Below, in pieces: positions 1-64,000 of a stretch of 64,000 bases of DNA. Below the pieces are notes generated by a model. The model ran no database searches. It had not been told where the DNA came from and saw nothing but the letters and a program-made list of their open reading frames with translations. The first letter of the stretch is position 1; every line of letters begins with the position of its first letter. This stretch comes from Liolophura sinensis (Eukaryota; Mollusca; Polyplacophora; Chitonida; Chitonidae): positions 2,611,501 to 2,675,500 of the forward strand of contig NC_088303.1 in assembly GCF_032854445.1 (NCBI RefSeq), read 5' to 3'. The position numbers and the translations under genes are program-made.

Positions 1-1807
1 TGCTATAACTCTTGCCCCACAGCATACTACAGCTTTTTAACTTGGGCACTCATTTCATAGGCTAATTTGGGATACGGTATTCTCTGATATTAAGAAACCT
101 GAACCCAGTAACTTGAATATCAAATATGTCAAACTTACTACTCCTAAATCTTTGTACAGTCAGTATTCCAGGTCACAGGGATTTCTTTTAAACATTTTGG
201 TTACTTTATTAGGCAATATTCTCAATAACATATCAGTCTTTTAAAATGTCTTTTATATTTGGCCCTGTATTGTTGAGCTACCAATTTCCAAACAGAACAA
301 ATCCTACTCTCAAATTCTGATCCCACCTTTGGCCATTTCTCTTTTGGACAGCACTGTAGAGTCTTTGATATCCATGTATAAAGCAGGTGTTTGACAATAA
401 ACTTCTACTAATCTATCCAGGGCTCTTCACTTTCTTGCCTGTACATTAAACATGTTGACCCAATCACGAGTGTAGAAAATACTGTGACAGATGGCGTAAC
501 AGCATAAGATCAGCAGATGAGCACATATAAATAAATATAACCTCTTCTCAAAGACCATGGAGGACAAAGGCTTTCAAGGAAGGACTAACATTCAGAATTG
601 AAGAAAATTCATGCCCTTTAACACATGCATATTAATATTATCATTTTCCCTATCTCTCCCATATTACATGTGATTTCTTCACAATTGGTTTCCTCAAACT
701 GATAAAGACACACGAGACATCATACCATTGGCTAACCTAGAAGCACAAACATACCTGTTCATTCTAACAGTGCCAAGAGTGTGAAATTTTACTAGCGCAT
801 TGCGTAAGGATAAAGCCTTATCGTACCTCACAACCACACCTCACACTTTCTATCACACTCTGTTTGCGGGTCACCATTAATTATTTCACCCGCCAACACC
901 CATCTAGTCTTTCTGTTCTGTTGGGATGAATCACCTGTTTATTATGCAAAAACAAATGAGGATACCCTGTAACTGACCTTATAGGGTTATGGGAAAGTCT
1001 GTCTAATGTGTAAGTGATCCTATTAGGTAACCCACCAAATACCATTCATATACAGCTTCTTGTCGTCAACAACCACCACATTAACATTAGGCAGCATTCA
1101 TCAAGATCAGGTAAAAAGATTGCCTCCTATTTACAAAGGCTTTGTCCTGACTGCCAAAAAGACAAGGTAATTTGTGTAAGTGTATTAATTATTGTCTTCA
1201 TCTGGTGTGGAATAGCTAATGAGAAATAAACAACACGGGGCGGTGGCCAGAAAAGCTTAATGAATTTCAACTACCCGTGAATGTGCCATTTGGCCCACAC
1301 AAATAACCCTATAGTGAGGCCAACTTCAGACTTAATCCCCACTATACTTCTCTGCGCCCACAGGCTAAACTATTTAACCAGAGCCAACAGAACACTGTGA
1401 TATTAACTGCACAGTTGGCAGCCCTCACATCAAAAGGTTAACACGCACACTGATTACATTATGTTTCCATATTAGACCAGGTAAAGTGTCTCATGGTTCA
1501 GGTAGTCCCTGTTCAGCACTGTTCACAAAGGGTGACAAGGGCCTCTGACTTAATACAAATTCGGGTCTTGATCTCCTCTTAAATCATAGGCCAGTTTTAA
1601 TATGTATACACAGATGTATACATGTGCATATATGAAATAGCTAGCAAATAATGCAGGAATAACTCTAACCCCTTATTCCCATTCTTTATCCTGAACTCTG
1701 CCTGTTCCAACTTGTAACTGGATCTCAGAGACCAGGTTAACGGCATTACAAGCACTTCTACAACAGGTACATATGTACAACAAAGTGTCAATCAACAGTC
1801 AACATGT
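1..1807. other. No gene recognised
   Basis: AT-rich sequence with only short, unconvincing open frames. It probably lies within a downstream intron of the minus-strand Gs-alpha gene, because exon 3 of that gene ends at 7637 and no later exon was found. Confidence 0.4.
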
Positions 1808-2412
1808 TCATGTATGCCTCCTCGGAAACAACTTAAAGCCACCCACTACATGTACTTGGAGGCATCTTAGGAAACACTTCAAAGCCCCCCCCCCCCCCCC
1901 CACTTCCCATGCATGTATGCCTCTTACGAAACACCCCAAAGCCACCCCCTACATGTACGCCTCTTAGGAAACACCTCAAAGCCACCCACATGTACATGGA
2001 AGCATCTTAGGAAACACCTTAAAGCCACCCCTACATGTACGCCTCTTAGGAAACAACTCAAAGCCACCCACTACCCACACATGTATGGCTCTTAGGAAAC
2101 AACTCAAAGCCACCCGCTATGTGTACATGTATGCCTCTTAGAAAACACCCTAAAGCCACCCACTACACATACATGTACGCCTCTTAGGAAACACCTCAAA
2201 GCCACCCACTACACATACATGTATGCCTCTTAGAAAACACCCTAAAGCCACCCACTACACATACATGTACGCCTCTTAGGAAACATCCCAAAGCCACCCA
2301 CTACACATACATGTATGCCTCCTAGGAAACAACTCAAAGCCACCCACTATGTGTATAAGTACATCTCTTAGGAAACACCCCAAAGTCACCCACTACACAT
2401 ACATGTATGCCT
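1808..2412. repeat. Minisatellite, unit about 46 bp
   Basis: About 13 imperfect copies of a unit built around tgcctcttaggaaacacc, aaagccacccactac and acatacatg. Unit length varies through small indels, and a run of about 17 C breaks the array near 1887. Short open frames here are by-products of the repeat. Confidence 0.85.
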
Positions 2413-2772
2413 CTTACAGGAGCATACATATGTTTGCTGATACTGACTTACAGGAGCATACATGTGTTTGCTGATACAGACTTACAGGAGCATACATGTT
2501 TGCTGATACTGACTTACAGGAGCATACATGTTTGCTGATACTGACTTACAGGAGCATACATGTGTTTGCTGATACTGACTTACAGGAGCATACGTTTGCT
2601 GATACTGACTTACAGGAGCATACACATGTTTGCTGATACTGACTTACAGGAGCATACATGTTTGCTGATACTGACTTACAGGAGCATACATGTGTTTGCT
2701 GATACAGACTTACAGGAGCATACGTTTGATGATACTGACTTACAGGAGCATACACGTATTTGCTGATACGGA
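2413..2772. repeat. Minisatellite, unit about 34 bp
   Basis: About 11 copies of a unit containing acttacaggagcatacatg and tttgctgatactg. It directly abuts the preceding 46-bp array, and the change happens within one unit (cctcttacaggagcat), so the two arrays meet without a spacer. Confidence 0.88.
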
Positions 2773-5700
2773 CTATTTGTTTGGATATATATGACTGCTC
2801 TTACTGAAATATTAAAAATAAACTTGGATTCTTACTTAATTATTCATATGCTATTTAAGCTGTACATACACATAACTCATGCTCATGATTATCTGTTACG
2901 GATACATGTACGATTAAGCCAGAAGTAATTCATTGTTTTGTCTCACAGATGTACATGTACAACAAAAAGATAGATACATATATATAGGACAATTCTTAGG
3001 AAGCGCAGCCAAGTATCGCTCCTGAAGCTATCATCCGCAATCTGAGAATTTCGTGTCTGATCAATTTTGAAACAGATTAAGAGGCCCTCCACACCTAGCA
3101 ATCTGTTCACGATTGGTGTAAACTGGATTCTGACCAAGCCTGTAAGATCTCACGGCAAACGTGAGATCAATGTAGTCATAACCAAAGAAAGACAAAAGTT
3201 AGTTCCATGTGGCGCCCCTGGAGAGATGACGAAACCTAATCTAAAGAGTAATGGTGGGACACTGATATTTGCAATCGTACCCCATTGACTGCTGCTTCAG
3301 TTACCAAAACTAATAAAAGCTGTCTGTGAAAAACATACAACATGTTTTCCTTTTATATTTCAGGTTGAAAAGAAAATGGTATCGGTAGACCAAATAGAGA
3401 CAAACATGTAGGATACCATAAATTTCGAGTCAATTTAGAGGTAGGCCTACATACGAAGGCGCTTCAGCCAGTATACATAGAAATAATCTTCTTCCTGAAA
3501 GGACAGAAACATAAAATAATCTCTGCACAAAAACCTAAACATGGATTTCAGAACAGTGTATACATCTTTCCCTTTTCAGGAGTTCTACAACATATGGTTC
3601 CGCTACCGCGAGAGAGCGCTTAACATAGGGAGGTTATGCCCAAATAACAGAGATAATTTTTCTTGATAGCCTTGTCTTTCATTATATAATGTTTCCAGAG
3701 ATTCATCAGTATTTTATTTCGCTTTGTGTATGGGAAGTTGTGCAATAGCAAGATATACTTGCATGTTACAGCGGAAGTCTGTGGGTGGGAACAGCTGGGT
3801 AATCGTGACAGAGTTTAGGAAGTCACTTTGAACCCTGCATGATATGGCTTAGTTTTTTAAAATTAATATAATATAAAGTATGACAGGTAATGTTTAATTT
3901 ATTTATGGCAAACTGCTCTTTCAGATTTGCCTCTACTGGTGTGAGAGTAAGTTCATATCAGTAACTTATGACACCTTCTGATAATCAGATCATATACGCT
4001 TGATTTCTAGATGTTAATCCCCTCTATGAGCACTTGTCACGGACACTGTATATATATATTACTTCATGTCAGTAAATACTTTCCAAGAAGATAATTACAA
4101 CTCTGATCCTGAATATTGGATGTTTTCTTTCGATGAAAGCAAATGTCCTTCCGTAAAATATGGCAACAATGACATGGCTGTCCATCAGGGAGAATTCCAC
4201 AAACTTAGTCAGAATAAGACCACGAGAATTGTTTCATTTTATTACAGCGAATATACGACGTAGCAATCCCAGTTTCAACTAACACAAAACCAATAATATT
4301 TTTCGTTATTACTGATGGACATAATCCGCCTGGCATACACCCTTTAGCCCACATACATGTAGCTGACATTTTTTTGAAAATCCCAAGCTAATATTAACAT
4401 ATGCACGGGTGTCTCCTTTACCTGAATTACGCTGGCTGTCACAAAAGTCCCACTGATTCTTTATTTTCATATTCAACAGAACACTATACTTCTTCACAAA
4501 ATTTTTTAAATACTCATAATTTATATTTTAGTCATTGTTGCAACTACAACATTTATATACAAGTAAATGTTGTAATAACAAGATAAATATTACAGATATG
4601 GTCAGTTAGGAACTGGAAATTCGCTATATGGTAATACACGACTCATCACAGAGAACACAGCATAAAGTCCCGGAGACTCCAAGTTAAACCAATACATTTT
4701 GCCTCATTACTGATTCACAAATCAGCATGACTGGAGGCAAACAGCATACAAAACAATTATGACTGGGAATTTGCCATTTCATTATCATCCTCCATATTCT
4801 TGGCCAACTGTAAGATCTCGGAATATACAGCAAAGCATATATAAAAATATCTGATTGGTATTTACAATAACAATGTGTAATTGTTTTATTGTACATAAAT
4901 TGCGAAAAAGTCCGGTCCACTGTAATTGGCGGTACCACAATTTTTGGCGGTGTGCTTCTCGGCCTTCTATTTGTCATGAATTTTATCGTTGGAATCTATG
5001 CCTTGAAACAGACCTTACCAAACAGAATAAAGTATATGCATTACAATAAATTAGGAGATCTACACATGAAATGTGATTGTCTGTTACTGCCGACCCAACC
5101 GACCCAGAGTGAAGCTGCACTGTAGGCTGTATGAAAGTTGTGGCTGCAATCGAGAATCAATTGTTCACGATCTTGAAGCTTCGCCTTTCAAACGCTCGCG
5201 ATTTTCGGCTACGCTCCCTGAATACTGAGCCATCATTAAAGAAACAATGTGTTTGTTTGTGGTAAACCGACAGAACCTCCACAAAAGGGTCCTAATCTCA
5301 AGGGTTTTTTTTGCATTTTTGATGAAATTTCTTGTCTCCGTTTTTTCTCAATGGTAATTTCTTTAACATGCCTATCTCTTTTAATAAAAAAATTAATGAA
5401 AAAAAATCCCTGCTGACAGACCCTATTTCTTCTGCTAGGACTGGGTTACTTCCCAACATAAACTTTGTTAATGATGTCCCTGTGCAGACAGCAACCCAGT
5501 ATGATACATGACTACATGTATGTATACCTGGTACATTCTGTACATACACGTTTACAAGTGGCAAAAGAATCAGCTCCAAATTAATACTATTTTTCACTCA
5601 CTTGCTTAAAATACATTTATATATGAAATTTACATGAACATTTCTTACACATACGAGTATTATAAATGAAAAAGAAAATCTGAACTAAATACATGTATAC

Positions 5701-7636
5701 ATGTACATTTACCCATGTACCCACCTACACAATAATTTGATATTGTTCAATATTTTCTGTGCTACTTCACAAAATGAAAAAATCAGGATAAAAAAGGGCA
5801 GGACATTGTTTTATAATAGTGAAGCAACTTGTTTAACCTGCGCACCTAGCAAATAGTTAGTCAAATGAACATTTCCACAAATTTAACAAAATGGTAGTGG
5901 CTAAACTTGAACTCTCAACCCTTCTGAAATCAAACAAGAAATTTTCTTTGAAATGTTTTTTATCACATTGCCATAATTGGTCTAAGCAGACAAGGGACAA
6001 TTGCTCTCATGAAGAAATTGACCTCACAGCCTTAATATATGTAGACTCCAAATTTCAATGCATGAGCAATCAATTATTTATCTTTTAGCACAATAATGCA
6101 GTTATATTTTATTAGCCAGCATTGCAGATAGTGTATTACTAAACTTCGTAATCAGTGTTCATGAGTGGTTACATGTATGCAAGATTAAAAGAAAAAAAAA
6201 AAAATATTTTATTGCCCATTTTGGCATGTGCCATGGACTTGAAGGGAGTTTAGTATAAGCCGTTACCCAATTTGTTTGTTATCTTGAATGTAAAATTCGA
6301 GCGCAACAAAATATTGTAGCAGGAAATCACCATGTACACATATGTGAACAATGCTTTCCAAACAGATCACACTTAGTAACTTTCTTGCAGACGAAGTCTC
6401 ACATTCTAATTTCTTTATCAATTTTACAAGAAACTTTTGGAGTACATGTAATTCAGGCTAATCATTTTAGTACTGAAACACGGAGCAAATTTGCTTAATG
6501 TCATTTAACCCTTTGCCCAAACCCTCGGAGCTGGTTTACTAACTTTATGCTGTGGATTATTGAAAATTAACACATAAACCTGATCTAAACCCCATAATTA
6601 TCTCTGTACTAGTTTGATCAGGATTCTACCAATGCTGGACAGTGTATTCAAATTATACCTTACTACTGTGTTGTATGTTTTACTCAAGACCAATGAATCT
6701 GAACGTATGAATGGCTGATTGTAAGTTTGTGTTACCCGCATAGCAAGGGAATTTGGGAGTGCCTTTTCTTGTGAATTAATAAATAATCTAACAGTAGCTT
6801 ACAATTGTAATAAACACAATAAAACATACATCTGTTTCTGTATTCTGTAGGGGGAGGGGATGGGAGGGCATATTACAGGGGTGTGTAGGTACAGGGTTTA
6901 AATCTAAATAACATACAGGTTTGGTATGTTAGACTTACAGTAATCCGTTACAGTGCTAAACAATAACATTTAAAGTACATTTAATTATCATTATGAACCA
7001 AATTTTCTCCTTCATATTGTGTGAAATGCTTCAGATGTCACATGCTGAGTGTTTAGACAAACAGAGCAGCGACAAGAACACACTGGTCTTCACCATGAGA
7101 GTGGATAACAACATTTTAGGCTGTCATAAATACTATACACATTGTACATGTGTGTGCCAACACAGTCACAAGTACAATGTGTGTAACATATCCCAAAAGG
7201 CAACATAACAGGCATGGGATATCACACGTACTGCAACATTACTGTTACACCATAAAGTACATGTTGGTGTATGAAGCACCTTTCTACCCCACAACTATAA
7301 TCCTCTCATATCCCCCACTGCTAAATACCTGTTACTGTGTTATCCAGTGAGGCTCACAAGGGTGGGGGGAAGGGGTGACCCAGCAAAATACACATACATG
7401 TTTTAGAGAACAGGCATGTATGCATGATGTCTGCATATAGAGTTAGATAGAAAGTTACTTTGCTTCTCAAATACTGTGCATAAAACGTGTGCAATATAAC
7501 TTGGCTTATTACGCATTGTACCTGTCAAATGGCAATAAAATGTTCTGTTAAACAGACTACATGTAACCATTGACACATATGTATATATACACATACACAA
7601 ACATGACATTTGTTCAACCTACATACAAATACTCAC
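2773..7636. other. Probable intron of the Gs-alpha gene
   Basis: No exon was recognised on either strand. The fourth Gs-alpha exon should lie downstream of 7637 on the minus strand, but I could not find it here. The region is AT-rich, with short A and T runs. A few small open frames, including a hydrophobic one at 4889-5125, show no recognisable family. Confidence 0.4.
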
Positions 7637-7691
7637 CAGAATTGCATCTCTAATATTCTTTTTGATATCATCTATTTTCTGTCTTTTTTCA
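7637..7691 (-). CDS. GNAS: Gs-alpha exon 3 (start of the helical domain)
   Basis: Read on the minus strand, an acceptor ending tttgcag precedes one base that completes a split codon, then 18 codons, then the donor gtgagt. The exon is 55 nt and ends in phase 0. Joined to exon 2 it gives PDEKRQKIDDIKKN followed by IRDAIL, which matches the conserved linker-to-helical-domain start of animal Gs-alpha; the fly protein has a very similar stretch. The split codon closes exactly with exon 2. The next exon lies further toward position 1 or outside the window. Confidence 0.93.
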
Positions 7692-7984
7692 CTGCAAAGA
7701 GAGAAAAAGATAATTATTCAACAGTTTCAAGATCTAATTTTACTTAAGTTGCATACATACATGGAGATCAACACGTTAGTAAAGCACGGAGGGCATTTCA
7801 GAGGTCTTGGGAGTTCAGGCACATTTAGGCAAGGTGGGGGCTCTCACAAACTACTGTGGCTAGAAGACATGATGTTCTGTTAGATGCCAACGGCATCATT
7901 CAGTTGACAGAATAATGTATATTCAATCTAGCAACTACTGCAAAATCACTCGCTTTACCTAGGTTAGTTCGCAATAGCCCCCAC

Positions 7985-8335
7985 CACTTGTCTCCCATAT
8001 CTGCATGGGACCTGGACCTGCCGACTACCCTTATTCACCATGGTCAAGCCAACTACAGAAATCAACATGTCGTACATGTATCTGCAGTAGTTTGGAGATC
8101 AAAACCTATGCATTTGCAGTGGTCAAGCCCAAAAGAAGGTGACCATGCGGGCTTTCGCAGTGGTCAAACCAGATACAAAGATGCCCATGTAGGTATTAGC
8201 AATAGTCAAGGCAGCTACTGCGATCAATATGTAGATCTTCACAGTGGTAAAATCAACCACTGACATCATCACGTAAGTATTTCCACTGACCACACCAACT
8301 AATTTAGGCAATCTAGACATCATAACTTTGACATT
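7985..8335. repeat. Degenerate tandem repeat in Gs-alpha intron 2
   Basis: Roughly seven old copies of a unit of about 45 bp, recognisable by repeated forms of gcagtggtcaa, accaactac and catgtaggtatt. The copies differ a great deal. The open frames at 7988-8263 and on the other strand come from this repeat. Confidence 0.6.
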
Positions 8336-8638
8336 GCCAAACTTTTAATTACCAGAAATGATACACTTTCAACAGGTCAGCAGCATTTTGGAATCCTAAT
8401 AATATAGATACAGACCACAAATATTCAGATTACACTTTCTGGCTTCTTATGCTCAATAATATGGTGTGTGTAACTTTTCATGTGCATTAATTCATTTGCA
8501 GAGCACACAGTCGGTTCATGGGATAGCAGATAGTCTACTACAGACAAGACCTGGTGTGCTTTGGTTCTAACATTCTACACATACAATTACCATACACAGT
8601 GCAGCCCTAAAGAGGAAGTTAGTGGAGAGTTAACTCAC

Positions 8639-8711
8639 TCAGGACCGAAGCCATTGACGTGTAATATTCTCATCTGTTTAACAATCGTCGACTTGCCCGA
8701 CTCTCCGGCCC
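8639..8711 (-). CDS. GNAS: Gs-alpha exon 2 (P-loop)
   Basis: Minus strand, acceptor ttgttttag, donor gtgagt, 73 nt. The exon starts with the last two bases of a glycine codon and ends two bases into a codon. With exon 1 it encodes GAGESGKSTIVKQM then RILHVNGF. GxGESGKST is the G1/P-loop that binds the GTP phosphates, and the RILHVNGF ending is typical of the Gs class rather than Gi, Gq or G12. The product is the alpha subunit that couples receptors to adenylyl cyclase at the plasma membrane. The intron to exon 1 is 473 bp. Confidence 0.95.
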
Positions 8712-9184
8712 CTAAAACAAGAAATTACACATAAATATGCATGCATAAAACAACACATGTATTAGATAAACTATAACAAACTAATTACAGTAAAATAATG
8801 CCCCACATGAAACGATGCAAAATATTTCCTGATCCTGACTCAAAGTAACCATATTAAGATGACAGTTATTCCCTGGTATGGACATAAATCGCTGACATCA
8901 GTACAGATCCTAATGGGTTATGATCGCTTGTCCGCCTTGAAGATATGTTGTTAACAATTTCTCGCAGTATAACCTCTGATGACATCAGGTTGACATGTGC
9001 GATCACACGCAATGTACATATATACAAACATGTATGTATACATATATATAGGCCCAGTGATATACATCGACACACAATATAGATATCATGTAGATACAGG
9101 CACACATGTAATGAATGACCAGTGCAGTGACCAAAGATTATTATAATTAATGTACATGCTATGTACAGCAGAGTCATTACTAAC

Positions 9185-9314
9185 CCAATAGTAACAACCT
9201 ATGAGTTGCTCTGTACAATTGTTTGTCTTTTTGCAACTGTTTTTCGATCTTCTTATTTGCCTCTTTTTTCGCCTTATCATCTTCGTCCTCACGGCTCGTT
9301 CCCCAACACCCCAT
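9185..9314 (-). CDS. GNAS: Gs-alpha exon 1 (canonical N-terminus)
   Basis: The start codon lies in a strong context (gccATGG). The exon encodes 43 complete codons, beginning [10 protein letters not shown], continuing through [20 protein letters not shown] and ending LLL plus the first base of a glycine codon (phase 1), with donor gttagt. Gly2-Cys3 is the Gs palmitoylation site; the helix that follows contacts beta-gamma. It joins exon 2 in frame to give RLLLLGAGESGKST. The sequence around the start is richer in CpG than its surroundings, as expected for a broadly used promoter. Apparent open frames on either strand here are shadows. Confidence 0.95.
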
Positions 9315-9790
9315 GGCACCGTCCGGCCGCTCTGTTGAGTCTCCACAAGGCTACCTACTGATCAAACCCTGGTGGCTGCGAGCTTCACACCACCGCCACA
9401 CCACAAGTCACAACGTTGTACGAGAACACATTCACACCAGCCAAGCCTGTTTCTACCTTTAGGATAGACCTCGGCCTTGACGAAAACAGGCCGACATAAC
9501 CTAAGTGTATAGGCCAACAAGGTATCTCCAACCCGAACGGCGTTTCTTCCTTAACCACGGCCTATATGTTCACACACACACACGCAAGCCGGTGTTACAC
9601 TCCCGTATAATCCTCTACCCTCGACATGTACACCGACACCCTGCGAGCGGCACCAGAATTTCAACAATATATCCCCCACACTCGTTAAAATCCTGTCAGA
9701 TTCAAACTGTAAATCCTTGGTCTTCGAAGGACCGGGGGTTCTTCCGCCGGCATCATAACATCGAGCCCGTGGGAGGCATATAATAGACTA
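9315..9790 (-). promoter_or_regulatory. Probable promoter and 5' UTR of Gs-alpha
   Basis: A stretch with clearly more G+C and more CpG than the AT-rich sequence around it, immediately upstream of the canonical start codon. No TATA box at a convincing distance was seen. The extent is judged by composition only. Confidence 0.4.
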
Positions 9791-11227
9791 ACCCCACATT
9801 CAACATGACAGGCCAGACTTTGGGAGGGTTGAAAAGCTGCGAGCATCATGGGAAATGATAATTAGCATATCCGTGTGCACTCGGCCTGCACTCGGCAATT
9901 TCCGACCAACTCTGCAAAGTCTGGATGACAACGCACTCATCGCGAGCACACTTCGTGCAGTTCTATGGAAGCGTTATGTGTGTGTTTAATCGACAGAGAA
10001 GAAAAAAAATGCTACAAAGATTGTTTTGCAGTATGATGTTGCTGGAGTGGCTAAATACATTACATGTATAAAGAAACTAAATATTATTTTTTTGCAGAAA
10101 ATTGTAAACTTCATATGTGGTCTAGCCTATAGCTGTACATATAGGCCTATATTAGACTCCGTAGCTGTTATTTTATATAAAGTAAAATAAAATACCATTT
10201 AAAAAATCATTTAAAAGTAAATGTAGGAAACAAAACATTTATAGTCATCATTTTCAACATTCTTATATCTGTATATGTGGTGTGGTGTGTGTGTGTTTTC
10301 ATGTTTCATGTAAACCATCATCCATCGTCGGGTACATTCTCCTGACAAACCTGACAGACAGATTTACAGACATAGGCCTAGTCGAAACAACTACACATGG
10401 ATTCGAATGCCGAGTCATCGTCTTAACCATGCATCTCCGCCAGACGGGCCAAGATGTAAAATCAAAATTGTTATTTACACTATACTGTGTAGTTACTGAC
10501 AAAGTATCAATAGTGAGCGTGTTATTACAGGCCCTAGTTCTCACCAATAATTATACAAAGGCACTTTCAGCGTTAGATGCGACTCTCAAGCTGCATGCTG
10601 TTTAACACAATATTTGTAAAGATATAATTTTTACTAAAATGACATCAGTCCGGTTTATAAGTGGAGGAAAACGGACTCCATGCATATAAGACATTACATG
10701 ATCGTGTCTATACTGATATGTTTACGAGTATAAACCTTGTACAAACACGTCATTATATTTACTAGTTATTTCCAAGTTTGTTTATTTATATCAACTAGTA
10801 ACCGAATCCCAAAGATGACTAAGTTTGGAAAGATACTGTGTATCTGTATAAACAGATACAAGACACCAGGTATTTGTCAACCCCATAAAACTTCCGCTTA
10901 GCAAAAAAAAAAAAAAAAAAAAAGAACAGAAATAAGACGCAGCTTTAAGCAGAATAGAAATGACATATTTTCCCCCAGGACAGAATGTTATTTATTTATT
11001 AATTTTATTCGAGCTTTTAACCCGTACTAAAGAATATTTCACTGATACACACTGTTAAATTTTCCCGTGAACGCTTTACTGAAAAATGCGCTGTTGAGCT
11101 GCACCCGATTCAGTAAGGTTTCATTTCGCATAAAAGTATACGTTTATTTTTGTAATGTAAAGATTAACATTTATCTTGGTAAACTTTTGCTAGTTGGTCA
11201 AGAGTAAACATGTGGTGAAACACTTAC
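9791..11227. other. No gene recognised
   Basis: AT-rich sequence between the Gs-alpha promoter region and a candidate small exon at 11228. It contains a 20-base A run near 10903 and a decayed SINE tail near 10987-11045. If the distal first exon belongs to the same gene, this is intron. Confidence 0.4.
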
Positions 11228-11270
11228 CCAAGAAGATGCAGCCTAGATCTATAGTCCTCATTTATGCAAG
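11228..11270 (-). CDS. Candidate small alternative exon resembling the end of Gs-alpha exon 1
   Basis: Minus strand, 43 nt between a good acceptor (ccttttgcag) and a good donor (gtaagt). Its last 17 bases, aggctgcatcttcttgg, resemble the end of the distal Gs-like first exon (aggctgctccattttgg) and the canonical exon (aggttgttactattgg). An ATG at 11259-11261 opens a frame MRTIDLGCIFL that ends in phase 1, so it would join exon 2 in frame and give a Gs-alpha with a very short N-terminus lacking the palmitoylated start. In the other frame it reads YRSRLHLLG, closer to the Gs sequence but out of phase. It could be a real alternative exon, a decayed duplicate, or chance. Confidence 0.3.
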
Positions 11271-14198
11271 CTGCAAAAGGTCTTTATGCCGATTTGTTTC
11301 AGGAAAGTACTGATTTAATACACATAATTTACAAAAACGTAACCGTCTTCCTGACTGTTGCTTACACGGTGTAAAAGATTACTATTTCAAGTAATAATAC
11401 CTTAGTTCATCTTGTACACATGTGGAATGTTTACTGTAAAAGGTAAACATGCACACAATATGTGTAAAACATATACATTAATCGTTGAACGTTTACTGGA
11501 GATACTGTGCAGGACAGCGGTCCGCACTATGGTAAGAGGATACCGGGTATAGAGCCCTGGGGAATCCTACGACCATCTGAAGGTTGATGGAAGACCTGCG
11601 AGTATACGTACTGATGTGAATGCTATGAAAGGAGTTCATTATGTTCAGTGGTTTTGGTAAAGAGAATATAGATTTGTAAATATATGCAGTAGTGAATTCT
11701 GAACGTTTGTTGTTCCCTCCGCATTTATGAGAAAATGTCTGTTTATGGTCAGATATATAACCTCAACTTGTTTCTCAAAGGGGGGAATTGGTATCTTGAT
11801 ATATATGTATTGTTACTGAAACTGCCGGTATAAAAGTTGATAAAATTATTTACTCTTGGCTAGAAATTACTAAATTACTTATATTGATATGCAAATTGAG
11901 TATTTTTGCAGGCAAGAAAAATGAATAATACTAATTACAGCTAATTTTAAGTCATGATACAAATACATGCATATAGATCAAAAAGGAGCGGTGACATGTT
12001 GGGTAAGTTCGTCAGTAACGTGCCGTAGCCTGAGGGATAACGACGACCACTCCAGTTGCCTCCATGCATGAATATGGCTGTCGTGAAAAACTCTTGAGTG
12101 TAGTATGAAAAAAAACAAACAATGAAAATATATAATAAATAAATAAACAAATAAATGAAAACCTCGAAAGTCTTTTGTTATTGTTAGTAAACAATAGTAC
12201 ATGATTGTCTGGTATACTTTATCACTTTATGGACCAGTGAGGGTTTGTTTTAGCCAGTCTGCCTATATAGATGACCTTTACAACGAGGTGCAATATGGTG
12301 GGCTTCATGCAGAGTCAGGACTTACCTTTATAGCTTTATTTCTGTACGTCTGTATTTCTCAACTATGGTATAATATATGAGGCCTTTTTTTTTAGTGTGG
12401 AACAAGTTTAGGGCAATGCCAAGGCTTGTCAAAAGAGTAGCTGGTGATGGGTCAGTAGGCCTAAAGGGCACACCATGACCGAAATGTTGGACTTTCAGAG
12501 ACATTTGTATACCCCTGTACTGATAATGAGTCACGGCATTGGAGGGGATGTATAATTCAGTCGTGAGGTTTTTTTGTTTTTTTTTTGTCCTAGTAAATAA
12601 AGCCGCATGCCGCTATGGTTAATTTAGCCGAGTACTTATATGTGCATAAGTACACTATTTATTTACCATTGCCATGGAAACGGAGATAAAAAGTGCTATG
12701 TAAATATTGCTTAGTCCATGTCCTTATCGACTGCCAAACAAACACCCCGTTATGGTTACAGCAAACCTGAAACCATGCTCGTTACAGCTGCCAGTTCTAC
12801 TGCTCCCAAAAGTGTCCTGATTTATTTCACGTATATTGTACATTTATTAATCATAATCAAGTCCTCATCCGCAAACGTAACCCTGACAACAGGCCGACAG
12901 GAGTTGTCTACCTTTGACATATTTTCGTGACTTAGTGTTATTTATATAGATTGTCAGTTCTCCGAGGATTGAATTTGCAAGTAAACAGCCACATCAAAGG
13001 AGGACGATTTCATAGACATACATGCCTGGAAATTCTGGGTATTATGCACTGTATAGTGCATAACACTATGTTCAAACACTATGTTCAAATAATAACACTA
13101 TGTTCAAATAATATTGATTGCTACAAATATTTTCGACGTTGGCGTAACTCTGTGCAGAGTTGCTTTAGAGTTATCCCCCCTGGAATGTTATAGCCACCCC
13201 CACACTACGGTAACAACGTAAGTAAAACACGTATGCGACAGGCATTTGTGGCTACCAGATTTCACATCAAAAATATATTTAAAAATCAGATAAAATACGT
13301 GTGTACAGCGTGACACCATCCCTCCCCTCTCCACGCTTTTCTCACGTGACAAAATTATACTTGCATGGCTATATCAATCCGCTTTTCATTTTGTATATTG
13401 ACCATTTATATGCAGATATTAAAAAAAAATTGCCAAAATATTTTTAAATAGTAAGACAACATTAGGAAACTACATGCAACATTACGCGGAAATTAAAGAC
13501 ACATGGTATTAGGCAGACAAATAAGTGTTTATATCTTTTTATCCTATTAGGAATAATTTTACAACTCATATTTTCAAGAAACTTTTAAAATCATGGCTTC
13601 CATGGCAACATGTCACTCAAAGATATATAGAAAAGTTCTTACTGTTTTACCTATCGATTAAAACATTTTTTAACGCCTGATATTTGAAATTTAAATTAAA
13701 GGTCCTGACAGAAAAAAAAATGAAATATTTATTTATTTATTTGATTGTTGCACAAGTGAATATTTCACTTATACAACGGTGGTCAGCATTGTGGTGGGAA
13801 TTTAATACAACTTGAATGTAATAAGCACTTTAATAGGTCAATATTGTTGTAATATAGCTATATAAAGACAGATTAAAACATATAGATGTATTCCTGCCCC
13901 CCCCCCCCCTCACCAATCTCCACACACACACACACCAATGTATAACGTGTATTATTACCCTTGTACTATAAACCTGCTGTCTAAGCCATTCCTGTGATTC
14001 GCTCTAAGGGGATTCGTTCTGGTTCGTGCATATATGGGGGTGTAAATAGCGGTCATATATAATGGATGGGATTACAAACACAAGGGTCTGTGCTTCTGTC
14101 CTCGTACACAAAAACGTTTTGTGTTATATACCACACATCGACCATACAGGCAGGACTTTATTTCGTCCGTTCACTTTGACATACGGTGCATTTTTATG
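11271..14198. other. No gene recognised; decayed SINE tail
   Basis: No coding exon was seen. Positions 13726-13800 carry a diverged, minus-strand 3' end of the common SINE (tatttatttgattg then gaatatttcacttatacaac). A C run lies near 13897 and a short CA repeat at 13922. Confidence 0.45.
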
Positions 14199-14365
14199 AG
14201 CCGTTGGTGGCCGAGTGATTAAGACGTATGTCAAACCGCGATATATATCCAACACACGGGTTGCAAGTTCAATCCCGTCCTTGGACAGGGCATTTGTAGA
14301 TTCCTCCGCTCTCAGTTTTCCTGGAGCTTTGATGACAAAGCATTTCACGACGTGTGACAGTTTGT
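14199..14365 (+). mobile_element. tRNA-derived SINE fragment (family C)
   Basis: The stretch ggtggccgagtgattaag resembles the A box of a leucine or serine tRNA. About 55 bases later gcaagttcaatcccg resembles the B box. An intact tRNA cloverleaf is not evident, and the following sequence (ccttggacagggcatttgta) recurs in diverged form near 31921-31957, so this is a SINE rather than a tRNA gene. Confidence 0.6.
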
Positions 14366-14478
14366 ACAGGCTATCGTTCTTTGAAAATCACTTACTTATC
14401 TGCCACCAGTATAGTGTATGTGTATCTGTACATCACACATGGGGAAGTTCAGCAGTAACATGTCAAAGGTGGCTGGTA

Positions 14479-14866
14479 CATGGTTAAATTTTTCCTTTGG
14501 CATTCCCCTTTCCTTAACTCGTAATTCTAACCACCATCGAATAAAGGAAACATTCTAGAGTACGCTTTTGAACAATAATTTAATGAAAAAACAACCAAAA
14601 TAAATAGATCAATAAATAAATAGATCAATAAATAAATAAATAAATAATAAACAAATAACGTCTTGCTCGAATACTGTATTGGTCATATCGCGATACAGTG
14701 CCTCTTCGTATGAGGCTATTGCCCGTGGCAATATAGCTAAAAAAAAGACATTAGACCAAATGTATATGCAACGATAAAGTAGCCTACATAAAGTTTTAAA
14801 ATCACACCTTGTCAATTTTGTAATTTGCATAAATGAGACATCACAATTCAGAGTAAGTGACGTAAG
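14479..14866. repeat. First copy of a recent 2-kb tandem duplication (unique part)
   Basis: The non-repetitive 388-bp left part of a block that recurs at 16476. By eye only one base differs (t at 14716, c in the second copy). The 73-residue open frame on the minus strand appears in both copies but is low-complexity and not a convincing gene. Confidence 0.9.
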
Positions 14867-17800
14867 TGATTTGTCATATAGCTGTGTAGTGAGATCGTTG
14901 GTTTGTCAGATATAGCTCAGTGTAGTAAGATCGGTGGTTTGTCTGATAGCTGTGTAGTGAGATCGTTGGTTTGTCAGATATAGCTCAGTGTAGTGAGATC
15001 AGTGATCTGTCATACAGCTGTGTAGTGAGATCGGTGGTTTGTCAGATATAGCTCGGTGTAGTGAGATCAGTGGTTTGTCAGATAGCTGTGTATTAAGGTC
15101 AGTGGTTTGTCAGATAACTCAGTGTAGTAAGATCGTTGGTTTGTCAGATATAGCTCGTTGTAGTGGTTTGTCAGATAGCTATGTAGTGAGGTCGGTGGTT
15201 TGTCAGATAGCTGTGTAGTGAGATCGGTGGTTTGTCAGACAGCTGTGTAGTGAGGCCGGTGGTTTGTCAGATAGCTGTTTAGTTAGGCCAGTGGTTTGTC
15301 AGATAGCTGTGTAGTGAGATCGGTGGTTTGTCGGATAGCTGTGTAGTGAGGTCGATGATGTGTCAGATATAGCTCAGTGTAGTAAGGTCAGTGGTTTGTC
15401 AGATAGCTGTGTAGTGAGGCCGGTGGTTTGTCAGATAGCTGTGTAGTGTGATCGGTGGTTTGTCAGATAGCTGTGTAGTGAGGCCGGTGGTTTGTCAGAT
15501 AGCTGTTTAGTTAGGCCAGTGGTTTGTCAGATAGCTGTGTAGTGAGATCGGTGGTTTGTCGGATAGCTGTGTAGTGAGGTCGATGATGTGTCAGATATAG
15601 CTCAGTGTAGTAAGGTCAGTGGTTTGTCAGATAGCTGTGTAGTGAGGCCGGTGGTTTGTCAGATAGCTGTGTAGTGTGATCGGTGGTTTGTCAGATAGCT
15701 GTGTAGTGAGGCCGGTGGTTTGTCAGATAGCTGTGTAGTGTGACAGGTGGTTTGTCAGACAGCTGTTTAGTTAGGTCAGTGGTTTGTCAGATAGTTGTAA
15801 AGTGAGGTCGGTGGTTTGTCAGATAGCTGTGTAGTGAGGTCGATGATGTGTCAGATATAGCTCAGTGTAGTTAGGTCAGTGGTTTGTCAGATAGCTGTGT
15901 AGTGAGGTCGGTGGTTTGTCAGATATAGCTCAGTGTAGTAAGGTCAGTGGCTTGTCAGATATAGCTCTGTGTACTAAGGCCGGTGGTTTGTCAAATTGCT
16001 TTGTAGTGAGGTCGGTAGTTTGTCAGTGAGCTGAGTAGTAAGATCGTTGGTTTGTCAGATATAGCTCAATGTAGTGAGATCGTTGATTTCTCTGATATAT
16101 CTCAGTGTAGTGAGGTCGGTGGTTTGTCAGATAGCTGTGCAGTGAGGTCGGTGGCTAGTCAGATAGCAATGTAGTGAGGTCGGTGGTTTGTCAGATAGCT
16201 GTGTAGAAAAATCGGTGATGTATCAGATAGGTGTGTAGTGAGGTTGATGGTTTGTCAGAGAGGTATGTAGTGAGATCGGTGATGTGTCAGATAGCTGTGT
16301 AGTTAGGTCAGTGGTTTGTCAGAGAGCTGTGTAGTGAGATCGGAATTGTGTCAGATATAGCTCAGTGTAGTGAGGTCAGTTATTTGTCAGACAGCTGTGC
16401 ATTGAGATCGTTGGTTTGTCAGATAGCTCAGTGTAGTAGGATCGATGGTTTGTCAGATACCTCAGGTGTCAGGTGCATGGTTAAATTTTTCCTTTGGCAT
16501 TCCCCTTTCCTTAACTCGTAATTCTAACCACCATCGAATAAAGGAAACATTCTAGAGTACGCTTTTGAACAATAATTTAATGAAAAAACAACCAAAATAA
16601 ATAGATCAATAAATAAATAGATCAATAAATAAATAAATAAATAATAAACAAATAACGTCTTGCTCGAATACTGTATTGGTCATATCGCGATACAGTGCCT
16701 CTTCGTATGAGGCCATTGCCCGTGGCAATATAGCTAAAAAAAAGACATTAGACCAAATGTATATGCAACGATAAAGTAGCCTACATAAAGTTTTAAAATC
16801 ACACCTTGTCAATTTTGTAATTTGCATAAATGAGACATCACAATTCAGAGTAAGTGACGTAAGTGATTTGTCATATAGCTGTGTAGTGAGATCGTTGGTT
16901 TGTCAGATATAGCTCAGTGTAGTAAGATCGGTGGTTTGTCTGATAGCTGTGTAGTGAGATCGTTGGTTTGTCAGATATAGCTCAGTGTAGTGAGATCAGT
17001 GATTTGTCATACAGCTGTGTAGTGAGGTCGGTGGTTTGTCAGATATAGCTCGGTGTAGTGAGATCAGTGGTTTGTCAGATAGCTGTGTATTAAGGTCAGT
17101 GGTTTGTCAGATAACTCAGTGTAGTAAGATAGCTGTGGTTTGTCAGATAGCTATGTAGTGAGGCCGGTGGTTTGTCAGATAGCTGTGTAGTGTGATAGGT
17201 GGTTTGTCAGACAGCTGTTTAGTTAGGTGGTTTGTCAGATACCTGTGTAGTGAGATCGGTGGTTTGTCAGATAACTGTGTAGTGAGGTCGGTGATGTATA
17301 AGAAAGCTGTGTAGTGGGGTAGGTAGTTTGTCAGAGAGCTGTGTAGTGAGTTCCGTGGGTTGTCAGAGAGTTGTGTAGTGAGATCGGTGGTTTGTCAGAT
17401 AGCTGTGTAGTGAGGTTGGTGATGTGTTAGATATCTGTGTAGTGAGGTTGGTGGTTTGTCAGAGAGGTATGCAGTGACTTCGATGATGTGTCAGATAGCT
17501 GTGTAGTGAGGTCGGTTGATTGTCAGGTAGCAGTGTAGTGAGATAGGTGTGTCAGATATAGCTCAGTGTTGTGAGGTCAGTTATTTGTCAGACAGCTGTG
17601 CATTGAGATCGTTGGTTTGTCAGATAGCTCAGTGTAGTGGGATCGACGGTGGGTCAGATAGCTGTGTAGTGAGATCAGTGGTTTGTCAGATAACTGTGTA
17701 GTGAGGTCGGTGATGTGTGAGAAAGCTGTGTAGTGAGGTCGGTGGTTTGTCAGAGAGCTGTGTAGTGAGTTCGGTGGTTTGTCAGAGAGCTGTGTAGTGA

Positions 17801-20556
17801 GATCGGTGGTTTGTCAGATAGCTGTGTAGTGAGGTCAGTGATGTGTCAGATATAGCTCATTGTGGTAAGGTCGGTGGTTTGTCACATAGCTGTGTAGTGA
17901 GGTCGGTAGTTTGTTAGATAGCTGTGTAGTGAGGTCGGTGGTTTGTCAGATATAGCTCAGTGTAGTGAGGTCGGTGGTTTGTCAGATATAGCTCAGTGTA
18001 GTGAGGTCGGTGGTTTGTCAGATAGATGTGTAGTGAGGTCGGTGGTTTGTCTGATAGCTGTGTAGTGAGGTCGGTGATGTGTTAGATATAGCTCAGTGTG
18101 GTAAGGTCAGTGGTTTGTTAGATAGCTGTGTAGTGAGGTCGGTGATGTGTCAGATATAGCTCAGTGTAGTGAGGTCGGTGGTTTGTCAGATAGCTGTGTA
18201 GTGAGGTTGGTGGTTTGTCAGATAGATGTGTAGTAAGGTCGGTGGTTTGTCTGATAGCTGTGTAGTGAGGTCGGTGATGTGTTAGATATAGCTCAGTGTA
18301 GTAAGGTCAGTGGTTTGTTAGATAGCTGTGTAGTGAGGTCGGTGATGTGTCAGATATAGCTCAGTGTAGTGAGGTCGGTGGTTTGTCAGATAGCTGTGTA
18401 GTGAGGTTGGTGGTTTGTCAGATAGATGTGTAGTAAGGTCGGTGGTTTGTCTGATAGCTGTGTAGTGAGGTCGGTGATGTGTTAGATATAGCTCAGTGTA
18501 GTAAGGTCAGTGGTTTGTTAGATAGCTGTGTAGTGAGGTCGGTGATGTGTCAGATATAGCTCAGTGTAGTGAGGTCGGTGGTTTGTCAGATAGCTGTGTA
18601 GTGAGGTTGGTGGTTTGTCAGATAGATGTGTAGTAAGGTCGGTGGTTTGTCTGATAGCTGTGTAGTGAGGTCGGTGATGTGTTAGATATAGCTCAGTGTA
18701 GTAAGGTCAGTGGTTTGTTAGATAGCTGTGTAGTGAGGTCGGTGATGTGTCAGATATAGCTCATTGTGGTAAAGTCGGTGGTTTGTCAGATAGATGTGTG
18801 GTAAGGTCAGTGGTTTGTCAGGCAGTCGTGCAGTGAGGTCGGTAGTTTGTCAGACAATTGTGTAGTGAGGTCAGTGATGTGTCAGATAGCTGTGTAATGA
18901 TGTCGGTGGTTTGTCAGATAGCTTAGTGTACTGAGATGGGTAGTTTGTCAGATATAGCTCATTGTAGTGAGATCGGTGGTTTATCGGATAGCTGCATGGT
19001 GAGGTTCGTGGTTTGTCAGATTGATGGTGATGTCAGTGTTTTGTGAGATAGCTGGTGAGTTCGATGGTTTGTCAGACAACACGTGAGGTCAATTGTTTCT
19101 CCCGAGAAATGTTTGTGTCATGAAGTTTGTCAAATGCCTATATATATGTCGGTGATTTGTGAGGTAGTAGCTGAGGTCGGAGGTTTCTCCCGGGGTAATT
19201 GTCCGAACCTCATGTCAGAAAGTTTGCCAGATAGCTGCACAGTGAGATCGGTGGTTCGTCAGACAGCTTGTAAAGTCAATGATTTCTCTCGAGCTATCAC
19301 GCGAAACTTCTGTCAGAAAGTTTATCAAATAGCTGTATATTTACGTAAGTGGTTTGTCAGGTAGCTGGCGAGGTCGGTGTTTTGTCAGGTATGTCATGAG
19401 GTCACTGGTTTCTCCCGGGCTATCTCGGGAAATTTGTCAGACGGCGGTAAAGTGAATTCGGTGGTTTGTCAGATAGTTGGTGAGGTGGGTGGTTTGTCTG
19501 ATAGTTGATGAGGTAGGTGGTTTGTCAGATAGTTGATGAGGTGGGTGGTTTGTCAGATAGTTGATGAGATGGGTGGTTTGTCAGACAGTTGGTGAGGTGG
19601 GTGGTTTGTCAGATAGTTGGTGAGGTAGGTGGTTTGTCTGATAGTTGGTGAGGTAGGTGGTTTGTCAGATAGTTGGTGAGGTGGGTGGTTTGTCAGACAG
19701 TTGGTGAGGTGGGTGGTTTGTCAGATAGTTGGTGAGGTGGGTGGTTTGTCAGGTAACTGGTGAGATCGGCGGTTTTTCACATAGCTGGTGAGGTCGGAGG
19801 TTTGCCAGATAGCTTGTGAGGTCGGTGGTTAGTCAGATAGGTGGTGAGGTCGATTGTTTATCAGATAACTGGTGAGATTGGCGGTTTTTCACATAGCTGT
19901 TGAGGTCAGGGGTTTGCCAGATAGCTGGTTAGGTCGGTGGTTAGTCAGATAACTGGTGAGGTCGATTGTTAATCAGATAACTAGTGAGACCAGCGGTTTT
20001 TCACATAACTGGTGAGGTGCGAGGTTTGCCAGATACAGTAGCTGGTTAGGTCGGTGGTTAGTCAGATAGGTGGTGAGGTCGATTGCTTATCAGATAACTG
20101 GTGAGGTGGGTGGTTTGTCAGATAACTGGTGAGGTGGGTGGTTTGTCGGATAACTGGTGAGGTCGGTTGTTTGTCAGATAACTGGTGAGGTTGATGGTTA
20201 GTCAGGTAACTGGTGAGGTCGGTGATTAGTAAGATAGCTGTTGAGGTCGGTGGTTTGTCAGATAACCGGTGAGGTCGGTGGTTAGTCAGATAGCTGGTGA
20301 GGTCGGTGGTTTGTCAGATAACTGGTGAGGTCGGTGGTTTGTTAGATAACTGGTGAGGTCGGTGGTTTGTCAGATAACTGGTGAGGTCGGTGGTTTGTCA
20401 GATAACTGGTGAGGTCGGTGGTTTGTTAGATAACTGGTGAGGCCGGTGGTTTGTCAGATAACTGGTGAGGCCGGTGGTTTATCAGATAACTGGTGAGGTC
20501 GGGTGTTTGTCAGATAACTGGTGAGGTCGGTGGTTTGTCAGATAGCAGGGGAGGTT
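14866..20556. repeat. 5.7-kb minisatellite, unit 28-36 bp
   Basis: A very long array built on gtttgtcagatagctgtg and tagtgaggtcggtg. Three zones are visible: mixed 32- and 36-bp units from 14866 to about 19070, a diverged zone with tttctcccgag near 19080-19440, and 28-bp units (gataactggtgaggtcggtg) from about 19460 to the end. It is interrupted at 16476-16863 by the second copy of a unique block. Between about 18080 and 18740 a 200-bp higher-order unit repeats almost perfectly. If the distal Gs exon is used, the array lies in its first intron. Confidence 0.95.
16476..16863. repeat. Second copy of the 2-kb tandem duplication (unique part)
   Basis: Almost identical to 14479-14866, with a constant offset of 1997 bp. 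The minisatellite that follows also matches the first copy for a few hundred bases before diverging through unit gains and losses. Confidence 0.9.
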
Positions 20557-20936
20557 ATTGGGTTATTGGGTTGTTTATCCTGAAATATGACGCGATTTCC
20601 ATCCGTAATCTGAAACATTCTTATAAGATCGAAAGAAACCCCAATGAAATTCATACCGTCAAGTAATAAATGGAAATATCTCGGAAGACCGCCACACTAG
20701 TTGTTGTCTAAAATAAGGAATGTCACAAATGCATCTTCCGTCATGTACAAAAAATGTTACGAGACAGTAAACCGTATAAAGAAATAAGGAATTCCGATCA
20801 GACAATTATCGCAGTGTTGTGCCGCGATACCATTGTAGTATGGGCGATGCATGCATGACCCTATCAGGCTTCCATCGCATATCTACACCTACTTTCTAGA
20901 GCACATTTGAAGTGATGCTGCTTTAAATCGTCTTAC

Positions 20937-21067
20937 CCAAAATGGAGCAGCCTGTAAGTCTGTTTGTAATTTTCCCGGTCCTTCTCCAGCTGCCTTTCGA
21001 TCTCCTTAGATTTCTTCTTCTGTGTTGAATCCTCAAGTTTTCCAGATCTGCCGCTAAAGCAACCCAT
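20937..21067 (-). CDS. Distal first exon with a Gs-alpha-type N-terminus
   Basis: The minus-strand ATG has G at -3 and +4 and an in-frame TGA 9 nt upstream. It encodes MGCFSGRSGKLEDSTQ followed by KKKSKEIERQLEKDRENYKQ and TYRLLHFG, with donor gtaaga. Length and layout match the canonical exon 1 (9185-9314): MGC palmitoylation start, a charged stretch, then [KE]IE[KR]QL[QE]KD and YRLL. So this is a second Gs-alpha N-terminus, 11.6 kb upstream on the same strand. The oddity is that it is 131 nt, not 130, so it ends in phase 2 and would shift the frame if joined to exon 2 (8639-8711). Possibilities: a separate paralogue with its own exon 2, a one-base decay or sequence error in the T run before the donor, or a non-productive first exon. 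Confidence 0.7.
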
Positions 21068-22102
21068 CTCTTCTCAATACACCAGATATAGGTAAAGAGC
21101 GCAACAGAATGGAGCAACTTGGGGCGGCTACACAGATTACAAGATGTATAGGTAAGATGGGCGTCTTTTTGTTTTGTGACACCTCTGTAAACGTGCAAGC
21201 CTTTGGCTCCGTGCGCCACGATTTTATGGGGCAGATACTTATAAGGTTCACTTTGTTTTAGACGTATTTTATGGAATAGCCCTTGCTATTATGCGCCCAC
21301 TTTTGTCACAGTGGAAACACGGACTGGCTTTGCTCGGGTAGACAAACTTATAAAGCCTGGACCAGTATGAGAGACAACTAATTACTCGCATTCTACTTGT
21401 CCATTTGTGCCCACACACACTACCAACATCATCGACCACGCCTTTGTAATTCTGCCTGCGGTATCTGGGGCAACATCCAGCCAGCAGGCTGTCGGAATTC
21501 TCACAGCCCGCCACGCAAGGCAGCAATGGGTCACTGCTTTACGAACAGAGTTCAGATTTATAGCTAATGGCCTTATTACAAAGGTTATAAGCGGCTTAAA
21601 CCGTGCATTATCCGAAAAGCTTCTAAGAAACACAAGAATAACTTTAAATCCACTAAAAACAATAGATTTTCTGCTCTAGAGCGCGTTTCTCGCGGGCCGC
21701 CAGTGCCTCCCGGTACAGTGATGACATCAAAATATGCAGGTTTTAACAAGAGAATTTGTATCTAAGTGATGTCCATTTCGAGATGGATCCTAGCTATAGA
21801 CAGGCAGACACACTGAAGTATCAGTTTGAATCAGTAGTGGACAGTGTTCCAAGTTGTGACACTGACAGCACTGGCCAGACTTTATGTTCTGAATTTCCAT
21901 GCGATGAATTTTATATGCTTGTTGAGGCATTTTCAGCCCACTGGCTATACGGACTAGTATAAACTTTGGCTTTGTACTGTGTTATATTTCCTGCGTTTAG
22001 CTCAAAATTTAATATTTATTTAATAATTTTTTACCTCTTGACACTTCACGTGCAGTAAATCCCATTCTTTTCACTGACGCTAACTGTTATTTCTGAATTA
22101 TC
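21068..22102. other. No gene recognised; possible promoter of the distal Gs-like exon
   Basis: The sequence upstream of the distal first exon on the minus strand is less AT-rich than its surroundings near 21400-21720. Open frames on both strands here (up to 90 codons) show no recognisable family. Confidence 0.3.
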
Positions 22103-22114
22103 TCTTAATCGGGC

Positions 22115-22385
22115 GGGGGCCGTGGCTCAGTCCGTTAGCACGCTAGCGCAGCGTAATGACCCAGGAGTCTCTTACCAGTTCGGTCGCTGTGCGTTCAAGT
22201 CCCGCTCATGCTGCCTTCCTCTCCGGCCGTGCGTGGGAAGGTCTGCCAGCAACCTGTGGATGGTCGTGGTTTCCCCCCGGGCTCTGCCTGGTTTCCTCCC
22301 ACCTCCCACCATTACGCTGGCCGCCGTTGTATAAGTGAAATATTCTTGAGTACGGCGTAAAACACCAATCAAATAAATAAATAAA
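22115..22385 (+). mobile_element. Full-length tRNA-derived SINE (family A)
   Basis: The head carries an A-box-like ccgtggctcagtccgttagc and a B-box-like gcgttcaagtcccg. The middle has tggtcgtggtttcccccc and the tail gtgaaatattcttgagtacg ending in (AAAT)n. The 12-bp sequence tcttaatcgggc flanks the element at 22103-22114 and 22386-22397, a clear target-site duplication. The layout recalls V-SINE/RUDI elements of molluscs, but I cannot confirm the family name. Positive orientation. Confidence 0.92.
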
Positions 22386-22917
22386 TCTTAATCGGGCAAT
22401 GCAGATGTGAGGTGTGTATACACGGAGAGACATGCCTACCAACGCAGGGAGGTACCTTTTCCAGCGCAATGGCGATTCGCGTCCAAGCCGGATCGTGACT
22501 GTTGTTCTCTTACCCAAATCTATGTGTTCAAACAGACATTCGTATACCAGCCGTCAACCTATAAGGACGTTCCAGGTCAATAATCGCAAGGCCAAAACGG
22601 CGTATAACACAAATAACCAAAGAACTAAGAAAGTATGGAAATAGGACGGAATCATGCAAAGAGAAGCAGTCAACAGTTTTCAGTGATGCTGGAAAGACGC
22701 AATTCAATACGATCTAATTCAACACGATGAATATACAGACCCTAGCCGTATACGTTACGTACAATTGCTATGTTACCAGTTTGCCCACAAGTCTCATCGC
22801 ACAGCAGGCTACACGTCTGGCACGAAATACTTTAGGATGGGGCTGGACTTATATATATATTTATTTAAGTGACTGCTATTTAGCAGTTTAAGAAAACTGG
22901 TGTCGTCGGAGTAAGAC

Positions 22918-23265
22918 CTTCGCTAGGTACTTGACAAACCAGAGTGCTTGGAGGAAACCGCTAACATTTACTGCAATCCTGACAAACCAGAGTGCTTGGA
23001 GGAAACCGCTAACATTTACTGCAATCCTGACAAACCAGAGTGCTTGGAGGAAACCACTTACCTTCATTACATACCTGACAAACTAGAGTTCTCGGAGTAA
23101 ATTACCGACCTTCGCTACGTACTTGACAAACCAGAGTGCTTGGAGGAAACCATTAACCTGTACTGCAATTCTGACAAACCAGAGTGCTTGGAGGAAACCA
23201 CTAACCTTTACTGCATACCTAACAAACCAGAGTTCTCAGAGTAAATCACCGACCTTCGCGAGGTA
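22918..23265. repeat. Tandem repeat, unit 48 bp
   Basis: About seven copies around tgacaaaccagagtgcttgg followed by aggaaaccgctaac and a variable half (tttactgcaatc or ttcgctacgtact). The first two complete copies are identical and later ones diverge. Confidence 0.8.
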
Positions 23266-25278
23266 CATGACAACCTCCTGATTTACGGCCGCACCGAAAC
23301 AGCAAAGGGTGGGATTTAAGCATTCGACCCTACTGGTCAAGAGCCTAGTTTTACTCCTTACAGCACATGCGCCGCTGATAAGCGCTACAAGGCGTATGGG
23401 GTCTTATTGCAGCGTGCTAGCCAGGCCATCCGAAAAATCATCTGATGCATCAAATGGGTGTCATTGTTAGGTTCAGTTTAAAACTTTTTATTTTGAAAGT
23501 TAAAATATATCACAATAACCCTTAAATAAACTTGCCAGCGAGTTGCTGTAAATCTAGTAGAGATTATAGGACGACATCGCCACATCATCGCGTCTTCAAC
23601 AATATTCAGTCGAGAATCTGGTGCAAGTCTCGCCCCCTTGTCTAAATCTGAGACAATCTCATGTGTTCGTTCAAATCTTGCGTCCTCGCTAAATTCTTGA
23701 CCCACTCTCCTCTGAATTTCGACTAAATCTTGCTTCAGAATGTCTCCTGATTTCTTAATCTCGTCATAATGTTGTCATCAGACGACATATGGCTCAGGAT
23801 TGTTGCCTTCTGGACAATTAAATTTCTACTTACTTTTCATTGTTAAGATGCCGCGACAGCCCTGACACGGCCAGGTGGGATTCGGATGAAGGATTCTAGC
23901 TTGACGTCTTTGTTTATAGACTCTAGTCAAAGACATGGGATCAAACCCGGGCAGGGTCATACCAAAGGCTGTAAATATGGTACTTCAAACGGAGACAACT
24001 TAACAGGTTAATACATGTACATCAAAGTGGTCAGCTTTATGTAGGCAGGAAACTTAATAGAACCGTGAGGAAACCGAATAGAGTCGAAAGGAAACCAAAC
24101 AGAGCCTCAAGGAAACCGAACAGTCGCTAGAAAACCAAATCAACCCGCGAGGAAACCGAACAGAGCCGCGAGGAAACACCTGGCCTCACAACACACGTGG
24201 TACAGATCTGCACTAACATGAGGTATTACAAAACTCGGCCAGTAAGGCTCAGCACCACAATTACCTTTACATTAGTAGAACCTGAGGTATGTCCAGTCCG
24301 GACCTTTGTGAAAAGCCACCGAATGTAAAACCACGTGCAGTCATGGTCACTCACTGCTGTCTCTTCATAATGTGTTTTGCAATAATAATTGTTCATAATA
24401 TACAGACAAGTTGTTTTATTTTAGAAATTAACATGTTTTTATTCCGTGTATACCATGTTTAAACCACGGCTTACACCAACTCAGCACCCAAGAAGCCATA
24501 GCAACCACGCGCGTACACAACAACAAAAGTCCAAACCAAACTTGATACAAACCTTTTTTATATTGTGACGGAAATTAGACGAGCGGAACTTCGATCTTGC
24601 ATGGGGATCTTGTCTGGACATGTGATTAATCCCCGGCTGTGTCTCACGAGTCACATCCCGGTATGTATAAAAACTGGTAGGTACAATACATCTCATTATC
24701 GAAATGGTTCACATATCTCCAGTTATTTCTGTTTTCCGAGAAGCCACATGTTTGTATATGCGTACAGTCGTAGTGATTATCAGTCCCGGGGTATAATGTA
24801 TCGAACCGCCCCTTAGTGAGAGGTATAACATCACATATCCATTACAGCCATAACCTGACCGAAAGAAGAATAGAGAGCACGGACGAGTATCACAACATCG
24901 TGTCACTGGGTTGCAATTAATTAACGCAACGGGATTAACGTTATCTATTGTTGATGTTGGATCTAATTAACCGTAAACTTCTATATACAGGTAACACCTA
25001 AACATCTTGGATTTTAGCTGGGTGTCATTTACTTGCTGGCATGGGGTTTTTACGTTATTTTCAAAGTTATTTTGGTTGGGTTGTATATCACGAATGAGTC
25101 CACTTGTACACGACCCAGTTCTTCAAAAGCCTATTAGCAGTTAAGCCCAGAATTAACTTTAGCCTGGACTAAAATGCGGTCGGTTTTGTATTAAGCCAAG
25201 TCAGGTATTACGATTTAAGCCGATTTTACTACACTTTTGAACATCCCGTCCCTGTCTTCTCATGGACCGGAGCGCCGT
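23266..25278. other. No gene recognised
   Basis: Mostly unremarkable sequence. On the minus strand a frame open from about 23769 to 23478 reads like soluble protein (for example GDILKQDLVEIQRRVGQEFS), but it has no start, no splice sites and no recognised family. Confidence 0.35.
24058..24182. repeat. Short tandem repeat, unit about 20 bp
   Basis: About six imperfect copies of gaggaaaccgaacagagccg. The gaggaaacc core is shared with the 48-bp array at 22918, suggesting a common source. Confidence 0.7.
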
Positions 25279-25811
25279 GTCAAAGACATCAGTCATAACG
25301 TCACATCCAATCCCGCCCTGTCAAAGACATCAGTCATAACGTCACATCCAATCCCGCCCTGTCAAAGACATCAGTCATAACGTCACATCCAATCCCGCCC
25401 TGTCAAAGACATCAGTCATAAAGTCACATCCAATCCCGCCCTGTCAAAGACATCAGTCATAACGTCACATCCAATCCCGCCCTGTCAAAGACATCAGTCA
25501 TAACGTCACATCCAATCCCGCCCTGTCAAAGACATCAGTCATAACGTCACATCCAATCCCGCCCTGTCAAAGACATCAGTCATAACGTCACATCCAATCC
25601 CGCCCTGTCAAAGACATCAGTCATAACGTCACATCCAATCCCGCCCTGTCAAAGACATCAGTCATAACGTCACATCCAATCCCGCCCTGTCAAAGACATC
25701 AGTCATAAAGTCACATCCAATCCCGCCCTGTCAAAGACATCAGTCATAACGTCACATCCAATCCCGCCCTGTCAAAGACATCAGTCATAACGTCACATCC
25801 AATCCCACTTC
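25279..25811. repeat. Homogeneous minisatellite, unit 41 bp, 13 copies
   Basis: Thirteen copies with an exact 41-bp period, each holding gtcaaagacatcagtcataa followed by cgtcacatccaatcccgccc. By eye the copies are identical except that copies 4 and 11 have aagtcac in place of cgtcac, seven units apart. Such uniformity implies very recent expansion. Confidence 0.95.
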
Positions 25812-26205
25812 ATGCAGGACACACGCCTACCATGCACGTTATGCCAAGCGTCGACAAACCAAAAAAGCTAAGGTATATACATGTTTGAAATCTTGAGTCT
25901 GGACATATTGCGAACTGAACCCGGGTGTTCAGCTTATAAGGTGAATGCACTAGAAAACACCATGAAACATAATCCTAAGAAAGCCTATAGATCAAACAAG
26001 TTGATGAAGTTAGGTAAAAATTAACTGAAAAGTTATCAATATAGATCAATCAGCATTTTAGAACAAAAACACTCTACATATCAAATGTAACTCGCATTTG
26101 GCTGAGAAATGAAAAGTGCCCCTCTGTCCTACTCTTCATTGTGTCAGTGACATCATTGCAGATTTCCTTTCGTCACAAGTCACGACCCAACAATATGTGT
26201 TAGTG
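25812..26205. other. No gene recognised
   Basis: Ordinary AT-rich sequence between the 41-bp array and a candidate exon on the minus strand. Confidence 0.35.
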
Positions 26206-26273
26206 TTACGTACCTCGTTGTCTCCAGTCTTCGCAGCTGTCAGAGTTAGCAGACATTGCCTTCATTCGTGATT
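26206..26273 (-). pseudogene. Diverged copy of the cytoplasmic-tail exon of the small membrane-protein family
   Basis: Minus strand. After an acceptor (cttttacag) the sequence is related to the last exon at 35031-35203: both share acgaatga, gtctgc, ctggagac and acgag, and the relation continues beyond the stop to cttgtgacg. Here the frame is not kept. In the phase used by the intact gene it reads ESRMKAMSANSDSCEDWRQ and then stops at 26206-26208, and in the frame homologous to the intact gene it stops after eight codons. A strong donor (gag|gtacgt at 26213) would also allow a 60-nt internal exon. It is probably a relic of the second gene copy whose other exons are at 34142 and 32563. Confidence 0.45.
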
Positions 26274-26536
26274 CTGTAAAAGATCCAGTATTTAACTTTC
26301 TGACATTCTGCTGATGGCATATCAAATCTTACAGATGTACATTCAACTGACTGACATTTATAGTTCCATACTTGAAATGTCTTGGGGGAGCGTTTAACGA
26401 AAATTGATTTACCCAAAACTAAGAACAAAGATTAACCTTCTTTACAGTCAATGCACATGACCCTCTCTTGTTAGTGTTTTTGAAAACGGGAAAGACACAC
26501 TGAACTGCCCATACTGTCACGATAAACCTTGTAGAT

Positions 26537-26574
26537 GTATTCCCCAGTCTCACTGCTTGTGTGACCTTCATGTA
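26537..26574. repeat. Single stranded-off unit of the 35-bp minisatellite
   Basis: tgtattccccagtctcactg continuing into cttgtgtgaccttcatgta is one unit of the array that otherwise occupies 28234-30298. The Tc1-type transposon separates it from the rest, and it ends in the TA target site. Confidence 0.9.
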
Positions 26575-26601
26575 CACTGTTGACCATAAAGTTGGAATAA
26601 A
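26575..26601 (+). repeat. Left terminal inverted repeat of the Tc1-type element
   Basis: The 27 bp are perfectly complementary to 28207-28233. Preceded by the TA target site. Confidence 0.95.
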
Positions 26602-26880
26602 ATATTTTAGCCACAATCCCAGAAGTTTAATATTATTTTTCGCCTCAAAAATAATATAAGCCGACACGAATTGATGCATAATCTCTGTCTACTATGTGTA
26701 CAAAAATGTTTTATTCTATGCTAATATGAGAATTACATAAGAGGCTCTGATGGTAGTGATAAAAAACCCTGTGCCTGGTGCTTCTCCAGTGATCTTCATT
26801 CAGAGAGAGGTCAAATTACCTCGCGCATAACGGAGTTCTCGGTTTCGCATGGAACAAAAAGTGTAGCGGGGATTCCGGCT

Positions 26881-27914
26881 ATGCCTCGTGCTACTCCAAT
26901 GCCAATACGCCGGAGAGTGATTGCCCTCCATCAAGAAGGCTACAAACAGTCCGATGTTGCCGATTTTGTAGGCATATCGCAAAGTACAGTCAGCAAAATC
27001 ATCAGACGTCATCGAGACGTGGGTCATTTGCGGCCACGTCAAACTCCAGGACGACCACGACTGACTACGAGACGGGATGACCGCCGACTGCTCAATCTCT
27101 CTCGCACAAACCGGAAAATGTCTGCGAACCATCTTCGCCGTTTGTGGCGTAGGCATTACGGAATCAATGTCTCCCGAACAACGGTGAATCGCAGATTACT
27201 TCAGCATGGTTATCGAGCAAGACGTATGACCAAATGTCCCCGCCTAACCGCTCAACATAGAGTCCAAAGGTTTCGCTGGGCTAGGGAGCAGACAATTGCA
27301 GTTAGGGCATTGGCGACATGTGCTCTTCACGAATGAGAGTCGCTTCTTCCTGAAACCTGTGGACGGAAGGCAAAGGGTTCGTCGTTTGCGAGGAGAAAGC
27401 CTTCGAGATAACTGTGTGCAGGAAAACAATCAAGGGGGTGGCGGTTCAGTAATGGTTTGGGCCGGTATTCACTATGGTGGAAAAACGCCGTTGGTGGTGC
27501 CCGACGAAAACGTCAACGCCGTCGTGTACATTGATATCCATGAAAACCATTTCCTTCCATACGCACGAAGGGTTTATGGAGACAATTTTCGTTTGCAAGA
27601 CGACAACGCTACACCACACAGGGCCGCTGCAACACGAGAATTTCTTCGGGCACAAGGGGTGGAGCAGTTACCTTGGCCATCGTGTTCCCCTGATATGAAC
27701 CCAATAGAACATGCCTGGGACAAGTTAGGGCGAGCCATCAACGCACGTGACAATATTGCTGAAAATCTGCAAGAACTGGCACAGGCTCTGATCAATGAGT
27801 GGAACGTTCTGCCCATTGAATTTTAACAATTTTAACATTAACAATCTGGTCGACAGCATGCAACGACGTCTTGACGCATTGATTCGTGTCAGGCGTGGTC
27901 ATACGAGATATTAA
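26881..27914 (+). pseudogene. Tc1-type transposase, broken
   Basis: The first part (26881 to about 27290) encodes a paired-like DNA-binding region: a helix-turn-helix around VADFVGISQSTVSKIIRRH, the linker TPGRPR (the GRPR-like motif of Tc1 transposases), then a second helical region ending RFRWARE. A one-base frameshift near 27285-27300 moves into the catalytic domain, which reads HWRHVLFTNESRF, then VMVWAGI, LQDDNATPHRA and SPDMNPIEHAWD. The family's DD34E triad shows a second Asp (QDDN) and Glu (IEHAW), but the first Asp, normally in FTDES, is Asn. The frame stops at 27826 after LPIEF. Downstream bases still encode NLVDSMQRRLDALIRVRRGH to a stop at 27914, displaced by about 13 extra bases carrying stops. 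Three independent lesions make it non-autonomous. Confidence 0.93.
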
Positions 27915-28206
27915 TGACTGTTTCTCTTACAAACTGTATTGTCTGTAACTTATAATACGAAGGGAACAAATACGTTTATGTTTGTGATATGGAGACATTG
28001 CAGTAAAGCCTTCAATCCTTTCGTCTTGAAATGCCAGTTTTTGTTTTTACGCCGTTCTACAGCCTATAATCGATCCATTAAAGATTACAATAGGCTGATA
28101 TGTGTAGAAAAGACCAACATTTGGTGTTATGCTGATATCTACGCCATAATCAGGCATTCAATACCGCGTACAATCAGAATAACTCCGAATTCAGTCGTCG
28201 AATTAA

Positions 28207-28233
28207 TTTATTCCAACTTTATGGTCAACAGTG
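28207..28233 (-). repeat. Right terminal inverted repeat of the Tc1-type element
   Basis: Reverse complement of 26575-26601, followed by the duplicated TA and then directly by minisatellite sequence. Confidence 0.95.
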
Positions 28234-30298
28234 TATTTCCCACTCTCACTACTTGTGGGACCTTCATGTATTCCCCAGTCTCACTTCTTGTGGGACCTTC
28301 ATGTATTCCCCAGTCTCACTTCTTGTGTGACCGTCATGCATTCCCCAGTCTCACTACTTGTGTGACCTTCATATATTCCCCAGTCTCACTACTTGTGTGA
28401 CCTTCATGTATTTCCCACTCTCACTACTTGTGGGACCTTCATGTATTCCCCAGACTCACTACTTGTGGGACGTTCATGTATGTTCCATTCTCACTGCTTG
28501 TGTGACCTTCATATATTCACTACTCTCACTGCTTGTGTGACCTTCATGTATTTCCCACTCTCACAGATTGTGTGACTTTCATGTATTCCCCAGTCTCACT
28601 GCTTGTGGGACCTTCATTTATTCCCCAGTCTCACTACTTGTGTGACCTTCATGTATTTCCCACTCTCACTACTTGTGTGACCTTCATGTATTTCCCACTC
28701 TCACTACTTGTGGGGCCTTCATGCATTCCCCAGTCTCACTACTTGTGTGACCTTCATGCATTCCCCAGTCTCACTACTTGTGGGACCTTCATGTATGTTC
28801 CATTCTCACTGCTTGTGTGACCTTCATGCATTCCCCAGTTTCACTACTTGTGTGACCTTCATGTATGTTCCATTCTCACTGCTTGTGGGACCTTCATGTA
28901 TTTCCCACTCTCACTACTTGTGTGACCTTCATGTATTTCCCACTCTCACTACTTGTGGGGCCTTCATGCATTCCCCAGTCTCACTACTTGTGTGACCTTC
29001 ATGCATTCCCCATTCTCACTACTTGTGGGACGTTCATGTATGTTCCATTCTCACTGCTTGTGTGACCTTCATGCATTCCCCAGTCTCACTACTTGTGGGA
29101 CGTTCATGTATGTTCCATTCTCACTGCTTGTGGGACCTTCATGTATTCCCCAGTCTCACTACTTGTGTGACCTTCATGCATTCCCCAGTCTCACTACTTG
29201 TGTGACCTTCATGTATGTTCCATTCTCACAGCTTGTGTGACCTTCATGCATTCCCCAGTCTCACTACTTGTGTGACCTTCATGTATTCCCCAGTCTCACT
29301 ACTTGTGGGACCTTCATGTATTCCCCATTCTCACTGCTTGTGAGACCTTTATGTATACCTTAGTCTCTCTACTTGTGGGACCTTCATGCATTCCCCAGTC
29401 TCACTACTTGTGTGACCTTCATGCATTCCCCAGTCTCACTACTTGTGTGACCTTCATGTATTCCCCAGTCTCACTGCTTGTGGGACCTTCATGTATTCCC
29501 CAGTCTCACTACTTGTGTGACCTTCATGTATTCCCCAGTCTCACTGCTTGTGTGACCTTCATGTATTCCCCAGTCTCACTGCTTGTGTGACCTTCATGCA
29601 TTCCCCAGTCTCACTACTTGTGTGACCTTCATGCATTCCCCAGTCTCACTACTTGTGTGACCTTCATGTATGTTCCATTCTCACTGCTTGTGTGACCTTC
29701 ATGCATTCCCCAGTCTCACTACTTGTGTGACCTTCATGTATTCCCCAGTCTCACTTCTTGTGAGACCTTTATGTATACCTTAGTCTCTCTACTTGTGGGA
29801 CCTTCAAGCATTCCCCAGTCTCACTACTTGTGTGACCTTCATGCATTCCCCAGTCTCACTACTTGTGTGACCTTCATGTATGTTCCATTTTCACTGCTTG
29901 TGTGACCTTCATGCATTCCCCAGTTTCACTACTTGTGTGACCTTCATGCATTCCCCAGTCTCACTACTTGAGTGACCTTCATGCATTCCCCAGTCTCACT
30001 ACTTGTGTGACCTTCATGTATTCCCCATTCTCACTGCTTGTGAGACCTTCATGTATTCCTCAGTCTCACTACTTGTGTGACCTTCATGTATGTTCCATTC
30101 TCACTGCTTGTGGGACCTTCATGCATTCCCCAGTCTCACTACTTGTGGGACCTTCATGCATTCCCCAGTCTCAGTGCTTGTGTGACCTTCATGCATTCCC
30201 GGTCTCACTACTTGTGGGACCTTCATGCATTCCCCAGTCTCAGTGCTTGTGTGACCTTCATGTATTCCCCAGTCTCACTACTTGTGGGACCTCCATGC
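28234..30298. repeat. Minisatellite, unit 35 bp, about 59 copies
   Basis: The unit is cattccccagtctcactact plus tgtgtgaccttcatg. Four main versions occur, differing at the first half (tattcccc, cattcccc, tatttccca, tatgttcca) and at tgtgtg versus tgtggg. Blocks of seven units (245 bp; compare 28711 and 28956) and of twelve units (420 bp; compare 29341 and 29761) recur, so copies spread as blocks. The unit has no stop codon in any plus-strand frame, which explains the many 60-120 codon open frames. Confidence 0.95.
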
Positions 30299-30481
30299 AG
30301 CACTTTCCGCACTCTAACGTTTGCTAAGAGCACTTGTCTTCCACCAATATATAAATAAATAAATAAATATATATATATGTATATGTGTGTGTGCGCGTGT
30401 GCGCGTGCATATATGCGTGCTACCTAATACAGAAATATTGAAACGTTACATTCTACGGAGGCCGGGTGGTCTTATAGACTA

Positions 30482-30630
30482 GTAAGTGGGAAGGTCTATC
30501 AGCAACCTGCGGATGGTCGTGGGTTTCCCCCGGGCTGTGCCCGGTTTCCACCCACCATAATGCTGGCCGCCGTCGTATAAGTGAAATATTCTTGAGTACG
30601 GCGTAAAACACCAATCAAAAAAAAAAAAAA
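30482..30630 (+). mobile_element. 5'-truncated SINE (family A) with poly-A tail
   Basis: It carries the 3' two-thirds of the family (tttcccccgggctgtgcccg through aagtgaaatattcttgagta) ending in about 14 A. The 12-bp tcttatagacta flanks it at 30470-30481 and 30631-30642, proving retroposition. A purine-pyrimidine microsatellite with GT and GC steps lies just upstream at 30354-30420. Confidence 0.92.
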
Positions 30631-30642
30631 TCTTATAGACTA

Positions 30643-31259
30643 AGTGACTAAGTGATGTTTTTGTCAACTGAGCGTTGCGTTGCTAAGTATCTACATTTCA
30701 CGTCCACGTGCAGGCCCTTTGGGTGTAATGTGCCCACTACACATCACTTATGATTCGTACAATAACAATTATGGAGTTATTGCTTTCCATACCAGCTTGA
30801 GCCCTGTCAGGACCATGTCTATCTTTGAGTCTACTTACAGCACAAAATCAGTCATAATCATGTGTAAAGTGGATGAAACTACCAAAACTCTAACTTGAAC
30901 TGAAACCTGTCTCTGAAATGTCATGAACTGCACTTTCGTGAAGCCGCATACCGAGTCTCTACTCCATATGAGAAAGACTATTTTCACCTCGAATTCCAAA
31001 CTCCTCTGTTCAGTAAAATGAAGCGTTATGGAAAAGGTCCGGAAAGCTCACGGACTGACAAGAGGTAAGCCCATTTTATTTCTGTCCGCGTACCAACAGG
31101 GGACTAAACAGAAACAATTCCTATGATATCAATATATTTTAAATGATTGTGTAACTCATTTTGAAATAAACTTAAAAAAATAAAACAAATTATTTTTTGG
31201 AACTGTCTTTAATGCCCTATTTGACGTGTACTTTTTGCATTTACCATTCTTTCAATATG
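30643..31259. other. No gene recognised
   Basis: Unremarkable sequence between two SINE insertions. No exon of the minus-strand membrane-protein family was seen. Confidence 0.35.
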
Positions 31260-31367
31260 GGGTTTCCCCCGGGCTGTGCCCGGTTTCCACCCACCATAAT
31301 GCTGGCCGCCGTCGTATAAGTGAAATATTCTTGAGTACGGCGTAAAACACCAATCAAAAAAAAAAAA
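31260..31367 (+). mobile_element. 5'-truncated SINE (family A) with poly-A tail
   Basis: By eye identical over about 95 bp to the 3' end of the copy at 30482, and also ends in A rather than (AAAT)n. The 12-bp tctttcaatatg flanks it at 31248-31259 and 31368-31379. Confidence 0.92.
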
Positions 31368-31379
31368 TCTTTCAATATG

Positions 31380-32562
31380 TTGTTCGATGTATATTTCTCA
31401 TGTAGATTTCCATTAATAATGATAAAGTGGTATTTTCACCCTTGATCAACACTTGGTGCAAGCCTTCTTCGGGCATGTATCAATCTTGGAAAGTTAAATA
31501 CCTTGGGGTTTGTTAGGAAATGTCATCAATCTTGCATGTCATTAATTCCTGTCAGGCATGTACGTTAAGAAGTATATTCACTTCTTCGATGACATGTGAA
31601 TTAAGTACACGTCGATATGACCCATACACTAAATGCCAAATAAACCATGCGCATGTCCTATAAAAGTGGCCAGTAAAATAGACACACACAAGAACGCAAA
31701 CAGCTTCAGTTAAGTTGCATGCGTATACTCTCTCCACGACAGACCATCAGAATAATCCAACAATTCGATATTCCGTCCAAAGACAACAAAAAACAATGGG
31801 ATTAGTGTCCTATACCATACTTTATTTCTGTTTTGCGAAGTGTCCAAGATATTTCATTTATACGAGGAGGCGATCTATCAGGGCTCACTGAACTGGAATG
31901 CTTTATTATTCACCAGATGTGCAGGTTCAATCCCAGCCAAGAACAGGACATTTGTATAAATCAGCCCCCCCCCCTTCCCCCGCTGTCACTGTTCCCCTCT
32001 TTGAAAATTTCGGTCAAATAATTAAATGAATACGCACACGCTTAAACTACAACTGTTGTGACGAAAAGAAGTAAAGTATAGTAATAAACTTAAAGAAAAG
32101 AAGAAAAGAAAAACAACCCCAGCAATCGTGCATATGGTTCCTGATTTTGAAACATACCTCAGCCTTTCAGCTCTTATGAGAGTAGGTTACTGAGCGACAC
32201 ACCTGTGGAATATTGTCTGGGCTATTGTTCTATGAAAACGTTTTTCACCCAATTGGAAACCTAAGAAAAAGTTACAAAAGAAAAAGGGAAAATGTCGTAT
32301 ATGGGTATACACCGTATAAACCTGCGCCACTACTATAAATACAGAAAATTTCCCTACCTATGAAAATTCATATTTGTCAGCGGTGTAGACTCCAAATCAC
32401 CACCACATTCTAGATGAACTTGCCCTTAATGTACAGCCCAATACGAACCGTATTTCCCCTAAAGTTGCTCAGAGGGTTAGATATAGACAAGTATAAAGGC
32501 TGGCAAAAACATGGATTTGTTGGGGGGTTAATAAACCATATATAGTTAGAATATGTGCTTAC
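31380..32562. other. No gene recognised; SINE relic
   Basis: A decayed copy of the family C SINE is visible near 31910-31960 (gcaggttcaatcccagccaa then gaacaggacatttgta), next to a C run near 31966. The expected transmembrane exon of the second membrane-protein gene was not found here. Confidence 0.4.
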
Positions 32563-32662
32563 CACAGGGGTACAGACTACACATGCCATCTTCTGCACAA
32601 ACCTTGTAGTCATCGGGACATTTCTCACATAAACTCACTTTGTACACGAGATGTACCGATTG
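32563..32662 (-). CDS. Cysteine-rich exon of the second membrane-protein gene copy
   Basis: Minus strand, acceptor gtttaccag, donor gtaagc, 100 nt, starting in phase 0 and ending in phase 1. It encodes QSVHLVYKVS then LCEKCPDDYKVCAEDGMCSL and YPC. It is clearly related to the exon at 38422-38527 (shared VY.[MV]SLCE, P[ED]DYK.C and C.LY..C). The order of Cys is C-x2-C-x6-C-x5-C-x4-C, one cysteine more than in the other copy. The first half recalls an EGF-like fold but the last two EGF cysteines are missing. The preceding exon is at 34142-34156. Confidence 0.7.
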
Positions 32663-33059
32663 CTGGTAAACACTTGAGGACAACACTTGAGGACAAAACC
32701 TTATGATCTTTGGAAGTTTTTTTTATGATGTCGGTCAAATTTTATTTCTTCCAGCAATAAACCTGATTGCATGCAGTTGTACATGTAAATATATACATGT
32801 GTTCATTCAAGTGAACCAGTCTGCAGTATACGGCGAAACATCACATAAACAAATGAACGTACTTGGACATTCGTTAACTTAATCTTATACGGCTATCGGT
32901 TTCCTCCAGGGGCATCTATTTCAAACCTGAAAGCCTTTTCATGCATCTGAAACTAATTTTAAGATATTATCAAGAACAAATTTTTGCTCCACATCATATT
33001 AGGAAAAGCAGACCGCCATCCCCCCCAGAAATATTGAAATGATTTCAAGATATGTGGAA

Positions 33060-33062
<3 letters not shown>

Positions 33063-33134
<72 letters not shown>
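33063..33134. repeat. (TA)n microsatellite
   Basis: About 36 uninterrupted TA steps, immediately followed by a decayed 3' end of SINE family A (33141-33211: ggccgccgttgtttaagtga then aaatcaaataaataaa). Confidence 0.97.
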
Positions 33135-33136
<2 letters not shown>

Positions 33137-33211
33137 GTAATGTAGGCCGCCGTTGTTTAAGTGAAATATTTTTGGTAAGTCGTAGAACACAAATCAAATA
33201 AATAAAAAATA

Positions 33212-34141
33212 AATAATTCAGTATATAGTATATAAAACATCACTTTTGCTCAGGGATATACGGTGGCCCCATAAACGCCATTTTCCTTTCTTCTTCGTTT
33301 TATAACTTTTTGTCTTAGCTTTCACCCAGGGGAAACCGTTTTCCAGGGGAAAATGGAAGATGAAATCATTTTGACTACAGATAAAATTTTGGGGACTCTA
33401 TGGGGAGGTCATGTGGAATTCCATATGACTTGCCTCATCCACGCCTTTCTCCGTTATGCTGAAGTTCTTACATGTTGTAATTCATCATCATTCTGTCCAC
33501 GGAAACGAGAACAAGGCCTCTTGCATCATGTGATTTTCCACCTGGGTGCAAAGGTTCTCACCTGGGTGAAAACGTTTCCACTTGGGTGTTTTCACCCAGG
33601 TGAGAAAGTTTTCACCCAAACGGAAACCTAAGAAAAGGTTACAAAAGGTAAGAAAAAAGGAAAATGTCGCATAAGGGCCACCGTAGCGATCGGTTCTACA
33701 ACACGGCACAGTCTATGCTGCGCTATCTTATCTATATGTTAACCGAGAATGTTTTCGAGATATTCTGTGTTAAGAATTAGAAGAATTTCAGATGTGGCAA
33801 AATGATCTGCACATACAAGTAAATCCATTTGTCAATAAAAATCTGCTATATTCGATATATGAAAACCATTTGAAGATATCCGGAAATGTGTTCTGGATGT
33901 AGGAATGTTTTCGCAATATATATCCAGACAAAGCTGGAGCTCATCAATATGGGCCAAAACGGCTTGCCATAAGAACAGGTGGCTTCCTCTGTCAGTAACT
34001 CGCGGGCAGTCGTGGGTTCCCCCAGCCTATATCTGGTTTACTTCGATATAAGTGAAAATTCTTCAGTAGGGCGGTAAAAACAATCAAATCAGTCAAATAT
34101 AAGAATTTTTTTCCCGAGAATACAAAGCAATAACAATTTAC
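33212..34141. other. No gene recognised; intron of the second membrane-protein copy
   Basis: It contains four short related phrases around ttcacccaggtgaa at 33320-33640 in both orientations, giving local hairpins, and a diverged SINE family A fragment at about 34005-34080. Confidence 0.4.
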
Positions 34142-34156
34142 CTTGGCCGATGACAT
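34142..34156 (-). CDS. First coding exon of the second membrane-protein gene copy
   Basis: The minus-strand ATG is followed by codons for SSAK and the donor gtaaat. The other copy has the same layout (38896-38910, MSSIK). Ending in phase 0, it joins the exon at 32563-32662 in frame, giving MSSAKQSVHLVYKVSLCE. Upstream, a different frame reads the hydrophobic EALFLILILFSVYAD but has no usable ATG and is out of phase with the next exon. The call rests on conservation between the two copies; it is a short exon and could be wrong. Confidence 0.5.
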
Positions 34157-35030
34157 TATCAAGAGATCCGATCAGAGAATCAGCATACACACTGAATAGA
34201 ATCAAAATTAAAAATAATGCCTCATGTTTTGGTAGAACTGAGCCCCGCCAGTAGTATTACTACAAATGGTAGACCAACGTGACTGTCAGCTTGTGGGAGC
34301 AAACTCACTAGACGAACTCGGCCGGCCAGAGTTCATGCAGTATCATACAGCAAAACTATATAAAAATTACTAACACTGGACTACTACTTCCTGTGTGACA
34401 GCAAACCCAGTGATATTCGAACCTTTCTCATCGCCATCGACTGCATGCCACGGTTACACAAGCTGATAGGTACTGCTATCAGTTTTGTAGACCTACACCA
34501 TGTGCTTGTTCGGTGTTTATTGCTTACAATGCAAGCTAAGAAAATACATTTCATTTTTTTATGGAAATGGACATGTTTTTATTGTCGTGTTTCAAACAAG
34601 AGGACATGTGCACAACATTTGACCGACCCAAAATATTGAATGTCAAGTTGTAAAATCTCGAGCCTCACTGGCCCTACGCGGGGATTGAACCTGAGTCCCC
34701 AGTTAACAGGGGCATACGCTTCAAAAACACCGTGAACGTAAACCAGAAGAGAGTCCTTGCCTCAAATAAGATTGTGAACTTCAGTAAACAGTAAGCCAAT
34801 GTATATGTAGCAATAACTACGCAGGCGTAGTTATTTATAAGATAAGCACATTGTTTGCCTTGCGTAATAAATCAAATGTACATGTAGCTCGAAAAGGGCT
34901 TTCAATTAAGGTGACGCATGTGCCTCAGGTCTGGTTCCCTAACGTATTCTGCGTGATTCGATATAGTACAACTAAAGGTATTAGCGCCACCAGACGTCAA
35001 GGGGAGAGAACCAGCCAGTTGGTTAATGTC

Positions 35031-35203
35031 CTACTCTTCAATTAGCCTGGAACCCCTCTCCGCTGACGTCACAAGCCACGATCCACGAATCTGTATCTGT
35101 GTGACGTAGCTCGTGGTCTCCAGACTATGTAGCGCTGTTGGGGTTAGCCTCGTAGCTCGATGTCTCTGTTTCGCAGACTTTTCCTCATTCGTCTCGCCGT
35201 CAT
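35031..35203 (-). CDS. Membrane-protein copy 1, exon 4 (cytoplasmic tail and stop)
   Basis: The acceptor (tattgcag region ending at 35204) is followed by two bases completing Asp, then DGETNEEKSAKQRHRATRL, a Thr/Ser-rich middle (HSLETTSYVTQ) and RGSRLIEE with a TAG at 35031-35033. Contains a relative of the sequence at 26170-26273. Confidence 0.6.
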
Positions 35204-38200
35204 CTGCAATACCACAGAGGATCAAATATTCAACTGTTTTTCAAGCTGACCTTTCCGAACTGTCAGTCAAGAATGGGCACTTGACCAATCATATTCGATA
35301 TTGCTGCAAAAGAGAAAATGAGCGTGCCACATTCTGGTTCAATCTTTATGCGACTTTATCTAGAATGAAATGAAAAGAATAACGGTGGTGGGACAATGGG
35401 CGTGTAGTGATCATCCATTCAACAAAGATCAAATGCTATACTTGTAAGCATACGACCTATATATATTTATTGTCCTTATATTTATTGACATTTAGCGTTT
35501 GAAAATTGAAACCGTTTGAGTCTTCAAAATCTGATGTTTGTTCGAATAAGATCTTGCCATTAATAAATGTTAGGCTCTTTGGTTAAGGATTAAATTCAAT
35601 TCTTCAATGGCGTCTGAATTAAGTACATGGTTATACTGCTTGTCGCTAAGACCCACCATTCGCCCACCGGTGAATAGTCCCACGCTTAAAACCCGACCTC
35701 CATCCATGGATTGGTAAACCAATTCAGTCACAGTGAGCAGCAGCAAGGTGCGGTCTACAATGTTCGGCCATTAGCACTGGCCATTCTGAAAGCTGTTGAT
35801 CAGCCATCTGTATCAGATTTGTGTGGTCTATCAGCAGAGGTAGCACACGGAAAGATATAGACCTCTGCATGCAATACGCAATAACTTTCACATCTACAAG
35901 CATATCCGGTTTCGCAATCGTGAAGAATCAATTAACGAAACTTTACCTATAGACCCAGATCGGGATTACCACCAAAATGTAATTTATTTATTTATTTATT
36001 TATTTGATTGGTGTTTTACGCCGTACTCAAGAATATTTCACTTATACGACGGCGGCCAGCATTATGGTGGGTGGAAACCCATCCGCAGGTTCCAAAATGT
36101 AATTGATTAGTAAATAAAAGACTCAACGTACATTGCACCAAATTTCATCCAAATCAATTCATAAATCTTCTTTAAAATTGGTGTAGGTAACAAACAGACA
36201 AATAAACGCCGACAAAAAACATAGCCTTTGGCGGAGGTAATGAATACCACAACTCTAAAATCGCTTTCAAGAAGAGAGAATATAGGCCTAGGTCCATGTT
36301 CTAAAGTGCAAGGTGTCTCTCGCCAGGATACCATCTGCATCGTGATGATGACAGAAAATAGGTAATGAGACCAGACTGCATGCTGGGCAAGTGGTTCCCG
36401 ATATATCGACTCGGTTCCCATGCAGGCAAACATTCATGGCCGAAAATAGCTTTCTACATTTTTAATTACATCCGTGTATTTGCATCTCTTACCAGACTGC
36501 TGTTTCGCCTGCCTTATTCTGTGAATGGCATTAGTGACGATGAAGATGACGAAACACAGAAACACAGCTGATATGATCACCGCCATCTCAATGTTGACAC
36601 GAGTCGGTTCGCTCCTTGGATCTACACAACAACAACAATCATAGACTGTCAAGTGTTTTGTACCCCGCCCAGCTCAAAGCTACTCACGTCGCACCCAACT
36701 TTGAAGTGATATCGTCGTATTTAACAATTTTCATATGACGACGAGCAGTCATTAGGTGTTTGTACACCAGTGCTGAAGACACCTGCCATGACACTCACCC
36801 AGTCATATTTGTCCAGTCTCCTTCCTCTAACCTTTCAGTGCTGAGCACCAAGAGAGGGCAGCAGCAAGTAGAATTTTTAAAGTCTTTTATATGACTAATT
36901 CTGGCTATAATCTCGGGTCTCCCAACTTCGAGGCGGACGTATTAGCCATTAGGCCACCGGAGTAGGCCATTGTTCAGTCATCGGTTAATATGATGCAGAA
37001 AATAGGTTGTCAGCCAGAGACACCTCAGTGACAAGTGCCTTGGCGTGTCCAATTACCCTACTACCTATAGCATATCATCCGTATAGCATGCATGTGGATG
37101 ATGAGCAGTGCCTTCAGTGGATATAACCATATCAATGTCTAACCGAATTGCATGCCGTTCGAACTGATAATTCATAACGACAGGAAATAAAATGCTCCCT
37201 TATGCCATCCATTATATTTCACGCACATATACGTGTAGATGGCAAGTAATGGCAGCTTTCTGGACAAAGTTTGAGAACTGTGCCGTATTGATTCACGAAC
37301 ATGTCTGACATTCCTTTGCAGGCGTTTTCTCATTTATGTGATAGCTTCAATGATATAAACTAAAAGCAATTGGCAAATGAAGGCGTTCTTGAGTTATTGT
37401 CCGGAAAAAGACAAGCAAAACAAAGATAGTCGTGGAGGCCATAACGCTCGAGGCGCATTACTCAGAACCAGTCACAGTTTGCGCGATAGAATAGGCACAT
37501 CCGGGAGTTTTCAGTACAGGGTTGGGTTACAAGTAAAATCCTGTTTGTTGTAATTACCTGTTTCAGTGGTGTAAAGAAGAACATAATGAAACTTACTTCA
37601 ACCCGGATGTCTTAAATTTCCATCTTTACACACAGGCTCGCTATCGCATGCCAGTGACACGGGTCATATATAATCGCCACCCCAGCATATGGAGGTAGGC
37701 GTGTCATACTTTCATGCAACATGTAAATCACAACAACAAAATATGCACAAGTACATTACTTATCGTATATAAAACGAAAAAAACTTTATTCATTTCTGTT
37801 CTTTGTCGCTAGCGTTCATGTTCACTGGCCACTTAGCTTACTTTTCACTTTTTTAATGAGATTCAATCAGAAACTGTGGTGACAGACGACGTCAAATGAG
37901 TATTACATGCATCTTCCAAATAACACAATTAGTCTGTTCCACGATCTATATTTATTTGTCTATGACTCTGAAGAAGTTCACCACCATTCACTATATGTAT
38001 AGGCCTAAACTGCACGTTTCATTTAAGAACAGTGCAGTGCAGGAAACAGGTGCAGGGGAACCCTAGGTTCACACAGGATCTCCCTGAGCAAAAAGTCCGT
38101 CGGAAGGAATGCATCTCATGAAAAATATTTGACAAAAAAGGAGCAGTTGAACCAATGGAGTATTGCTTGAAACAAGCGATCTCTTTGGTCAAAATCTGGG

Positions 38201-38910
38201 GGGGAGCGGGGGGGGGGGGGGGGGGGGGTGGGGGGGGGGGGGGAATCCACCCTATCTGGTCAACATCCGAGGGAATCCACCCTATCTGGTCAAATATCAA
38301 GTGTAACTTAACTTAATGAAGAAGTCGCCGAGACCTGGTGCCGGACACACGAGCTCACTGGCTACAGTCGTTTTCTGTGTTAAGCAATTACATGTATTAA
38401 GCCATTGTTAAGAGTACTTACCACACGGCGCTACGTACAGTCTACACGTGCTATCATTCTGACAAAACTTGTAGTCCTCGGGATAGTTCTCACATAAACT
38501 CATGTTGTACACCTGATCCGCCGGAAGCTGGTAAAACGAATGAGGGAATTCATTAGAACATAGCTTTATTAGTCAAATTTTCTATATTTCAGTTTATCAA
38601 ACTTTTCTTAAACTTGGACAGGTTGCATGCATAGCTTTAAAAATCAGAAGGTTTGTACTTGAAGAAGAGTCGTGTTTTACTTAAGTTTCCTCACTCATAC
38701 GACTGACTCCGATTGGATGCATTCTTGAGTAGGATGTTAAACAACATTCAAATGAATAAATAAAGATATAAGCAAGCTTTAAAATACCTTTCTAAAATCA
38801 ACAGAACTCTGAAAATCAGCAAAATTGGGCCACTAGTCATGGACAATTTTGGGTCATTTAGGGTATTTCCACAAAAAAGAGTTATAATTGTTTACCTTGA
38901 TCGACGACAT
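35031..38910 (-). CDS. Unrecognised small single-pass membrane protein, four exons, 140 residues
   Basis: Exons (minus strand): 38896-38910, 38422-38527, 36493-36621, 35031-35203. All have GT-AG borders and their phases (0, 1, 1) close exactly. The protein starts MSSIK, then a short outer segment with four cysteines (SLCENYPEDYKFC, NDSTCRLYVAPC), then a transmembrane helix (MAVIISAVFLCFVIFIVT, about residues 54-71), a basic stop-transfer (HRIRQAKQQ) and a tail of about 60 residues rich in charge and Ser/Thr, ending RGSRLIEE. No signal peptide is seen, so the helix would act as a reverse signal-anchor. NMS at residues 13-15 and NDS at 29-31 are potential N-glycosylation sites in the outer segment. 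I do not recognise the family. A diverged second copy lies downstream (26206-34156). Confidence 0.62.
35984..36091 (-). mobile_element. 5'-truncated SINE (family A)
   Basis: In reverse orientation it begins with (TTTA)n, then gattggtgttttacgccgta and gaatatttcacttatacgac. The 12-bp ccaaaatgtaat flanks it at 35972-35983 and 36092-36103. It lies in intron 3 of the membrane-protein gene. Confidence 0.92.
36493..36621 (-). CDS. Membrane-protein copy 1, exon 3 (transmembrane helix)
   Basis: Acceptor gttgttgttgtgtag, donor gtaaga, 129 nt, phase 1 at both ends. It encodes DPRSEPTRVNIE, the hydrophobic MAVIISAVFLCFVIFIVT and NAIHRIRQAKQQS. Positive charges after the helix favour an outside N-terminus. 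A symmetrical phase 1-1 exon can be skipped without a frameshift, which would give a form without membrane anchor. Confidence 0.68.
36685..36965 (-). mobile_element. tRNA-derived SINE (family B)
   Basis: In reverse, a tRNA-like head (ggtggcctaatggctaatac) is followed by a body ending with catatgaaaattgttaaata. It is diverged from the copies at 47045 and 63100, which share the body phrase cgtcgtcatatga and the protein-free layout. Confidence 0.7.
38019..38083 (-). CDS. Possible alternative cysteine-rich last exon of membrane-protein copy 1
   Basis: Minus strand: acceptor actttttgctcag, then two bases and 20 codons RSCVNLGFPCTCFLHCTVLK with TGA at 38019-38021, and an AATAAA 63 nt further on (37951-37956 complement). 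It fits the phase 1 donor of exon 2 (38422). Splicing here instead of to exon 3 would replace the membrane helix by four more cysteines, giving a 61-residue, eight-cysteine product. No homologue in the second gene copy was seen. It rests on splice signals, phase, polyadenylation signal and cysteine content only. Confidence 0.35.
38198..38243. repeat. G-rich tract
   Basis: 46 bases with all but four G on the plus strand. The transcribed strand for the minus-strand gene therefore carries a long C-rich tract about 115 nt upstream of the candidate alternative exon. Two direct copies of gggaatccaccctatctggt, 30 bp apart, follow. Confidence 0.95.
38422..38527 (-). CDS. Membrane-protein copy 1, exon 2 (four-cysteine outer segment)
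   Basis: Acceptor cgttttaccag, donor gtaagt, 106 nt, entering in phase 0 and leaving in phase 1. It encodes LPADQVYNMS, LCENYPEDYKFCQNDSTCRL and YVAPC. Cysteine spacing is C-x9-C-x5-C-x6-C. Homologous to 32563-32662. Confidence 0.7.
38896..38910 (-). CDS. Membrane-protein copy 1, exon 1 (MSSIK)
   Basis: ATG and four codons before the donor gtaaac. The start codon and codon pattern (ATG TC- TCG -CC/ATC AAG, donor gtaaa) are conserved with 34142-34156, which is why this start was chosen. Confidence 0.5.
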
Positions 38911-38999
38911 ATTTAAAAGATGTGAACCGGAGCCTCAGGAAGTCAATATACAAAGTGAACAGAACTACAGATAATGTCTCCAGCTGGTGAAAAATGATT

Positions 39000-41263
39000 T
39001 TCGCACTGACAGTGGCAGGTTTGTGTGGACAAAAGCCACGTTCCGAAGACCATGTTAGTTACACGGCAGACAGTGTCGTCTATCCCGCATGGCTATGGTT
39101 CAAATCCAACTCTAGTCCTTGCGCCAAGGACACAATGCAGTAATTATTTTTAAAATGTAGGTTCTTCAAGGCCCTGAGTTATGAGGTATACTAGTATGCG
39201 TGAGTCTGTGTGCATACGCTGCTCGTACACTCGAATATAGACACCGTTTAAATACTATTTTTCACAGATAGTACACAGTCCCTATATCGGAAGAGAAACT
39301 CCAGCCAGATCGCCTGAGACAGCTATAACATGGAATTCAGGATCATAAATGTCTAAAATGTGCATGCTTCTACAAGTGGTCTCTTCAAATTCGAAACGGG
39401 TAGCAAACTACATCTGCTGATATATAATATATTTTCATAAACATTGGCCTGAGCCCGCGTAAACATTAAGCAAATACACATGTCCTCAAATAAATGAGTC
39501 TTCTGATAATGGTGTGGTGTGTAATTTTCATCTGTAAAAAGACTACACTTATCTCTTTGAGTTTTCAACGTTTGAATTACGCCGTCTAAAATTAGCTCGC
39601 CAAAGTACAGAAAGATCCTTGTCTGAATTCACAGTTTCCTTCACAACCGTAAACTAACTAACATTCATATATGTATACTTCTGTTCGTCACCGTCAGATG
39701 GCGTTACACGCGCTCTTATCTTACCGGTTTGTATTTCATCTTTTACTGACGAAAACACCGCTGTATGTTTATAGTTCATGTGTCTGGCCGTCGGATTACT
39801 CACCTCAGCATATCTTACCCTCAGCCAGTAAAGGAATGTTTTACTGTGCAGCGAAAAATTTTAATACACCGCCACTGAGAATTTTGGCCAATCTATACAG
39901 ATATTCTAAGAAAAAAAATCCATTAGTTTTAGCAGAAAGTCTGTTGTCTGAGTGATATGTCTGAGAATGTATGCTGTCACTGTAGCATGATATCGTATCA
40001 TATTCAATACGTAATATCCTGTAATTCTACAGTACAACCTTTGTGTTAAATTAAAGAAACCTGTGGACTGTATTTAAAGACAAAGGAAACACCACAATGA
40101 AGTATTTATCAGATGAAAGACCATTATAGACTGTTTGATTTATTGTTTTAGAAATTTTCTAACCGAGTAATATGTATATAAAACATAGGATTCTATGTTG
40201 GTCTGTTGGGGCCCTGAGGGTATCACTGACGTCATAACAATGGTTTTGGCTTGAAATAATTCGTTTGAAGGTCCATTTGTTGAATACATTTAAGCTCTAA
40301 ATGTAGATGCATTTTGAATTTCTTTTCTAGTTCCGATGGTTCATAGCCCTATCATCTATAAGCCAACAAATCAAGTTCGTGGTTTTATTTCCTTGAAGAA
40401 ACAGGAATTCTTAACGATACAACTGAATGTAACTTTATACGAATCTCGAAAAGGGCGGTTGTTGGAGAACGCAGGGAAAAACCCTAAACTCCGAATAAAA
40501 AGGATAATGTTTCGAAATTGCTTTGAAATCATGGGTTCCTTTAATATCTACCTGCTGTGATTTGGTGTGTCTTTGCACACAAGGTCAAATTCCAAGTGTC
40601 CAGTGACCCATTGGTGCCATTATCAGAAAATTCAGAAGACCAGGAAGTCAAATCTCGAATTACCTGCGACTTACCGTCTGTACAAATGTATGACAAATAG
40701 TCTATGCCTGTACCAAAGAGTACAGTGGTTTAGCCAACTGGTGATTTCAGTTGAATGATCACTTTGTCACGAGGGAAATGAGGACATTGGTTAACTTTTC
40801 TTGCAGCCAACAAAACATGCCATGTTTTGAGTTGATATTTCTGTTTACTATTATTCCGTTTACTTTCCCGTCGATAAACGAGTATTAGGTCACTTTTAGG
40901 AAGGCTTTCGTAGATATGACTGTTACCGATTGTGCTCATAGACAGACTAGTAGTCGTGTGCATGCATGATATACGTGCATGACGTACCCTGTATGCCTTG
41001 CGTAAAGTATCGTGCACTGGAGCAACACAATATAGATGCCTTGTATGGAATTTCAATCCTTTTTCTTTGTGGAATACAACTGAATAAAACGTAACGTGCT
41101 GTTTCGTGTAGACCTTTCAGTAGAGTGTCTGACGTAACATAAATTCAATTCTAAAAATAAGTGTCCTGTAATATAAATATTGTGAACACGGGCAGATTGG
41201 CGCGGATCAGGGTAAACCTAACTACAAGCCTCACCTGGCATGAGGACGGTGTAAAACTTCAAA
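39000..41263. other. No gene recognised
   Basis: AT-rich intergenic sequence between the minus-strand membrane-protein gene and the plus-strand lectin gene, that is, between two divergent start regions. A possible tRNA-like SINE relic lies near 39075-39130 (tatggttcaaatccaact). Confidence 0.4.
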
Positions 41264-41324
41264 ATGGCCGTTTTCCTGCACATTATACGGTTACTTTTTT
41301 GTTTTCTCATATTTCCCTCGTTCG
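41264..41324 (+). CDS. Lectin gene exon 1 (signal peptide)
   Basis: ATG in context tcaaaATGG, encoding MAVFLHIIRLLFCFLIFPSF and the first base of Gly, then donor gtaagt. Strongly hydrophobic core, small residues at the end. Phase 1 fits exon 46449. Reading through the donor gives a 95-codon open frame, an artefact of the repeat that follows. Confidence 0.8.
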
Positions 41325-44300
41325 GTAAGTTTTTGTTTTCTCATATTCTCCTCATTCGGAAAGTTTTTGTTTTCTCATATTTCCCTTATTCGGAAAGTTT
41401 TTGTTTTCTCATATTCCCCCCATTCGATAAGTATTTTTCCTACACGTTTTCTCCATTTATTATCACAAGCAACAAAATCTTTTGTTTTCTGAAAATGCCG
41501 CTTTTGTTGAATTCTAGTTACGGAAGTATTGTACATTGGCGAAGTAAATGAAAATCAAAAGTGAAAATAAAAACTTGATTGTGACCGTGTATTTAGGTGT
41601 GTATTCCATTTATGGCATTGTTATAACTCTTATTTAAATAAATTACACTTTAAAACCGCCACACTGTAACTCCTAATTAAATAATTATTTCAATAAGCGC
41701 TACAATGACAAGCCTTTTTGAAATGTTACACTTACAATTATTGAAATATTATTACTATGATTATGTAAACAATTACCTACATTAAATCATTCCATGATGT
41801 CATAACAAACAGTGTCACGAAAGGCATAACTTAATCAGTTTTTGCATGCATAACTTTCACTTGATTTCACTTTCCCTGAATGTATTGATTGGATGTATTT
41901 GTGAGTGTGTCGCTGAATGTATTGATGTATTTTTTTTATTACCCTGCGCTTTATTTATTAGCCCCAAACCGGTACCTGGGAGATTATATGTTTGTTAAAA
42001 ATGTCTCATCGTGCTGAACTTAAATTTTGTTCCTGACATGTCACCGTGACATGTTATAGATCAAGTTCGAGTTTTTCGGACCACAGTGACTATGCAGTTT
42101 TGGGAAACATAATGGCCGTTATTGCCCACTCCCTACTGCGTCCAATTTGAACGGCGTTATGTTGTCATTTTGTCCAAACAGTTTTCCCGACGATGCATTA
42201 AACTGAATTTGACTGGATTGCAACTTGCATGACATTACCATAAGGAGTTCAAGTTTTCCTGTCCTATCCTAATGTTGGACAAGATTATAATTGCTTTGGT
42301 TCAATTGGTTTTCCTAATCGGCTTTAAAAATGGGTTATCGTAACGAATTCAAACAAGATATGACGTTTCAACATATCTAGTTTCAACTCATTTTCGAGTT
42401 TCGGACCCCTTCGTCCAAGTTGAACGCAGTTATGGCCGTTTTTGTCCAAACACTTTACGGGACATGTTTTTCAAAACGATTCATCCTATTGCTGTCTTTG
42501 ATCGTATAAGTTACCAATGGTTTCAGGTTAGGCAGGTTTGAGTAACAGGGAGAATTCAGTATTATGTCAAACGTGAAAGACAAGAGATAAGGATAAAGGA
42601 AGCTGGAATAAACTTCAAAGTCATAAGAATGAACAACCGAGCTACAGTCTCCGCCTCCCGCACCTACCTCACCCAAGTTAACCACCCACCTATCTGAACA
42701 TCCCATCCAGTCAACCAAATAACCCACACATGAACATTACCCCCGACCCACACATCCCTTCGCTCCGTTAATTAATATAAAAAAAAGTTGCTAAGATTAG
42801 AAATTACATCCGCGGGTATTTCAATAAGCCATTTTATGTGTCATGCCAGAATTTATTGATTGGCCTTATTGAAATGGATGTTTCAGTTAGCGACGCAAAT
42901 GTAGCCTAACCCATACTGATATATTAGCTCTGTAAGAGTTACCCTTACAACGCTTATTGGAATAATTGTTTCATTATGGGCTACAATGCAACGCTAAATG
43001 AAATAGTTGTTTGATAATTGAGGAATATTTTATATTTCTTAATAACCCCTTAAATGACATATTTTCCTTGAATGGTCGGAAATATCCGGAAATGACGTCA
43101 TGGGTAAACATACTATAGGAACGCGGGACCAGCTTGACGTCTCCAGTTGAGGCTCATCCCCCGACAAACCGTTGAGGTCATCATAGCAGGCTACTTAATT
43201 TCCGGACTGACCAGAGCCTTAGGAAAACAGTACACGATAGCTATCTTTTTTATGCCCCAAGAAGAAATCCGAGAAGCTCATTTGTACTTTTATGTATTAG
43301 GCCACATCATATACTCCGAACAGGGAAAAAGAAAACCCGTGCGTTCCAAGTATGTTTTAATGGGCATATACAACCGACAGTAGACTAGAAATAGACGGAA
43401 CGAAAAATGTTGATATACCACATATGTTGAGTTTCAATGCACCTGAAATTAAAAGGATGATATTGCTAGGTGGATGTGGCCGGCTTGATCCTCCGCTTAT
43501 TACAGGCATACTGACGGTATATGAGTCGAGGCTATGTTTTCAAACAGAAAAGGCAGAAATAACATGTCAAGAATTCCAGGCCAATATAAATGTGAGAAGC
43601 CCAAAAACTTCACGGTAACATACATGTAACATTGTTTAACAGGACAGAACTTTTACGCCCCTCAAAGAGACGTACGAAAATTCGGTTTTATATTTTTTGC
43701 GCAGAATTAAAAGCCTTCATAACGCTAAATTATAAAATCGGTTGTAAGCATCACACTGAGAATTATGGTAACCATGACACCACGAGCTTTTCTTCCCAGA
43801 TCTAAATCATATGTGTATATATATACATATAAGTGACACAGTTACAGGATGCCCGCTTATAGCATTTAAAAGTCTTTATATTTAGGCATTTTTGTACACA
43901 TATATGTAAAGGCCCCTTCTGCCCTCTCTTGCATTGTACAAGCATATGGTATAATAGACGAATGCTGATCAAGTTTACGTATAGTCAGGGCATATAAATA
44001 CCACATAAATACCGTTTGTACACGGTGAAGTGGAGCTCGGTGTTTAATATATAGCCTCACGTCCGACGATGAATTTAATTCTCACACCTGACACTGAATT
44101 GAGGTCTCACACCCGGCAATGAATTTAAGTTGCACACTCGACAATTAATTTAAGACTAATATGTGACAGTTCATTTAAGCCTCACAGCTAACAATGAATT
44201 TAGGTCTTACGCCCGACAAATGAATTTAATCCTTACACCCGACGATGAATTTGAGAATCACACCCGACAATGAATTTAAGCCTTACACCTGACACTGATT

Positions 44301-47300
44301 CTAAAACTCACACTCGACTTTGACTCTAAGAGCCACACCGGACAATGAATTTAAGCCTTACACCCGACACTAAATATAAGCTTCACACCCGACAACGAAT
44401 TTAAGCCTTACACCCGACACTAAATGTAAGCCTCGCATCCGAAACTGAATACAAGCCTCACATCCGACAATGAATTTCAGCCTCACAACCGACAATGAAT
44501 GTAAGTCTTACACCCAACATTGAATTTAAGCCTAACACACGATATGTTAAGGCTCACTCCCGACATTGAATTTAAACCTCACATCCGACATCGAATTTAA
44601 GTCTCAAACCCAACAATGAATTTAACCCCCACAGACGACATTAAATTTAAGCCTAACATCAAACAACGAATTTAAACCTCCCACCTGACAATAAATTTAA
44701 GCCTTACACCCGAAATTGAATTTAAGACCCACATCTGAGAGATGATTTAAGCATCACACCTGACTGTGAATTTAAGCCTCACATCCGACAATAAATTTAA
44801 GCCTCACATCCGACAATAAATTTACGCCTTACACCAGACAGTGACTCTAAGTTTCACACCCGACTCTGACTGTAAGTCTGACATCCGACAGTGAATACAA
44901 GCTTGACACCCTACACTGAATACAAGTCTGACGTCCGACACTGAATACAAGTCTGACATCCGACACTGAATACAAGTCTGACATCTGATACTGAATACAA
45001 GCCTGACATCCGACACTGAATACAAGTCTGACATCCGACACTGAATACAAGTCTGACATCTGACACTGAATACAAGTCTGACATCCGACACTGAATACAA
45101 GTCTGACATCCGACACTGAACACAAGCATGATATCCGACACTGAATACAAGTCTGACATCCGACACTGAACACAAGCATGATATCCGACACTGAATACAA
45201 GTGTAACATCTGACACTGAATACAAGTCTGACATCCGACACTGAACACAAGCATGATATCCGACACTGAATACAAGTGTAACATCTGACACTGAATACAA
45301 GTCTGACATCCGACACTGAACACAAGCATGATATCCGACACTGAATACAAGTGTAACATCTGACACTGAATACAAGTGTAACATCTGACACTGAATACAA
45401 GTGTAACATCTGACACTGAATACAAGTCTGACATCCGACAGTGAATACAAGCATGATATCCGACACTGAATACAAGTGTAACATCTGACACTGAATACAA
45501 GTCTGACATCCAACACTGAACACAAGCATGATATCCGACACTGAATACAAGTGTAACATCTGACACTGATTACAAGTCTGACATCCGACACTGAATACAA
45601 GTGTAACATCTGACACTGAATACAAGTCTGATATCCGACACTGAATACAAGTGTAACATCTGACACTGAATACAAGTGTAACATCTGACACTGAATACAA
45701 GTGTAACATCTGACACTGAATACAAGTGTGGCGAAGACCATACGGATTTTTATGTTATATATTTCGATTAAACCGATCACTCCTTTGTGTAACTTTTTGT
45801 GGATAGATTTAACGCTAAAAGCAGGAGATATTATTTCTGGTTAGGCTCATTCATATTATGGTCAGATATTATGTTTGCCGAAGCTCTTACTTGTGTTGAT
45901 GAATTTTAGAATCAAATGAGGTTAAGGCCTATAGCAGAGGTAAGGGTCTGCGGTTGCATACATGTCGCTGTTAACATCATCTATATGTGGCGGAATTAGG
46001 CACCAAGTTTAAATACATCTGATGGTTCCTCGCGTAGTATTTTATGCTTTCTTACACTTCAATACTTTTTAAAGCTATCAAACGCTTCAAATCTCTTAAT
46101 TTTTCATAGCGATGGTCCGTTTTGACTGTGTTAATGTGATTGTATGTTAAATGTCATGACAACACATTATTCCGAGTAATTTTAGACCTGTAACGTCTAA
46201 TAAATTGCAATTAACATCACTGCATTTTTTTTTATCTAATTCTGCTTAAGCCATGGTGCTAGGGGACGTGTAAAAGGTTACAGTTTACATGAACAGTCAG
46301 ATTATAACCCGAACTGAGGTAAATTGACAAGAGGCCGTCTTTTTCACCGGTAATATGTGATAATTTGCCAGCTATCACACCGGTATCACACTGTCGTCGC
46401 TGCTCAGGTTTTACCTTAAGCACTGTAAGTCTTTAATTATATTTACAGGAACATCTAGCGACCTTTACCGTTGTCCAAATATCAGTGGGGGAATAATGAG
46501 GGCGTTTAATGAGAAGTGCTACCGATTTGTTTCCAACGGCAAGACCTGGGATGAAGCCCAATGCGATTGTCAAAGAACGGGAGGTAATCTCGTCCACATC
46601 AAGGACCGTGCAACACAGAACTTCATTTATAACAGTATCAAAAACGACCTCGGCTGGAGGGTGAACGGGATGTGGATTGGTGCGCATGACCGGACCATGT
46701 CAAATAGTTATGAGTGGGTTAATGGTAAGTGCATGCGTGTTTCCGAACACCTTAGCCTTTGTAGGCAGCGAGAAACTTACAGATTCACTGGACCTGTGTT
46801 ACTCGTGTGGCTTACAACAACCACTTGAGTTTAGTTATCATTCGGCTGACAAAATTTTTCAATCCTGAAATCCGTTTACCGCTGATTAAGATGCATCTTG
46901 ACGTCAGGGAGTTTGTCAGGTATACCATGCACGTGTCAATTTCATACATTCGGTCACTAATGTCCGTTGGCATTTGCTTCCGTATGTGGCGTCATTTAAT
47001 GTCCTCGAATGAAATCCCTATAGAAATTGAATCCCCATGGGATGACCCGTGGCCTAGAGGCCTTTGCCTTTCAATCGCCAAGGTGCATGAGGTATGAGCG
47101 GTAGATCCAGGATCAATCCTGGATCAAGTCACAACTAAGACGCTTGGTGTTCAGCATGAAGGGGATAGCGCAACGACTGGTTGTCCCGCATCGGTATAAT
47201 TGCTCGGACAGTGCGGCTTACTTGTCTTGGTAAGGCGCCTCAGTGAAGCAGCTCTAGATAAAAGAGCGGTGGAAATCCGCCCTGCAACAAGAAGGCACAT

Positions 47301-50300
47301 TACATGTACTCTAAGGATTCCTTCGTCGTCATATGACAGAAAAATTGGTGAGTACAACGTTAAACCCCAAGCACTCCCTCACTCACTCACTCACTCACTC
47401 ACTCAAGCCATGCCGAATGTTTGCTAATAGGGTGTGCATATCTGTCTGTCACACGTGGGAAAGTTTGCCCTTTGCGCGGTTTCCCCGACTACTCATTGTA
47501 CAAGTGAAAAAGTCTTGAGTATAGCGTTACCGAGCCATCAAAAAATGGAGAAAAATAAATAAGAATTTTTCATTAATATGACGGTCAAATTTGTATGTAT
47601 AAGAAGCCCGGCTGCACGGTAAACCACGTTTTCCTCCCCACCAGGTATCTGGTATCGGTTGACCGAGAACTGGATTACAACACCTGACCTCATTGTTAAA
47701 GGGCAAGTCAGTCGCCGCGAACCAGCACTTTCAACCACCAGGGCCGACGATTGATCTTGTGTTCCATGTATATAAAATATGAAAGCTAGGAGATAGTATA
47801 TGTTTAATTGTTTGCCGAAATAAGCTCTGTGTAGAGTCTTGGGACATAAAAGAAGCTGCAGGCCCTTCGTGGTTTCCTTCCACCAAAATGCTAACCCCCA
47901 TCGTTCAAGTGAAATATTCTTTAGTACGGCGTGAACCACGAATCAAATAAGTAAATAAATTTCTGAGCCAAGTAAATTTCAAACGTCTTACTATTTACCC
48001 AGGTGACCGACAAAGTCGAGGGACTCCCGTGACGTGGAACTATTGGGCCCCCGGTCAGCCATCATGTGGGCTTTGGTTTTGTAGCGAGTTTTGCAGCCAA
48101 ATGCGATTAGACGACGGAGGACGGTGGCACGATTACCGCTGTGGACTATGGTTTACGACTTACTATTACTGCTGCATGTACGGTAAGTATAACTTGGCAA
48201 GATGGGAGCCTGTAAAGCAAAGATGCTTTCAATCTTTTCACTCCCTGGCCGAAAGTAGCCTGAGGGTATCGGAATAACGTCCGATGTTAATCTGTCAATT
48301 TCTTTGTGAAAACAAAACTATCTCTTGGGAGGGTGTTCACCACGTTCACCAAACTTATACCACACATGCGCTATGGCATTGGGAAGTTCATTCATTCTCG
48401 GTGGACAATTTGTTCATGTATTTTGTAGCGGTTGTTAGATCCTGTTTGTGTCACTCAACGCCACTAGTTACTACTACAAAAACGAGTATGTCTAAGTGAT
48501 TCCATCAAACACCTTCACCATATAAGCTTCTGAAGTTTTACTATAACAATGAGTGTTATTCTCTTGTCAGTAAATATAGATAGAGTGAAGGCCTACCGGG
48601 TCTCCGGCAGTCCAAGCACTTCATAACTGTGCGTAACTCCGCTTAGCCAGGGGCCAGGTTCTGTATATTCATTGCGCTGAATTAAATAGGCACGTTGGAT
48701 ACATGAACAGTTGCAATCCAAGCGCAACTGAGAGACACATACTTTGATTATGGACACCTAATAAACTGGCATGGTGCACGATATGGATACTGATTTAATT
48801 CATTGGCGTTTCCATCATCTTTGAAAACTGTTGACTGCTTCTCCTTTCATGAGTCCCAATTCCGTACATTATATACTTTCTTAGCTCTTTGGTGGTTTGT
48901 TTTGAACGCTGGTTTGGAAATTGTTCTTTCCATTTTTTATCCGGGACGTCCAGTTTAGTTGACAGATGATATATGAATGTCTGCTTCGACGCCTAGGTTT
49001 TGCAAACCAACTTTATTATGCACATATCTTTCAGATATGCTTCCTAGGGCAACAAAACCAACAACAACAGCAGTGACAACAACAACAACAAAACCAACAA
49101 CTACAACGACAACAAGAACAACAACATCAATGACAACGAAAACAACAATGAAGACAACAGGAAGGACAAAAGCGATGACAACAGTAAATTCCGGTAAATC
49201 CACTTTCTCGTACTTCAGGGGTATAATTAAGATGAGGTAAACCGGGGAAAAGTTACTGAGATATCATCATATTGGGGACATGTACAAAGCGTGTCGCTTT
49301 GTATTCGGTGGCATGCATAGTTAGTCAGTTTTGATGCGGCCACCATGTTAGAATGTGACATTTATTATGTAGTGTGTGTAAGCAACAGCGTCACTCATCT
49401 GTACATTTGAACAGCTGTGAAAGATGGCAAAACACCTTCAGGAAAATTTTATATTCAGATTATTCACGGCCAAAATCTGTACGTCGTTTTATACACCTAC
49501 ATGTGTATATGCAAATGAGTTTGCAAAAGCAAACGCTTCCAAACTCTCAGTTGTATTTAAGGATTCACTTTCTTTTCTTCCATCACAGAAACAACGGTAA
49601 GTGACCTTTACCGTTGTCCAAATATCAGCGGGGGAATAATGATGGCATTTAGAAATAAGTGCTACCGATTTGTTTCCAACGGCAAGACCTGGGATGAAGC
49701 CCAATACGATTGTCAAAGAAGGGGAGGTAATCTTGTCCACATCAAGAACCTGGCAACGCAAAACTTCATTTATAACAGTATCAAACACGACCTCGGCTGG
49801 AGGGTGAACGGGATGTGGATTGGTGCGCATAACCGGACGGAGTCCAAACGTTACGAGTGGGTTAATGGTGGGTATAAGTCTGCTTGAGAAACTCCCAGAG
49901 TCAATGGGTCTGGGTTCATGAGGTTTACAAGAACCACTTGAGATGTCCACGGTGAAATGTTCGAATGGCACACTTATAATTCCGCTGAAGCAGACACAAT
50001 TTTTTAATCCTGAAATCTGTTTACCAATGATTGGGATGTTCTGGATGACGGACATGTCGTCCGAGAATGTATCGGGTATACCACGCAGGTTTCCGTTGCT
50101 TCCACTCAGTAATTAATATCCGTTGTACATTTCCCATTTTCTTCTGTATTTGGCGTAAATTGAAAGTGCACCAATGAAATCCCTAAAGAACTTGAACTCA
50201 CGTGCCACCAGTTGGGATGACCCTCTTCGCCATGAGAGCTTTAGGTACGGTACAAGCGTGACAGTTTCATTGACTTCAAGCAGAAGTGTTGAAACTGTTT

Positions 50301-51733
50301 TCCAACTGAACTTCGCATATTCATCACAAATGCTGCTTGTACCCAAGCATGCATGTATAGTTGAATTTGATGAGTGTCTGTAAACAAGACTATATTATCA
50401 GGTTTGTGTGCCAAGGAAGCATCTACCGCTCTCTCTTTCTGTTATCTGACAAACCTCTTGCCCTAACATTTTAGCCGGGCACTCCGGCTTCCTTCTCTCT
50501 GAAAGCTAATCTTCATCATCTAAGTGAAAAAGCCTTGAGCGTGGCGATACAGAACAATCAAATAAATAAAGAAACCGGAACAAGAATTTTTCACTCCTAA
50601 GACTAGGGTCAGGTTTATGTATATTAGAAGCCAAAGTGCTCGAAGTAAACCACGTACTCCTCTCCGCCTGGTAACTTTCGACATAGACTCTTGCCCGAAG
50701 GAGCGCAAACTGGATCCGAACACACTTCATTGGTCAAGCATCTGTCAGTGGCAGCGAACAAGCACTAATGCCTCTTTGCAGAGAAACAAGAAATTAACAA
50801 GCCAGGCTGTCCATGAGGTGATATCCCTTTCACCAGAATCTGCTCCTTACCTTTATTTTCAAAGAGGGTTTGAGGGATTTAATTTGACAACACTTAATTG
50901 ATTTGTCTGGCATTTTGAACTGAATAAGATGTCAATTTGACATGAAGATTTAATGAATATTGTGTGAAATTTTGAATACGTTAATTGTGGTTAAGGGAAG
51001 TTTGGACAATAGTAGCCTTAGTCAGTGGAACAGCACTGAATTCAGTAAATTTCTAACGTCTGGCTATTTACCAGGTGACCGACAAACTAGTGGGGCACGG
51101 GTGAGGTGGAACTATTGGGCCTCCGGTCAGCCATCTTGTAGTCCCGGGAATTGTCATGAACTTTGCGGCCAAATGCGTTTATTTGAAGGAGGACAGTGGC
51201 ACAATTATCGTTGTGGGCCAGGTTGCAGTATTTACCACTATTGCTGCATGTATGGTAAGTATAATGTGGCATGATGGGATCATTCAAAGCAAAACATGTG
51301 GATTTGGCTCTTCATTTTCATGTTTTTTAACCCTTTCCTCATGTAAACATATCATCGTGATATCGTAATTTTTGGTGGTGGTGGGTGGAGGGGGGTGTAG
51401 TTGGAATGGAGGGGAGAGGGAGTATTTTCAGGGACTGAATTCTGGGATGAACTTTTTGGATCATACTGATGATTTTTGATACTATAGCCATTCTAAACGA
51501 GTGTTTTTTTTTACTTGTATTTTAACCTTTGGATGAAATTGCTGTCATGTTTACTATAGTATGCTGCTTGTGCACAAAAAAGAACTTCTTCAACATGAAA
51601 TCAGGTATTTCGGATGAATGACAAATGTGTGGTATCATTTACACCCAAAGTTTAAACCTCCAACCTACATTTGTCTGCAACTTCCCGTAAAACAACTCAA
51701 TGATGCAAATAACTTCCAGATATGAGTCCTTAG
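41264..51733 (+). CDS. Secreted protein with two C-type lectin domains, seven exons, 382 residues
   Basis: Exons: 41264-41324, 46449-46724, 48003-48182, 49035-49193, 49589-49867, 51075-51254, 51720-51733. Every intron is phase 1 with GT-AG borders, and the sum is 383 codons. Order: signal peptide (1-20), lectin domain 1 (22-172), Thr-rich stalk (173-225), lectin domain 2 (227-378), four-residue tail. Each lectin domain has the family's KCYRFVSNGKTWDEA opening, GGNLVHIK, MWIGAH, WNYWA[PS]GQPSC and W[HD/HN]YRC, but the sugar-specifying EPN/QPD triplet is QPS, so canonical Ca-dependent mannose or galactose binding is uncertain. Paired extra cysteines (CDCQ, YCCMY) suggest additional disulphides. 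The two halves arose by duplication of an exon cassette. Likely an extracellular or defence lectin; ligand unknown. Confidence 0.9.
41301..41436 (+). repeat. Four tandem copies of 34 bp that include the exon 1 splice donor
   Basis: Unit gttttctcatatttccctcg plus ttcggtaagttttt, exact 34-bp period (starts 41301, 41335, 41369, 41403). The first copy is the end of exon 1 with its donor; copies 2 and 3 read cggaaag and copy 4 cgataag, so only copy 1 keeps GT. Confidence 0.93.
41437..44044. other. Lectin gene intron 1, no further exon recognised
   Basis: AT-rich. An open frame at 43147-43383 (starting MRLIPRQTVEVIIAGYL) and the next at 43424-43618 show no family I recognise and no matching splice sites. 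Confidence 0.4.
44045..45729. repeat. Tandem array, unit 25 bp, about 67 copies, in lectin intron 1
   Basis: The right part (about 44880-45729) is built of near-identical tacaagtctgacatccgaca plus ctgaa; the left part consists of older relatives (acacccgacaatgaatttaa plus gcctc) with varied length. None of the three minus-strand frames has a stop through the uniform part, so open frames of 239-295 codons with a CIQCRMSDLYSVSDV-like 25-residue period appear in all three; they are not genes. Confidence 0.93.
45730..46448. other. No gene recognised; end of lectin intron 1
   Basis: Ordinary AT-rich sequence leading to the acceptor attatatttacag. Confidence 0.4.
46449..46724 (+). CDS. Lectin gene exon 2 (first half of lectin domain 1)
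   Basis: 276 nt, phase 1 both ends, donor gtaagt. Encodes TSSDLYRCPNISGG, then FNEKCYRFVSNGKTWDEA, CDCQRTGGNLVHIKDRATQ and GMWIGAHD with WVN at the end. NIS is a potential N-glycosylation site. Antisense open frames here are shadows. Confidence 0.93.
47045..47410 (+). mobile_element. tRNA-derived SINE (family B) in lectin intron 2
   Basis: The head gatgacccgtggcctagagg resembles an A box and gtagatccaggatcaatcct a B box. The body includes cgtcgtcatatgacagaaaa and aacgttaaaccccaagcact, followed by (CTCA)n. This body is the one dispersed in gastropod and bivalve genomes as I know them; the exact family name is not certain. Confidence 0.8.
47866..47960 (+). mobile_element. Decayed SINE family A tail in lectin intron 2
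   Basis: cgttcaagtgaaatattctt and acgaatcaaataagtaaata match the family's 3' end. A related remnant sits at the equivalent place of the second cassette (50509-50570), so it was there before the cassette duplicated. Confidence 0.7.
48003..48182 (+). CDS. Lectin gene exon 3 (second half of lectin domain 1)
   Basis: 180 nt, phase 1 both ends. Encodes GDRQSRGTPVTWNYWAPGQP, SCGLWFCSEFCSQMRL and GGRWHDYRCGLWF ending YCCMY. W-H-D corresponds to the WND calcium-site motif; QPS replaces EPN or QPD. Confidence 0.93.
49035..49193 (+). CDS. Lectin gene exon 4 (threonine-rich stalk)
   Basis: 159 nt, exactly 53 codons, phase 1-1, acceptor atatctttcag, donor gtaaat. Encodes DMLPRATKPTTTAV then nearly pure Thr with Lys, Arg and Met from ACA-rich codons. 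A mucin-like O-glycosylated spacer between the two lectin domains is the natural reading. The antisense Val-rich open frame is a shadow. Confidence 0.85.
49589..49867 (+). CDS. Lectin gene exon 5 (first half of lectin domain 2)
   Basis: 279 nt, phase 1 both ends. About 85-90% identical to exon 2 by eye (KCYRFVSNGKTWDEA, GGNLVHIKNLATQNF, GMWIGAHN, WVN). The donor is gtgggt rather than gtaagt, and homology runs on into the intron. The 188-codon antisense open frame is a shadow. Confidence 0.92.
51075..51254 (+). CDS. Lectin gene exon 6 (second half of lectin domain 2)
   Basis: 180 nt, acceptor ctatttaccag, donor gtaagt. Encodes GDRQTSGARVRWNYWASGQP, SCSPGNCHELCGQMRL and GGQWHNYRCGPGC ending YCCMY. 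Same QPS triplet as in domain 1. Confidence 0.92.
51720..51733 (+). CDS. Lectin gene exon 7 (four-residue end, relic of a second stalk)
   Basis: Acceptor aataacttccag, then D-M-S-P and TAG at 51731-51733. It aligns base for base with the start of the stalk exon (49035): ccttagacaacaaaacc here against cctagggcaacaaaacc there, so an AGG codon has become TAG. The sequence beyond still reads as a stalk. Confidence 0.65.
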
Positions 51734-54700
51734 ACAACAAAACCGACATTCGCAACAACACAGCCGTCAACAAGAAGGGCGGAGGCAACAACAAGGGTGA
51801 AGAAAATGACAAGGATGAAGAAAACAACAAGAATGGAGGCAACGACAATGAATTCCATCAAGCTCACTCCCTCCCTCTACACTAGGGAACACCTAGTAAC
51901 ATGGCTTGAGAGAAAAAATTGTTTTATTTACAACAAATTTATGCATTATATGCTCTATACAATTATATTGCACTTTGCTTATTCACATGATATGCATTTT
52001 CATTTACAAATAACAAAATATTTGTTTTAAGATAACCTTGTTTACTAACATTTTATTATTAAAGCTGGTGATAAATGGTAATAAATGTGTATTGATGTAT
52101 GGCTGACAAAAACATTCATACCTGTCTAAAATTTGAACAAAATGCCACTCTGGTAAAAATATGTGAATTACAAATTTGCACAAGTTGAATTGTTGTATTA
52201 TTATAATTTCTGCATTATCCTTAGGAGACCAGAATGAATCCTGAACACCGATTTTTTGAATAGGAAGTCTTCATTTTGAATTTTTCATTATTTGCTCAAG
52301 TCTCTTTTAGGATTAATTCTCCACCATGGACAACTTACTAAAGGTCGTAGACATGCGAAACGTTCCTGAAATCATGTTATTTGCACATTTCTTAGTGGTT
52401 TAAGAATGTTTTCCTTGAAATATAAACTAAGTAATAACTACCTAGTAAAGCGTTGGTGTTATGATCATGGTATATGCCTTTAAAGTTTTTCGGTGTTGAG
52501 ATATCATATCGTCATGTGTAGATGACTTGCCGTTTATGTCACGGTGTCACTTTGCATTTTGGGTAGTCGGGTTTTACGTGACCTCCCGGTGAATTGGAAG
52601 GTCACAATGCGTGCGACCATTCCACATTTCCCGTCAATGCTCATTTATTTATTTGATTGGTGTTTTACGCCGTACTCAATAATATTTCAATTATACGACG
52701 TCGGACAGCATTATGGTGGGAAAAGACCGGGCAGAGCCCGGGCAAAAACCACGACCGTCCGCAGATTGCTGAAAGACCTTCCCACTTACGGCCAGAGACG
52801 CATGAGCTGGACTTGAATAGCTATCACATGCATGGGTCATTTCGTCGCGCCGCACCGTGCTCAATCCCCTGGGCCAGAAATGCACCCTTTTTATCCCCGT
52901 CAGTATAAGCCGGTTCCAGATTGTGCCAAAACACACCATTCCATGCTGTTGCGTTGGCGTGCTAGTGAACCGTCTCTTTGCATAATATAAGTAGGCCTAT
53001 AAAGATTTACTGAAATCAAGAAAGGAGAGTCGAAGAGTTGAGGACCTTATATGAGACGGGGTTTGGACCAGGAAGCCAAATGCTGCCTAAATCTGGGCTA
53101 AATGAAATATGCAACGTCTCTAGGTTATACTTTAGCATGTAGGATAGAACGTCAATGAAAGAATTTTCTTTGAGTCAGTCTGGTTTGACAGAGAATCCAT
53201 ACAAATAAACGGAATCTAAGAATACGCGCGCGGGGTTGTAAGGAACTGTCAAATGAACATACAAAAAGAAACAAAACACAGTAATTCAAAAGTAATTTAT
53301 CGGCATGATAACGATTTTGATATATGCACGCGCCTGTCGTCGTGCTGTGTCATAATTACTTCCGTAGTTAAAGGTGGAGAAAACATAAAAATGACATACA
53401 GTTCAGATGAAAGAGTGCGAAAAGTTATTCCTGAATATGGTCTTCAATATTTTTTCCGATTTTTCCTTAAGGAGAAAAAAAGACACTTGAAAATAATTTT
53501 TGTATGGTGGGTATTTAGGGCAAACTTTTGGTATTTATAATGTTTGTTTAATAATGCCATAAATGAGGAAGTAACACAGGTTTAATAAATATTTTTTCAC
53601 TAGAATTTGTTCTTTTCAGCTTCGTGACACAAACAGGCCCCTTCGCCGAATGAAACATCACACTATTGCAAATATATTTTTTCGGTAAACTAAACATGAT
53701 AAACTGCAATTTTCCCAGTGCACATTATTATTAATATAGGGCCTACATGTTTTTCCCGTCCTTGGACCTACATATTTAGATATGTTTATGAGTTAGCTCC
53801 CTTTGATGGGACTTGTCAGTCGATTGAAATGGAGCAGCCTGACAAACTTCGTCGAGTTCAACCCTAAAAAATCGAACCACCTGGACATTTTTCATGGAGT
53901 TTGACATATAGTTCATTTTATTGTTTTCCTTTCTTTTTATAAGAGTTACTTAGCGTAGGCGGTTTTTAAAGTACAAAACTTCATGCAACATGTACTATAA
54001 TAACGTCCTTTTTTTATTAACAATTTTTCTGCAAGCATGGCTGCAACTGTCGTAAGGTTGTGAATTTTGATTATTTCTCAAAGATTTTGCTTTTCCAGAT
54101 CACATGATATAGTGTCACGAAGTTATATATACCTGTTTTTCCAAACTGATAATGTGCCAAAATTACATTGGTTTATGTAGGTTTGCTTGTTTTAACGTTC
54201 AGTACACATAGAAGTAGCAATTCTCCCATGGAAGGAGAAATCATCTACAGTGTAATCTGACCAAAAAATGGACTCATTTGTCTCCAAGAACAATCTTTTT
54301 TTTTTTAATTTAGTGATTGCGTTTCAATGCGATGACGTTGCAGTTCTATCCAGCCCAAAAAGCAGAATAATTAATATATTTGTACAATATATGCACTCAT
54401 CGGTGTTGAGTTATTTATTTCATTATGGTTGGTCATCATTCCAAGATCATTTCACTTAGGACGGGTTGCAAGATTCATCAGTGAAGGAAAGATAAGTAAC
54501 CATTGTGACCACCGATTTTGGCGCGTTACTAACAATTGCCCTAAATCAGAGGCGCGCCCTTTTTCTGAGCCAAAGGCCTGATCAAAAAGTGTATGTATAC
54601 ATGTGAATGATATTGATTTCAGTCGAAAGCAAGCCAGCGCGAATAGACCGGCAAGTTTACCAACAAGGCCCAGTAAAAACATAGATATTTCTTTCCACCG

Positions 54701-55272
54701 ATTCTCTTCCATACGAGTTAAATGCTTGTATTAGTCAATCTACACCAACCTTTCTCCGACATGCATAAATTTAATGTTGATATTTGGGAAAATTGTTACA
54801 ATGTTCTTTATTGACCCGTGGTTCTCCGGGCAAAAGCGTGAACAATTGAGCTAAAGTCTGTTTCAATTTTTTCAGGCAGGCTTAAATAGTCAATAACACT
54901 TCAATTGGCATATCTAAGATACGGCAAATCGTCTCTAAGGCGATATAAATATAGGACCCTCGCCTCTTTTGCTGCCCCCTCCGCCTCCATCCCAAAAACC
55001 ACTTTGAAATTGCTTCCTACGCCCCTGTAAATAGTAAGGAAATGAATGCGCTCGTGTAAACCTACAGGCCCTACATTTGAAACCGGTAACTTGTTGCTAA
55101 CAGGGGAGGCTACTCTGGCATGACACAGCACTTTCAACTGGGTTGAAAATCTGGGTTAACACTGGCATTCCCCAGATTATCTAACATCATTTGGCGGCTT
55201 AGGCCGCAGATGACAGTCACAACTTGTCTTCGGAAATGTAGCTTATCCAAGCACCTGAAAGAGACAGAAACT
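51734..55272. other. Lectin 3' UTR, then no gene recognised
   Basis: Positions 51734 to about 51880 are a non-translated stalk relic. An AATAAA at 52080-52085 is a plausible polyadenylation signal. From about 52100 to 55270 no coding exon was recognised apart from one SINE. Confidence 0.5.
52643..52830 (-). mobile_element. SINE (family A), partial
   Basis: Reverse orientation: (ATTT)n, gattggtgttttacgccgta, then cggacagcattatggtggga and gcagagcccgggcaaaaacc. Several differences from the young copies and no clear target duplication, so an older insertion. Confidence 0.85.
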
Positions 55273-55306
55273 ATGGCCATGCCGACAGAGAAATCGTTTG
55301 CGAAAG
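55273..55306 (+). CDS. GSTO: GSTO exon 1
   Basis: Encodes [11 protein letters not shown] plus the first base of Gly, donor gtagag. Chosen because it supplies an ATG in good context (aactATGG) at the right phase and distance, giving the short N-terminal extension typical of the class. A second ATG lies two codons later. Confidence 0.8.
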
Positions 55307-58300
55307 GTAGAGTTAAATGTTTTGTGTTACGGTACGTAGATGAAATAACCTAGTTTTCGCGTCAGCTTCAAAACTACTCACACTGGCCAGGTCTACACGG
55401 CAGTAACCCTGTGATAACCGTACGCCATGTTTATGCTATGTACGCTTAAAGTCTTTTTCAATCGCTATAACAACAATAGGGCTGTGGTTATTTAAACACC
55501 TGCATGGTGCACTAAAATTTAAAAAGTAATCTGAAGTAATCAACTGAATACCAATTACGGTGTAGAGTTGCTCCCACTCTCACACGGTGTTGTACAAACC
55601 GTGTTTTAGTTCTATAAGCGTTTGAGAAATTTTGACCAGAGATTAATTTCAAATTTAATGACCAGTCTACGAAGCTATTTCATCCTGTTTTCAAAATCAC
55701 GGCGAGGTCCAGACGTCGATGAATGGAGGCGCCGTTTCGAAACCAGTTGTACTATAATGGTTTTTTTATAGATGACCATCGCCGTACCACCGGTGAATGT
55801 AACTACAGTCATATAAGGGTACAATGTGATGTGATAAAAGATGTATATTAGTTTATTTATTTGTTTGATTGGTGTTTTACGCCGTACTCAAGAATATTTC
55901 ACTTATACGACAGCGGCCAGCATTATGGTGGGTGGAAACCGGGCACAGCCCGGGGGAAACCCACAACCATCCGCAGGTTGCTGACAAACCTTCCCACGTA
56001 TGGCCGGAGAGGAAGCCAGCATGAGCTGGACTTGAACTCACAGCGACTGCATTGGTGAGAGGCTCCTGGGTCATTATGCTGCGCTAGCGCGCTAACCGAC
56101 TGAGCCACGGAGGCCCCTGTATATTAGGGAGTATACAGTTAAAATACCAGTCAAATAAATAATTAGGCTAAGTGTAACAAAAAGTATTGTGTTGATAAAG
56201 TATGTTGATATGCATATCATTAGCTTAAAAACCTACTTCCCTCTTCTCACAGGTACTAAGTTCCCGCCACTCAAACCGGGCTCTTTACGACTATACAGCA
56301 TGCGGTTCTGTCCTTTTGCCCAAAGAACTCGTTTATTATTGGAGCACAAAAATATCCCGTAAGTTAATACGTGGAATGCTCAGGTCAAGCTTGCAGATAT
56401 TTCACTAAGTGATTTCAGCAGTGGCTTTATGCTGTTTTGAGGATATATATTTGAAGAAAGACGGTACACATTCATCAAGTTAACGGAAGTGGTTCATCCG
56501 TGAGGCAGTTTCAGTTATAATTGGGGGCTTCCCTGGCCGAGGTGGTTAGCATGCCAGCGCGGCGCTATAACTCAGAGCCTCTTACCAGTACGATCGCTGC
56601 GAGTTCATGGTGGATCATGGTGGCTTCCTCACCGGCCGTACGTGACAGCAGCCTGTGCATGGTCGTGGGTTTCCTTCGGGCTCTGCCCGGTTTCATCCCA
56701 CCATAAAGCTGGCCGCCATCGTAATAAGATAAGTCAAATATTCTTGAGTGCGACATAAAAGACCAATCAAATAAATAAATTAATCGGAAATGGCATTTCC
56801 GTAGATCATAAATATCATACTTACAGACATGTTGTGTGGTCCCGTTAGACGGTATGGCATGAACGGAAAACGTTGCCCGTCATATTACACACAGACGTGT
56901 TGTGTGGTCCCGTTAGACGGTATGTCCTGAACGGAAAACGTTGCCCGCTATATTACACACAGATATGTTGTGTGGTCCCGTTAGACGGTATGTCCTGAAT
57001 GGAAAACGTTTCCCGTCATATTACACACAGACATGTTGTGTGGTCCCGTCAGACGGTATGTCCTGAACGGAAAACGTTTCCCGTCATATTACACACAGAC
57101 ATGTTGTGTGGTCCCGTCAGACGGTATGTCCTGAATGGAAAACGTTGCCCGTCATATTACACACAGACATGTTGTGTGGCCCCGTTAGACGGTATGTCCT
57201 GAACGGAAAACGTTTCCCGTCATATTACACACAGACATGTTGTGTGGTCCCGTCAGATGGTATGTCCTGAATGGAAAACGTTGCCCGTCATATTACACTC
57301 AGACATGTTGTGTGGCCCCGTTAGACGGTATGTCCTGAACGGAAAACGTTTCCCGTCATATTACACACAGACATGTTGTGTGGTCCCGTCAGACGGTATG
57401 TCCTGAATGGAAAACGTTGCCCGTCATATTACACACAGACATGTTGTGTGGCCCCGTTAGACGGTATGTCCTGAACGGAAAACGTTTCCCGTCATATTAC
57501 ACACAGACATGTTGTGTGGTCCCGTCAGACGGTATGTCCTGAATGGAAAACGTTGCCCGTCATATTACACACAGACATGTTGTGTGGCCCTGTTAGACGG
57601 TATGTCCTGAACGGAAAACGTTGCCCGCTATATTACACACAGACATGTTGTGTGGCCCCGTTAGACGGTATGTCCTGAATGGAAAACGTTGCCCGTCATA
57701 TTACACACAGACATGTTGTGTGGCCCCGTTAGACGGTATGTCCTGAACGGAAAACGTTGCCCGCTATATTACACACAGATATTTTGTGTGGTCCCGTTAG
57801 ACGGTATGTCCTGAATGAAAAACGTTGCCCGTCACATTACACACAGACATGTTGTGTGGCCCCGTTAGACTGTATGTCCTGAACGGAAAACGTTGCCCGC
57901 TATATTACACACAGACATGTTGTGTGGCCCCGTTAGACGGTATGTCCTGAACGGAAAACGTTGCCCGTCATATTACACACAGACATGTTGTGTGGCCCCG
58001 TTAGACGGTATGTCCTGAACGGAAAACGTTGCCCGCTATATTACACACAGATATGTTGTGTGGTCCCGTTAGACGGTATGTCCTGAATGGAAAACGTTGC
58101 CCGTCATATTACACACAGACATGTTGTGTGGCCCCGTTAGACGGTATGTCCTGAACGGAAAACGTTGCCCGCTATATTGCACACAGACATGTTGTGTGGT
58201 CCCGTTAGACAGTATGTCCTGAAAGGAAAACGTTGCCCGCTATATTGCACACAGACATGTTGTGTGGTCCCGTTAGACGGTATGTCCTGAACGGAAAACG

Positions 58301-61300
58301 TTTCCCGTCGTATTACACACAGATATGTTGTGTGGTCCCGTTAGACGGTATGTCCTGAATGGAAAACGTTGCCCGTCATATTACACACAGACATGTTGTG
58401 TGGCCCCGTTAGACGGTATGTCCTGAACGGAAAACGTTGCCCGCTATATTACACACAGACATGTTGTGTGGTCCCGTTAGACGGTATGTCCTGAATGGAA
58501 AACGTTTCCCGTCATATTACACACAGACATGTTGTGTGGCCCCGTTAGACGGTATGTCCTGAACGGAAAACGTTGCCCGCTATATTACACACAGACATGT
58601 TGTGTGGCCCCGTTAGACTGTATGTCCTGAACGGAAAATGTTGCCCGCTATATTACACACAGACATGTTGTGTGGTCCCGTTAGACGGTATGTCCTGAAC
58701 GGAAAACGTTTCCCGTCATATTACACACAGACATGTTGTGTGGCCCCGTTAGACTGTATGTCCTGAACGGAAAACGTTGCCCGCTATATTACACACAGAC
58801 ATGTTGTGTGGTCCCGTCAGACGGTATGTCCTGAATGAAAAACGTTTCATTCATATTACACACAGACATGTTGTGTGGCCCCGTTAGAGGGTATGTCCTA
58901 AACGGAAAACATTCCCCATCATATTACACACAGACATGTTGTGTGGTCCCGTTAGACGGTATGTGCTGAAAGGAAAACGTTCCCGGCCATATTACACACA
59001 GACATGTTGCATGGTTCCGTCAGACGGTATGTGCTGAAAGGAAAACGTTCCCGGCCATATTACACACAGACATGTTGTGTGGTCCCTTTAGACCGTATGT
59101 CCTAAACGGAAAACGTTGCCTGCCATATTACACACAGACATGTTGTGTGGTCCCGTCAGACGGTATGTGCTGAAAGGAAAACGTTCCCCGTCATATTACA
59201 CTCAGACATGTTGTGTGGTTCCGTTAGTCGGTATGTCCTGAATGAAAAATGTTGCCTGCCATATGACACACAGACATGTTGTGTGGTCCCGTTAGACCGT
59301 ATGTCCTGAATGGAAAACGTTGCCTGCAATATTACACACAGACATGTTGTGTGGTCCCGTCAGACGGTATGTGCTGAAAGGAAAACGTTGCCCGCTATAT
59401 TACACTCAGACATGTTGTGTGGTCCCGTTAGTCGGTATGTCCTGAATGAAAAACGTTGCTCGTCATATTACACTCAGGCATGTTGTGTGGTCCTGTTAGT
59501 CAGTATGTCCTGAATGAAAAACGTTGCCCGCCATATTACACACAGACATATTGTGTGGTCCCGTCAGACGGTATGTGGTGAAAGGAAAACGTTGCCCGTC
59601 ATATTACACTCAGACATCTTTTGTGGTCCCGTTAGACGGTATGTCCTGAACGGAAAACGTTGCCTGCCATATTACACTCAGACATGTTGTGTGGTCCCGT
59701 TAGTCGGTATGTCCTGAATGAAAAACGTTGCCTGCCATATTACACACAGACATGTTGTGTGGTCCCGTTAGTCGGTATGTCCTGAATGAAAAACGTTGCC
59801 TGCCATATTACACACAAACATATTGTGTGGTCCCGTCAGACGGTATGTCCTGAATGAAAAACGTTCCCCGTCATATTACACACAGACATGTTGTGTGGTC
59901 CCGTTAGAGAGTATGTCCTGAATGAAAAACGTTGCCTGCCATATTGCACACAGACATGTTGAGTGGTCCCGTTAGTCGGTATGTCCTGAATGAAAAACGT
60001 TCCCCGTCATATTACACACAGACATGTTGTGTGGTCCCGTTAGACAGTATGGCATGAATGGAAAACGTTCATCGTAACATTACACACAGAAATGTTGTGT
60101 GGTCCCGTTAGACGGTATGTCCTGAACGGAAAACGTTGCCCGCCATATTACACACAGACATGTTGTGTGGTCCCGTTAGACGGTATATGCTGAATGGAAA
60201 ACGGTTCCCGCCATATAACACACAGACTTCTTGTGTGGTCCCGTCAGACGGTATGTTCTGAAGGGAAAATGTTCTACGCCATGTTACACAGACTTAATTT
60301 GTTAATGGTCTTCCATTGTCAATGTCTTTAAAGGAAGATGTTCCGCATTGGGAATACTGCATTTTTGTGAAATTTGCTCCTGTCATGTAGAAACAGGATA
60401 ATGACGGTTTCACTTGTGTAATTAACCTACAGGTACGAAACAGTGAACATCAACCTGAAACAGAAACCAGACTGGTTTCTTCAGCGCAACCCACTGGGCT
60501 TAGTTCCAGTCCTCGAGCATGATGAGAAGGTAGTTTACGAGTCTTTGGTGTGCAACGAATACTTGGAGGACATTTACCCCAAGTTCAGATGCTCTCCGAG
60601 GGATCCGTACCTGCTCGCCTTGGACAGAATGGTTGTCGAACGATCTAACTGGGTGAGCTTACAAGAACATGTACTGGTATATTTCATCAGTATTATATAT
60701 CTGTTACACGATTTTTTGTTGTCTCTAGATAGTTAACAAGCATGTTCTTGCTATATTTTCTTATTGCGCATAAATCAGATCGCACATCCATACTGACACA
60801 TTAGCCAAATGATATTTCCTGACGTAAGCGAACTGATCTAGGTGTAGATCAGTTTGAGTCGTAGAATACATGCATTGGATTTATTTTTGACATTACTTCA
60901 TGAAAGCTGTTCACTGCTTGTCTTTCACGTCGACGTTCAGATGGCACTCAATTGAATAAATGAAACTGCGAGAGTTTTACAAAATTGACCCAATTAAAAA
61001 TTGACCCGAATTTTAATGGCTGACGCTCTGAATAATTGTAGGAGAACTTCGTATATAAAGTTGTCCTGTTTACGGCACAATACTTTTTTATATGGTGCCT
61101 CCTTAATTCTTGCAGTTCATATCACGATTCTACAAAGTGTTGTTAAAAGACCAACAAAAAAACGAGACTCTGGACCAGTTGGAGAAAGCGTTAGACGTAT
61201 TAGAGAAAGACCTATCTGGCAGGGGGAAGTTTTTAGCAGGTAAGTGAAAACATAGCCCTTTATGTCGTATAATATGCTTCATGTGGTGAAGTTTGCAAAA

Positions 61301-62168
61301 TCACTTTGGATTCTTCTCTGAAAGCGGTTTTCTCATTGCCCTTATGAATGAGGTTACAGATTCGAATCCATCTCTCTCTGGTCAGGCTTCGGAAAGTTTG
61401 TTAGGTACCTGGAGAAAGGTGGTAGTTTATTCAAGTCAGCATTTAATCAAAATCATATTATACATCTCTGAAGGTTTCTTTCAGTACCCGATTGCTCTTA
61501 GAACAATGAAGTCGATGCTTCGGATTTAGCTTTCTAGTAGTCAAAATGAGCGGTGGTCAATTCCGGGAATTACCGTTTTCTCTGTGCCATTCACATGACT
61601 GCCGTCGTATGGTTGAAAATTAGTCGATGTTAAATCATCAGTTAACTAAGTAAATAAATGAATAAATAAAATCGTTCTCGAGACCGCCAGAATAGCTATA
61701 AAAGAACAACGTTTTTACATTTCACAACATAAAAAAATCACTGGGTTGATAAGTTAAGTATAACGGGCATTTCTCTCAAATTCCTGTGATCTTGTCATGC
61801 GCGGTTTGTCACGACGCCCATGGAGATCCAGAGCTTAACAGACACAACTTCACGAGTGGCCGTAATCGTCTTCCATACATATTGCGTACATTGCGTCCTT
61901 TTTTTGCCTTGCAGGCAATGCGGTTGGCAATCTGGACTTCCTGCTTTGGCCTTGGTTTGAGCGACTCTGTGTTGTGGAGGTCATCAGTGGGTTCAAGTTC
62001 ACCGAAGAGAGGTTCCCGAAGCTTTTCTCCTGGATGAAGAACATGAACAACTTACCAGCGGTCCAGAAAACCGCCTTTGATGTAGCATCTCACTTGGTCT
62101 TCGTCAAATCGCTGAAGGACAGAAATCCTAACTACGATTATGGACTTCCGGTCTCCTCAAAGTTATGA
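55273..62168 (+). CDS. GSTO: Glutathione S-transferase, omega class, five exons, 245 residues
   Basis: Exons: 55273-55306, 56253-56358, 60433-60652, 61116-61239, 61915-62168; all GT-AG, total 246 codons with stop. Omega GSTs are cytosolic thioltransferases and dehydroascorbate reductases that also act on methylated arsenicals. Diagnostic features: [20 protein letters not shown], with the omega catalytic cysteine at residue 31 (Cys32 in human GSTO1); the glutathione-contacting cis-proline in [10 protein letters not shown] (Val71-Pro72); YES at 82-84; and [12 protein letters not shown] in the helical C-terminal domain. Length is close to the usual 241. Nothing looks broken, so it is presumably functional. 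Intron 2 holds a 3.5-kb minisatellite and two SINEs. Confidence 0.96.
55852..56118 (-). mobile_element. Full-length SINE (family A) in GSTO intron 1
   Basis: Reverse orientation, 267 bp, from (TTTA)n to the tRNA-like head (gactgagccacggaggcccc). The 10-bp tgtatattag flanks it at 55842-55851 and 56119-56128. Confidence 0.92.
56253..56358 (+). CDS. GSTO: GSTO exon 2 (catalytic cysteine)
   Basis: Acceptor cttctcacag, donor gtaagt, 106 nt. Encodes [20 protein letters not shown] and [16 protein letters not shown]. The thioredoxin-like fold begins here. Confidence 0.95.
56522..56781 (+). mobile_element. Old full-length SINE (family A) in GSTO intron 2
   Basis: Plus orientation: tRNA-like head (ccctggccgaggtggttagc), body (tggtcgtgggtttccttcgg) and tail (caaatattcttgagtgcgac then (AAAT)n). 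Many differences from the young copies and no clear target duplication. Confidence 0.85.
56822..60292. repeat. Minisatellite, unit 68 bp, about 51 copies, in GSTO intron 2
   Basis: The unit is cagacatgttgtgtggtccc, gttagacggtatgtcctgaa, cggaaaacgttgcccgtcat and attacaca. Period 68 bp is kept almost throughout. Variants alternate between neighbours (ggtccc/ggcccc, gaatgg/gaacgg, gtcata/gctata), giving a 136-bp dimeric unit from about 57060 to 57700. Later copies (after about 58850) are more mixed. Three 67-codon open frames arise because 204 bp is three units; they are not genes. Confidence 0.95.
60433..60652 (+). CDS. GSTO: GSTO exon 3 (glutathione-binding loop)
   Basis: Acceptor taacctacag, donor gtgagc, 220 nt. 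Encodes [40 protein letters not shown] and NEYLEDIYP, the rest of the thioredoxin-like domain, and the first helix of the C-terminal domain. Confidence 0.95.
60737..61115. other. GSTO intron 3, nothing recognised
   Basis: AT-rich intron sequence ending in the acceptor cttaattcttgcag. Confidence 0.6.
61116..61239 (+). CDS. GSTO: GSTO exon 4
   Basis: 124 nt, phase 0 to phase 1, donor gtaagt. Encodes [20 protein letters not shown], then a helix ([19 protein letters not shown]) and LA. Confidence 0.94.
61240..61914. other. GSTO intron 4
   Basis: No exon seen. A degraded SINE tail (cgtcgtatggttgaaaatta then aaataaatgaataaataaaa) lies at about 61600-61670. Confidence 0.55.
61915..62168 (+). CDS. 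GSTO: GSTO exon 5 (C-terminal domain and stop)
   Basis: Acceptor tttgccttgcag; encodes [38 protein letters not shown] and the tail to VSSKL with TGA at 62166-62168. An ATTAAA at 62254-62259 is a plausible polyadenylation signal. Confidence 0.95.
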
Positions 62169-62546
62169 GGCGTTTTGTATGAAAGTTTCTGAGGTTCGCA
62201 TGTGACGTCGTGATCCCAGAAGACCAATGAACTGACAGCCATATTAGAGCATTATTAAAATGAAATGGCGGAAGAGCATACGTTACAATACAAAAGCATT
62301 AAGTACGAAATGCAAACCCTCTATATATTACCAGTGATAAATTGTGATTTGACATGATATCGAACTGATGTACGAATAACCACAAATCACTGAGATGGCG
62401 AGTATCCAGATATATTTGACTTATTTCTCTTGCCAGGCTTAACATGGTGTACTTCCAACAATATTCAGTATTAAAAGATAAAATATTTCGAATAATTCGA
62501 ATTAAATAATAATTTACACACACACACACATATATATATCTATCTA

Positions 62547-62585
<39 letters not shown>

Positions 62586-63762
62586 GTTCTAAATATTTCA
62601 CGGCTACATGCCTTAAATTGAAAAATCTTTATCTCTCACACTTCATAACCGGTGTTAACAATATAGCAATTCATCATAATATCAAATCAAAAATAGTGTC
62701 GATAAAAATTTATATGTAACACTTTTAAAAAGGCATGCCAAAATTAAAAACGATGTGCACTAAACTGCTGAGGATTTCTTCAAGAGCACTTTCAATATTT
62801 CTTGAATACTACAGCGAAAATATGTGACCAGCCATATGAACATGTTTTATTTTTATTTATTTATTCATTTGGGAGTAATATTAAATATTAATCAGTAAGT
62901 CAGTAATATTAAATCGGTGGTCAATTTTAGAGTGGAGAAAACTGTAGTGACCGGAGTAAACCACAAGCTTGTATGGCAAGTAACTGACGAACTCTACCAC
63001 ATGTAGTGCACAGAGATTTACTGGCCTGCAGAGCAAGTGTATGTGTCATATGGGTGTATGGGTGGAATGCCACTTAGATGACGAGCTTAATATAATATGT
63101 ATGTATGTACGCTTGGGGTTTAACGTCGTACTTAACAATTTTTCAGTCATATGACGACGAGGAGTCATTAGGTGTGTGTACATATACTATGTCTTCTAGT
63201 GGCAGGGTGATTCCACGCCGCCAAAGTGTCACGCCGAAGACACAAGACATGTCATACTGACATCATGACAAACAGTCCTGTTTCCTTGCTCTAGCCTCTC
63301 AGTGCTGGACGCCAAACGAGGTAACAACAAGTGCCATTACTGAAGTCTTTGTTATAACCCGACCCGGGTTTGATCCGGGATCACCCGACTTCAAGACGCA
63401 CGCTTTAACCATTAGGCCACCGAAGCTGTCATGGGTGGGGGTGGGGGTGGGGGGGGGGAGGATAGATTATATAATGCAACCTTAATTATGACATACTTAT
63501 AACAAAATATACCAATAAAACCAGGACATATTTTCGCATCACCTCGACACAAGTTTACAATCTAACAGTAACAGGCGAAAATGCAGATAGCACAATCACT
63601 TATTCAATGCACCATTACGTTTAAACTATATATGAATAATGCCAGTGTGACCAGCACGAAGCAAGCACCCATCAATAATAAGACGTAAAGCACTATTGAG
63701 GACCATTCTTCTATTAAATATAGTCCAGCTAGGAACAGAATTCCTATTTGCCCTGATGAAAA
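62169..63762. other. Intergenic; microsatellite and SINE
   Basis: Short CA and TA/CTAT microsatellites at 62517-62581. AT-rich sequence without recognised exons up to the SINE at 63100, and a G-rich run at 63430-63462. Confidence 0.5.
63100..63430 (-). mobile_element. tRNA-derived SINE (family B)
   Basis: Reverse orientation. The body reads cttggggtttaacgtcgtac then caatttttcagtcatatgac. The tRNA-like head at 63370-63427 has ggcctaatggttaaagc as A box and ccggatcaaacccggg as B box on the minus strand. Confidence 0.82.
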
Positions 63763-64000
63763 TTATTTCTGCGATAGCGATTTATTTGCGTCTTTTTCCA
63801 TGACCCATTTGGACTCTGGTTCCGCCTCGGATTTTAGAATATAGGTACCCCGTGCTTTCATTTCTGGACACATTTCCAGTATTCGTTCTATAAGGTCCTT
63901 AGGAAGTACACAATACACCAGCAATGTCCTTAGATTTCGGCATTCCTTGGCTACAAATTCTAGAGCTGTGTAAAATTTCTGATTGGCCATTGGATGGAGA
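63763..64000 (-). CDS. Last exon of an unidentified protein, possibly F-box/LRR type (partial)
   Basis: The minus-strand frame is open to the window edge (LHPMANQKFYTALEFVAKEC, RNLRTLLVYCVLPKDLIERI, LEMCPEMKARGTYILKSEAE) and ends at TAA after KSLSQK. The pattern of short hydrophobic repeats with EC.NL.TL and MCPEM resembles the end of leucine-rich repeats in F-box proteins, but this is impression, not identification. The protein looks real: balanced composition, no low complexity. The 5' part lies beyond 64000. Confidence 0.5.
   Translation of the reverse strand, partial: LHPMANQKFYTALEFVAKECRNLRTLLVYCVLPKDLIERILEMCPEMKARGTYILKSEAEPESKWVMEKDANKSLSQK

Follow-up and report, generated by a model that had tools for sequence, protein, structure and literature searches.

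Gene content of the locus

The window, that is, the whole stretch of 64,000 nucleotides of Liolophura sinensis DNA that we analysed (contig NC_088303.1, positions 2,611,501 to 2,675,500), carries on its minus strand the 5' part of a Gs-alpha gene, exons 1 to 3, and upstream of it an exon that resembles Gs-alpha exon 1. The features on which the analysis turns are as follows (positions are those of the window, and a slash marks the exon-intron border).

7637..7691, minus strand: Gs-alpha exon 3 (EKRQKIDDIKKNIRDAIL)
8639..8711, minus strand: Gs-alpha exon 2 (P-loop), with entry in phase 1; the window yielded no other exon 2
9185..9314, minus strand: canonical Gs-alpha exon 1, 130 nt, 43 codons plus G, with the donor TGG/gttagt
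20931..20936, minus strand: donor gtaaga of the upstream exon, which scores higher against the consensus than the donor of canonical exon 1
20937..20947, minus strand: last 11 bases of the upstream exon, where, on direct reading, LLHF replaces the LLLLG strand and the phase shifts by one base
20937..21067, minus strand: upstream Gs-alpha-like first exon, 131 nt, with the peptide MGCFSGRSGKLEDSTQKKKSKEIERQLEKDRENYKQTYRLLHF followed by GG before the donor
21074..21076, minus strand: in-frame stop TGA, the third codon 5' of the upstream-exon ATG (reads stop-E-E-M)

In the Protein Data Bank, canonical exon 1 matches ordinary solved Gs-alpha chains with E about 5e-14, and one solved chain that holds the exon 1 stretch twice matches it at 6e-20. 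Full-length human and fly Gs queries found both first exons, exon 2 and exon 3 in the window and nothing else, apart from chance matches with E from 0.8 to 3.8, one for the human query and two for the fly query. As these queries found no further Gs exon after exon 3 within the 64 kb, the remainder of the gene is presumably located beyond base 1. A second exon 2 was not found anywhere in the window, the interval between the two first exons included; the best match of the exon-2 peptide elsewhere (E 0.016) has no P-loop, lies on the opposite strand and was rejected.

A 5.7-kb minisatellite (14866..20555; 28/32-nt units, richer in G than in C on the plus strand) takes up about half of the DNA between the two first exons and ends about 380 bases from the upstream-exon donor. 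Other minisatellites lie at 1809-2774 (34/46-nt units), 28232-30297 (35-nt), 44056-45727 (25-nt) and 56823-60273 (68-nt). About 1 kb upstream of the exon, at 22103-22397, is a SINE-like insert of about 270 bases flanked by the 12-base direct repeat TCTTAATCGGGC, which we presume to resemble mollusc SINEs. The window also contains an apparently broken Tc1/mariner-type transposase (26725-27826) in two overlapping plus-strand frames, one with HTH domains and the other with DDE_3, as well as tandem C-type lectin exons on the plus strand (46364-49887, with Lectin_C at 46364-46828 and 49561-49887) and an exon for a glutathione S-transferase N-terminal domain (60422-60736). Rfam and tRNA scans of the window gave no match.

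The upstream exon resembles Gs-alpha exon 1

The upstream exon begins on the minus strand with an ATG at 21067 and an MGC start, and runs for 131 nt to the donor TGG/gtaaga at 20937/20936. It shares with the canonical exon a layout of 43 codons plus a split glycine, aligned without a gap. The two ATGs are 11.75 kb apart, and 11.6 kb, the distance given in a preliminary description of this DNA, separates the upstream donor from the canonical ATG. The sequence and the gap-free alignment bear that description out in its ATG, its 5' in-frame stop, its MGC start, and the common strand and exon-1 layout. On a consensus matrix, the donor ranks in the top 2.7% of the 8,740 GT sites scored; the donors of canonical exon 1, exon 2 and exon 3 rank in the top 11.8%, 7.9% and 0.1%, respectively. 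The 500 bases 5' of the upstream ATG have a CpG observed/expected ratio of 0.70 and a GC content of 0.47 (window median ratio 0.78; canonical 0.90), which by CpG does not suggest a promoter.

The likeness extends to the protein. The two peptides are identical at 17 of 43 residues, or at 17 of 41 over the codons that align without a gap, and tblastn of the 64-kb window pairs the two exons with E about 1e-7. In a six-frame scan of all 43-codon stretches of the window the pair scores 91, whereas the best place overlapping neither exon scores 19 (among the top six places per query), and none of 5,000 shuffles of the peptide came up to the observed 94 (maximum 49). In the Protein Data Bank, the best matches of the upstream peptide are Gs-alpha chains, weak at E 7e-4, with chains named Gq or Gt3 close behind at E about 0.003 (among the best 60 of 128 distinct sequences with E up to 10); solved chains bearing those names are often chimeric constructs. 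Scores of the peptide against control N-termini lie at 84-92 for human Gs, Golf and fly Gs and at 38-48 for Gi1, Go, Gq and G13. A Pfam search with the 43-residue peptides returned no family for the upstream exon and one unrelated family, below the cut-off, for the canonical one. In a plasmid collection tblastn gave no match with E up to 1, and among 600 pattern stretches in viral contigs there was no relative with E up to 1e-3; animal genes are not to be expected in either collection. We read the upstream exon as a Gs-class N-terminus, nearer to Gs than to Gi, Go, Gq or G13; the second Gs-alpha N-terminus first proposed is borne out.

Its scores against the canonical exon (91), human Gs (84) and fly Gs (92) are nearly equal, as either an ancient origin or accelerated change along this lineage would give. 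Like other first exons of the Gs class it combines the MGC lipid-anchor start with an alpha-N helix: structure prediction gave a single helix over residues 10-42 (mean pLDDT 81, pTM 0.46), although this prediction, made from a two-row alignment, informs little beyond helix content.

An old duplicate held at the protein level

Upstream and canonical exons differ at 56 of the first 123 bases. The differences are fewest at second codon positions (13 of 41, against 21 and 22 at the others), and with pS 0.81 (22.5 synonymous sites) and pN 0.37 the synonymous sites are saturated. When 56 random changes were placed on the canonical exon, with all differences on one branch and multiple hits ignored, none of 20,000 trials kept the ATG, the open frame and the observed similarity. 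A stricter version (4,000 trials) passed in no case at 45 and at 56 changes, in 0.3% at 38, 1.2% at 35, 4.9% at 30, 10.5% at 25, 16.8% at 20 and 23% at 15. Total neutrality is thus rejected, and a late phase of relaxed selection is compatible with these results, the test being weak at few changes. A recent segmental copy was likewise rejected, as the 2.2-kb stretches round both exons share no match better than E 0.17; that match falls inside the exons, and the flanks are without convincing DNA similarity. On the sequence evidence, Gs-alpha exon 1 was duplicated long ago, and the upstream copy was kept as protein for much of its life.

These data bear directly on the possibility that the exon is a relic, be it exon 1 of a tandem Gs paralogue that once existed or an abandoned alternative exon, which once coded and only recently began to decay as a pseudo-exon. 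Up to about 30 neutral changes in a late phase would be compatible with the drift test, the protein is further from human Gs than the canonical exon is (84 against 161), the 3' end has shifted frame and lost LLLLG, and the 5.7-kb minisatellite adjoins the exon. Nevertheless, the exon has kept its ATG, its open frame, its MGC start and a good donor while synonymous divergence reached saturation, and no remnant of further paralogue exons turned up in the window. We regard a relic as rather unlikely.

The preliminary description had left a choice between an independently evolved alternative N-terminus and a decayed copy. A copy decayed from birth finds no support, given a protein kept at saturated synonymous divergence and a donor above the canonical one. 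A living alternative exon is only a candidate, because the literal splice to exon 2 is non-productive.

A one-base offset at the 3' end

The canonical exon, with its final TTG G, agrees with the phase-1 entry into exon 2, whereas the upstream exon ends in TTT GG, in phase 2; the one-base difference noticed at the outset (131 against 130 nt) is real in this sequence. Spliced literally to exon 2, the upstream exon reads ...LLHFGGRRVGQVDDC-stop, a product of 54 residues with no GTPase domain, as the stop falls 11 codons after codon 43. Where a Gs exon 1 has the LLLLG strand that leads into GAGESGKS and ends in phase 1, the upstream exon has LLHF and phase 2. All eight other sequences compared end in LLL, and to our knowledge the LLLLG beta-1 strand is invariant more widely. 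On these two points the exon is classed as an exon-1 duplicate with a lesion, and not as a proven working Gs exon 1.

Other donors that might restore the phase were sought among the eight GT sites of the upstream exon and the next 120 bases, and none was suitable: the phase-1 GT directly after the ATG would discard the helix, and the remaining phase-1 GTs lie beyond an in-frame TAA.

The phase shift and the loss of LLLLG both fall in the last 11 bases, so that one inserted base would, to judge from the letters, explain both. The suspicion voiced earlier about the cattttggg stretch was well placed, since the change of phase and the break in LLLLG are both there. We take the extra base, in an exon that is otherwise intact, to be either a base error or an insertion that is recent or allelic; as it stands in the sequence, it would be compatible with a base-calling error, an allele or a fixed lesion.

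Two readings would accept the offset as it is. In the first, the exon would be used non-productively: the out-of-frame splice would lead to nonsense-mediated decay, or to a 54-residue lipidated alpha-N peptide competing for beta-gamma, and the choice of promoter would tune Gs dosage. The early stop in the literal splice and the good donor suit such a role, and mammalian GNAS offers a precedent in first exons that do not encode Gs, such as A/B. Yet selection for decay alone would not keep the protein sequence of an alpha-N helix, and a free peptide would be without the switch regions, which complete beta-gamma binding. We consider this use improbable.

In the second, the exon would belong to another transcript with a partner of its own, possibly read in a different frame, hence the different end phase. 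Such a frame (here frame B; the frame of the peptide above is frame A) is indeed open for 116 codons through the upstream exon (20937-21285), in phase with Gs exon 2, and runs on into exon 2 in the Gs frame. It contains no ATG in those 116 codons, frame A outscores it in the similarity between the two exons (90 against 67), and the search of the window for another Gs exon 2 found none. We take the similarity in frame B to be a shadow of that in frame A, and such a transcript seems to us very improbable indeed.

A proposed alternative first exon with a differently charged N-terminus

The reading that we prefer, at about even confidence, is that of an alternative first exon whose Gs-alpha N-terminus carries a different charge, and which a recent or allelic lesion, or a base error, now interrupts. 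Exon 1 would have been duplicated on the same strand, and the upstream copy, probably with a promoter of its own, would have acted as an alternative start, joined by splicing to the shared exon 2. The resulting protein would be a complete Gs-alpha carrying another version of the alpha-N helix, in which the MGC lipid-anchor start and the helix are retained, the membrane-proximal stretch would be basic instead of acidic and the hinge between alpha-N and beta-1 would be changed. The expected effect would be tighter and more persistent binding to the plasma membrane, together with a shifted receptor preference. The present copy, as read, would give a short alpha-N peptide only.

The charge difference is confined to the start of the protein. 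Residues 2-21 carry a net charge of +4 in the upstream exon, against -1 in the canonical exon and in human and fly Gs; taken across the entire exon, the charges are similar (upstream +4, canonical +3, human +4, fly +5), so that the membrane argument rests on the first 20 residues. In the hinge, where Gs touches receptor loop 2, the upstream exon has the changes R38K, A39Q and H41Y (human numbering), the last of which retains an aromatic character. A simulation study places H41 in the receptor loop 2 pocket (PMC3691126). For XLalphas, an N-terminus enriched in basic residues is described, along with its staying at the plasma membrane on activation, when Gs-alpha leaves (PMC9294334). Against a working exon count the out-of-frame literal splice to exon 2 and the histidine in the beta-1 strand, which is unusual.

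We put forward more tentatively, and short of even confidence, the stronger claim that this is a working, long-conserved invertebrate alternative first exon of Gs, in which a basic helix, with stronger membrane retention and a shift in receptor choice, would take the place of the whole alpha-N helix. Such an exon would be the counterpart of vertebrate XLalphas, having arisen either independently or earlier than the vertebrates, and the one-base offset would be an allele or a base error.

Relation to known alternative first exons

The upstream exon departs from canonical Gs exon 1 (GNAS, GNAL and fly Gs) in H41Y, in LLHF for LLLL, in being one base longer and in a charge of +4 for -1 at residues 2-21; it shares with them the MGC, the alpha-N helix, the KEIERQLEKDR..YKQTYRLL core and the 43 codons plus split glycine. 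UGT1 and the clustered protocadherins are familiar cases in which first exons have been duplicated, each with its own promoter, and join common downstream exons; here, in contrast, there are only two first exons, and use of the upstream one is putative.

The closest known parallels are the alternative first exons of vertebrate GNAS and GNAL. An upstream alternative XL-exon is reported in all vertebrate GNAS investigated, with a homologous exon in GNAL (PMC5896119). It resembles the 3' part of exon 1, which it replaces before the common exon 2 (PMC5896119; PMC9294334). The upstream exon of Liolophura is placed in the same way, upstream of the Gs-alpha gene and on the same strand, with a 3' end resembling exon 1; the basic N-terminus is a further likeness, and its open frame B recalls the overlapping frames of the mammalian XL exon. 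It differs in that XL has a long N-terminus, whereas this exon has the canonical length plus one base and no long in-frame extension, being closed by the TGA three codons before its ATG. That stop excludes an XL-type extension of the frame, unless there is an acceptor within the few bases that separate it from the ATG. The phase, too, is unmatched here.

The account that traces the XL-exon describes it as apparently absent from other deuterostomes and leaves the timing of its origin unresolved, and its main text contains no word beginning with 'mollus' (PMC5896119). Among the matches listed from the open-licence literature, none concerned an invertebrate alternative first exon of Gs. Alternative first exons of Gs-alpha have thus been described for vertebrates, with an origin that the tracing paper does not date (PMC5896119). 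If the upstream exon of Liolophura is what we propose, the swapping of the alpha-N helix of Gs would not be a vertebrate speciality, and this gene would offer a natural, same-length helix swap with which to test the role of the N-terminus in membrane residence and receptor choice.
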